DNA from: Ignavibacteriales bacterium
GTDB lineage: Bacteria > Bacteroidota > Ignavibacteria > Ignavibacteriales > Ignavibacteriaceae
NCBI GenBank assembly: GCA_015709675.1
Contig: CP054182.1
Location: 2,087,448-2,151,447, forward strand
Reading direction: 5' to 3'
Length of the DNA stretch: 64,000 nucleotides
Of this stretch, positions 1 to 64,000 are shown one piece after another; within the stretch, counting starts at the first letter, position 1; every line of letters begins with the position of its first letter. Under the pieces are notes generated by a model. It was not told the origin of the DNA, did not search any database, and saw only the letters and a program-made list of their open reading frames with translations. The translations under genes were made by a program, and so were the position numbers.

Positions 1-1
1 C

Positions 2-715
2 CGTGAATGGGTAAAAAGACTTTTCCAGTATGGCAAATATGTTTTTGGCACTAATATTAGCACCATGCTTTTTACGAGCATTGATCAGTTTATGCTTGGT
101 ACCATGCTTCCGACTTCTTCAGTGGCGGTATTTAATACAGCAAACCGGGTTAATAATCTTATTGATGTACCGGTTTCATCTGTGGCGGCAATAGTTTTTC
201 CGCAGAGCGCAAAACGCGCATCGGAAGAGGGACATGATACCGCGGCCCGGCTTTATGAAAAATCGGTTGGTGTTCTGGTTGCCATTCTGCTGCCGGCTCT
301 TTTCTTTATGTTCCTCCTCGCTGACTGGGTGATTATTATCATCGCCGGGAGTGCTTATCTGGAATCTGCTCCGATCTTGCGGGTAATCCTTATTACGGCA
401 TTTTTTCAGCCGTTTGTCAGGCAGTTCGGCACCATTATGGATTCCGTGGGCAGGCCAAAGACGAATTTTTATCTTATTATGATTATTTCCCTGCTTAATG
501 TTGCGTCGAACTATATTTTCATAAAAGCATTCGGCACCATCGGGGCAGCTCTGGGGACACTGGTTACTATGGCTCTTTTTACCGTAATCGCACAGATTTT
601 ACTTAAGAAGTATCTGCAGGTACGGCTTATTTCGGTATTTGCCCAAATCCCTGAAACCTACATGGAGGTCTTTCGCATCGGGGCTCAGGCCATGGCGAAA
701 ATAAAAAAACGCTGA
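2..715 (+). CDS. Polysaccharide flippase (Wzx/MATE-like), 3' fragment
   Basis: The reading frame is open from the window edge, so the N-terminus is missing; 237 C-terminal residues are visible. Repeated hydrophobic segments separated by short basic loops are typical of polysaccharide export flippases, which move undecaprenyl-linked sugar repeat units across the inner membrane. Motifs seen are FTSIDQFMLGTMLP near the start and SVGRPKTNFYL between helices, both typical of this superfamily. It heads a run of glycosyltransferase genes, which supports a role in exopolysaccharide or O-antigen assembly. It ends with a lysine-rich tail. An internal ATG at 65 is probably not a true start, because homologous-looking sequence extends upstream of it. 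Confidence 0.8.
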   Translation, partial: REWVKRLFQYGKYVFGTNISTMLFTSIDQFMLGTMLPTSSVAVFNTANRVNNLIDVPVSSVAAIVFPQSAKRASEEGHDTAARLYEKSVGVLVAILLPALFFMFLLADWVIIIIAGSAYLESAPILRVILITAFFQPFVRQFGTIMDSVGRPKTNFYLIMIISLLNVASNYIFIKAFGTIGAALGTLVTMALFTVIAQILLKKYLQVRLISVFAQIPETYMEVFRIGAQAMAKIKKR

Positions 716-720
716 CCCTG

Positions 721-739
721 AGCCCGGAATTTCCGGGTT
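721..739 (+). terminator. Short GC hairpin after flippase gene
   Basis: A near-perfect inverted repeat (core CCCGGAA and TTCCGGG with a 1-base centre, extended by one A:T pair and one G:T wobble) starts 5 bases after the flippase stop codon. No T-tract follows, so it may be a pause site, an mRNA stabiliser or a weak terminator and not a classical intrinsic terminator. Confidence 0.4.
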
Positions 740-834
740 ACCTTTCATCCGGAAATTTGATCCGTTTGTCGGGACTTCGGGGGAGACGGGAGGCCCGAAA
801 GGTAAATTTTGTGCATAAAATTAGAAATTTAAGC

Positions 835-2031
835 ATGAAAAACAGAGATATCATTATTGTCGGTTTGCAGGATTGGGATACACCGATCGGCAGCAATTGT
901 AAAAATATTGCGCTGGAATTCGCCCGGGACAATCGTGTGCTCTATGTCAATTACCCACTTGATATGATCACTTTTCTCAGGGAAAAAAGCAATCCGAACA
1001 TCAGGAAAAGAATAGATGCTATCACTTCCCGTAAAGCGCAAATCAGGGAAGTGCAGAAAAATCTCTGGAGTTTTTATCCCGCCAATCTTATCAGTTCCAT
1101 AAACTGGATTGCATCCCCCTCTCTTTTTAACTACCTGAATAAACGAAATAACAGATCCTTTGCAAAGGAAATAAAAAGAGCGGCAAAGATGCTTGGCTTT
1201 TCCAATTACATTCTTTTTAATGATAATGATATCTTCCGCAGTTTTTATCTGAAGGAAGAGCTTCAGCCGGATATGTCGGTTTATTATATACGCGATTATC
1301 TTCTTTCCGTTCCCTACTGGCAGAAACATGGCGCCCGCCTTGAGCCGGAACTGATTCAGAAATCGGATGTGGTTGTTACCAATTCCGTATATCTGAGAAA
1401 TTATGCTGCCCGATACAACAGCAATTCCCACTATGTAGGTCAGGGATGTGAAACCGATCTTTTTGATCCGGAAAAACAGTATCCGGTGCCTGAAGAACTG
1501 AAGTCAGTTAGAAAACCTGTCGTGGGTTATATTGGCATGCTTGCCTCGCTGCGTCTGGATATACAGCTTCTGATCTCGCTCGCCGAGAAGATGCCGGATA
1601 TATCATTTGTGTTTGTCGGGCCGGAGGACAATGATTTTGCTTCAAGCCGCCTGCACAACATCAGCAATGTGCACTTCCTTGGCTCAAGGGAAGTAAGCCG
1701 TCTGCCGGAATATGTTGCCCATTTTGATGTTTGCATCAATCCGCAGATTGTAAATGATGTAACGATAGGAAATTATCCCCGCAAGGTTGATGAATATCTG
1801 GCAATGGGAAAGCCGGTTGTTGCAACAAGAACCGAAGCAATGGAAGTCTTTAATGACCATACATATCTTGCTCTGGGAGCAGATGATTATGCTGAAAAAA
1901 TCACCCGTGCACTGCAGGAAAACTCAGAAGCACTGAAGAAACAGCGCAGCCAGTTTACCAGAGAGCACACCTGGGAAAACAGCGTTGCGGCTATATATAA
2001 TGCAATGAACATCAAAGGCGGCAGGCAGTGA
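835..2031 (+). CDS. Glycosyltransferase, GT4-type (TuaH-like)
   Basis: This 398-residue protein has two Rossmann-like halves, as in GT-B glycosyltransferases. The N-terminal part begins with a MKNRDIIIVG strand and holds an acceptor-side domain. The C-terminal part contains VVGYIGMLA, VFVGPED and the donor-site segment with PRKVDEYLAMGKPVVAT, the E/D-rich motif that binds the nucleotide sugar in GT4-like enzymes. The overall pattern resembles TuaH of teichuronic acid synthesis. The frame can be extended to a TTG at 757, but the ATG at 835 directly precedes the first conserved strand and is preferred. It overlaps the next gene by 4 bases, so they are translationally coupled. Donor and acceptor cannot be named. 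Confidence 0.8.
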   Translation: MKNRDIIIVGLQDWDTPIGSNCKNIALEFARDNRVLYVNYPLDMITFLREKSNPNIRKRIDAITSRKAQIREVQKNLWSFYPANLISSINWIASPSLFNYLNKRNNRSFAKEIKRAAKMLGFSNYILFNDNDIFRSFYLKEELQPDMSVYYIRDYLLSVPYWQKHGARLEPELIQKSDVVVTNSVYLRNYAARYNSNSHYVGQGCETDLFDPEKQYPVPEELKSVRKPVVGYIGMLASLRLDIQLLISLAEKMPDISFVFVGPEDNDFASSRLHNISNVHFLGSREVSRLPEYVAHFDVCINPQIVNDVTIGNYPRKVDEYLAMGKPVVATRTEAMEVFNDHTYLALGADDYAEKITRALQENSEALKKQRSQFTREHTWENSVAAIYNAMNIKGGRQ

Positions 2032-2645
2032 GCACAATTGCCGGAAAGATCAAAGAAAACAAGTTTCTGAAAATGCTTGTGCTGAGGATGCTTATGCCCC
2101 GCAATCAGGCGCGTCCGCGCCTGTGGGTGAGCTGGCTGGTTAATCCTTTTTTTCATAAAAAGGGAAGCCGGTCGCTGATCAGAAGAAATACTAGAATGGA
2201 TGTAATGCCCTTTAAGAAGTTTATTCTGGGGAGTGATTCAACCATTGAAGATTTTTCCACTGTGAATAACGGCGTTGGAGATGTTATCATAGGTGACCGC
2301 ACTCGCATAGGTCTTGGTAACGTGATTATCGGGCCTGTGGTTATCGGAAATGACGTGATGTTCGCGCAAAATATTGTGCTCTCCGGATTAAATCACGGAT
2401 ATGAGGATATATCACTTTCGCCGAGTGTTCAGCCGGTTTCAACGGCTCAGATTACCGTTGAAGATGAGGTGTGGATCGGCGCCAATGCCGTTATTACAGC
2501 AGGAGTTACCATAGGCAAACATTCGGTTATCGCCGCAGGCAGTGTTGTTACAAAAGATATACCCCCTTATTCAGTGGCAGCGGGAACCCCGGCAAGAGTT
2601 ATTAAAAAGTACAACGCAGACACAAAACAATGGGAGAAGCAGTGA
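2028..2645 (+). CDS. Hexapeptide-repeat O-acetyltransferase (WbbJ/CatB type)
   Basis: The protein has 205 residues with many hexapeptide repeats ([LIV]GxxxX), for example VIIGDRTRIG, VIIGPVVIG, VWIGANAVI and GVTIGKHSVIAAGSVV, which fold into a left-handed beta-helix. The SGLNHGYED segment carries the histidine that acts as catalytic base in this family. The C-terminal VAAGTPARVI signature is typical of sugar acetyltransferases that decorate surface polysaccharides. The GTG start overlaps the stop of the upstream glycosyltransferase (GTGA), and the end overlaps the next small ORF in the same way. The likely role is O-acetylation of the polysaccharide repeat unit. Confidence 0.85.
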   Translation: MSTIAGKIKENKFLKMLVLRMLMPRNQARPRLWVSWLVNPFFHKKGSRSLIRRNTRMDVMPFKKFILGSDSTIEDFSTVNNGVGDVIIGDRTRIGLGNVIIGPVVIGNDVMFAQNIVLSGLNHGYEDISLSPSVQPVSTAQITVEDEVWIGANAVITAGVTIGKHSVIAAGSVVTKDIPPYSVAAGTPARVIKKYNADTKQWEKQ

Positions 2646-2752
2646 ACCAGGAAACAGGACTCACAAAAAAAGAACAGCTGATACTCACCGTGGCAAGAGT
2701 ATTTGTCGCGCTGACACTATTTGCCATTATCCTTAAGATTTTATTCATATAA
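2642..2752 (+). CDS. 36-residue single-pass membrane protein
   Basis: A GTG overlapping the TGA stop of the acetyltransferase opens a 36-codon frame with a polar N-terminus (about 13 residues, including TKKEQ) followed by one hydrophobic helix of about 22 residues (from LILTVARVFV to the C-terminus ILFI). It stops 8 bases before the next glycosyltransferase start. The start/stop overlap, the tight fit between two genes and the membrane-helix pattern argue for a real small protein, perhaps a helper of the polysaccharide assembly complex. No family is recognised. Confidence 0.55.
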   Translation: MNQETGLTKKEQLILTVARVFVALTLFAIILKILFI

Positions 2753-2760
2753 GAGAACAG

Positions 2761-3714
2761 ATGAAAGATATCTCCGTAATAATTGTAAACTGGAATACCA
2801 AAACCCTGCTCAGGAACTGCCTGAACTCAGTAATTGAACAGACACAAAAACACAGCTATGAAATCTGGGTGGTGGATAATAACTCTCCGGATAAATCAGC
2901 GGATATGGTCAGGGATGAGTTTCCTCAGGTTAAACTGATTGCCAATGATACCAACAACGGGTTCGCAAAAGCCAACAATCAGGCACTTAAACTTTCGGAA
3001 GCGCGGTATCATCTGCTTCTGAACCCAGATACTATCGTCATTGAAAATGCGATTGACAAGATGGTTGACTATATGGATCAGTCAAAGACTCATGTTCTGA
3101 CCAGTAAATTGCTGAATGATGACCGTACGCTGCAAAAATCGGTAAGCAGTTTCTTCTCCCTCTCAGGGTCATTTCTTGAAAACAGATTTTTTTCTGAAAT
3201 CCTGAAGAATTTTAACAGCAAAGGTCAAAACCTGATGAGTTACTGGGATCATAATTCGATCAGAGAAATTGACTGGGCGCACGGCGCAGTACTGATGATG
3301 AGTGATGAAGCATTCCGCAAAGTTGGGCTGCTTGATGAGAGATTTTATATCTATGCAGAGGAGATGGATTATTATATGCGCTTCAGGAAAGCCGGTTATA
3401 AAGCGATCTATCACCCTGAAATACAGATTATCCATTATGGCAAATCATCCTCCCGCCAGAGAAGGGGAGAGATGTTCATCATGAATTATAAGAGTTTTTA
3501 CCTGTTTCTTAAAAAGCACTACGATTCTTATGTGTATCCTGTTTACCGTACCAGAACGGTAATCTATATACATTTCTGGCTTCTGAAGTACGGTGCTGAA
3601 TATCTCTTCCGCAAAATAACCGGAGGAAATTATGAAGAAGCTCAGGTTCAGCTTAAAGTGTACAGCCAGTTACTGCACTGGCATTTTTCCGGAGAGAGCC
3701 GCATCTCGTTATGA
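2761..3714 (+). CDS. Glycosyltransferase family 2 (rhamnosyltransferase-like)
   Basis: The protein has 317 residues and a GT-A fold. It begins with ISVIIVNWNTKTLLRNCLNSV, has the nucleotide-sugar region VVDNNSPDKSADMV, and has the metal-site strand LLNPDTIV in place of a strict DxD. The central segment HGAVLMMSDEAFRKVG followed by LDERFYIYAEEMDYYMR is typical of WbbL/RfbN-like rhamnosyltransferases. The C-terminus is basic and aromatic and may touch the membrane. The last codons overlap the start of the polymerase gene by 4 bases (ATGA). It probably adds one sugar to the lipid-linked repeat unit, but the sugar is not determinable here. Confidence 0.85.
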   Translation: MKDISVIIVNWNTKTLLRNCLNSVIEQTQKHSYEIWVVDNNSPDKSADMVRDEFPQVKLIANDTNNGFAKANNQALKLSEARYHLLLNPDTIVIENAIDKMVDYMDQSKTHVLTSKLLNDDRTLQKSVSSFFSLSGSFLENRFFSEILKNFNSKGQNLMSYWDHNSIREIDWAHGAVLMMSDEAFRKVGLLDERFYIYAEEMDYYMRFRKAGYKAIYHPEIQIIHYGKSSSRQRRGEMFIMNYKSFYLFLKKHYDSYVYPVYRTRTVIYIHFWLLKYGAEYLFRKITGGNYEEAQVQLKVYSQLLHWHFSGESRISL

Positions 3715-5216
3715 ACGAGTTTCTGATCAAATCAGGAATTGCAAAGGGTGAGGGCAACTGGTACAGCCGGCTGACCTCATCTCTTTATGAACGGATTGTA
3801 TGGCAAAAACTTAATAATCCCCTCGGTTATATTGCTCTAGCGCTTCCTTCACTGTTGATTGCTTATATTGTATCAAAGATGGGGTTTGCTATTGGGGTGG
3901 TGATTCTTGCCCTGATCATCGGCCTGCCTCTGACTTTCGCGGCGATGTTTTATCTGAAGTTTGGCATTTCGCTCATCATCGTTTTATCATTTTTTCTTCT
4001 CGGAGTAAAACGGTTTGTCGGTGATGTGCAGCTTGGCCTGCTGATGGATTTTCTGATCGCGGTCATGATTTTTGGACTGATCGTCCGGCAGGTACAGGAG
4101 CGGGACTGGAGTTTTGCAAACAACCCGATCAGTAAGATTATACTGGTCTGGGTGATCTATAATCTGCTGCAGGGGGGTAATCCTTCAGCTGAGTCATTTC
4201 TGGCATGGGTTTATACGGTCAGGAGTTTTGCCGGCATTATGGCAATGTATTTCCTCCTGGTATATGCGATCCGCAGTGAAAAGGATATATACTTCCTGAT
4301 AAAAGTATGGATTGGTCTGACGCTGCTTGGTACTATATGGGGCTATGTGCAGGAACATATCGGTTTCCTCCCTTTTGAGATGGCCTGGATTATGGCAACG
4401 CCGGAACGATACGCGCTCCTTTTTCAGGCCGGAACGTTCCGCAAATTTTCCTTTTTCTCTGATCCGCTGGTTTATGGCATATTACTGGCTTTCACATCAC
4501 TCCTTTGTTTTGTGCTTGCCACCGGACCGTTTTCAAAACCAAAGAAAATCTTTCTGCTTGCAGCGGGAATGTTTATGATGGTTGGCATGCTTTACTCCGG
4601 AACCAGAGCAGCATTCATTCTCCCTGTTGCCGGTTTACTGTTTTACGGTATATTAACACTGAAAAAGCAGGTAATTATTGCGATGTTTTTTGCTGCACTC
4701 GTTCTTGGTGTTGTTGCTAATGTTCCCAGCAGCAATCCGAATATCGTCCGTCTTCAGAGCGCGTTCAACCCGACGGAGGATGCCTCCTATAAAGTACGGA
4801 TGAGAAATCAGGCGTTCATACGGCCTTTTATTTATACCCATCCTCTCGGAGGCGGGCTGGGGAGTGTCGGAGAATGGGGAAAGAAATTTTCCCCCTGGTC
4901 ACCTCTTGCGAATTTTCCACCTGACAGCGGATTTGTCCGAATTGCTGTTGAAGGCGGATGGTTAGGTCTTTTAATATATTCTGCTCTTCTTTATACCGTC
5001 TTTCATGTCGGTATCAAAAATTATCTCCTCCTGAAAAATCCGAAACTGAAAGTTGTTTCTCTTGGAATGCTCCTGGTGCTTTTTTCACTCACCCTTGCAA
5101 ACTATCCTCAGGAAGCAATCGGTCAGTATCCCATCAGTCTACTCTTCTTTGTGGCAATAGCCATTCTGAATCTTTCCGTGAAATTCGATAGAAAACCGGA
5201 GCTTCTGCATGCCTGA
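3711..5216 (+). CDS. O-antigen polymerase/ligase (Wzy/WaaL-like) membrane protein
   Basis: The protein has 501 residues with about 11-12 hydrophobic segments and one long hydrophilic loop in the second half (roughly residues 345-415). The loop contains VRMRNQAFIRPFIYTHPLGGGLGS followed by DSGFVRIAVEGGWLGLL, the Wzy_C-type signature of O-antigen ligases and polymerases, with the PLGGGLGS and GGWLGLL segments typical of the periplasmic catalytic loop. It acts in the inner membrane, either polymerising repeat units or ligating polymer to lipid. Overlaps of 4 bases upstream and 8 bases downstream place it firmly in the polysaccharide operon. Polymerase and ligase cannot be distinguished from sequence alone. 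Confidence 0.8.
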   Translation: MNEFLIKSGIAKGEGNWYSRLTSSLYERIVWQKLNNPLGYIALALPSLLIAYIVSKMGFAIGVVILALIIGLPLTFAAMFYLKFGISLIIVLSFFLLGVKRFVGDVQLGLLMDFLIAVMIFGLIVRQVQERDWSFANNPISKIILVWVIYNLLQGGNPSAESFLAWVYTVRSFAGIMAMYFLLVYAIRSEKDIYFLIKVWIGLTLLGTIWGYVQEHIGFLPFEMAWIMATPERYALLFQAGTFRKFSFFSDPLVYGILLAFTSLLCFVLATGPFSKPKKIFLLAAGMFMMVGMLYSGTRAAFILPVAGLLFYGILTLKKQVIIAMFFAALVLGVVANVPSSNPNIVRLQSAFNPTEDASYKVRMRNQAFIRPFIYTHPLGGGLGSVGEWGKKFSPWSPLANFPPDSGFVRIAVEGGWLGLLIYSALLYTVFHVGIKNYLLLKNPKLKVVSLGMLLVLFSLTLANYPQEAIGQYPISLLFFVAIAILNLSVKFDRKPELLHA

Positions 5217-6051
5217 TTTTACCGTTCCGGGATGGGTAAAAAATGCACTGTTCAGCTATGATAGTCTGGAACAAATTGACCCCCGTATCATAAGTGAAAT
5301 AAAAGAGAATTTGGCTGCGCGGACTTCCGGCTTGCCTGAGGTGTCAGTTGTGATACCGGCGTGGAATGAGGAAAAACTCCTTGCCCGGACATTATATCTC
5401 CTGAGTAAACAGAAGACCCGGTACACTTTTGAGTTATTGGTGGTGAATAATAACTCGTCGGATAAAACCGCTGAGCTTGCCGGTTTATGCGGTGCAAGAG
5501 TGGTAACAGAATTGCAGCAGGGAATCAGTTACGCGCGGCAATGCGGACTGATGCATGCCGGAGGGAAATATATACTGAATGCTGACGCAGATACTCTCTA
5601 TCCGGAAGAGTGGATTGAATATCTGGTAAACGGCCTTAATCGGAAGGGGGTTTCCTGTGTGCAGTCTCTTTACTCCCTTATCCCCGCAGAAGGAAACAGC
5701 AGAATTGCTCTGGCTTTCTATGAAATGCTTTCGGGCATTCTCTTCAGACTAAGGAGGAGGCGCAGAGGATATCTCAATGTGATGGGGTTTAATTTTGGCT
5801 TCAGAAAAGAAGACGGTCTTGCTGCCGGCGGTTTTAACACAACCCGCAAACTATGGTCAGACGGATGGATGGCTATGCAGCTTTTGGAAAAAGGAAGGAT
5901 TGAAGTTGTTACATCGCGGAAAGCAAGAGTATGGACAAGTTCAAGGCGATTGCTCGCTGATGGTTCAATGGGAAAGGCCTTTATGAGGAGAATGAAAAAA
6001 GAAACTGTGCGCCTGAAGGAATATATCTTTCCAGTGCCTGTAAAAAAATGA
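5209..6051 (+). CDS. Glycosyltransferase family 2
   Basis: The protein has 280 residues. After a variable N-terminal 45 residues the GT-A core begins with VSVVIPAWNEEKLLARTL, then VNNNSSDKTAELA, then the metal-binding DxD in ILNADADTLYP. The segment NVMGFNFGFRKED followed by DGWMAMQLLEKGRIEVV fits the acceptor part of GT2 enzymes. A basic stretch RLRRRRRG may be membrane-proximal. The gene overlaps the end of the polymerase gene by 8 bases and is the last recognisable member of the polysaccharide cluster. Confidence 0.8.
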   Translation: MPDFTVPGWVKNALFSYDSLEQIDPRIISEIKENLAARTSGLPEVSVVIPAWNEEKLLARTLYLLSKQKTRYTFELLVVNNNSSDKTAELAGLCGARVVTELQQGISYARQCGLMHAGGKYILNADADTLYPEEWIEYLVNGLNRKGVSCVQSLYSLIPAEGNSRIALAFYEMLSGILFRLRRRRRGYLNVMGFNFGFRKEDGLAAGGFNTTRKLWSDGWMAMQLLEKGRIEVVTSRKARVWTSSRRLLADGSMGKAFMRRMKKETVRLKEYIFPVPVKK

Positions 6052-6091
6052 TAGTGAAAGAATTATGCAATAAGAAATATCGGCTTCTGAA

Positions 6092-6439
6092 TTGCAGAAA
6101 GAAACGAAACTGAAACAGCAGGATAAGAAGACTAAAGAGATCGAAGATTTTATCTTCTTTCTTGAAGAAAACAAGTTTGATTCAGGAAATGTCAGAAATT
6201 TTATGAAACGCTTCCGTCTTGCCCGGCTGCTCAGAATGATAACCGGATTGCTTTTGATTACAGCAGGTATACTTGTAATTGTTCTGCCAATGCCAGGGAG
6301 TGTGGAAATTGCAACACTGTTTTATTTCACCCCTGAAGACGGAATTGCTGTTTCGGATATAATAGCCCTGGGTGTAATGCTGCTGGGAATCATTCTGGTG
6401 GTAAAAGATAATATCTATTACGGATCTATAATTAAATAA
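6092..6439 (+). CDS. Hypothetical two-helix membrane protein
   Basis: The protein has 115 residues from a TTG start. A charged N-terminal half (many Lys/Glu, possibly helical) is followed by two hydrophobic segments (about residues 45-65, LLRMITGLLLITAGILVIV, and about 85-105, IIALGVMLLGIILVV). No family is recognised. It lies 40 bases after the polysaccharide cluster and 11 bases before the GlcG-like gene. The start is uncertain: an in-frame stop at 6071 limits extension, and the TTG has no clear ribosome-binding site. Confidence 0.5.
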   Translation: MQKETKLKQQDKKTKEIEDFIFFLEENKFDSGNVRNFMKRFRLARLLRMITGLLLITAGILVIVLPMPGSVEIATLFYFTPEDGIAVSDIIALGVMLLGIILVVKDNIYYGSIIK

Positions 6440-6450
6440 AGGAACACGCT

Positions 6451-6867
6451 ATGAACACATTTACCAAAACATCGGTTACGATTGCCGCTGCAAAAGTGAT
6501 GATTGCAGCAGCGGAAACCAGAGCAAAAGAACTGGGGATAAAAATATCAACCTGCATTGTTGATGAGAGCGGTGTGATGAAAGCTTTCAGCAGTATGGAC
6601 GGAGCACCGCTGATAAGCATTAAAGCTTCGCATAAAAAAGCACTGACCGCAGTGGGTTTCGGGCTTGCTAGCGGTGACGGCTGGTTTGGTTTTATTAAGG
6701 ATGACCCCATTCTCAGAGAAGGCGCTCATAATTTTGATGACTTTATTCTGGTCGGCGGAGGTAAACCAGTGATGATTAATAATATTCTGACGGGAGCTAT
6801 AGGTATCAGCGGCGGACATTATAAACAGGATGAAGACTGCGCTGATGCAGCTCTGAAGGCACTCTGA
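6451..6867 (+). CDS. GlcG/HbpS-like protein (DUF336, heme-degrading family)
   Basis: This 138-residue protein spans one compact domain: an amphipathic first helix, then TCIVDESGVMKAFSSMDGAPLISIKASHKKA, and a glycine-rich end (LVGGGKPVMINNILTGAIGISGG) followed by QDEDCADAAL. These are hallmarks of the GlcG/HbpS family, small oligomeric proteins found near glycolate genes, some of which bind or degrade heme. It has a good ribosome-binding site (AAAGGA) 8 bases before ATG. It is immediately upstream of a sensor kinase; in actinomycetes HbpS is an extracellular modulator of a sensor kinase, so a sensory-accessory role is possible. No signal peptide is visible here. Confidence 0.75.
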   Translation: MNTFTKTSVTIAAAKVMIAAAETRAKELGIKISTCIVDESGVMKAFSSMDGAPLISIKASHKKALTAVGFGLASGDGWFGFIKDDPILREGAHNFDDFILVGGGKPVMINNILTGAIGISGGHYKQDEDCADAALKAL

Positions 6868-9765
6868 TTGAATATGAAGTCATTTACCTCTCTTCACCTG
6901 ATAAAAGAACTTAGTGCTTTTACATCTGCGATGAGCCGTGTTACAACCCTTGAAGAACTGGCGTTTCTTAACAAAGAAATAGTGAGCAGCCTCTTTACAT
7001 TTGATTATGCAGGATTATATTTATTTGATAAGGATGAAGCACGGCTCAGACTGGTTATGTCTCTGGGTTTTACTGAAGAAGAAGAGAGAATGGCCGAAGC
7101 CACTGCCATGGAACGGCATCCCGGCCGGGTTTTCAGGGAAAAACGTGAATATACATTTTCCTATCCTGATTCTCGTACGGATGATCAAAATGGGGATATA
7201 CCAAGGATTAAAAAAATCAGGTCCCGTATATATTTCCCGGTGATGAATCATACTGAATGTGTCGGAGCATTCGGAATATCAAGCAGCAATAAGGATAATT
7301 TTTCTGAAGAGGAAATTGAACTGTTAAGGTTCATCACCGGACTTACGGGTGTTGTGTATGCAAATCTTCATCACAGGAAGGTGCGGCAGCTGATAATGGA
7401 GGATTTACGGCTAAAGGAACAGGCCATTGAATCCGCGCAAAATGGCGTGATAATAACCAATCCTCAGCTCCCGGACAATCCGATGATTTATGCGAATAAA
7501 GCTTTCTATCTGATGACCGGATACACAAAAGAGGATGTAATAGGAAAGAACTGCAGGTTTTTACAGGGGGAGGACAAAGATCAGCACGGCCTCTCTGTAC
7601 TTCGCAGCGCGATACGTGAGAAAAAGGGGTGTGTAGTGGAATTAAAAAACTTCAGGAAGGATGGAACTCCATTCTGGAACGAACTGCGAATCAATCCATT
7701 ATTTGATGATAACGGTGCAATAACGAACTTTATTGGAGTTCAGACAGATATTACCAAGAGAGTGCTTGCAGAGAAAGAACTGAAAGAATACAGCACACGC
7801 ATTGCCAGTTTATTAGGCAATATACCTTCGGGAATTCTGGTTGAAGATGAACACGGAAAAATTGTCCTTGCCAATGATTCATTCTGCCAGATATTTGGCC
7901 TGAGTTTTACCCCGGCAGAACTTGTAGGAATGGAGTGCACTGAAGCTTTTTCCCAAGCCGGACGTATATTCCGGGATCCGGATGAGGTTGCCATGGGAAT
8001 TCAGAGAACGCTCGCCGAAAGAAAGCTCAAAAAAGGGGAACTAATTACCTTTGATGACGGAAGATATTTTGAACGTGTTTACGTGCCGATTATGATTGAA
8101 GGCGATTACAGAGGACACCTCTGGCTTTACGATGATATTACAGAGCGGAAACGGTACGAAGATATGCTGATGCAGGCGAAGGAACACTCCCAGTCCATTG
8201 TGGCCGCATTGCCGGAGCTCTTGTTTGTGGTGAGCAGAAAAGGGTTTATTGAAGATTATAAAGATGCAGAAAACGAACTGCTTATCAAACCCCGTGATTT
8301 TCTCTATAAACATTACAGTGAGAGTCCTTCCCCGGAACTTGCTGGTGTGATTGAAAACACCATCGAAGAAATCCGCAGAAGCGGCGGACCAGCAGAAATC
8401 GAGTTTTCCATGCTTGTGAATGGAGAGACCCGTTACTTTTCAGGCAAAGGACGTCCTTTCGCCCAGGAGGGATATATCATCATTCTGAGAAATATCACTT
8501 CACAAAAGAATATTGAACGGGAAATTCTGGCTCATAACCGGTTCCAGTCCATACTGATGCGGATATCTTCCGAATATATCAATATTCCACTGACTGAAGT
8601 TGACGCCAAAATAAACGAATCGCTTGAGCGTATCGGCAGGTTTACCGGAGCAGACCGCAGCTATATATTTACGTATGACTTTGAATCACGTACAACCAGC
8701 AATACCTACGAATGGTGTGAAACCGGTATTGTTCCCCAGATTGAAAATCTGCAAAACCTTCCGATGGAGCTGTTTCCTGAATGGATAGCGGCACATACAA
8801 AGGGGGAACCGATGATTATCAGCAATGTGCATTTGCTGGATGAGAGCACCCGTCTGAAAGAAATTCTTGGAAGCCAGGGTATTCAATCCCTTATAGCGAT
8901 ACCAATGACAGCTGAAGGAAAGCCGATAGGATTTGTCGGGTTTGACTGGGTGAAGCACCTGCATGAAATTACCGAACTGGAAGGAAAACTGCTGGCGGTA
9001 TTCGCGCAGCTTCTGGTAAATATTAGTCTGCGAAGGGAGGCAGAATTGCTTCTGAAGATAGAGAAAGAGAACGCGCAGGCATCAAATAAAGCCCTTTCTG
9101 AATTTGCATATATAGCGTCCCATGACCTGAGAGAACCGCTGCGGAAAGTATCTGCATTCGGGAGTCTTTTAAACAAATCACTAGCAGGCAGGCTGGATGA
9201 GGATGAAAAGGAAAATCTTGATTACATGATCGAGGGAGCAAAGAGGATGCAGCAGATGGTAGATGACCTCCTGCAGTACTCTCGTCTGACAGCGAAAGCC
9301 AAATCATCCGAACTTATAAACCTTGATGAGCTGCTGCTCGAAATTATCCATTTTGATCTGGCACAGATAATTGAGGATACTTACGCAGTAATCAGTCTGG
9401 AAAATACCATGGGATTTTTGCGCGGCGAAAAAACGCAGCTTAAGCAGCTCTTTCAGAATCTGATTGGCAACGGAATAAAATACCGCAGAAAAGATGTACC
9501 CCCGGTTGTAACTATCCGCTCAAAAAGGGATGGGGGATATCTGACCGTAGAGATTGAAGACAACGGTATTGGAATAGATGCAAAATATAAAAACCAGATT
9601 TTTGAAATGTTTAAGCGTCTTCATTCCAAAGAGAAATATGAAGGAAGCGGCATCGGGCTGGCGATCTGCAAAAAGATTGTAGAAAATTACCGCGGAGAAA
9701 TTGAGGTGGAATCTGAACCAGAAAAGGGCTCCGTTTTTTCCATAAAGATTCCGGTAAAGGAGTGA
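6868..9765 (+). CDS. LOV-domain sensor histidine kinase (GAF-LOV-PAS-PAS-GAF-HisKA-HATPase)
   Basis: This soluble kinase has 965 residues. Domains in order: GAF (about 10-170); a PAS of the LOV subtype (about 185-300) with GKNCRFLQGEDKD, where Cys229 matches the flavin-reactive cysteine, then NFRKDGTPFWNEL and FIGVQTDIT with the conserved signalling Gln292; two further PAS domains (about 310-430 and 440-560); a second GAF (about 570-725); HisKA with phospho-acceptor His752 in SHDLREPLRKV; and a HATPase domain with NGIKYRRKD, DNGIGID and GSGIGLAICK. LOV domains bind FMN and form a cysteinyl adduct in blue light. The TTG start directly follows the GlcG-like stop codon; an ATG two codons later is an alternative. 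The response regulator gene follows at once. Confidence 0.9.
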   Translation: MNMKSFTSLHLIKELSAFTSAMSRVTTLEELAFLNKEIVSSLFTFDYAGLYLFDKDEARLRLVMSLGFTEEEERMAEATAMERHPGRVFREKREYTFSYPDSRTDDQNGDIPRIKKIRSRIYFPVMNHTECVGAFGISSSNKDNFSEEEIELLRFITGLTGVVYANLHHRKVRQLIMEDLRLKEQAIESAQNGVIITNPQLPDNPMIYANKAFYLMTGYTKEDVIGKNCRFLQGEDKDQHGLSVLRSAIREKKGCVVELKNFRKDGTPFWNELRINPLFDDNGAITNFIGVQTDITKRVLAEKELKEYSTRIASLLGNIPSGILVEDEHGKIVLANDSFCQIFGLSFTPAELVGMECTEAFSQAGRIFRDPDEVAMGIQRTLAERKLKKGELITFDDGRYFERVYVPIMIEGDYRGHLWLYDDITERKRYEDMLMQAKEHSQSIVAALPELLFVVSRKGFIEDYKDAENELLIKPRDFLYKHYSESPSPELAGVIENTIEEIRRSGGPAEIEFSMLVNGETRYFSGKGRPFAQEGYIIILRNITSQKNIEREILAHNRFQSILMRISSEYINIPLTEVDAKINESLERIGRFTGADRSYIFTYDFESRTTSNTYEWCETGIVPQIENLQNLPMELFPEWIAAHTKGEPMIISNVHLLDESTRLKEILGSQGIQSLIAIPMTAEGKPIGFVGFDWVKHLHEITELEGKLLAVFAQLLVNISLRREAELLLKIEKENAQASNKALSEFAYIASHDLREPLRKVSAFGSLLNKSLAGRLDEDEKENLDYMIEGAKRMQQMVDDLLQYSRLTAKAKSSELINLDELLLEIIHFDLAQIIEDTYAVISLENTMGFLRGEKTQLKQLFQNLIGNGIKYRRKDVPPVVTIRSKRDGGYLTVEIEDNGIGIDAKYKNQIFEMFKRLHSKEKYEGSGIGLAICKKIVENYRGEIEVESEPEKGSVFSIKIPVKE

Positions 9766-9770
9766 GGCAA

Positions 9771-10202
9771 ATGAATAAAGAAATCTATCAAGTGCTTGCC
9801 GCTGAAGATGATATGAGCGAACAAAAGCTGCTTAAAATGACAGCTAAACAGTCCGGTTATCCTGTCTCATTTACCTTTCTTAATGACGGTGAAGAGGCAC
9901 TGACGTATTTCGGTACGATTGCAAAAAACGCAGCATCAGCTGATCTGCCGGATCTGATAATTCTTGATCTGAATCTGCCAAAAGCCAACGGCATTGAGGT
10001 TTTGCAATCACTTAAATCATATCCGAGGCTGAAATCTATACCGGTTATCATACTGACAACATCGAATAACAGCAGTGATCTGAAGGCGGCTTACGAAGAG
10101 GGTGCAGCCGGATATATAAGAAAACCGGCAGTATTTGAAGATTACGCAAAAACCATGCAGCGGGTATTTGACTACTGGTTTGGCACCTGCCTGCTGCTTT
10201 GA
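9771..10202 (+). CDS. Single-domain response regulator (Rcp1/CheY-like)
   Basis: The protein has 143 residues and is a REC domain only, without an output domain. The acidic pocket is at VLAAEDDMSEQ, the phospho-acceptor is Asp66 in IILDLNLPKANG, the conserved Thr lies in IILTTSNNSSD and the Lys in YIRKPAVFEDY. The extra residues around LNDGEEAL and SADLPDLI are typical of Rcp1-type regulators that pair with photoreceptor kinases. The frame can begin at a GTG overlapping the kinase stop codon, but the ATG at 9771 has an AAAGGAG site at proper spacing and is preferred. It is likely the direct partner of the LOV kinase. Confidence 0.9.
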   Translation: MNKEIYQVLAAEDDMSEQKLLKMTAKQSGYPVSFTFLNDGEEALTYFGTIAKNAASADLPDLIILDLNLPKANGIEVLQSLKSYPRLKSIPVIILTTSNNSSDLKAAYEEGAAGYIRKPAVFEDYAKTMQRVFDYWFGTCLLL

Positions 10203-10222
10203 ATCCTCTGACAAGAAACAAT

Positions 10223-11311
10223 ATGAAAAAACAAACAATACTACTTTGTGATGACGATCCGGTTGACAGGAAACTATTCAAAAAATACTTGGGCACAGTA
10301 CGTCCGTCAGACTATCTGGTGCTGGAAGCAGAGAATTCTTCTGAGCTTAACAATTTTCTCGCAGATAAAAATGTGGAAGCAGATATCATTTTCCTTGACT
10401 ATTACCTCGGTGCTGAAAATGGAGTTGATATACTAAGAGAACTGAGAAAAGCGAATAGTGCTCCGGTAATAATGCTCACCGGACGGGGAGATCAGGAGAT
10501 AGCTGTAGAATGCATGAAAGAAGGGGCAATGGACTATATACCCAAAGAAACCCTTCACGAAACTGATCTGCGGAAACTTATCCGTCAGGCAGAGGAAAAG
10601 TGGGAGCTTGAACGTGAGCGAGATCAGCTTCTTGGCATAGCAGCGCATGAACTGCGTAATCCTCTCGCGGTGATTCTGGGATACACGGAGATTCTGCAGA
10701 CTTATGATGAACTGCCGGCTGAAAAGAAAAGTGAAATTCTGAATGTTATTTATGAGCGGTCGCATCATCTGCTGAACATTATTAATGAACTGCTCACCGT
10801 GACACGTGTGGATAAGGGTATTATCAATCTTAAGAAAAAACAGGTAAATCTGCATGAGCTGCTTGTGAAAAAAGTAGCTGATTATCAGCTTCAGGCAGCT
10901 AAAAAGAGTATTACGATACTCTATAATGGTGAGACTGAAAATGCTGAAGCGGTTATAGACCGGGACCGCATTGAAGAAGTAGTTGCAAATCTGCTTGACA
11001 ACGCAATAAAATATTCACCCCGAGACAGGAAGGTACACGTCTCATTGGGCAGAACCGGAACGGCTATCACAATCACCATCCGCGATGAGGGACAGGGAAT
11101 AAAAGAGGAAGAATTAAAATTTCTTTTTAAGCTGTTCTCAAGCAAGAAAATCAGCACGCTGCCGACCGGTGAAGAAGCCAGCACAGGTCTTGGACTCGCG
11201 ATCTCGAAAAAAGTAATAGATGCTCACGGCGGTGAAATAGCAGTCGAAAGCAGAGTAGGTCAAGGAACATCCTTTACGGTAATCCTTCCCCTTACTAACA
11301 GAAATTTATAA
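10223..11311 (+). CDS. Response regulator-histidine kinase hybrid (REC-HisKA-HATPase)
   Basis: The protein has 362 residues. An N-terminal REC domain (acidic pair in LLCDDDPVDRK, phospho-acceptor Asp59 in IIFLDYYLG, Lys in YIPKETL) is followed directly by HisKA with His142 in AAHELRNPLAVILGYTEIL, then a HATPase domain (NLLDNAIKYSPRD, DEGQGIKEEE, TGLGLAISKK). It has no membrane segment. This REC-first order suits a protein that receives phosphate from an upstream kinase such as the LOV kinase and then acts as a second kinase. An upstream TTG at 10199 could extend it by 8 residues, but the ATG begins at the usual distance before the first beta strand. The output target is not in view. Confidence 0.87.
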   Translation: MKKQTILLCDDDPVDRKLFKKYLGTVRPSDYLVLEAENSSELNNFLADKNVEADIIFLDYYLGAENGVDILRELRKANSAPVIMLTGRGDQEIAVECMKEGAMDYIPKETLHETDLRKLIRQAEEKWELERERDQLLGIAAHELRNPLAVILGYTEILQTYDELPAEKKSEILNVIYERSHHLLNIINELLTVTRVDKGIINLKKKQVNLHELLVKKVADYQLQAAKKSITILYNGETENAEAVIDRDRIEEVVANLLDNAIKYSPRDRKVHVSLGRTGTAITITIRDEGQGIKEEELKFLFKLFSSKKISTLPTGEEASTGLGLAISKKVIDAHGGEIAVESRVGQGTSFTVILPLTNRNL

Positions 11312-11327
11312 AATGAATCAGGAATAC

Positions 11328-13352
11328 ATGAAAAAAATAATCTATAGCATACTCGTCTTGTTGTCCTCGTATCTTATGCAGGGGTGCAAGGAAGAGTCTC
11401 TGACTCAGCCCGATCCGGCGGTAAAGACCATGGATCAGCTTACCATTAATCCGCTTTTTAATTTCAGCATGATACGGGATATATCAGTCACGGTAAAAGT
11501 GCAGACACCAGGCGGTGAGCCAATGGCTGGCGTGCCGGTCAAAATATATACCCGTTCTCAGTCAGACGGAGGGAAATATCTATTGACTGCGGCATCTGAT
11601 ATCAACGGCATGATTGGCACAACCGTTACGGTGCCGGCATATACAGACAGTCTCTGGCTGGTGACGGATTATATTGGTCTTCCCTCAGAATTGGCAATTC
11701 CGGTTTCCGGAACGTTGCTTGATTTTACGTATAACCGGGAAGCGAATCTTCTCAGACCTCTGCGACTGACGCACTCCCCAGGTAATCAGTATCAGACACA
11801 GTATAAAACCCTTGGAACATGGAACAGTTCAGGTGTGCCGGGTTATCTTCTCACACCGCGTGATGTGATTTCAACAGCATTGCTTAACAACATTAATACA
11901 TCTCTGCCGGAGAGAGGCGCTCTGCCTGTTCATCATCCGCAGTATCTTGTTGGTGTTGAAACCAATGTAATTTTACAGGATACCTGTGAAGTATATGTTA
12001 CCTTTGTGCATGAAGGAGCGGGATACCGGAACGTACTGGGTTTTTATACCTTTGATAAAAACAATCCGCCTGCTACAATCGCGGATATAGAAGCAAGCAT
12101 GACGATTATTTTTCCGAATGCCTCGTATTCCGGAAGCGGCGGCGGGCTTTATAGCGGGGACAAGGTTAAAATCGGAAATTTTGGACGAAATACTTCCATC
12201 GGCTGGTTTATCTTGTCGGACGGATTTAAGGGAGCAAACAGCATCACCAACGGAAACTGGAGATTTTTCTCTCATCCGAATCTGAATCCGGAAACAAACC
12301 CCGATCTCAGACAGCATAATGTACTTCTGAAAGATGAAGCAAGCAACCGGCTGATTGTCGGGTTTGAAGATATCATACGTAATCCGGGCAGCGGCGGTGA
12401 TAACGATTTTAATGATCTGCTTTTTTATGTATCAGCAAATCCCTTCACGGCGATAGTAATTAATAATGTTGCGCCGCTTGACAGTGCTGCTGATGCTGAT
12501 AAAGACGGTATTACGGATATATTTGATGAATACAAAAACGACCCTTTAAGGGCATTTAATAATTATTCCCCCGCCAAGAATACGTTTGGAACGCTTGCTT
12601 TTGAAGATCTCTGGCCGGCGAAAGGGGATTATGACTTTAATGATCTGGTGGTTGATTACAACTTTAATCAGGTGACCAATGCACAAAACAAAGTGGTGGA
12701 GATTTTTGCTGACCTGAAGATCAAGGCGATAGGCGGAAGTTTTGTTAATGCATTTGGTTTTCAGCTTCCGGTGGCGGCGACTGCTGTTTCATCAGTGACG
12801 GGGTCACAGCTTACTGAGGGGTATATATCACTTCTGGCAAACGGAACCGAGGCAGGTAATAACAAAGCGACCATTATTGCGTTTGATAATCCTTATAAAG
12901 TTCTTAATGCCGGAGGTGTAACCGTAAACACTATAGCAGGACTGACCTATTACGAACCAAAGACAGTCAGCATGAAAATAAGTTTTGTCTCGCCTGTGGT
13001 GAAGGCTGAACTCGGTTCAGCACCATTCAACCCATTTATTATTGTTAATAAAGAACGGGGCAAGGAAGTACATTTACCGGGATATGAACCGACAGCTCTT
13101 GCTGATCCCTCCTACTTCGGAAGGGAAGATGACCGAACCAATCTTTCTCTCGGCAGATATTATAAGTCAGGGAAAAACCTTCCCTGGGCGGTTAATTTCC
13201 CGGAATCATTTGATTATCCGCTGGAAAAAACAGACCTGACTCGGGCGTATAATTATTTTGGCGCCTGGGCTGAGAGTAATGCAGCGGTTTATAAAGACTG
13301 GTATCAGAACAAAGCCGGATACCGGAGCATTTTTAATATATATTCCAGATAA
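11328..13352 (+). CDS. LruC-domain lipoprotein (DUF4114 + LruC)
   Basis: The protein has 674 residues. An N-terminal membrane-insertion segment ends in LMQGC (Cys20), a probable lipobox, so it is likely surface or periplasmic. Residues about 40-130 form an Ig-like domain (VTVKVQTPGGEPMAGVPVKIYT). The middle has FVHEGAGYRNVLGFYTF and IRNPGSGGDNDFNDLLFY (DUF4114-type). The DADKDGITDIFDEY calcium-loop-like stretch is followed by FEDLWPAKGDYDFNDLVVDY, the LruC signature. Its role is unknown; LruC proteins occur in Leptospira and Bacteroidota surfaces. The start at 11328 is chosen because AGGA lies 5 bases upstream and the signal starts MKK; an upstream in-frame ATG at 11313 exists. It follows the signalling genes closely and ends before a strong terminator. 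Confidence 0.82.
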   Translation: MKKIIYSILVLLSSYLMQGCKEESLTQPDPAVKTMDQLTINPLFNFSMIRDISVTVKVQTPGGEPMAGVPVKIYTRSQSDGGKYLLTAASDINGMIGTTVTVPAYTDSLWLVTDYIGLPSELAIPVSGTLLDFTYNREANLLRPLRLTHSPGNQYQTQYKTLGTWNSSGVPGYLLTPRDVISTALLNNINTSLPERGALPVHHPQYLVGVETNVILQDTCEVYVTFVHEGAGYRNVLGFYTFDKNNPPATIADIEASMTIIFPNASYSGSGGGLYSGDKVKIGNFGRNTSIGWFILSDGFKGANSITNGNWRFFSHPNLNPETNPDLRQHNVLLKDEASNRLIVGFEDIIRNPGSGGDNDFNDLLFYVSANPFTAIVINNVAPLDSAADADKDGITDIFDEYKNDPLRAFNNYSPAKNTFGTLAFEDLWPAKGDYDFNDLVVDYNFNQVTNAQNKVVEIFADLKIKAIGGSFVNAFGFQLPVAATAVSSVTGSQLTEGYISLLANGTEAGNNKATIIAFDNPYKVLNAGGVTVNTIAGLTYYEPKTVSMKISFVSPVVKAELGSAPFNPFIIVNKERGKEVHLPGYEPTALADPSYFGREDDRTNLSLGRYYKSGKNLPWAVNFPESFDYPLEKTDLTRAYNYFGAWAESNAAVYKDWYQNKAGYRSIFNIYSR

Positions 13353-13379
13353 TACTGTCAGCTGGCAGGAATGATTAAG

Positions 13380-13413
13380 CGGGGAGCTGCATTGGCGGCT
13401 CCCCGTTTTTTTT
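13380..13413 (+). terminator. Intrinsic terminator after LruC gene
   Basis: An 8-bp perfect stem (CGGGGAGC paired with GCTCCCCG) with a 10-base loop is followed by eight T. It lies 28 bases after the LruC stop codon and isolates the upstream transcript from the pectin locus. Confidence 0.92.
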
Positions 13414-13722
13414 GCCGCCTGGTGGTCAGAATGAAATGCCTCATCTTGCTGATTCTGAGTGAAATCGTTGCGGGGTTTTTGCAGAGAGCTTCTCAGACGG
13501 ACCTTTACGGTACTGAACAGGGAATTGCTTTCCTGAAGGGTGAGGTCTTCCTGAATTTAAATTTCATACCCCGGCGCCTTGTTGAGGAGAGCAGAGTAGT
13601 TTAAGGTAGAAAAGCCTCAAAATGAGCGAAAAATGGAGTTTTTGGAAATTTTACTAAGGTCCGGATTCAAGTTTAAGAATAAAAGTGGGCAAAAAAATCT
13701 TGCCTTTGAGAACCGATTTTAG

Positions 13723-13753
13723 TTGACAGAATTAGAAAAGTTCACTAAGTTTG
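13723..13753 (+). promoter_or_regulatory. Promoter of the pectin operon (TTGACA / TAAGTTTG)
   Basis: TTGACA at 13723-13728 is separated by 17 bases from TAAGTTTG at 13746-13753. The downstream element fits the TAnnTTTG consensus used by Bacteroidota sigma factors. The predicted start of transcription (about 13759-13761) falls inside the palindromic operator. Confidence 0.7.
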
Positions 13754-13758
13754 AAGAG

Positions 13759-13778
13759 TTACTTAAACGTTTAAGTAA
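13759..13778. promoter_or_regulatory. LacI-family operator, perfect 20-bp palindrome
   Basis: TTACTTAAACGTTTAAGTAA is perfectly self-complementary with a central CG, the hallmark of LacI/GalR-type operators. It begins 5 bases after the -10 element, so a bound repressor would block initiation. The only LacI-type gene in the window (41893-42921) lies in the same gene run and is the obvious candidate ligand-responsive repressor. Confidence 0.8.
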
Positions 13779-13833
13779 ACGATTCAGTTAATTCTTCTTG
13801 TGACTGACCGGGCGAAGCTGTTTAAAGCCCGGA

Positions 13834-15234
13834 GTGCTTTGTTCTTCCCGAATTTCTCCTCCTCTTTTCTCAACTTTTCCTTATATACTAATCATTATTT
13901 CTGTGTTCAAAACTGCCTGCCCTGAATTTTTCATCCTTGTTTTCCTCCTGTCTGCGGGTATGATCTCCGCTCAAGTGCCTGCTTTTCCCGGAGCTGAGGG
14001 ATACGGCAGATATACAACCGGCGGCAGAGGAGGTGTTGTGGTTGAGGTTACGAATCTTAATGACAGCGGTCCTGGTTCTTTCAGGGCTGCTCTCAGGATG
14101 AAGGTGCCTCGTACTGTGATATTCAAAGTGTCGGGAACCATTGTGCTTCATTCTGAACTTCAGGTTGACTATGGCAATCTCACCATCGCGGGGCAGACAG
14201 CACCCGGTGAAGGTATTTGTATATCCGGCAACCGCACCACTTTGAATGCTGACAATATTATTATCCGTTTTATGCGTTTCAGACAGGGGGATGAAACCGG
14301 GGTGCCGGAAGACGCAATAACTGCCATGAATTGTAAGAATGTAATTATTGATCACTGTTCCATGAGCTGGGGTATTGATGAAGTGGGATCATTTTATGAT
14401 AATGAAAACTTTACACTGCAATGGAGTATTATTGCGGAAGCGCTCAATAATTCAATCCATCCGAAAGGAGAACACGGATACGGCGGTATCTGGGGAGGCG
14501 TTAATGCAACATTTCATCACAACCTGCTCGCCCATAACGCAAGCCGTAATCCCCGCTTTAATGGTGCACGTACCGGTACCGAAAAATCTGATGAACTGGT
14601 TGACTACCGTAATAACGTCATTTATAACTGGGGACATAACAGCGCTTACGGCGGTGAAGGCGGACGCTACAACATGGTGAATAATTATTATAAACCGGGT
14701 CCGGCTTCAAAAAAGGAGGACAGAATAGTTGAACCTTCAAACAATGAGGGAAGATGGTATATATACGGAAACTTTGTTGAAGGGTCGCCTGCAATCAGTG
14801 CCGATAACTGGAGCGGAGGAGTTCAGGGCAGGTACGCAGATGATGAAGAAATCCGTTCTGCAGTACCTTTCGGAAGTGAAGCGATAGTCACAGACACTCC
14901 TGGTGAAGCTTTCAGAAAAGTACTGCGTTTTGCGGGTGCTCTGCTTCCCGCTAGGGATGAAGCTGATGCAAGAATTCTGGCTGAGGTACGGGATGGTAAC
15001 GTGAGTGTGAGGGACGGAATTATCAATTCGCAGACAGAAGTAGGCGGATTTCCGGTACTCTCATCTGAAACTGCCCCTGCAGATTCCGATAAGGATGGTA
15101 TCCCGGATGACTGGGAAAAAAAGAACAGACTGAATCCTTCAGATAAGAATGACGGCGCTCAATTGCATGAAAGCGGATATACCTGGCTGGAAATCTATCT
15201 GAATGAACTCGCGAAAGATATTTACAAGGAATAG
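13834..15234 (+). CDS. Secreted pectate lyase, PL1 family
   Basis: This 466-residue protein cleaves de-esterified homogalacturonan by beta-elimination. After the signal peptide the mature protein begins VPAFPGAEGYGRYTTGGRGG and continues TNLNDSGPGSFRAAL, the standard start of Bacteroidota PL1 lyases. The parallel beta-helix carries VIIDHCSMSWG with calcium-site acids and ASRNPRFNG with the catalytic arginine. The C-terminus has a calcium-loop segment DSDKDGIPDDWEKK and no T9SS sorting domain. The GTG at 13834 gives an unusually long leader; an in-frame GTG at 13903 would give a compact signal peptide (FILVFLLSAGMISAQ) and may be the true start. It is the first gene after the operator. Confidence 0.88.
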   Translation: MLCSSRISPPLFSTFPYILIIISVFKTACPEFFILVFLLSAGMISAQVPAFPGAEGYGRYTTGGRGGVVVEVTNLNDSGPGSFRAALRMKVPRTVIFKVSGTIVLHSELQVDYGNLTIAGQTAPGEGICISGNRTTLNADNIIIRFMRFRQGDETGVPEDAITAMNCKNVIIDHCSMSWGIDEVGSFYDNENFTLQWSIIAEALNNSIHPKGEHGYGGIWGGVNATFHHNLLAHNASRNPRFNGARTGTEKSDELVDYRNNVIYNWGHNSAYGGEGGRYNMVNNYYKPGPASKKEDRIVEPSNNEGRWYIYGNFVEGSPAISADNWSGGVQGRYADDEEIRSAVPFGSEAIVTDTPGEAFRKVLRFAGALLPARDEADARILAEVRDGNVSVRDGIINSQTEVGGFPVLSSETAPADSDKDGIPDDWEKKNRLNPSDKNDGAQLHESGYTWLEIYLNELAKDIYKE

Positions 15235-15237
15235 AAT

Positions 15238-16734
15238 TTGATCAAAACAAACGTAACGGTACTTGTTGCCATTTTTTTTCTAATGGTAAGCATCCCCGGC
15301 AGGGCACAGCTTTATGTTGCTGTTGACGGTAATGATACCAATCCCGGCACAATTGAGCTCCCACTGAGGACTATCACCCGGGCCATTCAGCTTGCGGCAG
15401 CCGATACAACTATATATATACGCGGCGGCGTTCATGAGTATTCTACCACCATCCGCCTGAATAAAACCGGCGCTCCGGGAAAACCTATTAAGATATTTGC
15501 CTATCCCGGTGAAAAACCTGTTATTGATTTTTCATCACAACCAACAGCAACCACCTCACGGGGATTTCAGATTTCCCATAATTACTGGCATGTGAAGGGG
15601 CTGGAGATCAGGGAAGCAGGGGATAACGGCATTTATATAAGCGGATGGTACAACGTAGTTGAAAACTGCCGGATTTACCGGTGCGAGGATACCGGCCTGC
15701 AGATAAGCGGGGGGGCAAGCCACAATAAAATTATCAATGTTGATTCTTACGAAAATGTTGATATCGCCACAGCGGCTGAAAACGCTGACGGATTTGCCGC
15801 AAAACTCTCCATCGGGCCCGGGAATGAGTTCCACGGCTGCCGTGCTTGGCTGAATGCCGATGACGGATGGGATCTCTATGAGGGGCAGAATCAGGTTATC
15901 ATCGATAACTGCTGGGCTTTCAGAAACGGAATAAATATCTGGGGAATTCCCGGATATCAGGGAGACGGAAACGGATTTAAGCTCGGAGGTAATTATATAC
16001 AGGGTCCGCATGTGGTGACACGCTCAGTTGCCTTTGACAATAAATCCAAAGGATTTGACCAGAACAATAATACCGCCGGAGTAACGCTCTATAACAACAC
16101 GGCATTCAGAAACGGTGCAAGAAATTTTTCTTTTCCGGCGAATCCGGCCTCCGGACAGCACATTCTGAAGAATAATATTGCTTATACCGGTTCAAATATC
16201 CTATCCTCAACAACGCTGCTTGAAGCGAACAGCTGGCAGGGCTTTACCGTCCGCGATACCGATTTTGTAAGTCTGGATACCAGCTTTGTTCTTTCACCGC
16301 GCGGTTCAGACAGTTCCCTACCGTATATAGAGCTTTTCCGGCTCAGGGAAACCAGCCCCCTTGTTGATGCGGGAGTAAATGTCGGTATGGCGTTTAACGG
16401 TACGGCGCCTGATCTCGGAGCATTTGAAACTGGTCCGCTCCTTAACACGGAAGAAGAGATTTTTATGCCGGGAGAATTTACTTTGTATCAGAATTATCCG
16501 AATCCGTTTAATCCTTCAACCCGAATACGGTTCAGCAACGGTTCAGCGGGTGACTACCGGCTTGAGATATTTGATCTTGCGGGAAGCCGGATTGCTGAAC
16601 TTGCAAACGGCAGATTTGAAGCGGGCACACATGAAGTGATATATACCGCTGCCGGGCTCTCAAGCGGGATCTATTACGCGCGCCTGAGCGGATCGGGCAG
16701 CAGCAGATTTATCAAACTACTCCTCCTGAAGTAA
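15238..16734 (+). CDS. Secreted pectate lyase, PL9 family, with T9SS sorting domain
   Basis: The protein has 498 residues: signal peptide (about 1-24), a right-handed parallel beta-helix (about 25-400) and a C-terminal T9SS sorting domain (from about 415, with NYPNPFNPSTRIRF and GIYYARL). The segment ENADGFAAKLSIGPGNEFHG followed by RAWLNADDGWDLYE is the PL9 hallmark: the Lys is the Bronsted base and the Asp cluster binds calcium. PL9 enzymes cut polygalacturonate, or rhamnogalacturonan in some members. The TTG start has AAGGA at good spacing and sits 3 bases after the PL1 stop codon. The sorting domain predicts export by T9SS and attachment or release at the cell surface. Confidence 0.88.
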   Translation: MIKTNVTVLVAIFFLMVSIPGRAQLYVAVDGNDTNPGTIELPLRTITRAIQLAAADTTIYIRGGVHEYSTTIRLNKTGAPGKPIKIFAYPGEKPVIDFSSQPTATTSRGFQISHNYWHVKGLEIREAGDNGIYISGWYNVVENCRIYRCEDTGLQISGGASHNKIINVDSYENVDIATAAENADGFAAKLSIGPGNEFHGCRAWLNADDGWDLYEGQNQVIIDNCWAFRNGINIWGIPGYQGDGNGFKLGGNYIQGPHVVTRSVAFDNKSKGFDQNNNTAGVTLYNNTAFRNGARNFSFPANPASGQHILKNNIAYTGSNILSSTTLLEANSWQGFTVRDTDFVSLDTSFVLSPRGSDSSLPYIELFRLRETSPLVDAGVNVGMAFNGTAPDLGAFETGPLLNTEEEIFMPGEFTLYQNYPNPFNPSTRIRFSNGSAGDYRLEIFDLAGSRIAELANGRFEAGTHEVIYTAAGLSSGIYYARLSGSGSSRFIKLLLLK

Positions 16735-16747
16735 CTAAGGAATTCGC

Positions 16748-18151
16748 ATGAAGAAATACTCTTTCCTTCCCACGATTGCATTACTCATTGCCGCGGCATT
16801 TGTTTCCTGCACCGCTGCAACCCTTCAGCCGGATGAGTGGGCTAAAGTTGATGAGATTAAGAAGAATATCATTCCGCCCGTTTTCCCTGAAAAAGATTTC
16901 CCGGTTACGGATTTTGGCGCATCGGGTGACGGTAAAACTGACTGCACTGAAGCATTCGCAAAAGCAATAACCGCCTGCTCAGACGCCGGCGGAGGAAGAG
17001 TTGTCGTTCCTGCCGGTATATATCTGACCGGAGCCATCCACCTGAAGAGTAATGTCAATCTGCATGTGCAGAAAGGGGCGGTTATACAATTCTCAACGGA
17101 TCCGCAAAAGTATCTTCCTCTGGTATTCACCCGCTGGGAGGGAGTTGAGTGCATGAACTATTCCCCGCTTATCTATGCGTATGAGCAGGAAAATATTGCA
17201 ATTACCGGAGAAGGGCTGCTTGACGGGCAGGGTGCCAATGAAAACTGGTGGAGCTGGAAAGGCAATAAAGTTGACGGCTGGAAAGAAGGAATGCCGCGCC
17301 AGAAAGAGGGGAGAGATAAATTATTTTCCATGGCTGAAAACAATATCCCTCCTGAAGAAAGAATCATGGGTGAGGGATATTATCTCCGTCCGAGTTTTGT
17401 TCAGCCGTATAAATGTAAAAACATTCTTATAGAAGGCGTTACCTTTAAGAACTCACCAATGTGGTTCCTGAATCCGGTTCTGAGCAGCAATATCACCATT
17501 CGCGGGCTCCGGATTGAAGGACTCGGACCGAACAACGACGGATGTAATCCTGAATCCTCCAAAGATGTGCTGATTCAGAACTGTTATTTTGATACAGGAG
17601 ATGACTGCATTGCAATAAAATCCGGCCGCAATAATGACGGAAGAAGAGTTAATGTGCCGAGTGAAAACATCATTATTGAGGGATGTGAAATGAAAGAGGG
17701 ACATGGGGGTGTGGTAATTGGCAGTGAAATATCCGGAGGTGTAAGAAATGTGTTCGCGCAAAACTGCCTTATGGACAGCCCCAATCTTGAACGCGCTCTC
17801 CGAATAAAAACAAATTCAGTGCGGGGCGGCGTGATTGAAAATATCTATATGCGCAATGTGCAGGTGGGGCAGGTCAGTGACGCGGTCATACTGGTTGACT
17901 TTCAGTATGAGGAGGGGGATGCGGGAAATTTTACCCCGACCGTCAGGAATATCTTTGTAAAGAATCTTTCCAGTGAAAAAAGTAAATATGCACTCAGGAT
18001 GCGGGGATATGAACGTGCTCCGATTACCGGACTTGTGCTGGAAAACTGTGTCTTTGAAAATGCAGAAAAGAAAAACATTATCGAGTTTGTGCAAAATCCC
18101 GTTTTCCGCAGGGTTGTGGTTAACGGTGAACTGATGCCGGAAACAAAATAA
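16748..18151 (+). CDS. Polygalacturonase-like glycoside hydrolase, GH28, lipoprotein
   Basis: This 467-residue protein has a lipoprotein signal (AAAFVSC, Cys21), so it is membrane anchored, probably in the periplasm or at the cell surface. The beta-helix starts with FPVTDFGASGDGKTDCTEAFAKAI. All GH28 active-site blocks are present: NNDGCNPES (Asp), DTGDDCIAIKSGRNNDGRR (paired Asp), EGHGGVVIGSE (His) and LRIKTN (Arg and Lys). The enzyme hydrolyses alpha-1,4 galacturonosyl linkages; its length and the insert with NWWSWKGNK suggest an exo-acting form that trims oligomers from the non-reducing end. An AAGGA site lies 8 bases before ATG. It probably converts lyase products into monomers after import or at the surface. 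Confidence 0.92.
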   Translation: MKKYSFLPTIALLIAAAFVSCTAATLQPDEWAKVDEIKKNIIPPVFPEKDFPVTDFGASGDGKTDCTEAFAKAITACSDAGGGRVVVPAGIYLTGAIHLKSNVNLHVQKGAVIQFSTDPQKYLPLVFTRWEGVECMNYSPLIYAYEQENIAITGEGLLDGQGANENWWSWKGNKVDGWKEGMPRQKEGRDKLFSMAENNIPPEERIMGEGYYLRPSFVQPYKCKNILIEGVTFKNSPMWFLNPVLSSNITIRGLRIEGLGPNNDGCNPESSKDVLIQNCYFDTGDDCIAIKSGRNNDGRRVNVPSENIIIEGCEMKEGHGGVVIGSEISGGVRNVFAQNCLMDSPNLERALRIKTNSVRGGVIENIYMRNVQVGQVSDAVILVDFQYEEGDAGNFTPTVRNIFVKNLSSEKSKYALRMRGYERAPITGLVLENCVFENAEKKNIIEFVQNPVFRRVVVNGELMPETK

Positions 18152-18204
18152 AAATTTTTTATGAAGCCAACTGACGACCGTAACACAACATCCTTACTCA
18201 ATGT

Positions 18205-18214
18205 AAAGGAGAGG
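18205..18214 (+). promoter_or_regulatory. Ribosome-binding site that fixes the TonB receptor start
   Basis: AAAGGAGAGG lies 3 bases before the ATG at 18218, which begins a good signal peptide. This argues against an in-frame ATG at 18161 that would add 19 hydrophilic residues. Confidence 0.75.
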
Positions 18215-18217
18215 TAT

Positions 18218-21200
18218 ATGAACACTCTGCCCTATGTTCGTTTCTCACGGATTCTTTTTTTCTTGCTGATGATGCTTTCAGTTACCTCGTTGGCACAGAC
18301 CAGAAGCAAGATTCAGGGGACAGTTAAGGATGCACAGACGGGTGAGCCGGTTTTCGGAGCGAATGTTATCCTGCTTGATACATATCTGGGAGCTGCAACG
18401 GATATTAACGGAAGGTACTTCATTATTAATGTACCTGTTGGTACCTATACGGTTCAGGTCTCAAGTATAGGATATACAAAAAGGGCAGTGGCTAATGTGG
18501 TGGTATCGGCAGATAAAGTGAGCACTGTTGATTTTGAAATCTCCTCAGCAGTTCTGCAGAGTGAAGAAGTTGTTGTCACAGCCAAGAAAAACACCCTGAA
18601 CACTGAAGTTGCAAATACAATAACGGTAATAACGGCAGATCAGCTTGAAAATACAACCGCTATGCGTGAAGTTTCATCATTTCTGGAAAAACAGCCCGGA
18701 GTATCGGTAGAGAATGGTTTTCTTCAAATCAGAGGCGGCTCGGCTGATCAGACCGGTACCTTTGTAAACGGCATGGCATATAACAATGCAGCTACCGGGA
18801 ATGCAGAAACATCAGTTCCTCTCAGTTCCATAGAACAGGTATCATTGCTTTCCGGCGGTTTTAATGCGGAGTATGGCAATTTCAGGTCAGGTCTTATAAA
18901 TATTACAACGAAATCAGGTTCACGTTCAAAATATCAGGGGACTATCTCGGTCTCACAAAACATTCCGAGGGTTAAGAGATTTGGACCGCTGATGAAGGAT
19001 CCGCTGAGCCCCGCCCTGCGTCCTTATCTTGACGCAGGGGCCGGATTTTACGGGACAGACCGCGCCTGGAAGGAAAATGACCCTTATATATATCAGCAGC
19101 ATGACCGGTTTGACGGCTGGATTAATGCAGCCAATGTATTCAATCAGACCAATCCGGCACGCAGGGCTTCGGCAATGGATTATTACTATCTGGCATCATG
19201 GATGCACATGGCTCTTCCTGATTATGAAGGCCTTAAACGCCTGCCGGACAGTGTGAAAACCGCAATCGGGTTTTATGAATTGACCGACAAACAAAAACAA
19301 TTATTCCAGGAGCATGCCTGGGATGAAGAGGGAACCGATTATAACATAGACTTCGGATTTGGCGGACCATTTCCTTTTGCAAGCAGTATGCTTGGTGATC
19401 TGACGTTCTATATATCACATAATACTAAAGAGACCGCATACCTGATTCCGACGAGCAGAAAAAGCCAGCAGTCACATGTAACTCTTCTTTCGATGAAATC
19501 CAATCCAGACCCTTCATTTACGGTAACAATCAACGGACTGTGGAAACGGCAGAGGGGTGTCAGTCCCATTAAGCCTGCCTTCGGTGATTTCCCCGATGCA
19601 ACAAGGGAAGGGGGTTTTATGACGGAGGATAACCTGCGGTATTTCTCAAGACTTTCGAATCTGGATGGAGGTGTTAATTACTGGTACACGCCGCCGATGT
19701 TTCCTATGCTTGACCAGACAACCATCATGGGCGGATTCGCGCTGAATCATGTAATAAACCCCCGGACATTTTGGGAATTAGGTGCAAGTTATCTTTCCAT
19801 AAAAGACCATTCACCAACGGGTGATAACCGCAGTCCTCAGGTGTTAACAGCGTTTGGGCCCTTCCCCGTAACTGAAATGCCTTATGGAAAACTGCAGTTC
19901 GCGCCTAATAACCGGATAATCTATATATCAGGAGCAGATACCATCAATTATCTGTATCCGAATTATGACGCACTCCCCGGAGTGAGCAGAAGATTCCGTG
20001 GTAAAGAAGGAGATCTTTATACCAACGTGCACACTCAGCAGCAGAGGGTGAAGTTTGACATGGTGACGCAGATTGGTGATCATAATTATGTGAAGGGGGG
20101 AGTAGAGTACAACCGGTTTGATATTGATCATAAACTCTGGATGAAGTGGAACCGCACAGGTCCCTATAACACCTATGAATTTAATTACCGCAGGATACCA
20201 AGCCAGACTGGTATATATTTGCAGGATCAGATTACCTATGAGGGGGTAATCGCAAATGTGGGACTCAGAGCAGACTATTTTTATGGGGGAGGAGGCAAAT
20301 GGCCGTCAGGTGATCCGTTTGCGTTTGCATTTACTTCCGCGTTTGGCGGTGCACCGCGGGATCCGGGTGCGGCAACGGATTCCTTTTATGCTGCTCTTGC
20401 CTCAGGGCGTTCACTCATCTGGGAAAAGTGGGAAGAATATGACCGTCAGAACCCGGGATTTTTACAGCCGGTGAAGAATCATCTTGCACTCAGCCCGCGT
20501 CTTGGACTTTCATTTCCCGTGACTGAGAACGCAAAGTTTTATTTTAACTATGGTCATTTCAGATCAAATCCTCCGTATTACTCAATGTTCCTGATCCGTT
20601 ACCGGTATGACAAAAACGGTATGTATGATATGTCCAATCCGAATCTGGAACCACCAAAAACTGTTTCGTATGAACTTGGAACTACATACAGTTTTCTGAA
20701 TAGTTATCTGCTAAATCTATCCGGTTATTATAAGGATATAACAGGGCAGAACGGAGATGTGAATTACCGGAATAACACGGGCAGTATTGATTACGATTTC
20801 TGGGAAAATAACAATTATCAGGATATTCAGGGTGTTGAGGTAAACATCACAAAAAGCGATAACAGCTGGATCACCGGATGGGTCAATTTCAATTATATGC
20901 TAAAGAAATCCGGATATACCGGTCGTCAGCTCATTTCCGATGTGACGCTGAATGATGATCAGGCTGGGCTGTATGCAGGAAATGAAAGCCGTTTCCTGCC
21001 TCAGCCCCAGTTTAACGCAAATCTCACTTTTAATCTGCCGGATAATATATATGAAAGCAATCCCGTGCTTAACTATCTTCTTTCACGATGGAGCACAACA
21101 TTCTTCTTTGAATGGAAGACCGGAGACTATTTCACCTGGAATCCGTTAAACAAGCAGCATCTGAACAGCAATATGCAGTGGCCCGATTATATGATGCTGA

Positions 21201-21574
21201 ATATGAAACTGAGCAAAAGTTTACGGGTTAGCGGCATTGCGGTTTCTTTATACGTTGATGTGAGCAATCTGCTGAATAATAAAGTTAGTCTGCTCAGCCG
21301 CGGATATGCATTCCGCAGAAACAATGTTGATGCGGGTAACTTTACGGAGTGGGCGGACACAAAGAACTATCTTGCCTCACTGCGGCTTCCTGAATATGCA
21401 TCGGCTGAGTTTGATAATCTGCGTGCGCAGAATCCCGGATATTATATCGCGGGGGAAGACAAGGTCGGGGATCTCCGCTCAGAAGCAAAACCTTACATCA
21501 ATGATCCTGATTACAGTTACTTTATCTATGGCCGTCCGCGGGATATCTGGTTTGGCATGAAGGTGGATTTCTGA
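18218..21574 (+). CDS. TonB-dependent receptor with carboxypeptidase-regulatory-like N-domain
   Basis: This 1118-residue outer-membrane transporter has a signal peptide (about 1-26, ending SLAQ), a CarboxypepD_reg-like domain (about 30-115, IQGTVKDAQTGEPVFGANV), a plug (about 125-235, with VITADQLENTTAMREV and FLQIRGGSADQTG), and a long 22-strand-type barrel ending in FGMKVDF with the terminal Phe of outer-membrane proteins. It resembles SusC-type receptors but no SusD lipoprotein gene is adjacent; a secreted protein and a PorV-like gene follow instead. It probably imports pectic oligosaccharides using TonB energy. The stop codon overlaps the next start by one base. Confidence 0.88.
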   Translation: MNTLPYVRFSRILFFLLMMLSVTSLAQTRSKIQGTVKDAQTGEPVFGANVILLDTYLGAATDINGRYFIINVPVGTYTVQVSSIGYTKRAVANVVVSADKVSTVDFEISSAVLQSEEVVVTAKKNTLNTEVANTITVITADQLENTTAMREVSSFLEKQPGVSVENGFLQIRGGSADQTGTFVNGMAYNNAATGNAETSVPLSSIEQVSLLSGGFNAEYGNFRSGLINITTKSGSRSKYQGTISVSQNIPRVKRFGPLMKDPLSPALRPYLDAGAGFYGTDRAWKENDPYIYQQHDRFDGWINAANVFNQTNPARRASAMDYYYLASWMHMALPDYEGLKRLPDSVKTAIGFYELTDKQKQLFQEHAWDEEGTDYNIDFGFGGPFPFASSMLGDLTFYISHNTKETAYLIPTSRKSQQSHVTLLSMKSNPDPSFTVTINGLWKRQRGVSPIKPAFGDFPDATREGGFMTEDNLRYFSRLSNLDGGVNYWYTPPMFPMLDQTTIMGGFALNHVINPRTFWELGASYLSIKDHSPTGDNRSPQVLTAFGPFPVTEMPYGKLQFAPNNRIIYISGADTINYLYPNYDALPGVSRRFRGKEGDLYTNVHTQQQRVKFDMVTQIGDHNYVKGGVEYNRFDIDHKLWMKWNRTGPYNTYEFNYRRIPSQTGIYLQDQITYEGVIANVGLRADYFYGGGGKWPSGDPFAFAFTSAFGGAPRDPGAATDSFYAALASGRSLIWEKWEEYDRQNPGFLQPVKNHLALSPRLGLSFPVTENAKFYFNYGHFRSNPPYYSMFLIRYRYDKNGMYDMSNPNLEPPKTVSYELGTTYSFLNSYLLNLSGYYKDITGQNGDVNYRNNTGSIDYDFWENNNYQDIQGVEVNITKSDNSWITGWVNFNYMLKKSGYTGRQLISDVTLNDDQAGLYAGNESRFLPQPQFNANLTFNLPDNIYESNPVLNYLLSRWSTTFFFEWKTGDYFTWNPLNKQHLNSNMQWPDYMMLNMKLSKSLRVSGIAVSLYVDVSNLLNNKVSLLSRGYAFRRNNVDAGNFTEWADTKNYLASLRLPEYASAEFDNLRAQNPGYYIAGEDKVGDLRSEAKPYINDPDYSYFIYGRPRDIWFGMKVDF

Positions 21575-23799
21575 TGAAAAGGAACAATGAAATTACCGGA
21601 AAGACTACAAGAAACAGGACTGCAATGATTTTGACAGAATGTATACGCAAAGTGCAAGTGCTGGTACTTATCGTTTTTTTATTTTCTGCACCGCTGTTAT
21701 ACTCACAGACCCCCGAACTTGCAACTGCACTGATTAAAACCGGACGGCTCTGGGGCGGTATGGTTGCCAACGGTGATCAGGGGACATTTGACTTCAGGGC
21801 AGGCTTTTTCCCGAACGACTTTGATATACTGCAATACCGCGGACAGCAGTCGGATAACTATTTCGGAGGAGGATTCAGACTGGCGGCCACTAACTGGCGG
21901 GCTCCTGATGACTCACTCTATCCGGCGGCAATATTCGGTCCGAAAAATGATTTTTATCCTGCCGGAAAGGTTACCGTTCCCATTACAAGTTATATACGCT
22001 ATAAATATCCGGAGCAGACTATAAATGGAAATCCGGTCACCATTCCGATGTTCACCAACTATGATCCTTCTCAGTTTACTACCGGTACTTTTGATCAGAT
22101 TGTATCGGCGTCAAACAAGAATGTTCTCGGTGTTGAAGTAAAACGAACTGTAAGGGCCTGGAGCCAGACCTATAACGACAATTATGTTATTGTTGAAGTT
22201 GAACTCACGAATACCGGAGTTGACTTGCCCGGAGGCGGAGTGCGGCTTGATACCCTTCATAATTTTTACTTTGGGATGTCGCAGGGAATGGCAAACAACT
22301 ACTATTCATACGGAAGCAATCCTTCTCCCCCGGTGAGTGAACGGCCGAATTACCAGTATGTATGGCAGAATTATTACGGTGCAAGGCCGGGAGATTCACT
22401 CCGGGTATTTTATTTTTATAACGCAGATGATCCGGCAACACCCGGAGACAATATGGGAGCGCCTGCATTAAGCCAGAAAGGCAGGCTGCTGAATACAAAT
22501 TATTCGTTTTATACCATACTGCATGCCTCAGCAGTTCCGTATACAAACATCAGTTCTGATTCTGATGATCCTCTTCAGCCGAGAATAACGTATATAGGAA
22601 CTGAAACAAGAATCCCCAGCCCCGGCAGTGGAGAAGATCCATACGGAAGTAAAAACTACTGGGCAATGCGCGGAGGGTATTCGGATAAATACCCAAGACC
22701 CGGCACGCATCCCGGTACGCATCACGGCATAATGAATGACGAACAGGGAAGCCCCGATTTTTCAGCGTTTCCTGCCGGAACGGTTCAGGCAGTTAACTCA
22801 AAGAATTTCAGCAGTTTTGGCCCGTATACACTCGCGCCGGGAGAAAAACTCCGCTTTGTATATGCAGTCGGCATAGCCGGCATTGGCGCGCAGGCAGCAA
22901 AAGAGATCGGAGAGAAATGGTTGGCCGGAACTCTTACCAACCCGCCCAATATGCCGGACGCGAATACCGGATGGCTTCCCTCAAACTTTGCATTTCCTTC
23001 AGATGCAACGGAAATGGATAAGATGAAAGCCCGGTGGATCAGCATGGGGCGCGACTCTGTGATGCTGAGTGCATGGAGAGCAAAATGGAATTTCATGAAT
23101 AACTATCAGATCCCACAGGCGCCTCCGCCTCCGTCACACTTCAGCGTTACCGGATATGGTGATGGTGTTGAGCTTCGCTGGCGGAATGCAGAAGGTGAGG
23201 CAAGAGGGGATTTCGCGGGTTATCTGATTATGCGCCGCGTGTCAAACACTGATACCATCTTTTATCAGGAGATATACAACTCAGACGCGTCGGATAAGGC
23301 ATCTGAGCATATTTACAAAGACCAGCAGGTAGTGCCGGGCGCTCAGTATTACTATTATATACAGACAAAGGCACTCATCGCCGCGAATGACCCCCTGGCT
23401 GATCCGACCACCCGCGGTAAAATGATGTACAGCGGAAGATCGTATATTCCAAATGTATCCTTTATCAATCCCCCCCGCTTTTCAACCGATGATATGAGCC
23501 GGATCCGCATTGTGCCGAATCCCTACAATATTAATGACCCCCTGCTGAAAGTGTATGGCTACACGGATCAGCGCGGCATCAACTTTTTTAACCTGCCGCA
23601 GAAGGTTACTATAAAAATCTATACGGAGAACGGCGATCTGGTGCAAACCATCAATCATGACAGCCCGGAACGCGCGGGATCTCTTACCTGGGATATGATT
23701 ACCGCATCGCAGCAGGTAATCAGCAGCGGTGTATATATAGCGGTGTTTCAGCGGCCGGACGGTGCCACTGCCTATCATAAATTTGTGGTGGTAAGGTAA
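21574..23799 (+). CDS. Large secreted protein with FlgD/T9SS-like C-terminus, receptor partner
   Basis: The protein has 741 residues. A basic N-terminus and a hydrophobic signal (VLVLIVFLFSAPLLYSQ) indicate export; an in-frame ATG at 21625 would give a more usual signal peptide. No lipobox is visible, so it is not a SusD-like lipoprotein. Residues about 50-500 form an unrecognised aromatic-rich domain; about 510-600 is fibronectin III-like (GVELRWRNAEGEARGDFAGYLIMRR). The end has RIRIVPNPYNIND, VTIKIYTENGDLV and SSGVYIAVFQ, typical of T9SS/FlgD-like C-domains. It is coupled by 1-base overlap to the TonB receptor, suggesting they work together on pectin capture. No enzyme motif is seen. Confidence 0.65.
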   Translation: MKRNNEITGKTTRNRTAMILTECIRKVQVLVLIVFLFSAPLLYSQTPELATALIKTGRLWGGMVANGDQGTFDFRAGFFPNDFDILQYRGQQSDNYFGGGFRLAATNWRAPDDSLYPAAIFGPKNDFYPAGKVTVPITSYIRYKYPEQTINGNPVTIPMFTNYDPSQFTTGTFDQIVSASNKNVLGVEVKRTVRAWSQTYNDNYVIVEVELTNTGVDLPGGGVRLDTLHNFYFGMSQGMANNYYSYGSNPSPPVSERPNYQYVWQNYYGARPGDSLRVFYFYNADDPATPGDNMGAPALSQKGRLLNTNYSFYTILHASAVPYTNISSDSDDPLQPRITYIGTETRIPSPGSGEDPYGSKNYWAMRGGYSDKYPRPGTHPGTHHGIMNDEQGSPDFSAFPAGTVQAVNSKNFSSFGPYTLAPGEKLRFVYAVGIAGIGAQAAKEIGEKWLAGTLTNPPNMPDANTGWLPSNFAFPSDATEMDKMKARWISMGRDSVMLSAWRAKWNFMNNYQIPQAPPPPSHFSVTGYGDGVELRWRNAEGEARGDFAGYLIMRRVSNTDTIFYQEIYNSDASDKASEHIYKDQQVVPGAQYYYYIQTKALIAANDPLADPTTRGKMMYSGRSYIPNVSFINPPRFSTDDMSRIRIVPNPYNINDPLLKVYGYTDQRGINFFNLPQKVTIKIYTENGDLVQTINHDSPERAGSLTWDMITASQQVISSGVYIAVFQRPDGATAYHKFVVVR

Positions 23800-23813
23800 G
23801 AAAGGAGACGATT

Positions 23814-24821
23814 ATGAAAAAATCTGCAGTACTGCTTTTATTCTTACTGATTCTCTCACCCGCTGAGGAGGTTAACAGCCAGGTTGCTCTGAACAAGGTG
23901 GCACAGAGTACCATGAATTTTCTTCTGGTCAGCACCTCCCCTCGTGCAGCAGCCCTGGGCGATGCGTATACATCGCATGTAAACGGTGTTGACGGCATGT
24001 GGTATAATCCGGCAGGGCTCGCCGGCATGACCACTGAGTTCGGTGCGTCGGTTCATTATACCGGATGGATAGCTGATATCAACTATCTGAGCGGCGGCGC
24101 GGCATGGAATCTGGGCAATTATGGTGTTCTGGGCGTTAATCTCCTGACGGTTGATTACGGCACGATAATCGGAACCAGTCTGCTTACTGCTGCTGAAAGT
24201 AATCTGTATCCCCTTGGATATAAAGACAACGGAAATCTGAGCAATATCGGGGCCTATGCAATCGGAATATCATATGCTAAGGAGATATCAAAGGAATTCT
24301 CTGCCGGCGGTACGGTTAAATACGCAGGGCAGTCTCTTGGTTCAAGTCTGGTTGAGGCGGGGATGAAAGATAACGATGCAGCAAAACTGGTTTTTGATCT
24401 GGGTGTGCGCTATAAGACTTCCTTTAAGGGATTCTCTTTTGGCATGTCAATCAGAAACTTTGCATCAAATATCAAGCGGGAGGAGATAGACGAACAGCTT
24501 CCGTTGATATTTGCCCTTGGAGGATCAATCAATTTAATGGAATTTATCGATGAGAAGAGCAGTGATCTGCTTTTTCTTACAACGGACTTTCTTCACCAGA
24601 ACAATTATTCTGAGAGAGTGAACGCCGGAGTTGAGTATCTGTTTAAGGAGATGTTTGCACTCAGGGCAGGATATCAGTCAAACCGTGATCTGGCCTCATG
24701 GTCAGGCGGAGCGGGTTTCAGATACCAACTGTATGACTACGATGTAGAAGTGGATTATTCTTACAGCCGTTTTGAAGTATTCAACAGCGTAAACCGTCTT
24801 TCACTGGCTTTTTATTTTTAA
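23814..24821 (+). CDS. PorV/PorQ-family outer-membrane protein
   Basis: The protein has 335 residues with a signal peptide (about 1-22, ending EEVNSQ). The N-terminal STSPRAAALGDAYTSHVNGVD and WYNPAGLAGM segments are the family signature of PorV/PorQ (UPF0164) proteins. Alternating short hydrophobic strands and a terminal aromatic (LSLAFYF) fit a 14-strand barrel like FadL. PorV proteins shuttle T9SS substrates to the attachment machinery. AAGGAG lies 6 bases upstream. Here it is third in the receptor triad, which suggests a dedicated role in handling the preceding secreted protein and not general secretion, though that is inference. Confidence 0.85.
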   Translation: MKKSAVLLLFLLILSPAEEVNSQVALNKVAQSTMNFLLVSTSPRAAALGDAYTSHVNGVDGMWYNPAGLAGMTTEFGASVHYTGWIADINYLSGGAAWNLGNYGVLGVNLLTVDYGTIIGTSLLTAAESNLYPLGYKDNGNLSNIGAYAIGISYAKEISKEFSAGGTVKYAGQSLGSSLVEAGMKDNDAAKLVFDLGVRYKTSFKGFSFGMSIRNFASNIKREEIDEQLPLIFALGGSINLMEFIDEKSSDLLFLTTDFLHQNNYSERVNAGVEYLFKEMFALRAGYQSNRDLASWSGGAGFRYQLYDYDVEVDYSYSRFEVFNSVNRLSLAFYF

Positions 24822-24870
24822 TGAAATCTGATCCGATACAGAGCATAAGCTCAGGAGAAGCGAGGCAATA

Positions 24871-27800
24871 ATGAAATTACGGTTATTAACAGCAGCGTTA
24901 GTATTCCTGGGTGCAGGTCAGACCGCTGCGCAAAGTGCATCAGTTGTATATCCGCTTACAAGCACTTCGGGCGGAGTACCGGTAATAACCGGTGCTGTTA
25001 CCGCCCGGAATGAAAGTTTTTCCGGATTGGTTATTAATAATTATACCGGTCCTAACTCCAGCCAGAGAGTGACTACCACCAACGGAAGCTGGCCGGGCGA
25101 AACCGGGCAGGTCAGTGAGAGATATATACAGTTTGCCGTCAGTCCCGCTGCCGGACAGAATTTCACCGTTACAGGCATTTCAATGAAGATCGGCGCCGCA
25201 GGCGGCGGAAATATGCGGGCCAATATCAGAATAGCATCCGATTCAACTTTTGACTCTTCAACACTGCTGAACGCATCACCTTTAGTGCTTCCGAGCGGTT
25301 CCTTTATTTCCCCTGCCCCGGACTATTCAGTTCAGCAGACCATCTATGATGGAGAAACGCTCTATCTGAGAATATACCCCTGGTACACTTCGGCCTCCAC
25401 CGGGAAATATGTGTGTCCGCAGGATGTAACTGTGCAGGGAACCACGGCAGGCGCGTCGGTTATTCAGGTGACACCGGCTTCACTGCCGCTGTTCGGCGCG
25501 GTAGTTGCCGGCACGAATTCAGCATCAGCGGTATATACGGTATCCGGAAGCGCGCTCACCGGTGATGTCAGCGTGACTGCTCCGGTACATTTTCAGGTCA
25601 GCAGTGATAACCTGAATTTCGCTGAAAGTCTCATCCTGCAGCAGAGCGGCGGTGTGCTCAGCGGAACTCCGGTTTATGCAAGATTTTCTCCGGCATCTGC
25701 AGCCGGGACAGTCAGCGGATTTATAACTCATTCAAGCTCAAATGCCGGAACTAAAACTGTTCAGGCCGGCGGTATTGCCATTGCGCAGGAACCAACCGTG
25801 CAGTCTGCCATTACTTTTGGTGAGGTAATGGGCAACTCAATCGTTGTAAATTTTTCTGGCGGAAACGGTGCAAAGCGGGTTATTGCGGTAAGAAAAGATT
25901 CGGCTGTGTCTTGGGTTCCCGCAGACGGAACCATTATCACCGGTGTTAGCAGCAATTATCTTAGCGCGGAAGATAAAGGCAACGGCAATAAGGTTATTTA
26001 TAACGGACCGGGCGGGCAGGTTACCGTAACGGGACTTTCAAGCAATGTGCTTTATCACTTTGCATTGTTTGAGTATAATGAAGGAACCGGAAATTCCGCT
26101 AATTACCTCATTGCAGCGCAGAGCACAGGATCGCAGACAACGCTCGCGGTGCCGACTATCACGCTTAACCCTGCTGATCTTGCGTTTGGAAATGTAGGTG
26201 TTGGTATATATTCACCGGAAAAGAGCTATACGGTATCAGCCGCAACGCTTTCACCATCCTCAGGGGTGATAACAATGAACGCTCCGGCCGGGTATCAGAT
26301 ATCCCTGGCTTCCGGCAGCGGGTTTTCCTCATCAGTAAATCTTCCTTACAGCGACGGCTCCCTGGCGGTAACAACGGTATATGTCAGGTTCATGGCTTCT
26401 GCTCTTGTATCTTATGCGGGAGAAATCACCCACACCGGGGGATCGGCTCCGGCACAGTCAGTCACAGTTTCCGGTGCGGGTATGATACCGAACGCACAGC
26501 AGGCTGCCGATATTATTGTTTCTGAGGACGGTACGGGTAATTTCACAACCATACAGGAAGCGATTAACTCAAGACCTGCCAACAACAGCGTCATGAAAGT
26601 TATCCTTGTTAAAAAAGGAACTTATAACGAAAAAATTTATATATCCAACAGCAATATCACTCTGGTTGGGGAAGACCGTTATGAAAGCAGGATTATCTAT
26701 GCTGAACTCCGCTCCCTCTGGCACACCACCAGCGGGGGAAGCGACTGGGGTGCAGCCACGGTGAATATTAATAATGGCGTAACCAATCTCACGCTTGCCA
26801 ATCTGACCATATATAATAACTACGGTTCGTTATACGGAAGCACTGACCATCAGTTTGCCATCCGGGGCGCCTCTGCTGACAGAATAAGCATTATTAACTG
26901 CGATATTAAAGCTGACGGGGGTGATACACATTCATTATGGAATGCTGCCACCGGGAAATCTTATCACTATAACTGTTACTTTGAGGGATATGTGGATTTT
27001 GTCTGCCCCCGGGGATGGTCATATATAAGCGACAGCCGTTTTTATCAGCGCAGTGCATCCGCCAGCGCGAGCATCTGGCATGACGGCAGTTCAAGCCAGA
27101 ATGCAAAGTTTGTGATCCGGAATTCCCGGTTTGAGGGGGTTCCCAATTTTGCTCTTGGCCGTCATCATCAGGAGGCACAGTTCTTCCTGCTTGATAACTC
27201 ATTCTCTTCCGCGATGAAGAATCAGCCGATTTTCTTCGCTGCGTCCAATCCGCCTATAACCCTGCAGTGGGGGCAGCGATACTATTATTTTAATAACCAC
27301 CGCGATTCGGGAGATTACCCATGGCATAGCGATAATCTTGACTCTGCAGCTGGTTCGCCTCTCCCCGAACAGATAACAGCTGAGTGGACTTTTTCCACCG
27401 CGCCGGCGGTATGGAATCCGGAAGCAAATTTTCCGCGGGTACTGCCCAATGCTGAATTCCCCAAGCCGGAAAGAAGAAAAACCGGAGTGATGAGGAATAA
27501 TCTGCAGCTCAGTTTTGTGCCGGGCAGAAGAGCGGCCTCACATCACATCTATTTCGGAACAGTTAATCCGCCGCCATATATTACCACCGTTACAGGAAAC
27601 AGTTTTGTGCCTCCCGGCGTGGAAGATACCACAATCTACTACTGGAGAGCGGATGCAGTCAGCCAGTTTGATACGGTACGCGGAGAAGTATGGTCTTTCA
27701 GAACTGGTATTGACAGCACTATTCCTGTTGAACTTACATCATTCACTGCATCTGTTTCCGGGAAAAAAGTGAATCTGGAATGGATAACGGCTACCGAAAC

Positions 27801-28302
27801 AAATAACCGTGGTTTTTACATTGAACGAAAAACAGAAAATAGCGGGTGGGAGAAAATAGGATACGTCCCTGGTAAGGGGACAGTAACTTACCGCTCTGTT
27901 TATACATGGACAGATGATGCTTCTTCTGCCGGTGCACAAATTCTTTGGTACCGCCTGAGGCAGATTGATTTCGACGGAACTTCGGTGTACCTGAAGGAAG
28001 TAAAAGCCGATATCGGTAAACCTGGTTCTTATCAGCTTCATCAGAATTTCCCTAATCCGTTTAATCCTGCAACAAAAATAAAGTTTGAGATCCCTGAGAG
28101 CGGGAATACCGAAAGAAAAGTGTCACTTAAAATATATGATTCGCTTGGCAGGGAAGTAAAAACGCTCTTTGACGAAGAAAAAGGGGCGGGATATTATGAA
28201 ATTGATTTTGCGGATGGAGCGCTGCTTGCAAGCGGTATCTATTTTTATCAGCTCCGTTCCGATGAATTTGTCCAGACCCGTAAAATGACTCTCATACGGT
28301 AA
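24871..28302 (+). CDS. Modular secreted pectin methylesterase, CE8, with T9SS sorting domain
   Basis: The protein has 1143 residues: signal peptide (about 1-20), N-terminal beta domain (about 25-190), an Ig/fibronectin-like scaffold (about 195-540), a CE8 beta-helix (about 545-830), a fibronectin-like module (about 870-950), a pre-sorting Ig module (from about 950, IPVELTSFTA) and a T9SS sorting domain (from about 1053, NFPNPFNPATKIKF). CE8 motifs are GTYNEKI, DHQFAIRG, GGDTHS, YVDFVCPRG (Asp709) and ALGRHHQ (Arg764), so the catalytic Asp/Arg pair is kept but the usual QDT, FIFG and LGRPW blocks are altered. It removes methyl esters so that pectate lyases can act. The scaffold is shared with the PL1 protein at 36859. 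Confidence 0.85.
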   Translation: MKLRLLTAALVFLGAGQTAAQSASVVYPLTSTSGGVPVITGAVTARNESFSGLVINNYTGPNSSQRVTTTNGSWPGETGQVSERYIQFAVSPAAGQNFTVTGISMKIGAAGGGNMRANIRIASDSTFDSSTLLNASPLVLPSGSFISPAPDYSVQQTIYDGETLYLRIYPWYTSASTGKYVCPQDVTVQGTTAGASVIQVTPASLPLFGAVVAGTNSASAVYTVSGSALTGDVSVTAPVHFQVSSDNLNFAESLILQQSGGVLSGTPVYARFSPASAAGTVSGFITHSSSNAGTKTVQAGGIAIAQEPTVQSAITFGEVMGNSIVVNFSGGNGAKRVIAVRKDSAVSWVPADGTIITGVSSNYLSAEDKGNGNKVIYNGPGGQVTVTGLSSNVLYHFALFEYNEGTGNSANYLIAAQSTGSQTTLAVPTITLNPADLAFGNVGVGIYSPEKSYTVSAATLSPSSGVITMNAPAGYQISLASGSGFSSSVNLPYSDGSLAVTTVYVRFMASALVSYAGEITHTGGSAPAQSVTVSGAGMIPNAQQAADIIVSEDGTGNFTTIQEAINSRPANNSVMKVILVKKGTYNEKIYISNSNITLVGEDRYESRIIYAELRSLWHTTSGGSDWGAATVNINNGVTNLTLANLTIYNNYGSLYGSTDHQFAIRGASADRISIINCDIKADGGDTHSLWNAATGKSYHYNCYFEGYVDFVCPRGWSYISDSRFYQRSASASASIWHDGSSSQNAKFVIRNSRFEGVPNFALGRHHQEAQFFLLDNSFSSAMKNQPIFFAASNPPITLQWGQRYYYFNNHRDSGDYPWHSDNLDSAAGSPLPEQITAEWTFSTAPAVWNPEANFPRVLPNAEFPKPERRKTGVMRNNLQLSFVPGRRAASHHIYFGTVNPPPYITTVTGNSFVPPGVEDTTIYYWRADAVSQFDTVRGEVWSFRTGIDSTIPVELTSFTASVSGKKVNLEWITATETNNRGFYIERKTENSGWEKIGYVPGKGTVTYRSVYTWTDDASSAGAQILWYRLRQIDFDGTSVYLKEVKADIGKPGSYQLHQNFPNPFNPATKIKFEIPESGNTERKVSLKIYDSLGREVKTLFDEEKGAGYYEIDFADGALLASGIYFYQLRSDEFVQTRKMTLIR

Positions 28303-28348
28303 TTTTTCAGATATATAACTCATAACAAACAATAAGTAAGGAGTTCCC

Positions 28349-31300
28349 ATGAAACGACTTCTACAACTCAGCACCCTTCTGCTGATGATTACAGCGCTGA
28401 GCTTTAACGCACAGGCGCAGTATATGCAGATAGATTTCACGCAGGCACTGACTGCGGGAAATGAGGGGGGCGGAACAATTATCAGTAATGCCGGCGTAAC
28501 GGTTGATACCAATTACGTCAGCAGCACACTTCCGGTTCCGCAGAAGTTTACATTTTTATCCACCAATAATATTGCCGCGAATATCTCCATCACCGGTGAC
28601 GGTGTTATGCGGATGAAACGCGTTGGCAGCGGAACGATCTATGTGGTTAAAAATGATAATTTTAGCGGACCGCCTTCTGCGGTGATGGTCAGTTTTGACT
28701 TCAATGCAGATACGACCAGCGGAACATCAAACACGGCTATTCAGGTTATGATTGGCCAGAACTTTACCAATTCGAATGTTGAACCTGCTCTTGCTGATAA
28801 ATATGCCCGGTTTTACATCGGTCCGAAAAGCCCGACCGGCACACCCGGTGCGTGGGCGGTTTCGGCAACCGGTACTTCATCTACCTCATCATTTAACTCA
28901 ACGCAGAAAATCACCTGGATATTAAACAGAGGTACGGAGAGTAAGATCTATACTGCTCCCGGCGGCAGCACTGATACGGTTGCAAGCAATAAGTATGATT
29001 TATTTGTCGGCAATGTTCGGGAACTTAATGATGTGGATGCCACCACAGCAGCCGCTGTAATGGAAGATTTTGAAATCAGAATCGGCGGCGGCAGCGGAAC
29101 TTATTCAATTGATAACCTGCTGATTCAGGATATACCAGCCTCAGGTACGGCTCCAACGGTTACAACAGGTTCCATAACTGATGTTACAGCAACATCGGCC
29201 GGCGGCGGCGGAACAGTTACTGATTCAGGCAGCGCATCAGTTACCGCGCGCGGTGTGGTCTGGAGTACAAACCAGAATCCGACTACTGCTGATAACAAGA
29301 CTGAAGACGGTACAGGAACGGGCTCATTCACGAGCACATTAACCGGTCTGACAGCTTCCACAATGTATTATGTGAGAGCATACGCTACTAATTCTGCCGG
29401 TACAGCATATGGCAATGAGGTGTCGTTTACGACCTCTGCTGCTGCTCCGGTAATCACACTCGCAAGTACTGATCCTGCCGTCCCCGCTGGTTCGATAAAT
29501 ATCAGTTCTGAGAGAAACATGATATACCGTTTTACACTTGCAGTGACAACAGCAAATGCACAGCTCACTTCAGTAACATTTAACACAACAGGAACGTTTG
29601 CGGGAGGTGACTGGTCAGCCTTTTCTCTGTTCTACAATACAACGGATGACTTTGCAACCGCATCGCAGTTAGGGACATCCATTGTTCCTACCGTACGGAG
29701 CTGGAGTTTCTCAAATCTTACACTGACAATTACTGCGGGAGCAACAGGATATTTCTGGATTACGGTAAATGTTCCGGCAAATGCTGTTTCAGGAAATACA
29801 ATCGGAGTTGCTGCAATCACCGGTTCAAATCTTACATTTGCGTCGGGTACCGCAACGGGTACAGCTTTCGCTGGCGGCCTGCAGACAATTATTGGCGGAT
29901 CTCTGCCGGGTGATTTTTTCAGAAGCGTTACGTCAGGTACATGGAATAATGCTGCAACATGGGAATCTTCATCTGACGGCAATTCCTGGATAGCTGCAAC
30001 CCGTTCACCTGACTCAGCAAGCGCTGGTATATATGTCCGTCCCGGTCACAGCATTAACGTTGTATCAAGTGTGATCGTTGATCAGCTGCTGATTGACACC
30101 ACCGCTGTAGTAGTTGTAGAGGGTTCACCGGTTGTTCTTACCATAGCTAACGGACCAACCACCCCGGATGCAGAAGTTCGCGGTACTCTCAAAGTAACCG
30201 GCACAGCAATAGCATCCCCCGGACCATTCTCTGTTTCTCTTTCAACTGATGCAGTGCTTGCTTTTGCCTCAACGGGTGTGTATGAACATAATCAAAATGC
30301 CGGCTCCATTCCTGTATCTGTCTGGAATAATGGCTCAACGCTGAAACTGACGGGTATTACTGCGAATTCACCGTCAAACGGCAATCAGAATTTTTATAAT
30401 ATTATCTGGGATTGTCCTGCGCAGACAGGCAACCTGAATCTTGGATGGAACGGAAATACCATCGGTGGTGATATAACGGTTGTGAATACCAATACAGGCC
30501 GCTGGCAGTTTTGTGCTCCGACCACAAACACTTCCGCTACAGTGACCATCATGGGCGATGTATATCTTCTTGCCGGAAATCTGACCACCAACGGTACAGG
30601 AAACGGCGGTACGACAATCATTATTGACCATTACGGTGATATCATTGTTACCGGCGGAAACCTTTCTATTGCACGCGGATCGCAGGGGGGCACCGGAACT
30701 TCTGACTGGATACTGCACAATGGAAATTTTACTATGTCCAACGCTGCCACACAGAACTCCAATGCACTGGGTGCGCGCTTCAGATTCAGCGGAACTAACC
30801 CCCAGTATCTGACACTTTCTAATATCACCTTTACCGGAGGAATGCCGGTTATTGTTGATTCAGGCGCAACTCTGCATCTTGGCAATTCTGTAATCGGAAG
30901 CAGCGGACTTTTTACCGTTAATGCAACAGCAGCACTGGGATCCAGCATGGCGCTTGGTATTGATGAAAATCTTCTGACCACAGGAACCAAGACACTCAGT
31001 ACTGAAGCTACCTATATATATAACGGCACAGCCGGTCAGATTACCGGATTGCTGCTCCCCGCCACGGTAAAAAATCTTGTTCTCGATAACGGAGCAGGGG
31101 TATCACTCAGCGCTGATGTTGCGGTTACCGACACTCTGAAAATTATGAGCGGATTTTTGAATCTGAACGGCAAGAATGTTCAGTTCGGAACAACAGGTGC
31201 ACTCCATGAAGCAGCGGGAACAACGGTAAAAGGTCTCGAAGGAGGACTCTTCGCGAGCAGAGATCTTAATGCACCGTCAGCCCTAAACGCAGCCGGACTT

Positions 31301-32200
31301 GGCGCGGTTGTTACCTCCGCAGCAAATCCCGGGGTTACACAGTTTGAGCGTTATCAGGCCCCAAAAACAGGTAATAATAACAGCAGTGTATTTCGCTCAT
31401 ACCGGATTGCTCCGTCAAATAATACCGGATTAAATGCCACACTCCGTTTTTATTATGATCAGTCTGAGCTAACCGGACTTACCGAACGAAATCTGATTGT
31501 TTTCAGATCTGAAACAGGACTAGCGAATTCATGGATACCTGTTGGCGGAACAGTTGATACGAATAATAATTATGTTGAAGTAAGCGGGGTAAACACATTT
31601 GCGTATTTTACTCTTGCTGATTCAGCCCTGCCAATACCGGTGGAACTGACTTCATTTGCAGTATCGGTAAGCAACAACCGTGCATCACTCCGCTGGTCAA
31701 CCGCTTCAGAAACCAATAACAAAGGATTCGAAGTTGAACGTCTTGCCTCAAAGCTGAACAGTTCATGGGAAAAAATCGGATTTGTTCCAGGATCAGGCAA
31801 CAGTGCGGTGGTAAAGAACTATTCATTCTCAGACAACACCCGCCTCTCGGGTAAATATACCTATCGCCTGAAGCAGATTGATTTTGACGGAACATTCTCC
31901 TACGGTCCTTCAGCAGAGGCGGATTTTGGCGTTCCGGCAGTTTACGGACTCAGCCAGAACTATCCTAATCCGTTTAATCCGTCAACTACCGTTGAATTCC
32001 AATTACCAGAGGTTTCAAAAGTAACCATTACGCTGTATGATATACTTGGAAATGAAGTAATGATTCTCCTTAATGAAACCAAAGAAGCAGGTTTCCATTC
32101 GGTTAACGTTAATCTGCATAATATGAGCAACGGTGTATATTACTATAAAATGAGCGCCGGATCGTTCTCGCAGGTTAAGAAAATGATTCTTATTAAATAA
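28349..32200 (+). CDS. Giant T9SS surface protein, tandem paralogue 1
   Basis: The protein has 1283 residues. Signal peptide (about 1-25, NAQAQ), N-terminal domain (about 25-265), one fibronectin III-like repeat (about 265-365, ARGVVWSTNQNPTTAD then YYVRAYATNSAGTAYGNEV), an Ig-like domain (about 370-510), then a long glycine/threonine/asparagine-rich repetitive region (about 519-1090) with TWNNAATWES and NLTTNGTGNGGTTIII, a pre-sorting module (from 1094) and the T9SS sorting domain (from about 1200, NYPNPFNPSTTVEF). The repeat region looks like a beta-solenoid. No catalytic motif is recognised. It is paralogous to the next two genes, so a binding or surface-scaffold role in pectin use is likely but unproven. 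Confidence 0.75.
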   Translation: MKRLLQLSTLLLMITALSFNAQAQYMQIDFTQALTAGNEGGGTIISNAGVTVDTNYVSSTLPVPQKFTFLSTNNIAANISITGDGVMRMKRVGSGTIYVVKNDNFSGPPSAVMVSFDFNADTTSGTSNTAIQVMIGQNFTNSNVEPALADKYARFYIGPKSPTGTPGAWAVSATGTSSTSSFNSTQKITWILNRGTESKIYTAPGGSTDTVASNKYDLFVGNVRELNDVDATTAAAVMEDFEIRIGGGSGTYSIDNLLIQDIPASGTAPTVTTGSITDVTATSAGGGGTVTDSGSASVTARGVVWSTNQNPTTADNKTEDGTGTGSFTSTLTGLTASTMYYVRAYATNSAGTAYGNEVSFTTSAAAPVITLASTDPAVPAGSINISSERNMIYRFTLAVTTANAQLTSVTFNTTGTFAGGDWSAFSLFYNTTDDFATASQLGTSIVPTVRSWSFSNLTLTITAGATGYFWITVNVPANAVSGNTIGVAAITGSNLTFASGTATGTAFAGGLQTIIGGSLPGDFFRSVTSGTWNNAATWESSSDGNSWIAATRSPDSASAGIYVRPGHSINVVSSVIVDQLLIDTTAVVVVEGSPVVLTIANGPTTPDAEVRGTLKVTGTAIASPGPFSVSLSTDAVLAFASTGVYEHNQNAGSIPVSVWNNGSTLKLTGITANSPSNGNQNFYNIIWDCPAQTGNLNLGWNGNTIGGDITVVNTNTGRWQFCAPTTNTSATVTIMGDVYLLAGNLTTNGTGNGGTTIIIDHYGDIIVTGGNLSIARGSQGGTGTSDWILHNGNFTMSNAATQNSNALGARFRFSGTNPQYLTLSNITFTGGMPVIVDSGATLHLGNSVIGSSGLFTVNATAALGSSMALGIDENLLTTGTKTLSTEATYIYNGTAGQITGLLLPATVKNLVLDNGAGVSLSADVAVTDTLKIMSGFLNLNGKNVQFGTTGALHEAAGTTVKGLEGGLFASRDLNAPSALNAAGLGAVVTSAANPGVTQFERYQAPKTGNNNSSVFRSYRIAPSNNTGLNATLRFYYDQSELTGLTERNLIVFRSETGLANSWIPVGGTVDTNNNYVEVSGVNTFAYFTLADSALPIPVELTSFAVSVSNNRASLRWSTASETNNKGFEVERLASKLNSSWEKIGFVPGSGNSAVVKNYSFSDNTRLSGKYTYRLKQIDFDGTFSYGPSAEADFGVPAVYGLSQNYPNPFNPSTTVEFQLPEVSKVTITLYDILGNEVMILLNETKEAGFHSVNVNLHNMSNGVYYYKMSAGSFSQVKKMILIK

Positions 32201-32218
32201 TTACAAAGGAAAATAGTT

Positions 32219-34648
32219 ATGAAACAGATCATCTATTTTCTCGTAGTCATTCTCAGCAGTACAGCACCCCTCGGGGTGCTGTACGCTCAGTCTGCGGGAG
32301 ATTACCGCTCAGCCCTGACCGGGCAGTGGGGAAGCGCCGCTACATGGGAAATATATAATGGAACAGCGTGGGTTCCTGCCGCCGCGGCACCTGCCGGTTC
32401 TGAAAACATTACCGTGAAAGACACGGTATCTACCGGAGTCGCTGCAATTCTGATTTCAGGATATACAAAAGTGGAGGGAAACGGAGTAATTACTGTTGGT
32501 GATTCAGGCTCGGTGACATTTACACCTTCAGCCACCTATGAACATGCAAGAAATGCTGGTACACTTCCTATGTCAACCTGGCAGACCGGTTCTCTGGCAA
32601 AGTTCACAGGTATTACCGGTACTGCGCCGGGTAACAGAATTCAGAGTTTCTCGAGAATTATCTGGGATAATCCCGGACAGACCGCAAATCTGAATATGGG
32701 CTGGAATAACGTGACTATCACGGGTGATATTATCATCAACAACACCGGAACAGGCAGATGGTATTTCGCGGGCCCGACAACCGGATCAACGGCTGAGTTT
32801 ACAATAAACGGTGATATATATCATAACGGCGGCAATTTCGCGACACACGGAACAGGAAACGGCAACACAACTATTATTGTCCATCATTTTGGCAACATCA
32901 CGGCTATTGCCGGAAATTTCTCTATTACAAGAGGCTCACAGGCAGGTACCGGTACAACGACATGGTATCTGCATGGTGATTTAACATTAACGAATGTAGA
33001 AACACAGAACTCAAATCCTGCAGGAGCAAAGTTCGTTATTGCTGGTGAAGAGTTCCAGAATATTTCTCTGACAAATGTAACGTTTGGCGGCGGCGGTCTT
33101 CCTATAACGGTTGACAGTGCCGGCGTTGCAAATCTTGGCTCTTCACTGATCGCAGGAAATGGTGCGTTTACTGTCGGTGATTTCGGAGGTGTGATTACCA
33201 GTCATCCTGACGGATTTAACGGTAATCTTACCACACTTGGTGCCATTAATTTCAGCCCGCGCGGTTATTACGGTTTTATGGGAACGGTTCCTCAGGTGAC
33301 GGGTTCACTGATGCAGGATACGGTTGGAGGTATATATATTGAGAATACTTCCGGAGTTACTCTGAGCGGAAATGTACTTGTAGAGGAGTGGGTAACTATC
33401 AGTAAAGGGAGTATCATTCCCGGCGCGAATCAGCTTACTTATGGCAATAATGTCCGGTTATCCTATGAAGGAGATACTCCGGTTACTACTTCGGATGTGG
33501 AATTCCCTTCTACCGGAGGTCCGAGACATCTGCGCGTCATTAATGAGGCGGGTGTTACCCTGCATGCTGACCGAACCATTAACGGTGAGGTGACTATTGA
33601 AAAGGGTAATCTTCTTCTGAACGGAAAAACCCTGACTCTTGGTCCCGATGCTGAGCTTGAAGAATTTGGCAACGCGGTAGTTAGCGGCAGTTCCGGAAAA
33701 ATAGTTACCATTAGAACTTTGAATGCACCCTCAGGCAGTAATCCGGGCGGTCTTGGAGCAATTATTACTTCTTCAGCAAATCTTGGTTCAACTCTTATTG
33801 AGCGTTATCACGATGCAAGAACAGGCAATAACCATCAGGGCATTAAGCGTGTATACCGGATAGTTCCGGTGAATAACACAGGCCTTAATGCTGTACTGCG
33901 ATTTTCCTATGCCGATGCGGAACTTAACGCAATTCCGGAGAGTAATCTGGTATTATTCAGTTCAGAAGACGGACAGACCGGATGGCAGCTGGCAAGCGGA
34001 ATCCGGGATACTCAGTATAATTATTATGAAGTCACCGGAATTAATAGTTTTTCCTGGCATACGCTTGGTGATATCTTTAATCAGATTCCGGTAGAACTCA
34101 CTTCATTCACCGCGGCAAATCAGAATGGCAAAACCATGCTCAGATGGGTTACTGCCTCGGAAACCGGCAATAAAGGGTGGGATATTGAAGTGTATACCGG
34201 TTCATGGAATACCATAGGATTTGTAGCCGGAGCAGGATATACCGCTGAGCAGCGCTTTTATGAGTTTACGGATGAAACTATCCGCACGGGATTAGTGAAA
34301 TACCGTCTGCGTCAGATTGACTATGATGGCTCATTTAACTACAGCAGTGAGGTTGTTTTGGAAGCCGGACTTCCATCCGTTTTCTCGCTTGAACAGAATT
34401 ATCCGAACCCCTTCAATCCGTCAACTACTATCCGTTTTTCCCTACCAGCAGGATTGGAAAAAACTCCCGTAACTCTGAAGATTTATGATGTTACCGGAAA
34501 GTTCATATCGGAAATATATAACAGTGAGCTTGAAAGCGGATATCATCAGATTACCTTTGAGGCTGCTGGTCTAGCAAGCGGAATGTATATCTATCGCCTT
34601 ACTGCCGGAGAAGTCATACTCACGAAATCAATGATGTTAATTAAATAG
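32219..34648 (+). CDS. T9SS surface protein, tandem paralogue 2
   Basis: The protein has 809 residues: signal peptide (about 1-24, GVLYAQ), a beta-solenoid-like body (about 25-610) that aligns over most of its length with the second half of paralogue 1 (for example TWGSAATWE-type opening, TGRWYFAGPTTGS, ITRGSQAGTGTTTW, TQNSNPAGAKF), the pre-sorting module (from about 622, IPVELTSFTA) and T9SS sorting domain (from about 723, NYPNPFNPSTTIRF). It lacks the N-terminal fibronectin part of paralogue 1. The AAAGGA site is 9 bases before ATG. The signal-peptide codons hold a perfect 12-bp inverted repeat (32259-32284). Function unknown. Confidence 0.75.
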   Translation: MKQIIYFLVVILSSTAPLGVLYAQSAGDYRSALTGQWGSAATWEIYNGTAWVPAAAAPAGSENITVKDTVSTGVAAILISGYTKVEGNGVITVGDSGSVTFTPSATYEHARNAGTLPMSTWQTGSLAKFTGITGTAPGNRIQSFSRIIWDNPGQTANLNMGWNNVTITGDIIINNTGTGRWYFAGPTTGSTAEFTINGDIYHNGGNFATHGTGNGNTTIIVHHFGNITAIAGNFSITRGSQAGTGTTTWYLHGDLTLTNVETQNSNPAGAKFVIAGEEFQNISLTNVTFGGGGLPITVDSAGVANLGSSLIAGNGAFTVGDFGGVITSHPDGFNGNLTTLGAINFSPRGYYGFMGTVPQVTGSLMQDTVGGIYIENTSGVTLSGNVLVEEWVTISKGSIIPGANQLTYGNNVRLSYEGDTPVTTSDVEFPSTGGPRHLRVINEAGVTLHADRTINGEVTIEKGNLLLNGKTLTLGPDAELEEFGNAVVSGSSGKIVTIRTLNAPSGSNPGGLGAIITSSANLGSTLIERYHDARTGNNHQGIKRVYRIVPVNNTGLNAVLRFSYADAELNAIPESNLVLFSSEDGQTGWQLASGIRDTQYNYYEVTGINSFSWHTLGDIFNQIPVELTSFTAANQNGKTMLRWVTASETGNKGWDIEVYTGSWNTIGFVAGAGYTAEQRFYEFTDETIRTGLVKYRLRQIDYDGSFNYSSEVVLEAGLPSVFSLEQNYPNPFNPSTTIRFSLPAGLEKTPVTLKIYDVTGKFISEIYNSELESGYHQITFEAAGLASGMYIYRLTAGEVILTKSMMLIK
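32259..32284 (+). repeat. Perfect 12-bp inverted repeat inside signal-peptide codons
   Basis: GTACAGCACCCC and GGGGTGCTGTAC are separated by only TC, 40 bases after the ATG of paralogue 2. The RNA would form a very stable stem near the translation start. The encoded residues are STAPLGVLYA, a normal signal-peptide end. Confidence 0.7.
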
Positions 34649-34664
34649 AAAAGAAAAGGAAACA

Positions 34665-36776
34665 ATGAAAAGTATTATTTCAGCGGTATTGCTGTGTCTG
34701 TTTCTGGCAGTGCCGGCAGCAGCGCAGACTGTATTCAGCAATGGCACAGGCGGTGGTGAATGGAACAGCCCCGGCACATGGCTTGGCGGAGCAGTTCCGG
34801 GTGTCAATGCTGATGTAATAATTGCCGGCACCGATTCGGTTTTAACAACCACTACTGTTGTCTGTGCAAATCTGACAGTGCTTTCAGGCGGAAGGCTTGC
34901 AACAGGCATAGATTCAATCTCCTGTGCCGGGACGTTCATCCTTGAAGGAGGCGCAACGTTCTATAATTCGGCAACAAAAAGCACAGTGCCCGGAACAGTC
35001 AGAGAACTTGATCCTGCCAGCACTGTGGTTCACATCGGAAGCGGAACAGTAGGGGGACCAGGAAATCTTGAATTTGGTAATCTGGTTATTCAGCGTACCG
35101 AAGGATGCGTTCCTGGCGGTAACTTATTAATAAAGGGAAACCTTATTATAAATAATATTGCTGCCAACACGGTTTTCAGAGGTGTACGGCCGGTTACCGG
35201 AAGCCAGTATCACAGAGTAATGGGGGATCTGATAGTTTATCGGGGAACAATTTCCTGTATTGACGTTGGTGATAACACAATGATTGGTGAATGGACCATT
35301 GACGGTGATGTCCTCCTTGAATCAGCGGACGCACGATTCAGCGGTTTCTCCAGCGCGAACGCAGCAGGTCTGGCTGTATATAACATCGGCGGAAGCATCA
35401 TCAATAACGGCGGAAGAATGCAGGCGGGAACCAGCAGCAGTGCCGGTCCCGGTATTACTATCATTAACCTGAAAAAGAATCTTCAGTTTAACTCCGGTAC
35501 GTTTTCGACCAACAGTCTCGGCTCCTACTCACTTAATTTTACCGGTTCAGGGCTGCAGACGTTTTTTCTGCGCGGTGTTAATGTTAATCTGAATACAAAT
35601 CTGCACGATACCATTTTTCCGGGGACAACCGTAGTAATGGATCTGGACACCAATAAATGGGGTTCAGCGACCGGCGGGGAGATGGTGGTGCTTGGCGGAC
35701 TTCACATGAAAAGCGTTTCCCGTCTTACCGGCTCCGGAACCTTCACGCTTGCTGATAACGGTACTCTGAGTATCGGCAGTCCGGATGGCATTTATACTAC
35801 CGAAATGCTCGGCAGCGTGCAGATGATCGGCGGCAGGAATTACAGTCCTGAAGCTATTTATATATACAGCGGTGAAATTTCACAGACCTGGGGCAATGCC
35901 TTCCCCTCATCGCTTAAATCGCTGATAATAAATAATCCGAACGGCATGACCCTCAGTAACGATCTGACCGTTTCCGGCTCCCTCCGCACGACTGGCGGAA
36001 GCCTTGATCTAGGAGGATATACTATCACACTTGGTCCGTCAGCATTCCTTACTGAATCACCGGGAAAAACGGTAAAAGGCAGCAATGGCAAGATCCTTAC
36101 CACTGTTGTTCTGACCTCTCCTTCTTCACTAAATCCTGGCGGTCTTGGGCTATCAATTACTTCCGCGGCAGACCTTGGTTCAACTACGGTGACCCGTCTG
36201 CATGGACCGGCAACCGGAGGAGGTAACTCAGGAATAAGCCGGGGTTATAAGATCGAACCTTCCAATAACAGCGGACTGAATGCGACAATACGGTTCAGTT
36301 ATGATGAAACAGAGCTGAATGGAATTCCGGAAGCTACTCTGACCCTGTTTAAGTCACCTGACGGAACAAATAACTCATGGGCAGGTATTGGCGGAGCTGT
36401 TAATACGACTGATAATTATGTGGAACTGAGCGGAATAAATGACTTTGCTTATCTGACTCTTGCAGGCACTGGTGCTCCGTTGCCTGTGGAGGAGGAAGTA
36501 AGTACAGTACCCTCTGTGTTTGAACTGATGCAGAATTATCCAAATCCGTTTAATCCTTCCACAAGAATCAGCTTTGCACTTCCAAAGTCATCCTTTGTGA
36601 CTCTGAGTGTATATAATGTACTCGGCCAGAAAGTTGCAGATCTGCTAAGCGGCATGAAGGAGGCAGGATATCATAATGCTGATTTTAATGCTGAGGGACT
36701 CTCGGCAGGTGTTTATCTTTTCCGTCTGGAAGCAGGCGAATTTACTTCGACCAAAAAAATGACTCTCACTAAATAA
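34665..36776 (+). CDS. T9SS surface protein, tandem paralogue 3
   Basis: The protein has 703 residues: signal peptide (about 1-20, VPAAAQ), opening with GGGEWNSPGTWLGGAVPG, then a repetitive Gly/Ser/Thr-rich body of short beta strands (ITGLLL-type and DLTVSGSLRTTGGSLDLGG), and a T9SS sorting domain (from about 618, NYPNPFNPSTRISF). The segment LNPGGLGLSITSAADLGSTTV followed by GYKIEPSNNSGLNATIRFSYD is shared with both preceding paralogues. It lacks the IPVELTSF pre-sorting module. The stand-alone repetitive beta-helix style may bind polysaccharide. No enzyme motif is recognised. Downstream is a nested hairpin, not a clear terminator. Confidence 0.73.
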   Translation: MKSIISAVLLCLFLAVPAAAQTVFSNGTGGGEWNSPGTWLGGAVPGVNADVIIAGTDSVLTTTTVVCANLTVLSGGRLATGIDSISCAGTFILEGGATFYNSATKSTVPGTVRELDPASTVVHIGSGTVGGPGNLEFGNLVIQRTEGCVPGGNLLIKGNLIINNIAANTVFRGVRPVTGSQYHRVMGDLIVYRGTISCIDVGDNTMIGEWTIDGDVLLESADARFSGFSSANAAGLAVYNIGGSIINNGGRMQAGTSSSAGPGITIINLKKNLQFNSGTFSTNSLGSYSLNFTGSGLQTFFLRGVNVNLNTNLHDTIFPGTTVVMDLDTNKWGSATGGEMVVLGGLHMKSVSRLTGSGTFTLADNGTLSIGSPDGIYTTEMLGSVQMIGGRNYSPEAIYIYSGEISQTWGNAFPSSLKSLIINNPNGMTLSNDLTVSGSLRTTGGSLDLGGYTITLGPSAFLTESPGKTVKGSNGKILTTVVLTSPSSLNPGGLGLSITSAADLGSTTVTRLHGPATGGGNSGISRGYKIEPSNNSGLNATIRFSYDETELNGIPEATLTLFKSPDGTNNSWAGIGGAVNTTDNYVELSGINDFAYLTLAGTGAPLPVEEEVSTVPSVFELMQNYPNPFNPSTRISFALPKSSFVTLSVYNVLGQKVADLLSGMKEAGYHNADFNAEGLSAGVYLFRLEAGEFTSTKKMTLTK

Positions 36777-36789
36777 GTACCTCGTTCTG

Positions 36790-36816
36790 CGGGGAGGCGG
36801 ATATTCCGATTCCCCG
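36790..36816 (+). promoter_or_regulatory. Nested hairpin between paralogue 3 and PL1 lyase
   Basis: CGGGGA (36790-36795) pairs with TCCCCG (36811-36816), and inside it CGGA pairs with TCCG around TAT. No T-run follows, so it is more likely an RNA-processing or stabilising element than a terminator. It lies in the largest gap (82 bases) in the operon. Confidence 0.4.
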
Positions 36817-36858
36817 TGGTAATACCTGCAGTAATATAAAAAAGAAGAAATAAGCGTG

Positions 36859-39800
36859 ATGGTGACAGCAAAAAATCTGATGATTGGGGCTTTTCTGCTG
36901 ATGCAGAGTATGCTCATGGGACAGAACATCCTTTCGGAGTATTTCGACTCGGGCAACAGCATACCAACCTCAAGCAGCAATGCACCTGCTGTACCGACGG
37001 ACTATCAGACATCATCCGGAGTATGGACTCTGTTTAAGACATACGGTCACGGCACAACCAATTATTCCGCCCCGTATGCTCTCCGGCTGCTTAAAAACAC
37101 TGCGCAGGCACCGGCCTATGCGTCAACTCCCGCACTAAGCTCGGCAGGAACCATATCATTTTATGCTTACGGAAGTTCAGCTAAGCCGCTTTATATATAT
37201 AAGTCGGTTAACAACGGCACCGACTGGATATTTATTGATTCCGTTAGTACCGGCTCAGGTGTCTTTGCGTATTGTGCAGTGCAGGTGAATGACGGCACTC
37301 CGGGTATCAGACTCCGCATTGTTAACGGTACCGGCGCCGGCAATGACCTTAATCTCGATAACGTTGAAATAACCGGTTACTCTTCTTCGTCCACGATTAC
37401 ATTGTCTTCTGCTTCACTTCCTTCATTCGGAGCAATAGTTTCAGGAGGGCTTTCAGGTTCAGCATCATACACGGTTTCCGGTTATAATCTGACTTCCGAT
37501 ATAACCGTTTCAGCGCCCCAGGATTATCAGGTATCTCTTAATGATACGCTTTTCAGCGGTCAGGTAATACTTGCTCAGGATAGCGGAACGGTCCCGGTGA
37601 CAACAATTTTTGCGCGCTATGCTCCCTCTTCAGCATCAGGTTCAAACAGCGGCAGTATTTCTCACAGCAGTTCTGGTGCAGCCACACAGCAGTCATACGT
37701 TACAGGAACGGCAATTGCTGCTGAACCTGCTTCGGCATCTGCAATCGGGTTTTTTGCGACTGCTGGAAATTCAACATATATACAGATCACCGGGGGAGAC
37801 GGCATGAAACGGCTGGTTGTTGCCCGTAAATCCGCATCGGTTAACTGGACTCCCGCTGATGGAGTTATCTATACCGGGGAGTCTGCAGATTTTACATCCG
37901 CAGCTGATCTTGGCGGAGGAAACCGCCTGCTTCTTAATGGCAGCATGCGTGACACGGTTATCACAGGACTTGAAGGGGGAACAACATATCACTTCGCTGT
38001 TTTTGAATATATGGAGGGAACCAATAATTCGCAGAATTATCTGACTGCAGGAGCAGGAACAGGATCGGTAACAACCGATCCCACACCGCTTCTTTCAATT
38101 ACTCCCGCTCAGTTGCAGTTTGGCAATGTAATGGTCGGAACACTCTCGCAGCCAAAAACAATCACCGTCTCCGGATCAACTCTTTCACCGTTGTCAGGAA
38201 ATATCCTTGTTTCGGCTTCATCCGGATATACGGTTTCTCTGACCTCGGGGAGCGGTTACAGCAGTTCTTTGCAGATACCTTATAATAGCGGAGTATTTGC
38301 CGGAACAGTTGTATATGTCCGCTTCGAACCGCAGTCTGGCGGTGCCTTTGGCGGGTATGTTACTTTTTCAGGCGGCTCTGCACCGCAGGTTCAGACAGCA
38401 GTCACAGGAACGGGGATAACTCAGTCACAGGCAAACGTGTTTGAGGCAGAGGATGCAATTTTTGAAAGCGCATATATACGTCGCCAGTACAGCGGTTATA
38501 GCGGATGGGGATACGCAGATCTGGCAGATAGGACCGGAAGCTGGCTCGAGTTTCTGCTCAGAAAACCGAATGCAACATCTGAAACACTCACTATTCACTA
38601 TGCCAACGGCGGAAGCACAAGAAGTTACAGTGTATCTCATAATGGCTCGGTGCTCGGCAGTATTTCCTTTCCTTCCACAGGCAGCTGGACATCATGGTCA
38701 ACTGTGACCTATCAGATTTCTCTTGTGCAGGGGGTTAACAGAATTCGTTTTGCTTCCACCACAAATAATACCAACGCAAACATTGATAAACTTGAGTTAA
38801 CCGGTGAAACAGCCATTCCTTTATATAGATTAACACTCCTGAAAAGCGGGGAGGGTACGGTATCTGCTGATCAGAGCGGCGAGCTGTTTGATAAAGGTAC
38901 GGTGCTTACTCTGACTGCAACTCCTGCAGCGGGAAATTCTTTCTACCGCTGGAACGGAACTGAAGTCTATTATGGAAACCCTTTTCAGGTTACCATGAAT
39001 GGGCATAAAACACAGATTGCACTGATGACAGATACAACCGGATTTGCTGCATTCCCGTATTATCCGGCACCGAAGGGATTTGCTGCTGTTCCCGGGTACG
39101 GTTATACAAACGGAACTACCGGCGGAGCAAGTGAGGAAAATCATGTCGTGTATGTATCAAATACATCCGATCTGCAGAATATCCTGCTGAGAAGACAGGA
39201 TGCAAACGGAACCATGGGACTGCCTCCTTTGACGATATATCTTTCAGGAATACTCGCGCGGGATGCTGGAATAGGAGAAATGGTGGATGTAAAAGATTCT
39301 TATGATATCTCCATCATCGGGACGGGAAGAGATGCAACAATCACTGGATATGGACTGAATATTGTCCGAAGTAAAAATATCATCGTACGTAATATCAGAT
39401 TCGCGAGCTGGGGTGATGATGGTATATCAGTTGACGGTGGAGATGATCCGGCAAAAGGAAATCATATCTGGATTGATCATTGTACCTTTACTTATACACC
39501 ACCTCCGGGGTATCCGGCTGGCTCCTCACCTGACGGTTCGCTTGATATTACCCATGCGGCAGACTATGTGACGGTTTCTTATTGTCTGTTTGACTCAACT
39601 GATAAAAACAGTCTTGTAGGGCATTCTAATTCAAATGTTGTTGATACGGTTATGAAAATCACGTATCACCATAACTGGTTTAAGGGTTCAAACCAGCGTA
39701 ATCCCCGTGTCCGCTTCGGAAAAGTTCATGTTCTGAATAACTATTATACCAATAATGGTATTTACGCGGTTTCATCAAACATGGAAGCCGATGTGCTGGT

Positions 39801-40608
39801 TGAGGGAAATTACTTTTATAATACTCCGATACCAACGGAAACCAGCCGTGACGGAGGACCTCCCGGTGATCTGGTTGAACGGTACAATATCTTTGAAAAC
39901 TGCGGACCTGCCGGAACCAGAGGCACCGCGTTTGAAGCTTCAGCATATTATTCTTATACAATAGACCCTGCTGCAATCATACCAGAGAAAACCGCATGGC
40001 TTGCCGGAAGCGGAAAATATGATTTCAGCAATCCGGAACATATTGTACCCGCTGAACTTACCACATTTACCGCACGGGTCATCGGCGGCGAGGTTGAACT
40101 TGAATGGAAGACCGGCAGTGAAATGAATAACGCCGGCTGGTCTATTGAGCGCAGAAGTGTAAACGGCGCCTGGCAGACAGCCGGGTATGTTCAGGGGGCC
40201 GGAACATCCGCGGAGAGCAATATATACAGATTCAGAGATAGCAGACAACTTTCACCCGGTACATATTTTTACCGCCTTGCTCAGCATGATTTTGACGGAA
40301 CCACAGTCCACAGTGGAGAGGTTTCCGTTGAACTAAACGGCTCGCTAAGTTTCCGGTTGCATGAAAACTATCCGAACCCGTTTAATCCAACAACGAAGAT
40401 CCGGTTTGAACTTCCTCAGGCAGGTCTCACCGAAATGATCGTTTATGATATACTTGGCAATAAAGTCAGAGAGATATTTAAAGGCAACTTTGAGGCTGGA
40501 TTACATGAGACGATCATAGATGCATCAGGTCTGAGCAGCGGATTGTATATTTACGTACTGCAGGCAGGTTCTCACCGTGCCTCAGGAAAAATGATTCTTC
40601 TTAAATGA
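36859..40608 (+). CDS. Modular secreted pectate lyase: scaffold-CBM-PL1-T9SS domain
   Basis: The protein has 1249 residues. Order: signal peptide, N-domain (about 20-165), Ig/fibronectin scaffold (about 170-520) like that of the CE8 protein, a CBM6/35-like carbohydrate-binding module (about 526-648, VFEAEDAIFESAYIRRQYSG), a bacterial-repeat module (about 650-720), a PL1 catalytic beta-helix (about 740-1050), a pre-sorting Ig module (from about 1060) and T9SS sorting domain (from about 1167, NYPNPFNPTTKIRF). The PL1 part has IWIDHCTFT, DGSLDITHAADYVTVSYCLFD (calcium site) and NQRNPRVRFGKVHVLNNYY with the catalytic Arg. ATG at 36859 is preferred to the adjacent GTG. It overlaps the GH105 start by 4 bases. 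Confidence 0.88.
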   Translation: MVTAKNLMIGAFLLMQSMLMGQNILSEYFDSGNSIPTSSSNAPAVPTDYQTSSGVWTLFKTYGHGTTNYSAPYALRLLKNTAQAPAYASTPALSSAGTISFYAYGSSAKPLYIYKSVNNGTDWIFIDSVSTGSGVFAYCAVQVNDGTPGIRLRIVNGTGAGNDLNLDNVEITGYSSSSTITLSSASLPSFGAIVSGGLSGSASYTVSGYNLTSDITVSAPQDYQVSLNDTLFSGQVILAQDSGTVPVTTIFARYAPSSASGSNSGSISHSSSGAATQQSYVTGTAIAAEPASASAIGFFATAGNSTYIQITGGDGMKRLVVARKSASVNWTPADGVIYTGESADFTSAADLGGGNRLLLNGSMRDTVITGLEGGTTYHFAVFEYMEGTNNSQNYLTAGAGTGSVTTDPTPLLSITPAQLQFGNVMVGTLSQPKTITVSGSTLSPLSGNILVSASSGYTVSLTSGSGYSSSLQIPYNSGVFAGTVVYVRFEPQSGGAFGGYVTFSGGSAPQVQTAVTGTGITQSQANVFEAEDAIFESAYIRRQYSGYSGWGYADLADRTGSWLEFLLRKPNATSETLTIHYANGGSTRSYSVSHNGSVLGSISFPSTGSWTSWSTVTYQISLVQGVNRIRFASTTNNTNANIDKLELTGETAIPLYRLTLLKSGEGTVSADQSGELFDKGTVLTLTATPAAGNSFYRWNGTEVYYGNPFQVTMNGHKTQIALMTDTTGFAAFPYYPAPKGFAAVPGYGYTNGTTGGASEENHVVYVSNTSDLQNILLRRQDANGTMGLPPLTIYLSGILARDAGIGEMVDVKDSYDISIIGTGRDATITGYGLNIVRSKNIIVRNIRFASWGDDGISVDGGDDPAKGNHIWIDHCTFTYTPPPGYPAGSSPDGSLDITHAADYVTVSYCLFDSTDKNSLVGHSNSNVVDTVMKITYHHNWFKGSNQRNPRVRFGKVHVLNNYYTNNGIYAVSSNMEADVLVEGNYFYNTPIPTETSRDGGPPGDLVERYNIFENCGPAGTRGTAFEASAYYSYTIDPAAIIPEKTAWLAGSGKYDFSNPEHIVPAELTTFTARVIGGEVELEWKTGSEMNNAGWSIERRSVNGAWQTAGYVQGAGTSAESNIYRFRDSRQLSPGTYFYRLAQHDFDGTTVHSGEVSVELNGSLSFRLHENYPNPFNPTTKIRFELPQAGLTEMIVYDILGNKVREIFKGNFEAGLHETIIDASGLSSGLYIYVLQAGSHRASGKMILLK

Positions 40609-41852
40609 TAGAAAACAGTCGGTTCCGCAAAATGAAAATCATCAGATATCATGGTTTAATATTGCCTGCTGCAATAGTGCTCATTTGTTTTGGTCTAATT
40701 TCCTGTTCATCATCTCAGGTGAGTTTGACAAAACATCCTGCTGATTATTACACAAGGATTGCTGACAATTTTATAAGACTTTATCCGGATACTGCCGCAT
40801 ATCCTTCAGAGGCAAAAAGTTACCGGTGGAATTATGAACAGGGTTTGCTCTATAATGGGTTTATTAATATGACAGCGGTTACCGGTGATAAGTCATACGG
40901 CAATTATGTTAAGAAGAATATTGATTACTACATTCAGCCGGATGGTACTATTAAAACCTACCGGATGGATCAGTTTAATATAGATAATATAGGCCCCGGC
41001 AGAGCGCTTTTGCATCTATACAGCTTAACCGGTGATAAAAAATATCTGATGGCAGCTGATACGCTATACCGGCAGATGACGCTTCATCCGCGTAATCCAC
41101 TGGGCGGGTTCTGGCACAAGAAGATCTATCCTGATCAGATGTGGCTGGACGGTTTGTATATGGCTCAGCCGTTCCTCGCTGAATATGCAAAAATGACCGG
41201 AAATCAGGCGATGTTTGACGATATTGCATTACAATTCAGACTGGTTCGTGATAATATGAGAGACTCTGTTTCAGGGCTCTATTATCATGGATGGGATCAG
41301 AGCCGCAAAGAAAAATGGGCTGATCCTGTAACAGGACTCTCACCGGAGTTCTGGGGAAGATCGCTCGGTTGGTTTATGATGGCTATGGTTGATGTTCTGG
41401 ATACCTTCCCTGAGGAGCATCCAGGCAGGAAGATGATTCTTGCAATGTTTCAGGATTTAAGCGATGCTCTGCTTTTGGTAAGAGACCAGGAAAGCGGACT
41501 GTGGTATCAGATTGTGGATAAAGGAACAGAGCAGGGGAATTATCTTGAAACGTCCGCCTCTCTTATGTTTATCTATTCTATGGCAAAAGGGGCAAATATG
41601 GGTTATCTTGGGACTGATTTTTTAAGAATTGCACATGATTCCTTTTCATCCCTGATGAGTCAGTTTGTTATCCCGGATAGTTCCGGAAATCTGTTTCTGC
41701 AAAATGTCTGCTCCGTGGCCGGGCTTGGCGGAAAACCCTACCGGAATGGAAGCTATGCATATTATATCAGCGAACCAAAAAGGATAAATGATTTTAAGGG
41801 GTACGGTCCTCTGATTCTTGCCGCGGCGGAATTACTTCGCGGGAGCAGATAG
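40605..41852 (+). CDS. Unsaturated rhamnogalacturonyl hydrolase, GH105, lipoprotein
   Basis: The protein has 415 residues with a lipoprotein signal ending FGLISC, so it is membrane-bound. The (alpha/alpha)6-barrel motifs of GH105/YteR are visible: WNYEQGLLYNGFI, YPDQMWLDGLYMAQPFLAEY with the catalytic Asp182, and SPEFWGRSLGWFMMAMVDVLD. It hydrolyses the unsaturated galacturonic residue that lyases leave at the non-reducing end, releasing a sugar that opens to 5-keto-4-deoxyuronate. That product is the substrate of KduI further down. An ATG at 40632 is an alternative start. It completes the set of enzymes for unsaturated ends. Confidence 0.88.
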   Translation: MIENSRFRKMKIIRYHGLILPAAIVLICFGLISCSSSQVSLTKHPADYYTRIADNFIRLYPDTAAYPSEAKSYRWNYEQGLLYNGFINMTAVTGDKSYGNYVKKNIDYYIQPDGTIKTYRMDQFNIDNIGPGRALLHLYSLTGDKKYLMAADTLYRQMTLHPRNPLGGFWHKKIYPDQMWLDGLYMAQPFLAEYAKMTGNQAMFDDIALQFRLVRDNMRDSVSGLYYHGWDQSRKEKWADPVTGLSPEFWGRSLGWFMMAMVDVLDTFPEEHPGRKMILAMFQDLSDALLLVRDQESGLWYQIVDKGTEQGNYLETSASLMFIYSMAKGANMGYLGTDFLRIAHDSFSSLMSQFVIPDSSGNLFLQNVCSVAGLGGKPYRNGSYAYYISEPKRINDFKGYGPLILAAAELLRGSR

Positions 41853-41892
41853 CCGTTAAGACACGTTAATCAGGTTTATCATAAAAAACACC

Positions 41893-42921
41893 ATGACAAG
41901 AAAAATACAGCCGGTTAAGCTTGAGGATATTGCAAAGCGCCTCGGTGTTTCTAAGGTCACTGTTTCCAAAGCACTGAGGAATCATCCCGATATCTCAGTT
42001 GAAATGAGAAGAAAGGTCAGGGAGCTTGCCGATCAGCTCGGATATATACCAAACTTTCTCGCGAAAAATCTGTCATCACGCAGATCGAATATTGTGGGAC
42101 TCGTGGTGCCTAAAATTGCACACTTCTTTTTTGGCTCGATCATTGAGTCAATTTATAATGAGGCATTCAAGCAGAATTATGAAATTCTCCTGACCGTCTC
42201 CCGTGAAATGGCATCTCAGGAGAAAAAGCACATTCTATCCCTTCTTTCCATGAAAGTGGACGGATTAATCGTTTCGGTAACGCAGGAAACACAGGATGTA
42301 GAAATCTTTGAAATGGTTAAGCGCCTTAACGTCCCGCTGGTGTTTATTGACCGGGTTCCGAAACCTGACTGCGCTCCCAGTGTTACCGTGGATGATTATG
42401 GAGGAGCTTATACTGCCACAGAATATTATATAAAAAAGGGATATACCAAGATTGCGCATATAGGCGGTTACACCCATGTGAATATCGGAAAAAACCGAAT
42501 GAACGGTTACCTTGCCGCAATGAATGATCATAAAATTCCGCTCAACAGCTCATGGATTATTGAAGGGGGGTTTTCTGAGGAGGATGGTTATGCCGGGTTC
42601 AAGTCCATTCTGGCAAAAGGTCAGCTGCCGCAGGCAGTGATTGCGGTTACCTATCCTGTGGCTCTTGGAATTTATCAGGCAGCCCAGGAAGCGGGGGTAA
42701 CCATACCCGGGGATATTAAAGTTACCTGTTTTGGAAATCTCGAATACAAAAACAAAGTCCCTTCGGTATTTAATTTTGTTCATCAGCCCGCTAAAGAACT
42801 TGGCGAGGAGGCGTTAAGAATGATGCTCCGGCTTATTGAGAACCGGGAACAGAAAGTACCGAGTGTTGAACTTAAAACCGAACTTGTTATCACAAACGAT
42901 AATGAAAAATCCGTAGCCTGA
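41893..42921 (+). CDS. LacI/GalR-family transcriptional regulator
   Basis: The protein has 342 residues. The N-terminal helix-turn-helix (about 6-55) reads VKLEDIAKRLGVSKVTVSKALRNH followed by the hinge helix NFLAKNLSSRRSNIVGLVVP. The rest is the periplasmic-binding-like sensor domain (ESIYNEAF, DRVPKPDCAPSVTVDDYGGA, VTCFGNLEYK). It is the only classical LacI-type regulator in the window and a perfect LacI-style palindrome overlaps the operon promoter, so it likely represses it until a pectin breakdown product binds. No matching palindrome was seen upstream of its own start. The inducer cannot be named from sequence; KDG or galacturonate-derived acids are plausible. Confidence 0.9.
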   Translation: MTRKIQPVKLEDIAKRLGVSKVTVSKALRNHPDISVEMRRKVRELADQLGYIPNFLAKNLSSRRSNIVGLVVPKIAHFFFGSIIESIYNEAFKQNYEILLTVSREMASQEKKHILSLLSMKVDGLIVSVTQETQDVEIFEMVKRLNVPLVFIDRVPKPDCAPSVTVDDYGGAYTATEYYIKKGYTKIAHIGGYTHVNIGKNRMNGYLAAMNDHKIPLNSSWIIEGGFSEEDGYAGFKSILAKGQLPQAVIAVTYPVALGIYQAAQEAGVTIPGDIKVTCFGNLEYKNKVPSVFNFVHQPAKELGEEALRMMLRLIENREQKVPSVELKTELVITNDNEKSVA

Positions 42922-42974
42922 GCTTACTCAGCACACGGACATTTTTCTCCTTCATACATCTGAATTCCCGATTT

Positions 42975-43964
42975 ATGAGAAAATCACCTTTCTTTGTAGT
43001 ATTAATCCTCATTCCCCTTTTACTTCTGTACGGATGCAGCCGGCAGTCATCAGTAAGAAGCATAAAAATTGGCCACGGGCTTGATCAGACGCATCCGGTG
43101 CATAAGGCAATGGAATTTATGGCCGACCGTGTTCGTGAAAAATCAGGAGGTAAAATTGAACTGACCGTATATCCGAGCCAGCAGCTTGGCACCGAGCGGG
43201 AGTGTCTGGAACTCCTGCAGATCGGCAGTCTTGGTATGACAAAAGTTTCTTCTTCGGTGCTAGAGGGATTCAGTCCTGATTTCAAGGTGTTCTCGCTGCC
43301 ATATATATTTGCGGATGATGACCACAAATTCCGCTTTTTTGAGAGTGAACTGGGCAAAAATCTTCTAAGAAGTACTGAAAAATACTGGCTGAGAGGATTA
43401 TGCTATTATGATGCCGGCAGCAGAAGTTTTTATACAAAAGATAAACCTATCCTGTCCCCTGATGATTTGAAGTCACTGAAGATCCGGGTGCAGGAAAGCC
43501 CGACTTCAGTGAAAATGGTTAATGCTCTCGGAGGTTCTGCTACGCCAATCGCGTGGGGTGAATTATATACGGCTCTGCAGCAGGGGGTGGTTGACGGCGC
43601 TGAGAACAACCCGCCGAGTTTTTTTCTTTCCCGCCATTACGAAGTCTGTAAACATTACTCTCTTGATGAGCATACATCAGTACCTGACGTGCTGCTTATT
43701 AGCACAGTTATCTGGGATGATCTTACAGACCAGGAGAAGGAATGGATACAATCAGCCGCCGATGAATCGTATATCTATCAGAAAAAACTCTGGAAAGAGG
43801 CAACTGAGGAAGCACTGATGGAAGTGCAAAAGGCAGGCGTGAAGATATATTATCCCGATAAAACTCCCTTTAATGAAAAAACCAGGCCGCTGCTGGAAGA
43901 ATACAGAAAAGAACCCGCGGTATATGAACTAATCAGACAAATTAAATCCCTTAAGCAGCCATGA
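42975..43964 (+). CDS. dctP: TRAP transporter solute-binding protein
   Basis: The protein has 329 residues with a lipoprotein-type signal (LLLYGC, Cys21), so it is membrane anchored in the periplasm. DctP features include IKIGHGLDQTHPVHKAMEFM, PSQQLGTERECLELL, the conserved arginine in SLKIRVQESP that binds substrate carboxylate, and the strand LQQGVVDGAENN. TRAP binding proteins of this type capture acidic sugars, fitting mono- or oligouronates from pectin. It precedes the DctQ and DctM membrane genes with a 4-base overlap. Confidence 0.9.
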   Translation: MRKSPFFVVLILIPLLLLYGCSRQSSVRSIKIGHGLDQTHPVHKAMEFMADRVREKSGGKIELTVYPSQQLGTERECLELLQIGSLGMTKVSSSVLEGFSPDFKVFSLPYIFADDDHKFRFFESELGKNLLRSTEKYWLRGLCYYDAGSRSFYTKDKPILSPDDLKSLKIRVQESPTSVKMVNALGGSATPIAWGELYTALQQGVVDGAENNPPSFFLSRHYEVCKHYSLDEHTSVPDVLLISTVIWDDLTDQEKEWIQSAADESYIYQKKLWKEATEEALMEVQKAGVKIYYPDKTPFNEKTRPLLEEYRKEPAVYELIRQIKSLKQP

Positions 43965-44461
43965 GTACCATTAAACAATTTATAGACTCTGCCTTGAAAT
44001 GGCTGGTTATAACCATTATGGCGGTAATAACCCTGAATGTGCTCTGGCAGGTATTCTCCCGTTTCATACTTGCATCGCCAAGTTCATATACGGAAGAACT
44101 TGCCCGTTATCTGCTAGTCTGGCTTGGAATTTTGGGTGCGAGTTACGTGGCTGGTCAAAAAATGCATCTTGCCATTGATCTCCTGTCGGTTAATCTGAAT
44201 CATAAAGGTAAGGCACTTCTGGATATCATTATTCAGATATGCATTTTTACATTTTCGCTTTTTGTGATGGTAATCGGCGGTACACGCCTGGTGATGATAA
44301 CTCTCACCCTCAATCAGATATCCGCGGCTCTGCAGGTTCCGCTCGGTTATGTTTATATAGTTCTTCCGGTCAGCGGGCTGATTATGATGTTCTACTCTGT
44401 TTATTTTATTGCTGACGAAATTGCACTTTTGAATAAACTGAATCAGGAGGAGATCCGCTGA
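43961..44461 (+). CDS. dctQ: TRAP transporter small membrane subunit
   Basis: The protein has 166 residues with four predicted helices and the family motif FSRFILASPSSYTEELARYLLVWLGILGASYVAGQKMHLAID. It pairs with DctM in the inner membrane for sodium-driven uronate uptake. The start overlaps dctP and the stop overlaps the dctM ATG by one base, indicating coupled expression. Confidence 0.92.
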   Translation: MSTIKQFIDSALKWLVITIMAVITLNVLWQVFSRFILASPSSYTEELARYLLVWLGILGASYVAGQKMHLAIDLLSVNLNHKGKALLDIIIQICIFTFSLFVMVIGGTRLVMITLTLNQISAALQVPLGYVYIVLPVSGLIMMFYSVYFIADEIALLNKLNQEEIR

Positions 44462-45759
44462 TGGAAGTTACTGAAATTCTCCTTCTGGTCATTTCATTCC
44501 TGGTTTTACTTTCTCTCGGAGTGCCCATTTCATTCAGTATTGGAATCTCCAGTCTGGTTACCATGCTTGTCACTATCAAACCGCTCCCTGCCCTTACGAC
44601 GATTTCCCAGAGGATGGCGACCGGGCTGGATAGTTTTGCACTTCTTGCCATTCCGTTTTTCATTCTTGCCGGACAAATCATGAACAGCGGAGGTATTGCA
44701 CGGCGGCTGATTGAATTTGCAAAAGTATTGGTCGGCAAATTACCCGGAGGTCTGGCATTCGTAAATATCATGGCTGCCATGCTCTTTGGAGCAATTTCCG
44801 GCTCTGCAGTCGCTGCCGCATCAGCTATAGGTGGTTTCATGACCCCGATTATGAAGAAGGAAGGTTATGATCCTGCATTCTCGGCAGCAGTAAACATTAC
44901 CAGCGCAACAACGGGGATGATTATTCCCCCAAGCAATATATTGATCGTCTATTCACTCGCCAGCGGTGGTGTCTCAATAGCGGCTCTTTTTCTGGCTGGT
45001 TACCTGCCGGGCATTTTTCTTGGTCTCGGTCTAATGTTTGTTGCAGCCGTCATCGCTAAAAAACGGGGTTATAAAGTTGAGATGCAGATCACCCTCTCTG
45101 AGGGGATAAAGAAATTTCTTGATGCAATACCGAGTCTCCTTCTCATTATCATTGTGATTGGCGGAATTGTTGCGGGCTATTTTACCGCAACTGAAGCATC
45201 GGCAATCGCGGTTTTTTATGCATTAATACTTGCGGTTTTTGTATATAAGGAAGTTAAGTTCAGAGATTTACCGCAGATTCTGCTCTCAAGTGCTGTTACC
45301 ACATCTGTAGTATTGCTCCTGATCGGTACTTCCATGGCAATGAGCTGGGTTATGGCTTATGAGAATATACCCCAGAGCGTGGCTGCCGGACTGATGGGTA
45401 TATCTGATAATCCGGTGATTATTTTTCTGATCATCAATCTGATACTTCTTTTTGTAGGGACGTTCATGGATATGACCCCTGCTGTGCTGATTTTTACTCC
45501 GATTTTTCTTCCGGTCGCAATACAGCTTGGCTATGATCCGATCCATTTCGGAATTATTATTGTATTTAATCTGTGTATCGGCCTCTGCACGCCTCCGGTG
45601 GGAAGTGTGCTTTTTGTCGGCTGTTCCGTTGCAGGATTGCCTCTTACCAGGGTAATAAGGCCGATGATTCCGTTTTTTATAGCGATGATAATAGTTTTGA
45701 TGCTGGTTACGTATATACCTGAGATCTCCCTTCTGATTCCTGAATACTTCGGTTATTAA
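44461..45759 (+). CDS. dctM: TRAP transporter large permease subunit
   Basis: The protein has 432 residues and about 12 hydrophobic segments. Signature segments include IPFFILAGQIMNSGGIARRLIEFA, GAISGSAVAAASAIGGFM, ITSATTGMIIPPSNILIVYSL and PPVGSVLFVGC, all typical of the DctM ion/substrate pathway. It completes the DctPQM set. The transport energy is normally a sodium gradient. Uronate specificity is inferred from the gene neighbourhood. Confidence 0.93.
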   Translation: MEVTEILLLVISFLVLLSLGVPISFSIGISSLVTMLVTIKPLPALTTISQRMATGLDSFALLAIPFFILAGQIMNSGGIARRLIEFAKVLVGKLPGGLAFVNIMAAMLFGAISGSAVAAASAIGGFMTPIMKKEGYDPAFSAAVNITSATTGMIIPPSNILIVYSLASGGVSIAALFLAGYLPGIFLGLGLMFVAAVIAKKRGYKVEMQITLSEGIKKFLDAIPSLLLIIIVIGGIVAGYFTATEASAIAVFYALILAVFVYKEVKFRDLPQILLSSAVTTSVVLLLIGTSMAMSWVMAYENIPQSVAAGLMGISDNPVIIFLIINLILLFVGTFMDMTPAVLIFTPIFLPVAIQLGYDPIHFGIIIVFNLCIGLCTPPVGSVLFVGCSVAGLPLTRVIRPMIPFFIAMIIVLMLVTYIPEISLLIPEYFGY

Positions 45760-45762
45760 TAT

Positions 45763-46512
45763 TTGTCCTTGTTGAAAAAGCTGTTCATCCTTTTGCTGGT
45801 ATTTGCTGTCTTTCTGCAGGCACAGGAATCACCCGTGGTTATTTTTATGGCGGGGAATTCAACAATGGCAGACAAGCCTTTTAAGGACGGTAATCCTGAA
45901 AAGGGGTGGGGACAGATTCTTCCGCTCTATTTTACCAAAAATGTTATAATTGAAAATCACGCAAAGAACGGCAGAAGTACCAAGAGTTTTATTGATGAAG
46001 GGAGATGGGATTCACTGCTTAACCGAGTGAAGCCCGGTAATTATGTTATTATTGAATTTGGACACAATGATGCCAAACAGGATGATCCGAAGCGGTTCGC
46101 AGATGCAAGAACTACTTATCGTGAAAATCTCATGCGGTTTATACATGATGCCCGCAATAGACAGGGGATACCGGTTCTCGCGACCCCCATTGTTCGCAGA
46201 CGATTTACCAGAGAGGGGGAGTTTTATGATGTGCATGGAGAATATCCTGTGGTTGTAAGGGAAATTGCTGCAGAGCTGCAGGTTCTGCTGATAGATCTTC
46301 ACGCATCTTCTGAAGCACTCCTGAAGCAGTATGGGGCTGAGCGCTCAAAAATGCTTTTCCTTCATATTGAACCGGGGGAGTACCCCTCACTGCCGGAAGG
46401 GAAAAAAGATGATACCCATTTCTCTCCGTATGGCGCTTTCAGGATTTGTGATCTGGCATTGAGAGAAATAAAAGAAAAAATTCCTGCCCTTCTTCCGTAT
46501 ATAAAAGAGTGA
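45763..46512 (+). CDS. Rhamnogalacturonan acetylesterase, CE12 (SGNH hydrolase)
   Basis: The protein has 249 residues with a short signal peptide (about 1-22, AVFLQAQ). SGNH motifs: MAGNSTMADKP with the nucleophile serine, AKNGRSTKSF with the oxyanion glycine, FGHNDAK with Asn, and DDTHFSPYGA with the Asp/His pair. CE12 enzymes remove acetyl groups from galacturonic acid in rhamnogalacturonan I so that lyases and GH105 can act. The start is a TTG cluster 3 bases after dctM; the exact codon is uncertain within 3 residues. Confidence 0.88.
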   Translation: MSLLKKLFILLLVFAVFLQAQESPVVIFMAGNSTMADKPFKDGNPEKGWGQILPLYFTKNVIIENHAKNGRSTKSFIDEGRWDSLLNRVKPGNYVIIEFGHNDAKQDDPKRFADARTTYRENLMRFIHDARNRQGIPVLATPIVRRRFTREGEFYDVHGEYPVVVREIAAELQVLLIDLHASSEALLKQYGAERSKMLFLHIEPGEYPSLPEGKKDDTHFSPYGAFRICDLALREIKEKIPALLPYIKE

Positions 46513-46522
46513 GTGTTCCGAT

Positions 46523-47743
46523 ATGAAAGCACTATATGTACCTCTGATGGTTATTTTCTTATTACTGCATATTACAGTCCCCGGGCAGAAAAAGGGAGAA
46601 ATATTCTCCTATACGAACAACACCGGCTATTCAGTGGACGATGTATTCCTTACTGCAGAGATTCCGGATGATGGCGGGTTGTATCTTCTGTTTTCAGATG
46701 GAAAAGAAATTCCTTCTCAGATTATTACTGAAAAGGGAAAACGGTTTGCAGCTTTTACGCTAAATTTTGCGGCAGGTGAGACAAAACTGATTGAAATAAA
46801 AAAAGGTGATTTTGCCAACAGACCCGCTTATAAAGCCCGCACCTATGCAGAACTCTCCATGAAACAGACGAATGTCTATTATGACGGGCGCTTCAGAGGA
46901 GACCGTTTTGTTAATGTGCAAAAGATTACAGTTCCCGCTATACATAAAGATCATGATGCACTCTTTCGCTATGAGGGGCCGGGCTGGGAATCGGAAAAAG
47001 TGGCATACAGATTTTATCTTGACTGGAGAAATGCAACCGATATTTTTGGCAAAAAAACCAATGAACTGATACTGCATACTGTTGGGGTGCATGATACCGT
47101 AGCAAAAGATGATTCCTACCATACAATGCAGCCATGGGGAATGGATATCTACAAAGTAGGTTCGACACTCGGTCTTGGCTCAGTTGGTATGTGGAAAAAC
47201 GCATCTGTTCAGCGGGTTTCTGTTACAGACAGCATCTGGTGTGAAATAGCTGAAAACGGACCCGTGAGATCCATGGTGAGAACAAGTTATTTTGGATGGA
47301 ATGTATCCGGAAGCAGAAATAACCTGATAACGGATTATTCAATCACAGCCGGAAGCCGTCTGACCTATGCAGTTCAGAAAATTACTCCTTCGCAGGATAC
47401 ACTGGTAACTGGTTTTCCAAAGGCAAAAAGAACCAGCTATTTTACGGAGCCGGGAGAAGGGGAATGGGGATATATTGCCCTTTACGGCACACAGACGCTT
47501 GTAAACGATCATGACAATATGGGAATCGCAATCTTTTATAAAAAATCGCAGTCTGCAGCAATAACAGAAGATTCGCAGAGCCATGTAATACTTTTTAAGC
47601 CGGGGCAGACCGAAATTTCCTATTATTTTTGTGCAGCCTGGGAACAGGAGCTTTCAGGCATAAAAAGTGAATCTGAATTCAGGGAATATCTTAATCAGAC
47701 ACTCATGCTTCTTAACAATCCTATTACAATTAAACTTCAATAA
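46523..47743 (+). CDS. DUF4861-family secreted protein
   Basis: The protein has 406 residues with a signal peptide (about 1-20, HITVPG). The body is all-beta in appearance with RTYAELSMKQ, GPGWESEKVAYRFYLDWRN, a conserved MQPWGMDIYKVG and VHDTVAKDDSY segment, and EGEWGYIALYGTQTLVNDHDNMG. This matches the DUF4861 family, which occurs in uronate-polysaccharide clusters of Bacteroidota. The activity is not established to my knowledge; it could be a lyase or hydrolase on unsaturated or methylated uronates. Ten bases separate it from the CE12 gene. Confidence 0.75.
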   Translation: MKALYVPLMVIFLLLHITVPGQKKGEIFSYTNNTGYSVDDVFLTAEIPDDGGLYLLFSDGKEIPSQIITEKGKRFAAFTLNFAAGETKLIEIKKGDFANRPAYKARTYAELSMKQTNVYYDGRFRGDRFVNVQKITVPAIHKDHDALFRYEGPGWESEKVAYRFYLDWRNATDIFGKKTNELILHTVGVHDTVAKDDSYHTMQPWGMDIYKVGSTLGLGSVGMWKNASVQRVSVTDSIWCEIAENGPVRSMVRTSYFGWNVSGSRNNLITDYSITAGSRLTYAVQKITPSQDTLVTGFPKAKRTSYFTEPGEGEWGYIALYGTQTLVNDHDNMGIAIFYKKSQSAAITEDSQSHVILFKPGQTEISYYFCAAWEQELSGIKSESEFREYLNQTLMLLNNPITIKLQ

Positions 47744-47754
47744 AGCATAAATTT

Positions 47755-49167
47755 ATGCAAACACTGCTGCTCAACGAAGACCGCTTTTTTAGTCCCGTTC
47801 CTGAAGTACGAAAACTCGCGCGGGAGCTGTACGAAAGCGTAAAAAATTTTCCCATTGTAAGCCCCCACGGACATGTTGATCCGGCAATCTTTTCGGAGAA
47901 TAAACCATTTCCGGATCCGGCGCGGCTTTTTCTCCTGCCTGATCATTATCTTTACCGGATGCTCTATTCACAGGGTATTCCGATGGAGTCACTGGGCATT
48001 CTTGATAAGGAAGGGAGGGGAGAGGAAACCGATGCGCGTAAGATCTGGCGGTTATTCGCAAGTAAGTACCACTTGTTCAGGGGAACACCCTCACGCGCCT
48101 GGCTTGATTATGAATTCCATATAGTATTCGGAATAGATGAACGCCTTAGCGCGGAGTCCGCAGATCGTATATATGATGAACTGCAGGAAAAGATTAATTC
48201 TTCTGAATTTCTGCCAAGAGCGCTTTTTGAAAAATTCAATATCGAGGCGCTTAATACTACCGATGCAGCATCAGATAATCTGATACACCATATACAGATG
48301 AGGAAAGACGGCTGGGAAGGAAAGGTTCTGCCCTGCTTCAGACCGGATGCAGTGACAGATCTAACTAATCCTTCATGGTATGCCAATATCAAACTGCTGG
48401 GAGAATCTGCGGGAATGGAGATTACCGGATATAAGACATATATCCATGCACTTGAAAAAAGGAGGGAGTTTTTCATTTCCATGGGCGCGGTTTCTACCGA
48501 TCACGGAGTTTTTTCCCCATATACACACCGGCTCACTGATGAAGAAGCGGTTACTCTGTTTCACCGGGCTTTGAAAGGGGAGCAGACCACCCAGGATGCC
48601 TCTCTTTTCACAGCTCATATGCTTATGGAAATGGCAAGGATGAGCTGCGAAGATGGAATGGTGATGCAGATTCATGCAGGCGCTCACCGCAATCATAATG
48701 AACTAATATATGCAAAATATGGTCCTGACAAAGGTTGTGATATTCCGCGGCAGACTGAGTATACGGAAAACCTGAAAGAACTGCTCAATACTTATGGAAA
48801 CGACAGCAGGTTTACCCTGATCGTATTTACACTGGATGAGACAAATTATGCCCGGGAACTGGCTCCCCTTGCCGGACATTATCCCGCAATGAAACTTGGC
48901 CCTGCATGGTGGTTCCATGACAGCATCGAAGGTATGACCCGCTACCGTCAGATGGTTACAGAGACAGCAGGTTTTTATAACACGGTCGGATTTAATGATG
49001 ACACAAGGGCTTTTGTATCCATACCCGCGAGGCATGATCTTGCCCGGAGAGTGGACTCAAATTTTCTCGCAGAACTGACCGCAAAACACATCATAGAACG
49101 AAATGAAGCATTTGAACTGGCGGCAGATCTGACTTACAATCTGGTTAAAAAAGCCTACAAACTTTAA
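47755..49167 (+). CDS. uxaC: Glucuronate/galacturonate isomerase
   Basis: The protein has 470 residues, the usual UxaC length. Amidohydrolase-type fold with metal-site PHGHVDPAIFSENKPF, then LFEKFNIEALNTTDAASD, MQIHAGAHRNHN, and the late segment GPAWWFHDSIEGMTRYRQ. It isomerises D-galacturonate to D-tagaturonate and D-glucuronate to D-fructuronate in the cytoplasm. It is the first intracellular step for saturated monomers released by GH28. It is followed by an epimerase that shifts tagaturonate into the fructuronate branch. Confidence 0.94.
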   Translation: MQTLLLNEDRFFSPVPEVRKLARELYESVKNFPIVSPHGHVDPAIFSENKPFPDPARLFLLPDHYLYRMLYSQGIPMESLGILDKEGRGEETDARKIWRLFASKYHLFRGTPSRAWLDYEFHIVFGIDERLSAESADRIYDELQEKINSSEFLPRALFEKFNIEALNTTDAASDNLIHHIQMRKDGWEGKVLPCFRPDAVTDLTNPSWYANIKLLGESAGMEITGYKTYIHALEKRREFFISMGAVSTDHGVFSPYTHRLTDEEAVTLFHRALKGEQTTQDASLFTAHMLMEMARMSCEDGMVMQIHAGAHRNHNELIYAKYGPDKGCDIPRQTEYTENLKELLNTYGNDSRFTLIVFTLDETNYARELAPLAGHYPAMKLGPAWWFHDSIEGMTRYRQMVTETAGFYNTVGFNDDTRAFVSIPARHDLARRVDSNFLAELTAKHIIERNEAFELAADLTYNLVKKAYKL

Positions 49168-49186
49168 TGAAACGTAATACAGAGCA

Positions 49187-50737
49187 ATGAATACAACCGA
49201 AGAATATACTGAACAAAAAAGATTCACAGTATCAGGAGAACAGATACCATTCCTGAAAAACTTTTCCATTTACCTCGATTCAGTCAGAAAAGATGACGGC
49301 GTTACCTTTATGATTGCCTTACGAGGAACAGAGAAATCCCTGCTTCTTATCTATAAGCATGATGGAGTAATGACAGCAGCAAAATTTGACGGAGAAGTTT
49401 TCGCCGGTGATGAATCGGGGGATTATACGGTTAAAAATTGCGGGCTTACTACAGCCAACCGTAAAGCGCTGCAGGAAATATTTGAATTTACCAGGCCGGT
49501 GGTAGCAGGCCTGAGCAATTCATTCGGATTTGGTGACAGGATAGGTCTCGCGAATGCAGGACATATCCGCTCGCTGAAGGGGAGTGCTTTTAAGCCGATT
49601 CTTGCGCAGCAGTCAATAAGAGAACTTGGCAGAACTAACCGGAAACCGGAAGAAGTGATGGATGCAGCCGTGTGGGCTGTATTTCAGGAAGGATATACCG
49701 CAGGATTTGGGGCAGACGCAGATCATCTGAAAACCTTTGATGATATAGACCTAATGGTGAATGCGGGTTTCAGGTTTTTTACCTTTGACCCGAGTGAACA
49801 TGTTCAGAATGAAGCCGATACGCTTGATGAGGCGGGTCTTGATGAGTATATCAGCAAAATTGACTGGACAACACTTAACTCCGGGTTTGAGGAACAGATT
49901 GCTTTGTATACTTCAAAGCCATTTGTTTTGCCTGATTCCCTGATTCTTGCTCCTCATCACTCTGATCTGAAGCGTGCTGTGGTGAAGTATGGCAATGCGC
50001 TTGCACATATAAAAAAGTTATCTGATCATTTGCATACTGCATACCCTGAATATGAGTCGGAAACAGAAGTTTCAGTTGACGAGACTGATTCTGTTACTTC
50101 TCCGTTTGAGCATTTTTATATTGCTGCAGAGCTGAAGCGTATGGGTATTCCTTTTGTCAGTCTGGCTCCGAGATTTATAGGTGCCTTTGAAAAGGGGATT
50201 GACTATCGGGGTGATCTTGAACTATTCAGGCAGGAGTATCTGAAACATCTCGCAATTGTGAGGTATCACGGAAGTTACAAAATAAGCCTTCACTCCGGCA
50301 GTGACAAGTTTAGTGTATATAAAGTAATCGGCAGTTTGAGCAATGCTTTTACACATGTTAAAACCGCAGGCACAAGCTATCTTGAAGCGCTTAAGGTAGC
50401 TGCCATAAAGCAGCCCTCATTGTTCAGGGAAATACTTGATTTTTCCCGCTCCATTTATGAGGGGGAAAAAAAGACTTACCATGTATCTGCTGATCTTAAT
50501 ACAGTTAAGTCAGGAAGTGAACTTGGTGATGCAGAACTGGTTTCCTTGTTCAGTCATGATGACAGCCGCCAGGTCTTACATGTCTGCTTTGGAAGGGTTC
50601 TTACAGAAAAAGACCAGTCTGGTAACTACAGGTTTAAACAGAAGCTTATTGACTGCTTAAACGAGAATGAAAATACTCATTACGAAATTCTGATTCAGCA
50701 TTTCAAAAAACATCTTGAACCTTTTGGGATTGCATGA
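49187..50737 (+). CDS. uxaE: Tagaturonate epimerase family protein
   Basis: The protein has 516 residues and matches the UxaE-type family in length and in segments such as GFGDRIGLANAGHIRSL, QQSIRELGRTNRKPEEVMDAAVWAVF, FGADADHLKTFDDIDLMVNAGFRFFTFDPSEHVQ, and KISLHSGSDKFSVYKVIG. The histidines and acids in ADADHLK and SLHSGSDKF fit the metal-dependent active site. It converts D-tagaturonate to D-fructuronate, so galacturonate enters the mannonate route and no altronate enzymes are needed. None of those (UxaA, UxaB) is seen here, consistent with this assignment. It ends with a 4-base overlap with kdgA. Confidence 0.85.
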   Translation: MNTTEEYTEQKRFTVSGEQIPFLKNFSIYLDSVRKDDGVTFMIALRGTEKSLLLIYKHDGVMTAAKFDGEVFAGDESGDYTVKNCGLTTANRKALQEIFEFTRPVVAGLSNSFGFGDRIGLANAGHIRSLKGSAFKPILAQQSIRELGRTNRKPEEVMDAAVWAVFQEGYTAGFGADADHLKTFDDIDLMVNAGFRFFTFDPSEHVQNEADTLDEAGLDEYISKIDWTTLNSGFEEQIALYTSKPFVLPDSLILAPHHSDLKRAVVKYGNALAHIKKLSDHLHTAYPEYESETEVSVDETDSVTSPFEHFYIAAELKRMGIPFVSLAPRFIGAFEKGIDYRGDLELFRQEYLKHLAIVRYHGSYKISLHSGSDKFSVYKVIGSLSNAFTHVKTAGTSYLEALKVAAIKQPSLFREILDFSRSIYEGEKKTYHVSADLNTVKSGSELGDAELVSLFSHDDSRQVLHVCFGRVLTEKDQSGNYRFKQKLIDCLNENENTHYEILIQHFKKHLEPFGIA

Positions 50738-51390
50738 GCCGGGCAGATATACTTCAGAAATTACTTGAACGTAAAGCCGTTGCGGTAATCCGGGCTAAAG
50801 ATCCCGAAAAACTCAGAAATATCATACAGGCACTTGCAGCAGGCGGCATCACATTTGCAGAGATTACCATGACTGTTCCCGGGGCCATTCAGCTTATAGA
50901 ACGGATGACTAAGGAACTGGATAGCAATATCGTAATAGGCGTGGGTTCAGTTCTTAATGCTGAAACAGCATCTCTGGCAATTAAGGCAGGCGCGAAATAT
51001 GTGGTAAGTCCGGTACTTAAGGAAGATATTATTATGACGGCTCATGAATATGATATACCGGCAATGCCGGGATGTTTTACCCCGACCGAGATACAGAGGG
51101 CACACGAGCTTGGCGCTGATATTATTAAGGTTTTTCCGGCGGATATCCTGGGTATGGGTTTCTTCAAATCAGTTCTTGCCCCCATGCCGCATCTTAAATT
51201 GATGCCGACCGGAGGAGTTACTTTGACAAATCCCGGCGAATGGATAAAAGCCGGTGCGAGTGCTGTAGGGCTTGGCTCGGCGCTGCTTGATGCAAAAGCC
51301 ATTGATTTAAATAATTTTGAACAGATTACAAGCAATGCACGGACTGTGATGAACAGTCTGGGAATGATGCAGGAACAGGTATATATATGA
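50734..51390 (+). CDS. kdgA: KDPG/KHG aldolase
   Basis: The protein has 218 residues and a class I TIM barrel. Key segments: RKAVAVIRAKDPEK (phosphate side), FAEITMTVPGA with the catalytic Glu, and IIKVFPADILG with the Schiff-base Lys132, followed by PTGGVTLTNPGEWIKAGASAVGLGS. It splits 2-keto-3-deoxy-6-phosphogluconate into pyruvate and glyceraldehyde 3-phosphate, the last step of the uronate route. The start overlaps the upstream stop and its end overlaps the SDR gene, so all three are coupled. Confidence 0.94.
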   Translation: MSRADILQKLLERKAVAVIRAKDPEKLRNIIQALAAGGITFAEITMTVPGAIQLIERMTKELDSNIVIGVGSVLNAETASLAIKAGAKYVVSPVLKEDIIMTAHEYDIPAMPGCFTPTEIQRAHELGADIIKVFPADILGMGFFKSVLAPMPHLKLMPTGGVTLTNPGEWIKAGASAVGLGSALLDAKAIDLNNFEQITSNARTVMNSLGMMQEQVYI

Positions 51391-52232
51391 ACTACGGAAC
51401 AAACGATCTTAAAGGAAAAGTTTGTCTGGTCACAGGCGGATGCGGTGTTTTTGGCAGGGTTTTTTCCAAAGGTTTGGCTGAGTCCGGGGTAAAAGTGGTG
51501 GTTATGGATTATAAACCGGGCAGATGCGACACCTGCGCTCAGAACCTTATGCGCAAAGAAGGAGCAGAAATTCTCTGTGTAGTAGCCAGTGTAGTACGGA
51601 AAGACGAACTGCTTGATGCCCGTGAAAAAGTCCGCGAGCGGTTTGGAAAAATTGATGTACTGATAAACTGTGCCGGCGGAAACTCACCGAAGGCAACAAC
51701 TGCTGATGAGATAATGGATGAAAATAATTTCAGCGATCTTAGCCGTACGTTCTTCGGGCTTGATCCTGATGCATTCAGGAATATATTTGATCTGAATATT
51801 CTTGGTACAATATTGCCGACCATGGTCTTTGCTGAGGATATGATACAGCGAGGCGGGTCAGTGATTAACATATCCTCAATGAATGCATTCCGCCCCCTTA
51901 CCAAAATTGCGGGGTATTCTGCCGCTAAAGCATCGGTGAACAACCTGACTCAGTGGCTGGCAGTTCATTTTGCCAAAGCGAATATCAGGGTGAATGCGAT
52001 TGCTCCCGGATTCTTCCTCACCGGACAAAACGAGTATTTGCTTATTGATGCCGAAACAAAAGAACTTACTGCGAGAGGAAAAAAAATTGTCTCTCATACG
52101 CCCATGGGGAGATTCGGACAGCCGGAGGAACTGCTGGGTGCACTCTTCTATCTTGCATCATCGGCGTCAAAATTTGTAACGGGAGCCATTATTCCGGTTG
52201 ACGGCGGGTTCAGTTCCTATAGCGGTGTGTAA
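51387..52232 (+). CDS. SDR-family D-mannonate oxidoreductase (fructuronate reductase)
   Basis: The protein has 281 residues. The Rossmann nucleotide motif is VTGGCGVFGRVFSKGLA, the NAG-type strand is INCAGGNSPKA, and the active site is INISSMNAF...YSAAKASVNN with catalytic Tyr and Lys. Length and inserts (AEDMIQRGGSVINISS) match the UxuB/YjmF-type SDR of Bacillus, which reduces D-fructuronate to D-mannonate. Position between the aldolase and the sugar kinase supports this. It replaces the unrelated long-chain UxuB of enteric bacteria. Confidence 0.82.
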   Translation: MNYGTNDLKGKVCLVTGGCGVFGRVFSKGLAESGVKVVVMDYKPGRCDTCAQNLMRKEGAEILCVVASVVRKDELLDAREKVRERFGKIDVLINCAGGNSPKATTADEIMDENNFSDLSRTFFGLDPDAFRNIFDLNILGTILPTMVFAEDMIQRGGSVINISSMNAFRPLTKIAGYSAAKASVNNLTQWLAVHFAKANIRVNAIAPGFFLTGQNEYLLIDAETKELTARGKKIVSHTPMGRFGQPEELLGALFYLASSASKFVTGAIIPVDGGFSSYSGV

Positions 52233-52264
52233 ACATATATATACGAAATGATAAGGAATATTCA

Positions 52265-53344
52265 ATGAGTTTTGAGTTAAGAAAAGAGTATACGTACGCG
52301 CTGGTTGTACCTACCAGTATTGGCGTGAGAATTACCCCTGTTAACGGACAGCCGGTTCACAGCAGTGATACCTTTATGATGCAGGCAACAAGCGCTGAAA
52401 CAAATGTGGCCAGTATATCTGCATACCTGGGACTTCCCGTAAAAGTTTTAACCACATTTGTTAAGGGAAGCCCCATTGCACGATTTATAAAAAATAATCT
52501 CCGCTCCCGGAATATGGAGTTTGAAGGAAGAGAAGTTGATCAGGGAGGACCGTGGGGTTACCGTCACCAGTTTAATATTGCAGACAGCGGGTATGGATCC
52601 CGCGGTCCTGTTGTACAGAATGACCGGGCCGGTGAAGTGGGCAGAACCCTTAATGTAAAGGATTTTGATCTTGACCGCATTTTTAATAAAGAAGGAGTGC
52701 AGGTGCTTCATCTTTCAGGATTGATTGCGGCACTTTCCCCTGAAACCAGTGAGTTCTGCCTTGAACTAGCTCGAACCGCAAAAAAGTATGGTACAAAAAT
52801 TTCATTCGATCTGAATTATCGCGCAACATTTTGGAAAGGGAGAGAAAAAGAACTTCGCGCTGCCTTTACTGAAATTGCGTCTGTATCTGATATACTGGTC
52901 GGCAATGAAGAGGATTTTCAGCTCTGTCTTGGCGTGGAGGGACCTGAGGCAGGTGGTAAAGACATTGAAGCTAAAATTGAAAGTTTTAAGGAAATGATTG
53001 CCCGGGTTAGGGCGAAGTTTAGTAACGCAGAAGTATTTGCTACAACACTCCGGGAGGTTGAAAATGCAAACCGGCATCACTGGGGAGCAATCATGCTTGA
53101 AGGTGGTAACTGGCATGTAGTGAATCCACGTCCTATTACTGTGCTTGACAGAATTGGCGGCGGTGACGGATTTGTTGGCGGACTGCTTTACGCTGTTCTG
53201 AGAGGCTGGACTCCTGAAAAGTGGATTCAGTTTGGATGGGCTTCAGGAGCACTTGCCACAACGTTCCTTACTGACTACGCTCAGCCCTCCGATGAAGAAA
53301 TGATCTGGAGTGTGTGGTCTGGAAATGCCAGAGTCAAACGATAA
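52265..53344 (+). CDS. kdgK: PfkB-family sugar kinase, probable KDG kinase
   Basis: The protein has 359 residues and the ribokinase fold. Visible segments are SAETNVASISAYLGLPVKVLT in the N-terminal lid region, SFDLNYRATFW (substrate and phosphate site), LVGNEEDFQL, and DRIGGGDGFVGGLLYA with the catalytic Asp and anion hole. KDG kinase is assigned by context: it lies after kdgA and the SDR, and the pathway needs KDG to be phosphorylated before the aldolase. A gluconate kinase activity cannot be excluded by sequence. The gap to the next gene holds degenerate heptamer repeats. Confidence 0.82.
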   Translation: MSFELRKEYTYALVVPTSIGVRITPVNGQPVHSSDTFMMQATSAETNVASISAYLGLPVKVLTTFVKGSPIARFIKNNLRSRNMEFEGREVDQGGPWGYRHQFNIADSGYGSRGPVVQNDRAGEVGRTLNVKDFDLDRIFNKEGVQVLHLSGLIAALSPETSEFCLELARTAKKYGTKISFDLNYRATFWKGREKELRAAFTEIASVSDILVGNEEDFQLCLGVEGPEAGGKDIEAKIESFKEMIARVRAKFSNAEVFATTLREVENANRHHWGAIMLEGGNWHVVNPRPITVLDRIGGGDGFVGGLLYAVLRGWTPEKWIQFGWASGALATTFLTDYAQPSDEEMIWSVWSGNARVKR

Positions 53345-53360
53345 AAACATAGCTGGAAAT

Positions 53361-53417
53361 GAGTGATGAGTAATTTTTTTCGCACTTCACAATTCATACT
53401 TCATAATCCATAATTCT
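53361..53417. repeat. Degenerate 7-bp tandem repeats between kdgK and HAD gene
   Basis: Two heptamers (GAGTGAT, GAGTAAT) precede a T-rich run. From 53383 five successive 7-mers read CACTTCA, CAATTCA, TACTTCA, TAATCCA and TAATTCT. Short heptanucleotide tandem repeats of this type are known from several bacterial genomes. This is the main interruption of the operon spacing. Confidence 0.55.
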
Positions 53418-53423
53418 AAATGT

Positions 53424-54314
53424 ATGTCCGATAACCCCCACCAGCTTTTAGATGCTCTTCAGCCGGAGAAACAATTCTTCATAGGTATTGATTCGGACGG
53501 ATGTGTTTTTGATTCTATGGAGATTAAGCATAAGGAGTGTTTCTGCCCTGAATATATACGCCATTTCCGTCTTCAAAGAGTTTCAAAATACGCACGGGAA
53601 ACATGGGAGTTTGTAAATCTTTACTCCAAGACAAGGGGAACAAACCGCTTTAAGGCGCTTGTCCGTTCAATGCAGCTTCTTGCTGAAAGAAAGGAAGTCC
53701 GTCAGCGCGGCACTGAAATTACTGACCTGGCTCCGCTGAACGAATGGATGAAACAGGAAAGCAAACTGGGTAATCCGGCTCTGGAGATATATACAAAAAA
53801 AACAGACAATCCCGTATTGCAGCAGGTGCTTGCCTGGTCAAAAGATGTGAACTCCTCAATAGAAAAAATGGTATCTGATGTTCCTCCGTTTCCCCTTGTA
53901 AAGGAATCCCTAGAAAAGATTTATCCTGGGGCTGATCTGATGGTTGTCTCCCAGACTCCTGTTGCTGCCCTGAAGCGCGAATGGGAGGAGCATCAGATAG
54001 ATAAATACGTCAGGATGATCGCAGGTCAGGAGTATGGCACCAAGACTGAGCATATTACTTATGCCGCAAAGAATAAATACCCCGATAATCAGATTCTCAT
54101 GATAGGAGACGCACCAGGTGACCTTGCTGCGGCAAAAGATAATGGTGTTCTTTTTTTTCCGGTAAATCCGGGTCATGAAGAACAGTCCTGGGAGCGCTTT
54201 TTTAATGAAGGTGCTGAGAGATTCTTCAGCGGAACCTTTGCAGGAAAATATGAAGACGGACTGATAAAAGAATTTAACGCACTATTGCCGGAAAATCCCG
54301 GCTGGAGTAAATAA
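53424..54314 (+). CDS. HAD-superfamily phosphatase of unknown substrate
   Basis: The protein has 296 residues. Motif I is FIGIDSDGCVFDSME (nucleophile Asp and the second Asp), motif II is VVSQTP, motif III Lys is near YGTKTEHI, and motif IV is MIGDAPGDLAAA. An extra helical cap (about residues 40-140) is longer than usual. A role in removing phosphate from a dead-end sugar phosphate of the uronate or gluconate branch is plausible, because it is encoded between KDG kinase and the LarA homologue with only 2 bases to the next gene. The substrate is unknown. Confidence 0.75.
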   Translation: MSDNPHQLLDALQPEKQFFIGIDSDGCVFDSMEIKHKECFCPEYIRHFRLQRVSKYARETWEFVNLYSKTRGTNRFKALVRSMQLLAERKEVRQRGTEITDLAPLNEWMKQESKLGNPALEIYTKKTDNPVLQQVLAWSKDVNSSIEKMVSDVPPFPLVKESLEKIYPGADLMVVSQTPVAALKREWEEHQIDKYVRMIAGQEYGTKTEHITYAAKNKYPDNQILMIGDAPGDLAAAKDNGVLFFPVNPGHEEQSWERFFNEGAERFFSGTFAGKYEDGLIKEFNALLPENPGWSK

Positions 54315-54316
54315 GT

Positions 54317-55591
54317 ATGCTCTGTTTCGCAAAAGGGAGTACTCAGTATCCACTTTCCGCAGATGAAATTCGTGAGGGACTCATACAGTCGCTTGAGCAG
54401 GCAGGGAGTGTAAATAAAGTTATTGCTATCCCACCGGACTTCACCCGCTTTCACTCACAGGCGGGTCTGATCACACGGATGATATATGATCATTATGGTG
54501 AACGGCTGACTGATATACTTCCAGCACTTGGAACCCATTTCGCCATGGAAGATAAAGAGATTGAGCAGATGTATCCGGGTGTGCCCAGGCATCTGTTCCG
54601 CGTGCATAACTGGAAAGAAGATCTGGTAACGCTCGGCGAAGTGCCTTCTGAATATATATCGGAAGTGTCGGAAGGGAAACTGAATTATACCTGGCCGGCA
54701 CAGGTTAACCGGCTGCTTGCCGAGGGGGGGCATGATCTGATTCTTTCAGTAGGGCAGGTTGTCCCTCACGAAGTGATCGGGATGGCAAATTATAATAAAA
54801 ATATCTTTGTTGGCACAGGAGGCAGGGAGGGAATCAATAAAAGCCATTATCTGGGTGCAGTCTATGGAATGGAGCGCATTATGGGAAGGGCAGATACTCC
54901 GGTCCGCAGAGTCCTGAATTATGCTTCTGATCATTTTGCCAAGAAGCTCCCTATACTCTATATTCTTACGGTAGTCGCTAGGGATACATCGGGACGGCTC
55001 GGGGTCTTCGGACTCTACATTGGAGATGATTACGAATGTTTCCGGCTGGCGGCTGAGCTTTCACTTCAGGTGAACTTTGAAATGCTTCCGGAACCGCTGA
55101 AAAAAGTGGTGGTGTATCTTGATCCGGAGGAATTCAAAAGCACCTGGCTGGGCAATAAAAGTATCTACCGGACCCGTATGGCAATAGCCGATGGCGGTGA
55201 GCTGATCATCCTTGCACCTGGATTGAAAAGTTTTGGTGAGGACAGGGAAATTGACCGGCTTATCAGAAAATATGGCTATGCCACTACCCCTGAAATCCTG
55301 CAATTTGTGGCAGAAAATGATGAATTGCAGAAAAATCTGAGTGCGGCGGCACACCTGATTCATGGCTCCTCAGAAGGGCGGTTTTCAATATCCTATGCTC
55401 CCGGACACCTGACTCAGGGGGAAATAGAAAAAGCAAAATTCCGGTGGGCAGACCCTAAAAAGATGCTGGAAAAGTATAATCCTGATATATTGCGGGACGG
55501 ATTCAACACACTTCCGGACGGTGAGGAGATATTCTATATATCGAACCCTGCTCTGGGGCTGTGGGCATCCGGGCAACGATTCAAAAATTAA
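54317..55591 (+). CDS. LarA-family nickel-pincer racemase/epimerase homologue
   Basis: The protein has 424 residues and both LarA domains. The cofactor-binding strand has IPPDFTRFHS with the Asp/Thr/Arg triad. The metal site matches LarA of Lactobacillus (H174, K184, H200, from memory): His151, Lys161 and His177 show the same spacing of 10 and 26 residues. His74 in LGTHFAMED fits the second catalytic His, with an insertion relative to LarA. LarA-type enzymes invert alpha-hydroxyacids; one described subgroup is a gluconate 2-epimerase. In this uronate operon, next to 6-phosphogluconate dehydrogenase, mannonate/gluconate interconversion is an attractive proposal, but it is inference. LarB, LarC and LarE are not in the window. 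Confidence 0.78.
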   Translation: MLCFAKGSTQYPLSADEIREGLIQSLEQAGSVNKVIAIPPDFTRFHSQAGLITRMIYDHYGERLTDILPALGTHFAMEDKEIEQMYPGVPRHLFRVHNWKEDLVTLGEVPSEYISEVSEGKLNYTWPAQVNRLLAEGGHDLILSVGQVVPHEVIGMANYNKNIFVGTGGREGINKSHYLGAVYGMERIMGRADTPVRRVLNYASDHFAKKLPILYILTVVARDTSGRLGVFGLYIGDDYECFRLAAELSLQVNFEMLPEPLKKVVVYLDPEEFKSTWLGNKSIYRTRMAIADGGELIILAPGLKSFGEDREIDRLIRKYGYATTPEILQFVAENDELQKNLSAAAHLIHGSSEGRFSISYAPGHLTQGEIEKAKFRWADPKKMLEKYNPDILRDGFNTLPDGEEIFYISNPALGLWASGQRFKN

Positions 55592-55605
55592 ACGGAGTGA
55601 AAAGC

Positions 55606-57057
55606 GTGAAAAAAGCAGACATTGCGGTTATCGGTATTGGTGTAATGGGGGAAAATCTTGCTCTGAACATTGAAAGCAGAGGCTACTCGGTTATTGTGTA
55701 TGATAAGGATGATGCAAAACGTGCAAAACTTGCATCCGGGCGTGCTTCAGGCAGAAATATTACCGTAGCCGGCTCACTTCAGGAGGTCGCTGATTCACTT
55801 TCCCTCCCCCGTAAGGCACTGATCATGGTGCCGGCAGGTAAACCCGTAGATGCGGTTATTGATGATCTTGTACCATTTTTTCAGGCCGGGGATATTATTA
55901 TCGACGGTGGCAATTCTCATTTCCCTGATTCTAACAGACGAACCAAATATCTTGGTGATAAGGGAATGCACTTTGTAGGGGCTGGTGTTTCCGGCGGAGA
56001 GGAAGGCGCGCTGAAAGGCCCCTCCATCATGCCCGGCGGTTCTTCTGAGGCATGGCAATATATAAAACCGATATTTCAGCATATTGCAGCCAAAGCTGAG
56101 GATGGCAATCCCTGTTGCGACTGGGTAGGGGAAGAGGGCTCAGGGCACTTCGTAAAAATGGTGCATAACGGTATTGAATATGGTGATATGCAGCTCCTCT
56201 GCGAGGCCTATCAGATTATGAAAGAACTTATCGGGCTGAATCATGATGAAATGTATGAAATCTTTAAACGCTGGAATGAGGGAGAACTGGAAAGTTACCT
56301 GGTTGAAATTACAAGAGATATTCTTGCATTTAAGGATGAGGACGGAGCCCCGCTGGTTGAAAAAATCCTGGATAAGGCAGGACAAAAAGGAACAGGAAAA
56401 TGGACCGTGGTCTCCTCACTTGACCTTGGCGCTCCGCTCACATTAATATCAGAAGCGGTATTTGCCCGAACTCTTTCATCACTTAAGGATCAGAGAAGTG
56501 CTGCCTCTAAAGTGCTGAAGGGACCAGCAGTGAAACTTTCCGTACCCCGTGATCAGTTTATCGCGGATCTTGGCAAGGCTGTTTATGCAGCAAAAATTAT
56601 TTCGTACGCGCAAGGATATATACTCCTAAGAAACGCGGGCGCTGAATACGGATGGAATCTGAATTACGGAGGTATTGCATCCATGTGGCGCGGCGGCTGC
56701 ATTATCCGTTCGGTATTTCTCGGGAAAATAAAAGAAGCGTTTAATAACAATCCTGATCTCGGCAACCTGCTTCTTGATCCGTTTTTCCGTGATAAAATTC
56801 ATTCTTCTCAGGAGGGGTGGCGCCGGGTGGTATCTGAATCGGTAATGAACGGCATCTGGGTTCCCGCGCTCTCAAGTGCGCTTACCTGGTTTGACGGCTA
56901 CCGGAGTGAACAGCTCCCCGCAAATATGCTGCAGGCACAGCGTGATTACTTTGGCGCTCATCAGTATGAAAGAGTGGATAAACCGCGCGGAGAATATTTT
57001 CATACCAATTGGACAGGCAGAGGCGGGGATACAACTTCATCAACGTATACTCTGTAA
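55606..57057 (+). CDS. gnd: 6-phosphogluconate dehydrogenase (decarboxylating)
   Basis: The protein has 483 residues. Rossmann fold begins IAVIGIGVMGENLALNIE; active site segments are IIDGGNSHFPDSNRRTKYL, GVSGGEEGALKGPSIMPGG, HFVKMVHNGIEYGDMQLL with catalytic Lys, KGTGKWT, and the C-terminal tail WTGRGGDTTSSTYTL. It oxidatively decarboxylates 6-phosphogluconate to ribulose 5-phosphate. The GTG at 55606 is chosen because GGAG lies 8 bases upstream; the frame extends back to 55561 inside the previous gene. Its presence inside the pectin operon, and not with pentose-phosphate genes, is unusual and points to gluconate formation. Confidence 0.93.
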   Translation: MKKADIAVIGIGVMGENLALNIESRGYSVIVYDKDDAKRAKLASGRASGRNITVAGSLQEVADSLSLPRKALIMVPAGKPVDAVIDDLVPFFQAGDIIIDGGNSHFPDSNRRTKYLGDKGMHFVGAGVSGGEEGALKGPSIMPGGSSEAWQYIKPIFQHIAAKAEDGNPCCDWVGEEGSGHFVKMVHNGIEYGDMQLLCEAYQIMKELIGLNHDEMYEIFKRWNEGELESYLVEITRDILAFKDEDGAPLVEKILDKAGQKGTGKWTVVSSLDLGAPLTLISEAVFARTLSSLKDQRSAASKVLKGPAVKLSVPRDQFIADLGKAVYAAKIISYAQGYILLRNAGAEYGWNLNYGGIASMWRGGCIIRSVFLGKIKEAFNNNPDLGNLLLDPFFRDKIHSSQEGWRRVVSESVMNGIWVPALSSALTWFDGYRSEQLPANMLQAQRDYFGAHQYERVDKPRGEYFHTNWTGRGGDTTSSTYTL

Positions 57058-57076
57058 CTGAAGGACTGAAATAAGT

Positions 57077-57601
57077 ATGACCACAGGAATTACAGCGTCT
57101 CATTCAGGAAGGATTGTCCTGACTGACCTCCTGGTATTTGCGTTAGTATATATAACACCGGCACTTTCCCATGTGCTGCCGGTTCCTCTCTATGTGCTTG
57201 ACCCTATGCGGCTTTTCTTCCTTACGGGTATGGTGCTCGCCGGGAGCAGATGGAACAGCTATCTGCTTGCTCTGAGCATTCCATTGTTTTCATCACTGGT
57301 CACCGGACATCCCTCCTTCTGGAAGGGTACGCTTATCTCGTTTGAACTTGCAGCAAATTTTTATCTCTTTGTGCAGCTGATGCATATCCGCCGTCTGCCG
57401 GTGCCTGTTGTTATTGCAGGTTCAATTATCATCAGCAAGATTCTCTATTACGGAGCAAAACACCTTTATCTGCAAACCGGGCTGATTCAGGGGGAACTGA
57501 TTTCCACGCCGGTGCACCTGCAGGTCTTGACGGTATTGATCGTGACCACAGTTATTTCATTTATCTTCAGAAAAAAAATTACCGAACAGTACGGTCAGTA
57601 A
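57077..57601 (+). CDS. Hypothetical small membrane protein (five or six helices)
   Basis: The protein has 174 residues, mostly hydrophobic: helices near LTDLLVFALVYITPALS, RLFFLTGMVLAG, YLLALSIPLFSSLV, LISFELAANFYLFVQ, VPVVIAGSIIISKILYYG, and LTVLIVTTVISFIF. The size and the segment TGHPSFWKGTLISFELAANFY are loosely like substrate-capture subunits of ECF-type transporters, but no energising module is adjacent. It lies between gnd and kduI with short gaps, so co-expression is expected. Function unknown. Confidence 0.6.
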   Translation: MTTGITASHSGRIVLTDLLVFALVYITPALSHVLPVPLYVLDPMRLFFLTGMVLAGSRWNSYLLALSIPLFSSLVTGHPSFWKGTLISFELAANFYLFVQLMHIRRLPVPVVIAGSIIISKILYYGAKHLYLQTGLIQGELISTPVHLQVLTVLIVTTVISFIFRKKITEQYGQ

Positions 57602-57637
57602 TATTGTACAGTTCAGAAAAAAACAAAGCTTTTAACC

Positions 57638-58471
57638 ATGCAAGTACGTTATTCGTTAGACCCCGGAAGTGTCCGCAGATTAACTACTGAGGAACTCCGC
57701 GGCTATTTTCTTATTGATACACTTTTCAGACCCGGCACTATTGAGATGGTGTATTCAGACATTGACCGCTCAGTAACCGGATCTGCTGTTCCGCTCGCTG
57801 CTTCGCTGCATCTGGCAGCAACTAAAAAAGAACTGGCCGCGGAATATTTCACGGAAAGGCGGGAAATCGGTGTCATTAATACCGGAGGCAGCGGTACAGT
57901 TTCGCTGGACGGAAAGATAATTACACTGTTAAATAAGGATGCACTTTACATCGGCAGGGGGGTAAAAGAAATTCTGTTTGCCAGTGACCATGAATCTGAA
58001 CCGGCAAAGTTTTATTTTGTAAGCTACCCTGCGCATAAGGAATATCCTTCGCGAAAAATTGCGATGGGTGAAGCCACACAGGTGAAACTTGGAAGCAGCG
58101 CGGATGCAAATTCCCGGACAATATATAAATTTATTCATCCCGGACTGATGCCCTCCTGCCAGATTGTTATGGGGCTGACCATCCTGAATGAGGGGAGCGT
58201 GTGGAATACCATGCCTCCGCATACTCATCTGAGGCGCTCTGAAGTATATATGTATTTTGACCTTCCGGAAGATGCTATGGTTGTTCATCTGATGGGAGAG
58301 GGGAATGAAACCCGTCATCTGATAGTAAGGAACGGGCAGGCGGTTCTTTCGCCGAGCTGGTCTCTTCATGCAGGTGCCGGAACACGTAATTATGCATTCA
58401 TCTGGGCAATGGGGGGAGAAAATCAGGAATTTGATGATATGGATGGAATTGCAATACATGACCTCAGGTAA
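57638..58471 (+). CDS. kduI: 5-keto-4-deoxyuronate isomerase
   Basis: The protein has 277 residues, the family length. The cupin metal site is in MPPHTHLRRSEVYMYF (two His and a Glu), with a further His in SWSLHAGAGTRNYAFIWAMGGEN. Near the N-terminus is EELRGYFLIDTLFRPG. It converts 5-keto-4-deoxyuronate (from GH105 and lyase products) to 2,5-diketo-3-deoxygluconate, the substrate of KduD encoded next. Confidence 0.95.
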   Translation: MQVRYSLDPGSVRRLTTEELRGYFLIDTLFRPGTIEMVYSDIDRSVTGSAVPLAASLHLAATKKELAAEYFTERREIGVINTGGSGTVSLDGKIITLLNKDALYIGRGVKEILFASDHESEPAKFYFVSYPAHKEYPSRKIAMGEATQVKLGSSADANSRTIYKFIHPGLMPSCQIVMGLTILNEGSVWNTMPPHTHLRRSEVYMYFDLPEDAMVVHLMGEGNETRHLIVRNGQAVLSPSWSLHAGAGTRNYAFIWAMGGENQEFDDMDGIAIHDLR

Positions 58472-58491
58472 AAGGATTGAGCAATAGAACC

Positions 58492-59250
58492 ATGAATCAG
58501 CTGTTCAGGGTTGACGGAAAAACCGCTCTGATTACCGGTGCAAGAAGAGGAATAGGCCGCGCGTTCGCCGCTTCACTGGCTCATGCCGGAGCGGATATTG
58601 TTGCTGTGTCTAAAAGCAGTTCCGCGCCTGAAACGGAGAAACTGGTGAACGATGCCGGCAGAAATTTTACCTATTATTCATGTGATTTTACCAGCCGTGA
58701 ATCAGTATATACACTCATAAAAACCCTTGAAGAAAACAATACAGAAATTGACATACTGGTAAATAACGCCGGTACCATTCAGCGCAGGCCGGCTGCCGAG
58801 CATCCGGACGAATACTGGGATGAAGTGATAGCCGCAAATCTGAGTTCGCAGTTTATTCTCACACGGGAAATTGCAAAGGGAATGCTTTCACGTCGCGGCG
58901 GAAAAATTATCTTTGTAGCTTCACTACTTTCATTTCAGGGTGGGATTACCGTTCCGGGGTATGCAGCGTCAAAAGGAGGCATAAAGCAGCTGACCATGGC
59001 GCTTGCGAATGAATGGGCAGCTAAAGGTATAAATGTAAATGCCATAGCCCCCGGATATATCTCTACGGACAATACCAAAGCTCTGAGGGAAGATGAAACA
59101 CGGAACAATGCCATACTCAGCCGGATTCCTCAAGGCCGCTGGGGAACACCTGAAGACCTGACCGGAGCTCTGATTTATCTGAGCAGCCCGGCATCAGATT
59201 ATTGCAACGGTTCAGTCATCACCGTAGACGGAGGCTGGATGGGCAGATAG
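58492..59250 (+). CDS. kduD: 2-deoxy-D-gluconate 3-dehydrogenase / DKI reductase (SDR)
   Basis: The protein has 252 residues. NAD-binding ALITGARRGIGRAFAASLA, NNAGTIQRRPA, the catalytic YAASKGGIKQL, and the C-terminal GSVITVDGGWMGR are standard for KduD. It reduces 2,5-diketo-3-deoxygluconate to KDG, joining the saturated-monomer branch at KdgK. ATG at 58492 is used; a TTG at 58477 abuts the AAAGGA motif and is less likely. It is the last gene of the operon, 30 bases before an intrinsic terminator. Confidence 0.93.
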   Translation: MNQLFRVDGKTALITGARRGIGRAFAASLAHAGADIVAVSKSSSAPETEKLVNDAGRNFTYYSCDFTSRESVYTLIKTLEENNTEIDILVNNAGTIQRRPAAEHPDEYWDEVIAANLSSQFILTREIAKGMLSRRGGKIIFVASLLSFQGGITVPGYAASKGGIKQLTMALANEWAAKGINVNAIAPGYISTDNTKALREDETRNNAILSRIPQGRWGTPEDLTGALIYLSSPASDYCNGSVITVDGGWMGR

Positions 59251-59280
59251 CCCTTTTAAACATAATAATTACAGATAGTA

Positions 59281-59314
59281 AACCCCTGCGGGCAACCCCC
59301 GTCAGGGGTTTTTT
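59281..59314 (+). terminator. Intrinsic terminator closing the pectin operon
   Basis: AACCCCTG (59281-59288) pairs with CAGGGGTT (59303-59310), loop of 14 bases, followed by TTTT. It ends the run of + strand genes and lies shortly before the convergent - strand regulator gene. Confidence 0.9.
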
Positions 59315-59422
59315 CGTTTATGGGGGAGGGGTCAAGGGGTTCTTGGATGGTCAGCTTATATACGGTGGTTGTGATTTGTCCGTGCAGAAATCACTGAATA
59401 AATTACCATCTCCGCAGAATTG

Positions 59423-61183
59423 CTAACCTGCCTCCCTGTTTCTCGCCCAGATATCACGCATGAAGAAGGAGGGGGAGACTCCGGTGTGTTTCTGAAATAC
59501 TTTCGAAAATGTTACGCGGTTATTAAAACCGGATCTTTCAGCTATGCTGTCTATGGTGAGCGATCTGGATTCATCCGAATTCATTATCTGGATCGCTTCG
59601 CGGACTCTGTGGCCATTGATGAGATCAGGGAATGTCATGCCGGAGCCATGATGCACTGCCTGAGAAAGATATGTCCGGTTTGTCCCAAGCCGCTCCGCAG
59701 CATTTGCAGTGGTTAAGTCGTGAACAAGGTAGATTTTTTCTTCCTGGATGAGATGGTTTAGTTTTGCTGAAAGTTCACGGAGCAGGGTTTCATCAATAGT
59801 TTTTTTGCCCTGTGTACCATCGGTCGTTCTTACAGTGACGGGATCTGCATTTTCTTCTTCCTCCTCTTCATCAGCCATGCGTTCCACAACAGGTATTGGT
59901 ACACTGGCTGCACTGTAAGCAAGTTCAAGATTTTTTTCAACAAGCAGTTTATGGGATTTCCTCAGACGGAAGTAGTACGCAATCAGAATGAGAAAAGATG
60001 CTATGCTTATGAAAAGAATACCGATAATCAGATTTTTTTCACGCTGCAAACCCTCAGCGCGATGCTGTAAAATCTGGTGATTATGTTCAGCGTAAATATG
60101 AAGAATCTTTGCCCGGTTAAAAATGGAATCCGCGGTTTTTGAAACGGCAACCCATTGTTCAAGGTAGTTTACCGCCTGCCTGTAATCTCCGGCAGCTTTG
60201 AACGTATATGCCCGCTCTCTGTTTATGGCTTCTTTATATCTGATGTCTGAATATTCTTTTTCAAGCTGCTCTGCAAGACTTAGTACGGCTTTTGCTGAGT
60301 CAAATTTGCTCTTGTGCCTGAGAATTTCCGCATATCCGATGTATAAACCCGGGAGCTCGGCAAATTGCTTAAACTTTTCTGCATAATATTTTCCATTCTC
60401 ACAATATTCTTCCCCTTTTTTATAATCACCTTTTGCCAGATTTACTTCCATCAGTTTCCTGAAATGATAAACCATTCCGCTTGAATCACTTGCGGACATT
60501 GGAGGAGCGGTTAGTTTTTCGAAAGCTGTCAGGAAATAGCTCTCCGCTTCATCCAGCTTGTTTTGCCGGAATTTTATCAGCCCAAGATTGCTGCGCAATG
60601 TTATAAATCGCCAGTGTTTCGCAAAATTCTTCTCCTGCTCCATGAGCTGCTGATAGATTTTCTCGGCCTCATCATATTCACCGGCAAAGAAGTGCATATC
60701 GGCAATGAGCTGATTGATTTCGTCAAGACTGGAATTAGACTGAATATCCGAAAGGATGGTTTTTGCCATAAGCGCGTACATCATGGCGGAGTCCGGCATA
60801 GAGTTATCCCGGAAGATGATGCTCTTAAATGTATAAGCCGCGGCCTGAAGTTCGGGAAGATTTTCGGACCTGGCTAAATCTGCCGCCTCATTGAGCATCC
60901 TGAATTTTGTATCAAAAACGTGAAACCGGTAGGAGTGAATCAGGGTATTTATATAGAGAGATTTATTCTGATGATGAACTGATTCCCTGAGCAGACGGCG
61001 GCTGAGTGCAAGGCCGGATTCAAAATCTGCTACATACATCAGGACAATCAATTGTCCGGCTGCTTCATCTGCCTCGGGAAACTTCTGACTATTCCAGATT
61101 TTCAGGAGACTGTCAACCTTTTCTGACTGAATTGCAGGAAAAAGGCACAGATTCGCCAGGAATATGATTATGAATACTCTCAT
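59423..61183 (-). CDS. TPR-containing AraC-type membrane regulator
   Basis: The protein has 586 residues. A signal/anchor-like N-terminus (VFIIIFLANLCLFPAIQS) suggests an exported sensor part. Residues about 30-360 are helical TPR-like repeats (YNEAEKIYQQLMEQE, ESYFLTAFEKL). A hydrophobic helix (about 375-395, IIGILFISIASFLILIAYYF) probably crosses the membrane. The C-terminus (about 485-580) holds two helix-turn-helix motifs of AraC type (NAAERLGTNRTYLSQAVHHGSGM; SIAERSGFNNRVTFSKVFQKHTGVSP). It may sense an envelope signal and control the divergent fibre genes or the pectin locus. No ligand is known. Confidence 0.85.
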   Translation of the reverse strand: MRVFIIIFLANLCLFPAIQSEKVDSLLKIWNSQKFPEADEAAGQLIVLMYVADFESGLALSRRLLRESVHHQNKSLYINTLIHSYRFHVFDTKFRMLNEAADLARSENLPELQAAAYTFKSIIFRDNSMPDSAMMYALMAKTILSDIQSNSSLDEINQLIADMHFFAGEYDEAEKIYQQLMEQEKNFAKHWRFITLRSNLGLIKFRQNKLDEAESYFLTAFEKLTAPPMSASDSSGMVYHFRKLMEVNLAKGDYKKGEEYCENGKYYAEKFKQFAELPGLYIGYAEILRHKSKFDSAKAVLSLAEQLEKEYSDIRYKEAINRERAYTFKAAGDYRQAVNYLEQWVAVSKTADSIFNRAKILHIYAEHNHQILQHRAEGLQREKNLIIGILFISIASFLILIAYYFRLRKSHKLLVEKNLELAYSAASVPIPVVERMADEEEEEENADPVTVRTTDGTQGKKTIDETLLRELSAKLNHLIQEEKIYLVHDLTTANAAERLGTNRTYLSQAVHHGSGMTFPDLINGHRVREAIQIMNSDESRSLTIDSIAERSGFNNRVTFSKVFQKHTGVSPSFFMRDIWARNREAG

Positions 61184-61602
61184 GAAACGGGAAAAATGAA
61201 TAGCTACTGCAAAATAATCACAAAGTTTAAATGGGAACAGAAAAAAATGCCGGGCTGATGGTATCAGTTGCGGATTATTTTCTCTGGTTGTTGATATAAA
61301 AAGAGGTATTCGCGTAAAAATTGCGCAATTGTAACCGCAAAATGACCTATTTCCGGTAACAATTGCGCAATGATTACCAACTTTTCAGAAAAAACATTTG
61401 CGGAGACTCTATTTTTGACCTGCCGCAGTTGTGTGTACTCGGCACTTTCACATCTTTTCAAAATCCAGCACCCTTTCGTAAAGGGAATATCCGGCAGAAA
61501 ACAAAATTCTGTTTCAGATGTCTCCCGCAAGACCGGCGCAGCATTTTGCTCTTATCCGGAAAATAAATAACCGTAATTCACAAACTATAAGGAAGGTTCA
61601 CT
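61184..61602. other. Divergent intergenic region between AraC-type regulator and fibre gene
   Basis: This 419-base region holds a small palindrome (CTGAT-GGT-ATCAG, 61255-61267), two copies of the palindrome ATTGCGCAAT 42 bp apart (61319-61371), and a possible -10 element TATTTTTG (61410-61417) for the + strand. Two 66-88-codon open frames here lack protein-like features. Confidence 0.6.
61319..61371. promoter_or_regulatory. Paired palindromic sites 42 bp apart, within a larger inverted repeat
   Basis: The sites AATTGCGCAATT (61319-61330) and ATTGCGCAAT (61362-61371) have centres 42 bp apart, exactly four helical turns. The arms extend as TTGCGCAATTGTAACCG against CGGTAACAATTGCGCAA with one mismatch. 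The layout suits a dimeric or tetrameric DNA-binding protein contacting one face of the helix. Confidence 0.65.
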
Positions 61603-62859
61603 ATGAATCGGATGACATTCAACTTCATCATGATTCTGATGATTGTGCTGGCAGCAGGCAGGGCAAATGCCCAGCCGATGGAGCCAAGCATAGTTCTTCA
61701 GGGTATCCTCCGTGACCAGCAGAATAACGCTATCGGTGACGGAGTATATTCTCTCACATTTTCGTTTTACACAAGCCCCAGCGGAGGTTCGGCCGTGTGG
61801 TCAAGCCAGATGCGTCAGGTTACGGTGCAAAACGGCTGGTTCTCTGAGAAGTTAAGCGACTTTGGCAGCTCAGTAGATTTCAGCAACCAGTACTATGTCG
61901 GGGTATTGGTTGATGGAATGAGCGCTGAATTGCCTAACCGCATAGAACTGACCGCCGCACCATACGCAATGGCGCTGGTAGGGTCAGAAAACGTTCTGGC
62001 AGGCACAGGAAACATCGGTATCGGTACTACAACACCGGATGAGAAACTGACGGTCAACGGAAATATGAAGATTTCCGGCAGTATTGAACTGGGTACAGGT
62101 CTTATGGCTGAATCGCTCTTGAAATTCGAGGATATTGAAAGCGGGTTGTATAATGATGTGTATCGCCCCATCATCCTGACATCACAGGATGCAACCCTCG
62201 GGTCCCGGCTTCAGTTCTTTACCGGCACTGAAAATACAAGCCGGTATTTCGAACTCAATTCACAGCGGGGTCTGGAACTCTCACTTAATACTCCCCTCCG
62301 GATAAAAAATTCATCCTGGTCAAGAGGGCTCAGATTCAACTCAAACATTACAGAAGCTCTGGCTGCTGATAATTTTTATATATCAAGGGGCGGCACCACT
62401 AATACCCGTGATGAACTGGTATTCCACATTGACAGCAGCGCCGGAAGTACCTTCGCAATCTTAACCCCTTCAGGTGACCCTATTCTAAATGCGAACGGAA
62501 ATTCAGGAGGAATAGCTATAGGAAAAATGGTCACTACGGACGCAAAACTTGATGTTGAGGGGCCGATCTATATCAAAGGTAAACAGATGTTTGAGCTACG
62601 AGAATATGCTTTTAATGGAGGAAGAGATATAGAGACTGGATATGAATCCTCCAAATGGACAGGAGTTATAGCCGGAGTGAGCGTGGACCAATTGGATATA
62701 TACCGCTATGATACAGGATTCCGGCTTGACTGCTTTGAGCGAAACGGACAGATAAGAGTCCGTGTAAACCTTCCGGCAGACGGAGGAGCTCAGATAATAA
62801 GAGTGTTCGTGCTCTTTATTCCAAAAGAGCTGATAGCTAACCCTAATACACCGAATTGA
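61603..62859 (+). CDS. Secreted fibre-like protein, paralogue A
   Basis: The protein has 418 residues with a clear signal peptide (MIVLAAGRANAQ) and a strong AAGGAAGG ribosome-binding site. N-terminal conserved domain (about 25-130) has IVLQGILRDQQNNAIGDGVYSLTFSFYTSPSGG. The following segment GTGNIGIGTTTPDEKLTVNGNMKISGSIEL resembles repeats of phage tail fibres and trimeric fibre proteins. No enzymatic motif, no T9SS domain. The next gene is a paralogue. Role unknown, perhaps adhesion or surface coating. Confidence 0.7.
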   Translation: MNRMTFNFIMILMIVLAAGRANAQPMEPSIVLQGILRDQQNNAIGDGVYSLTFSFYTSPSGGSAVWSSQMRQVTVQNGWFSEKLSDFGSSVDFSNQYYVGVLVDGMSAELPNRIELTAAPYAMALVGSENVLAGTGNIGIGTTTPDEKLTVNGNMKISGSIELGTGLMAESLLKFEDIESGLYNDVYRPIILTSQDATLGSRLQFFTGTENTSRYFELNSQRGLELSLNTPLRIKNSSWSRGLRFNSNITEALAADNFYISRGGTTNTRDELVFHIDSSAGSTFAILTPSGDPILNANGNSGGIAIGKMVTTDAKLDVEGPIYIKGKQMFELREYAFNGGRDIETGYESSKWTGVIAGVSVDQLDIYRYDTGFRLDCFERNGQIRVRVNLPADGGAQIIRVFVLFIPKELIANPNTPN

Positions 62860-62872
62860 GGAGAGCTGAAAA

Positions 62873-64000
62873 ATGAAAAACATGAATTATTACGAAAGTA
62901 CCAGAATAATGAAAAAGTTTAATCTTGTAATACTGCTGCTTTTGCTGTTTTCAGCGGCTTCTTTGGCGCAGACCCTGCCAACAGATATTGTGATACAGGG
63001 TGTTTTGCGTGATCAGCAGAACAGATCATCAGCCGATGGTGAATATTCCATGACATTCTCCTTATATACTCAGGAATCAGGAGGCACTCCTGTCTGGACA
63101 AGTGTACCGCAGGGAGTAATGGTTCAGAATGGAGTATTCTCAGCCCGGCTGAATGAATTTAATGCAAATGTAACATTTCGCAGTAAATACTATGTCGGTA
63201 TTACCGTTATAGGTATGGGCGCTGAACTGGTCCCCCGGCTTGAATTAACTGCTGCCACAAATGCAATGGCAATTCGCGGCGGTCAGAATATTATTGCAGG
63301 AGCAGGATATATCGGTTTAGGAGTACTTAACCCTTCTGAACGTCTGGAAGTTTACGGCAATGTAAAAGTAAGCGGAAATGTATATACCAACGACAGTCTT
63401 TCGCTGGGTTCAAAAATCCGTTTCCAGAGTTCACCCGCAGGAATCTATAGCGCTAACGATAAACCTCTCCTTGTGCAAAATTCTTCAGAGGGTGCAGGTG
63501 ACCGGTTTGTGTTAAGCGCGGGCGGAGATGCTGAGACTCAAAATTCTCTGGAAGTAAACACTGGCAGAGGTGTTGAAACTGGCAATAATACTCCGGTGAT
63601 AATAAAGAACTCAGAATGGGGCAGAGGTTTGCAGTTCTTTTCAAATCTCGGAGGAGCACTCAGCGGTAATGAGTACTACATGTCGAGAGGTGGTCAGGAT
63701 AACGCAAAAAATGATTTGGTAATCCATATACCTGAGAACCAGGGAAGCCGTTTGCACCTTATGGCTTCAGGAAATAAATCCATGATGAGTGTTGACGGAA
63801 ACAGCGGTAATGTGGGTATAGGTAAATCACCAAATCAAAATGCAAAACTTGATGTAGCCGGAAATATTCATGTGGAAGGCTCAAGTCCTATTCATTTCAG
63901 AGTTTTTCTGATGGATGGCTTTTTTGCCGAATATAATACTCTTTACAGTGCAGAAGAATGGGTTGGTATAGTTGCTGGTATTAATTCGGCTGATTTTGAC
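62873..64000 (+). CDS. Secreted fibre-like protein, paralogue B, truncated by window end
   Basis: The frame is open for 376 codons to the last base. It starts at ATG 62873 with GAGGAG at good spacing; an internal ATG at 62909 gives a cleaner signal peptide (FNLVILLLLLFSAASLAQ). It aligns throughout with paralogue A: TDIVIQGVLRDQQNRS, GYIGLGVLNPSERLEVYGNVKV, and a C-terminal block (AEEWVGIVAGI) matching SSKWTGVIAGV. Same unknown role is expected. Confidence 0.7.
   Translation, partial: MKNMNYYESTRIMKKFNLVILLLLLFSAASLAQTLPTDIVIQGVLRDQQNRSSADGEYSMTFSLYTQESGGTPVWTSVPQGVMVQNGVFSARLNEFNANVTFRSKYYVGITVIGMGAELVPRLELTAATNAMAIRGGQNIIAGAGYIGLGVLNPSERLEVYGNVKVSGNVYTNDSLSLGSKIRFQSSPAGIYSANDKPLLVQNSSEGAGDRFVLSAGGDAETQNSLEVNTGRGVETGNNTPVIIKNSEWGRGLQFFSNLGGALSGNEYYMSRGGQDNAKNDLVIHIPENQGSRLHLMASGNKSMMSVDGNSGNVGIGKSPNQNAKLDVAGNIHVEGSSPIHFRVFLMDGFFAEYNTLYSAEEWVGIVAGINSADFD

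Follow-up and report, generated by a model that had tools for sequence, protein, structure and literature searches.

A TonB receptor, a T9SS-tailed secreted protein and a PorV/PorQ-family barrel form a conserved triad and candidate SusCD analogue in a SusD-free Ignavibacteriales genome

The window analysed here, a stretch of 64,000 nt (CP054182.1, positions 2,087,448-2,151,447, forward strand; GCA_015709675.1, Ignavibacteriales bacterium), belongs to a host genome of 4.21 Mb in a single contig. It contains a pectin locus in which a TonB-dependent receptor (18218-21574), a 741-residue protein, p741 (21574-23799), and an outer-membrane barrel (23814-24821) follow one another on the + strand. The genes and coordinates agree with an earlier note on this DNA, as does the 1-base overlap between receptor and p741, which is correct since the last base of the receptor's TGA is the first of the p741 ATG. 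A longer receptor ORF would begin at 18161, but we prefer 18218 because only this start is preceded by an SD-like site (AAGGAGAGG). Upstream on the same strand are a Pel9A-like pectate lyase with a standard T9SS enzyme tail (15238-16734; PF22842, PF18962) and a GH28 polygalacturonase-family protein (16748-18151; PF00295, NF049892). Downstream, again on the + strand, are a pectinesterase with a standard T9SS enzyme tail, used below as the control tail (24871-28302; PF01095, PF18962), a pectate lyase family protein that carries CBM6 and a standard T9SS tail (36856-40608; PF00544, PF03422, PF18962), a GH88 unsaturated glucuronyl hydrolase family protein (40605-41852; PF07470), a DctP-DctQ-DctM TRAP transporter likely to import uronates across the inner membrane (42975-45759; PF03480, PF04290, PF06808), and UxaC, UxaE and KDPG aldolase for galacturonate catabolism (47755-51390; PF02614, PF16257, PF01081). 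The pectin setting is retained across the orthologue group of p741, as seen in the neighbourhoods of the 19 loci with its closest homologues, and a relative of the Pel9A-like lyase was found in all 19.

The receptor (1118 aa) comprises a CarboxypepD-reg-like N-domain, plug and barrel (PF13715, PF07715 and PF00593, all over cut-off) and scores 70.2 bits with the SusC/RagA model TIGR04056, below its cut-off of 368; by this measure it lies outside the SusC family. The third protein, already described as PorV/PorQ-like in the earlier note, exceeds the cut-off of the PorV/PorQ family model NF033709 (177 bits vs 90), and its profile matches the PorV structure 6h3i (E 1.4e-10). It falls below the canonical equivalogs NF033710 (69.7 of 250) and NF033711 (82.6 of 220), and the PorP/SprF family gave no barrel match at E ≤ 1 in NCBIfam. 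A barrel tree separates the triad barrels from canonical PorV and PorQ, but we give it no weight because of its long branches, its 84/89 support and the one non-triad barrel inside. Elsewhere the host encodes SprA (over cut-off), PorU (971 bits) and separate PorV and PorQ, the PorU-linked PorV, its one canonical PorV, scoring just under cut-off (246 of 250) and PorQ 249 of 220.

As the earlier note had stated, p741 has a signal peptide without a lipobox; the lipobox pattern was absent from p741 and matched in 0 of 45 full-length relatives. The signal peptide spans residues 1-45 (21574-21708), possibly with a later ATG start, and its hydrophobic stretch ends in PLLYSQ. It is followed by a large N-terminal domain (21709-23118), presumably the ligand-capturing part, with an LGxxVxR...AFSQ..DNY consensus motif built from 22 family members, paralogues of the host genome included; no Pfam family matched this domain in a search with the 22 members. 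Next come a fibronectin type III-like domain (23131-23445), recognised by profile match to titin/FN3 chains in the PDB and by AlphaFold strands, and a PorZ-like C-terminal sorting/anchoring domain (CTD; 23485-23796). The full-length sequence matched only FN3 chains in the PDB. In the AlphaFold model (six sequences; mean pLDDT 42) only the FN3 domain and the CTD are usable, and the N-terminal domain is predicted with low confidence.

An N-terminal signal peptide combined with a C-terminal Ig-like CTD is the layout of T9SS cargo, and secretion of p741 is well supported. The "T9SS-like" label of the earlier note stands, although the tail of p741 is atypical, scoring 17.3 bits with the type A sorting-domain model TIGR04183, below its cut-off of 23. 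Searched against the whole PDB, the CTD profile matched PorZ (5m11, E 7.4e-6) and PorU (6za2, E 0.037), the first a modest and the second a marginal resemblance on profile evidence. The PorZ equivalog NF052228 also matches the tail (E 5.5e-7), its 28.4 bits against a cut-off of 260 coming from the tail alone. The enzyme-tail profile used as a control found the RemA/FspA-type and RgpB cargo tails in the PDB and did not match PorZ or PorU. With triad and enzyme profiles made solely from relatives' sequences, the tails of the 8 contiguous triads in the host genome score 46-152 bits with the triad profile and 0-15 with the enzyme profile, and the enzyme tails score in reverse. The triad partners thus carry a class of tail separate from that of the neighbouring enzymes, which is the most telling clue to the nature of the module. 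Special proximity of this class to the host's own PorU tail was considered and rejected (17.5 with the triad profile vs 29.3 with the enzyme profile).

Receptor, partner and barrel are contiguous and in this order in 8 host loci, with gaps of -10 to 56 bases. Among relatives, the partner lies directly 3' of the receptor in 40/40 loci, and 39 of these clusters also include the barrel; of the 20 loci sampled from other families of the phylum, 19 carry the triad. Conservation of the gene order in related genomes, a check the earlier note had proposed, is thus borne out, and the triad is real and far above chance, given its 8 host copies and phylum-wide conservation. The pairing is well supported and the link strong, not absolute: a 1406-aa host protein with a triad-type tail (L207) has neither receptor nor barrel adjacent, and one distant locus (L172) holds a lone partner. 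Two loci (L078, L080) have extra partner copies without additional receptors. Distance matrices computed within the host genome for receptors, partners, their tails and barrels correlate with one another (r 0.78-0.87, p ≤ 0.0012), and a distant genome gives the same picture (r 0.80-0.93, p ≤ 0.0012); in each of the two genomes, divergence of the three proteins runs in parallel. Such shared operon inheritance does not prove physical contact among them.

SusD is the lipid-anchored lid protein normally encoded beside such a nutrient receptor. PF07980 (SusD) had no match anywhere in the 4.21 Mb of the host genome, a Bacteroides control genome being positive. The absence of a SusD gene reported in the earlier note hence extends to the whole genome, with none elsewhere to partner the receptor. 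Across the phylum, at least 6 SusD genes occur in 0 of the 62 genomes strong in the partner family vs 30 of the 86 others, as raw counts that ignore kinship, and the contrast also holds inside one family (f41) among the genomes listed. The triad recurs in many lineages with few or no SusD genes.

The triad is probably an analogue of SusCD whose partner reaches the surface through the T9SS and is retained there by a private PorV-type barrel. The TonB receptor would be the energised channel of this outer-membrane uptake module. As the proposed SusD analogue, p741 would cross the inner membrane via Sec and the outer membrane via the T9SS translocon SprA, and the co-encoded barrel, a putative dedicated shuttle and anchor, would receive its CTD as it leaves the translocon. 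There the CTD may escape cutting by the PorU sortase and remain docked, like PorZ on PorQ and PorU on PorV, so that the barrel would serve as membrane foot in place of the lipid anchor of SusD. Held above the mouth of the receptor, p741 could then capture ligand, here probably pectin oligosaccharides. The alternative uptake system proposed in the earlier note remains the best reading of the conserved order and missing SusD, but two of its elements change. Permanent holding of p741 appears likelier than its delivery by the PorV-like protein, because the CTD resembles PorZ and PorU domains and not cleaved cargo. The glycan link fits the orthologue group found in pectin loci, but the system is probably not glycan-specific, since other triad copies do not adjoin obvious glycan genes.

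The CTDs of PorZ and PorU are the two solved uncleaved T9SS domains, docked on PorQ and PorV. Their tails are not removed (PMC11285876), PorQ holding that of PorZ and PorV that of PorU (PMC5562754). Grafting the hairpin they share onto RgpB did not stop cleavage (PMC11285876), so CTD retention cannot be read from sequence, and structural work suggests that CTD affinity for PorV drops once the CTD leaves SprA (PMC10994853). A barrel acting solely as a dedicated shuttle, with PorU cutting the tail and p741 LPS-fixed or released while still serving the receptor, would match the known work of canonical PorV (PMC5562754), the PorU gene of the host and the weak Por_Secre_tail matches in 9 of the 22 partner-family members. 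We nevertheless consider it unlikely: the single canonical PorV would be expected to handle every ordinary type A tail, which leaves a private shuttle per partner unexplained, the tail class fits uncleaved rather than cleaved domains, and one barrel gene per partner gene suits anchoring. Somewhat less likely again is that p741 is a barrel-anchored secreted enzyme or adhesin sharing the receptor operon without a lid or binding role. Its N-terminal domain, with no known family or fold, and the partner copies that outnumber receptors would allow this, but partner and receptor stay together and diverge together while the neighbouring enzymes vary, and an enzyme acting on its own would have no use for a constant receptor. 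Fold matches of the barrel include FadL and TodX, as expected if it were a FadL-type ligand channel and p741 fed both barrels; this is very improbable, as Foldseek ranks PorV first (8gl6_F, TMq 0.70), the profile is that of the PorV/PorQ family, and known members of that family hold CTDs. Operon noise or annotation artefact, favoured by nothing except how limited the initial observation was, is rejected because the order is conserved and recurs in host, relatives and other families.

We lean, more tentatively, towards a phylum-wide alternative to SusD in which T9SS-exported partners with non-cleaved tails sit permanently on private PorV/PorQ barrels in three-protein complexes with diverse ligands. 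Without such a module, many TonB receptors in the outer membranes of Ignavibacteria and related lineages would seem to stand alone, beside genes labelled "T9SS sorting domain protein" or "PorV/PorQ family protein". The module, if true, would explain the over a dozen PorV paralogues in these genomes, provide a means of finding polysaccharide loci without SusD, and tie protein secretion directly to nutrient uptake. Published work has all type A tails sharing one PorV (PMC12618676); distinct non-cleaved tails on private barrels would limit that rule to well-studied Bacteroidia. What decides between PorU cutting and barrel docking of a T9SS tail, a question raised previously (PMC11285876), also becomes testable, with many natural examples of both tail classes coexisting in one genome.

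Our search of the open-access literature yielded no prior description of a receptor-partner-barrel module. The xylan cluster Rmar_1070-1074 of Rhodothermus marinus was published as a TonB receptor, a Por-tailed hypothetical, a hypothetical, a Por-tailed hypothetical and a GH10 (PMC6987092), and no module was recognised there. This list matches the receptor-partner-barrel-CTD protein-GH10 order of one of our loci (L198), whose genome (G350) would, from gene order, be R. marinus. The triad resembles SusCD/RagAB in having a TonB receptor with a CarboxypepD-like N-domain, a co-encoded surface partner and a frequent location in polysaccharide loci, but its partner is a T9SS-tailed protein that is neither SusD nor a lipoprotein, its receptor is under the SusC cut-off, and it adds a third gene for a PorV-family barrel. 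With the PorZ-PorQ and PorU-PorV pairs of the T9SS attachment complex it appears to share an uncleaved-type CTD and a dedicated PorV/PorQ-family anchor barrel, whereas the rest of p741 is unrelated and the triad is linked to a TonB receptor, with many paralogous sets per genome. In SprB-SprF and PG1035-PorP, a type B CTD protein has a private, often adjacent barrel for shuttling and anchoring (PMC12618676, PMC9143113), the same pairing of one CTD protein with one private outer-membrane barrel; in the triad, however, the barrel is of the PorV/PorQ family, the tail is PorZ-like, and the proposed role is nutrient uptake, not adhesion.

The triad comprises a TonB receptor (18218-21574), its 741-residue partner p741 (21574-23799) and a PorV/PorQ-family barrel (23814-24821), all on the plus strand of a genome assembled as a single contig of 4.21 Mb. 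The receptor start is best placed at 18218, with AAGGAGAGG just before the ATG, and its TGA stop codon and the p741 ATG have one base in common, confirming the overlap described in the earlier note. CarboxypepD-reg, plug and barrel domains identify a TonB receptor, but not a SusC (70 bits against a cut-off of 368). p741 has a signal peptide ending in ...LLYSQ and no lipobox, a pattern matched by none of 45 full-length relatives; its N-terminal domain has no match in a Pfam search and an AlphaFold model of low confidence, its middle part is FN3-like, and orthologues occur in close relatives, among them named Ignavibacteriaceae and Ignavibacteriales MAGs. The following gene belongs to the PorV/PorQ family (NF033709, 177 bits, cut-off 90) without reaching the canonical PorV (69.7 of 250 bits) or PorQ (82.6 of 220 bits) models. 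Its profile matches the solved Flavobacterium johnsoniae PorV (6h3i; E 1.4e-10), and its AlphaFold model (pLDDT 73) is nearest to PorV of a substrate-bound T9SS complex (8gl6_F; E 4.1e-12, TMq 0.70). No SusD gene was found in the whole 4.21 Mb genome. The secreted partner lacking a lipobox, the PorV-like third gene and the missing SusD are thus all borne out, and the earlier observation was understated.

Searching the genome with all three proteins and then mapping ORFs around the matches revealed a contiguous, one-strand receptor-partner-barrel order at eight places (the window, L070, L072, L073, L074, L075, L076 and L078), with intergenic gaps ranging from -10 to 56 bases; at L071 the parts are the same but rearranged. 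In 40 loci from relatives, which were chosen by their partner and hence test neighbours rather than frequency, the receptor directly precedes the partner without exception. The barrel lies within the cluster in 39 (34 directly after the partner, two one gene later, three before the receptor); at the fortieth, L130, none is visible and the contig end cuts off the last partner gene. In a phylum-wide sample of 148 genomes, a profile of 22 partners detected the family in 79. Loci from other families have a contiguous triad in 17 of 20 cases, the others being a triad with a single inserted gene (L170), a receptor and barrel in place with an overlapping ORF obscuring the triad (L179) and a partner alone (L172). 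A distant genome, G350, encodes ten partners, and nine of these belong to contiguous triads. The three-gene order of the earlier note therefore holds in the eight copies here, in relatives and in other families alike, and the triad is a conserved, recurring module.

Distance matrices of receptor, partner, partner tail and barrel correlate across nine sets in this genome (r 0.78-0.87) and nine in G350 (r 0.80-0.93; p <= 0.0012 by Mantel permutation in both), comparison of paralogues within one genome removing the species-tree confound. This correlation shows inheritance as a block, not physical contact. At L078 (6536-18627) and L085 (239-5275), several more partner-type paralogues follow a single receptor and a single barrel, a layout that suggests exchangeable partners on one receptor/barrel. 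L080 (7288-19716; G000:C1:2537k-2550k) carries four near-identical partner-type proteins in tandem followed by a single barrel, with recurring small proteins of 86-90 residues (MKNxLFNLIIGAVIALAIFSSV) between the copies and a further copy of the small protein at L073 (984-1256). In G350, the L197 receptor (11022-14333) is split into two ORFs of 634 and 502 aa by a frameshift, pseudogenization or sequencing error, and the surroundings of the L197 and L200 triads differ from the pectin locus, with TPR and FG-GAP/ASPIC-UnbV proteins as neighbours.

T9SS-type tails in this genome fall into two sharply distinct classes, enzyme tails (QNYPNPFNPxT...YDxLGxEV...SGxYxYxL...K) and partner tails (PNPY...F.NLP..CTI.IYT..GDLV.TI.H...W........G.Y.......K..IR). 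With profiles built from relatives only and then scored on this genome, the partner profile gives the eight contiguous triad tails 46-152 bits and the enzyme profile gives them 0-15, whereas clear enzymes score 0-12 and 72-131 bits, respectively; the rearranged L071 tail scores 17.5 versus 0 bits and partners from other classes of the phylum 83-110 versus 7-16. A search of whole-PDB sequences with the partner-tail profile yields PorZ (5m11; E 7.4e-6, alignment spanning the full tail including its last residue) and PorU (6za2; E 0.037) and no other T9SS tail under E = 1. A control profile of 13 enzyme tails matches cargo tails of the translocon structures 8glj and 8glk and, weakly, the RgpB tail (5hfs; E 0.9), and finds neither PorZ nor PorU in the PDB. 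The PorZ model is matched by 13 of the 22 partners. In Porphyromonas gingivalis, PorU and PorZ tails are kept on secretion while those of RgpB and HBP35 are removed (PMC11285876), and the PorV and PorQ barrels hold PorU and PorZ at the surface (PMC5562754). Partner tails share with PorU and PorZ a longer loop before the GxY motif, which is a family mark rather than a proven cause of retention because RgpB grafted with the PorU/PorZ hairpin is still cleaved (PMC11285876). A 1406-residue protein at L207 (7658-11878; G000:C1:2732k) has a triad-type tail (52.6 versus 14.5 bits) with no receptor or barrel nearby, possibly an orphan using the barrel of another locus.

A one-strand pectin locus surrounds the triad, encoding a Pel9A-like lyase, GH28, pectinesterase, pectate lyase, GH88, TRAP transporter, UxaC, UxaE and KDPG aldolase. 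A Pel9A-like protein recurs in all 19 loci with the closest homologues, and at least one of GH28, pectinesterase, GH88, pectate lyase and UxaC in 17, making pectin a fair guess for the ligand of this orthologue group. A 466-residue protein (13834-15234) with no Pfam match, encoded immediately before the pectin lyase, has a relative in 10 of these 19 loci and may therefore represent an uncharacterized pectin-related family; the pectin genes are separated from a histidine kinase by a 679-residue DUF4842 and DUF4114 protein (11313-13352). G350 has a single GH10 xylanase, encoded two genes downstream of a triad in the order receptor, partner, barrel, 909-residue T9SS protein, GH10. The xylan cluster of Rhodothermus marinus consists of a TonB receptor (Rmar_1070), a hypothetical protein with a Por tail (1071), a hypothetical protein (1072), another with a Por tail (1073) and GH10 (1074), then a separate SusCD pair (PMC6987092). 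The matching gene orders suggest that the module is already present, unrecognised, in this cultured organism, G350 itself being only a candidate R. marinus.

Scoring the same 148 genomes for SusD, we found six or more SusD genes in none of 62 genomes with a strong partner-family match (E < 1e-40) versus 30 of 86 others (Fisher p 8e-9, kinship ignored). Within family f41, where both states occur, 13 partner-positive genomes have 0-4 SusD genes versus 5 to at least 14 in the five listed partner-negative genomes (p 7e-4), genomes with neither match being partly unlisted. SusD exceeds the cut-off in 54 of 245 genomes of the class, mostly as one copy, and a SusCDE operon has been reported in Melioribacter roseus (PMC3534657); the triad and SusCD systems can coexist.

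The TonB receptor, PorV-family barrel and T9SS tail are known parts; we found no description of their combination, or of the anchoring proposed here, in the open-access literature searched. SprA, PorU, a PorU-linked PorV and PorQ each have a gene at another place in the genome, which provides for the usual enzyme tails. On the simplest reading, the triad barrel keeps p741 as the receptor's ligand-capturing partner: the barrel would collect p741 from SprA, retain it by its uncleaved tail and form its membrane foot, and p741 would act as the lid. Elsewhere in this genome, L079 (6694-10199; G000:C1:3040k), which may be a surface-polysaccharide gene cluster, has a pair of adjacent, divergent PorV-like barrels after a 540-residue T9SS-tailed protein. 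At L082 (5383-13585), a PorV-like barrel comes immediately after a 2380-residue protein, a stretch of which resembles an anammox S-layer protein model.

In published work, a single PorV is used by all type A tails, while type B tails have private barrels of the PorP/SprF-like kind, which are often products of neighbouring genes, are made in matching amounts and set the final location (PMC12618676); such barrels anchor type B proteins (PMC9143113). One barrel per protein is also the layout of the triad, but with barrels of the PorV/PorQ family and PorZ-like tails. The triad likewise resembles SusCD in layout, and is set apart from it by its receptor family, by its partner family and by the missing lipoprotein anchor.
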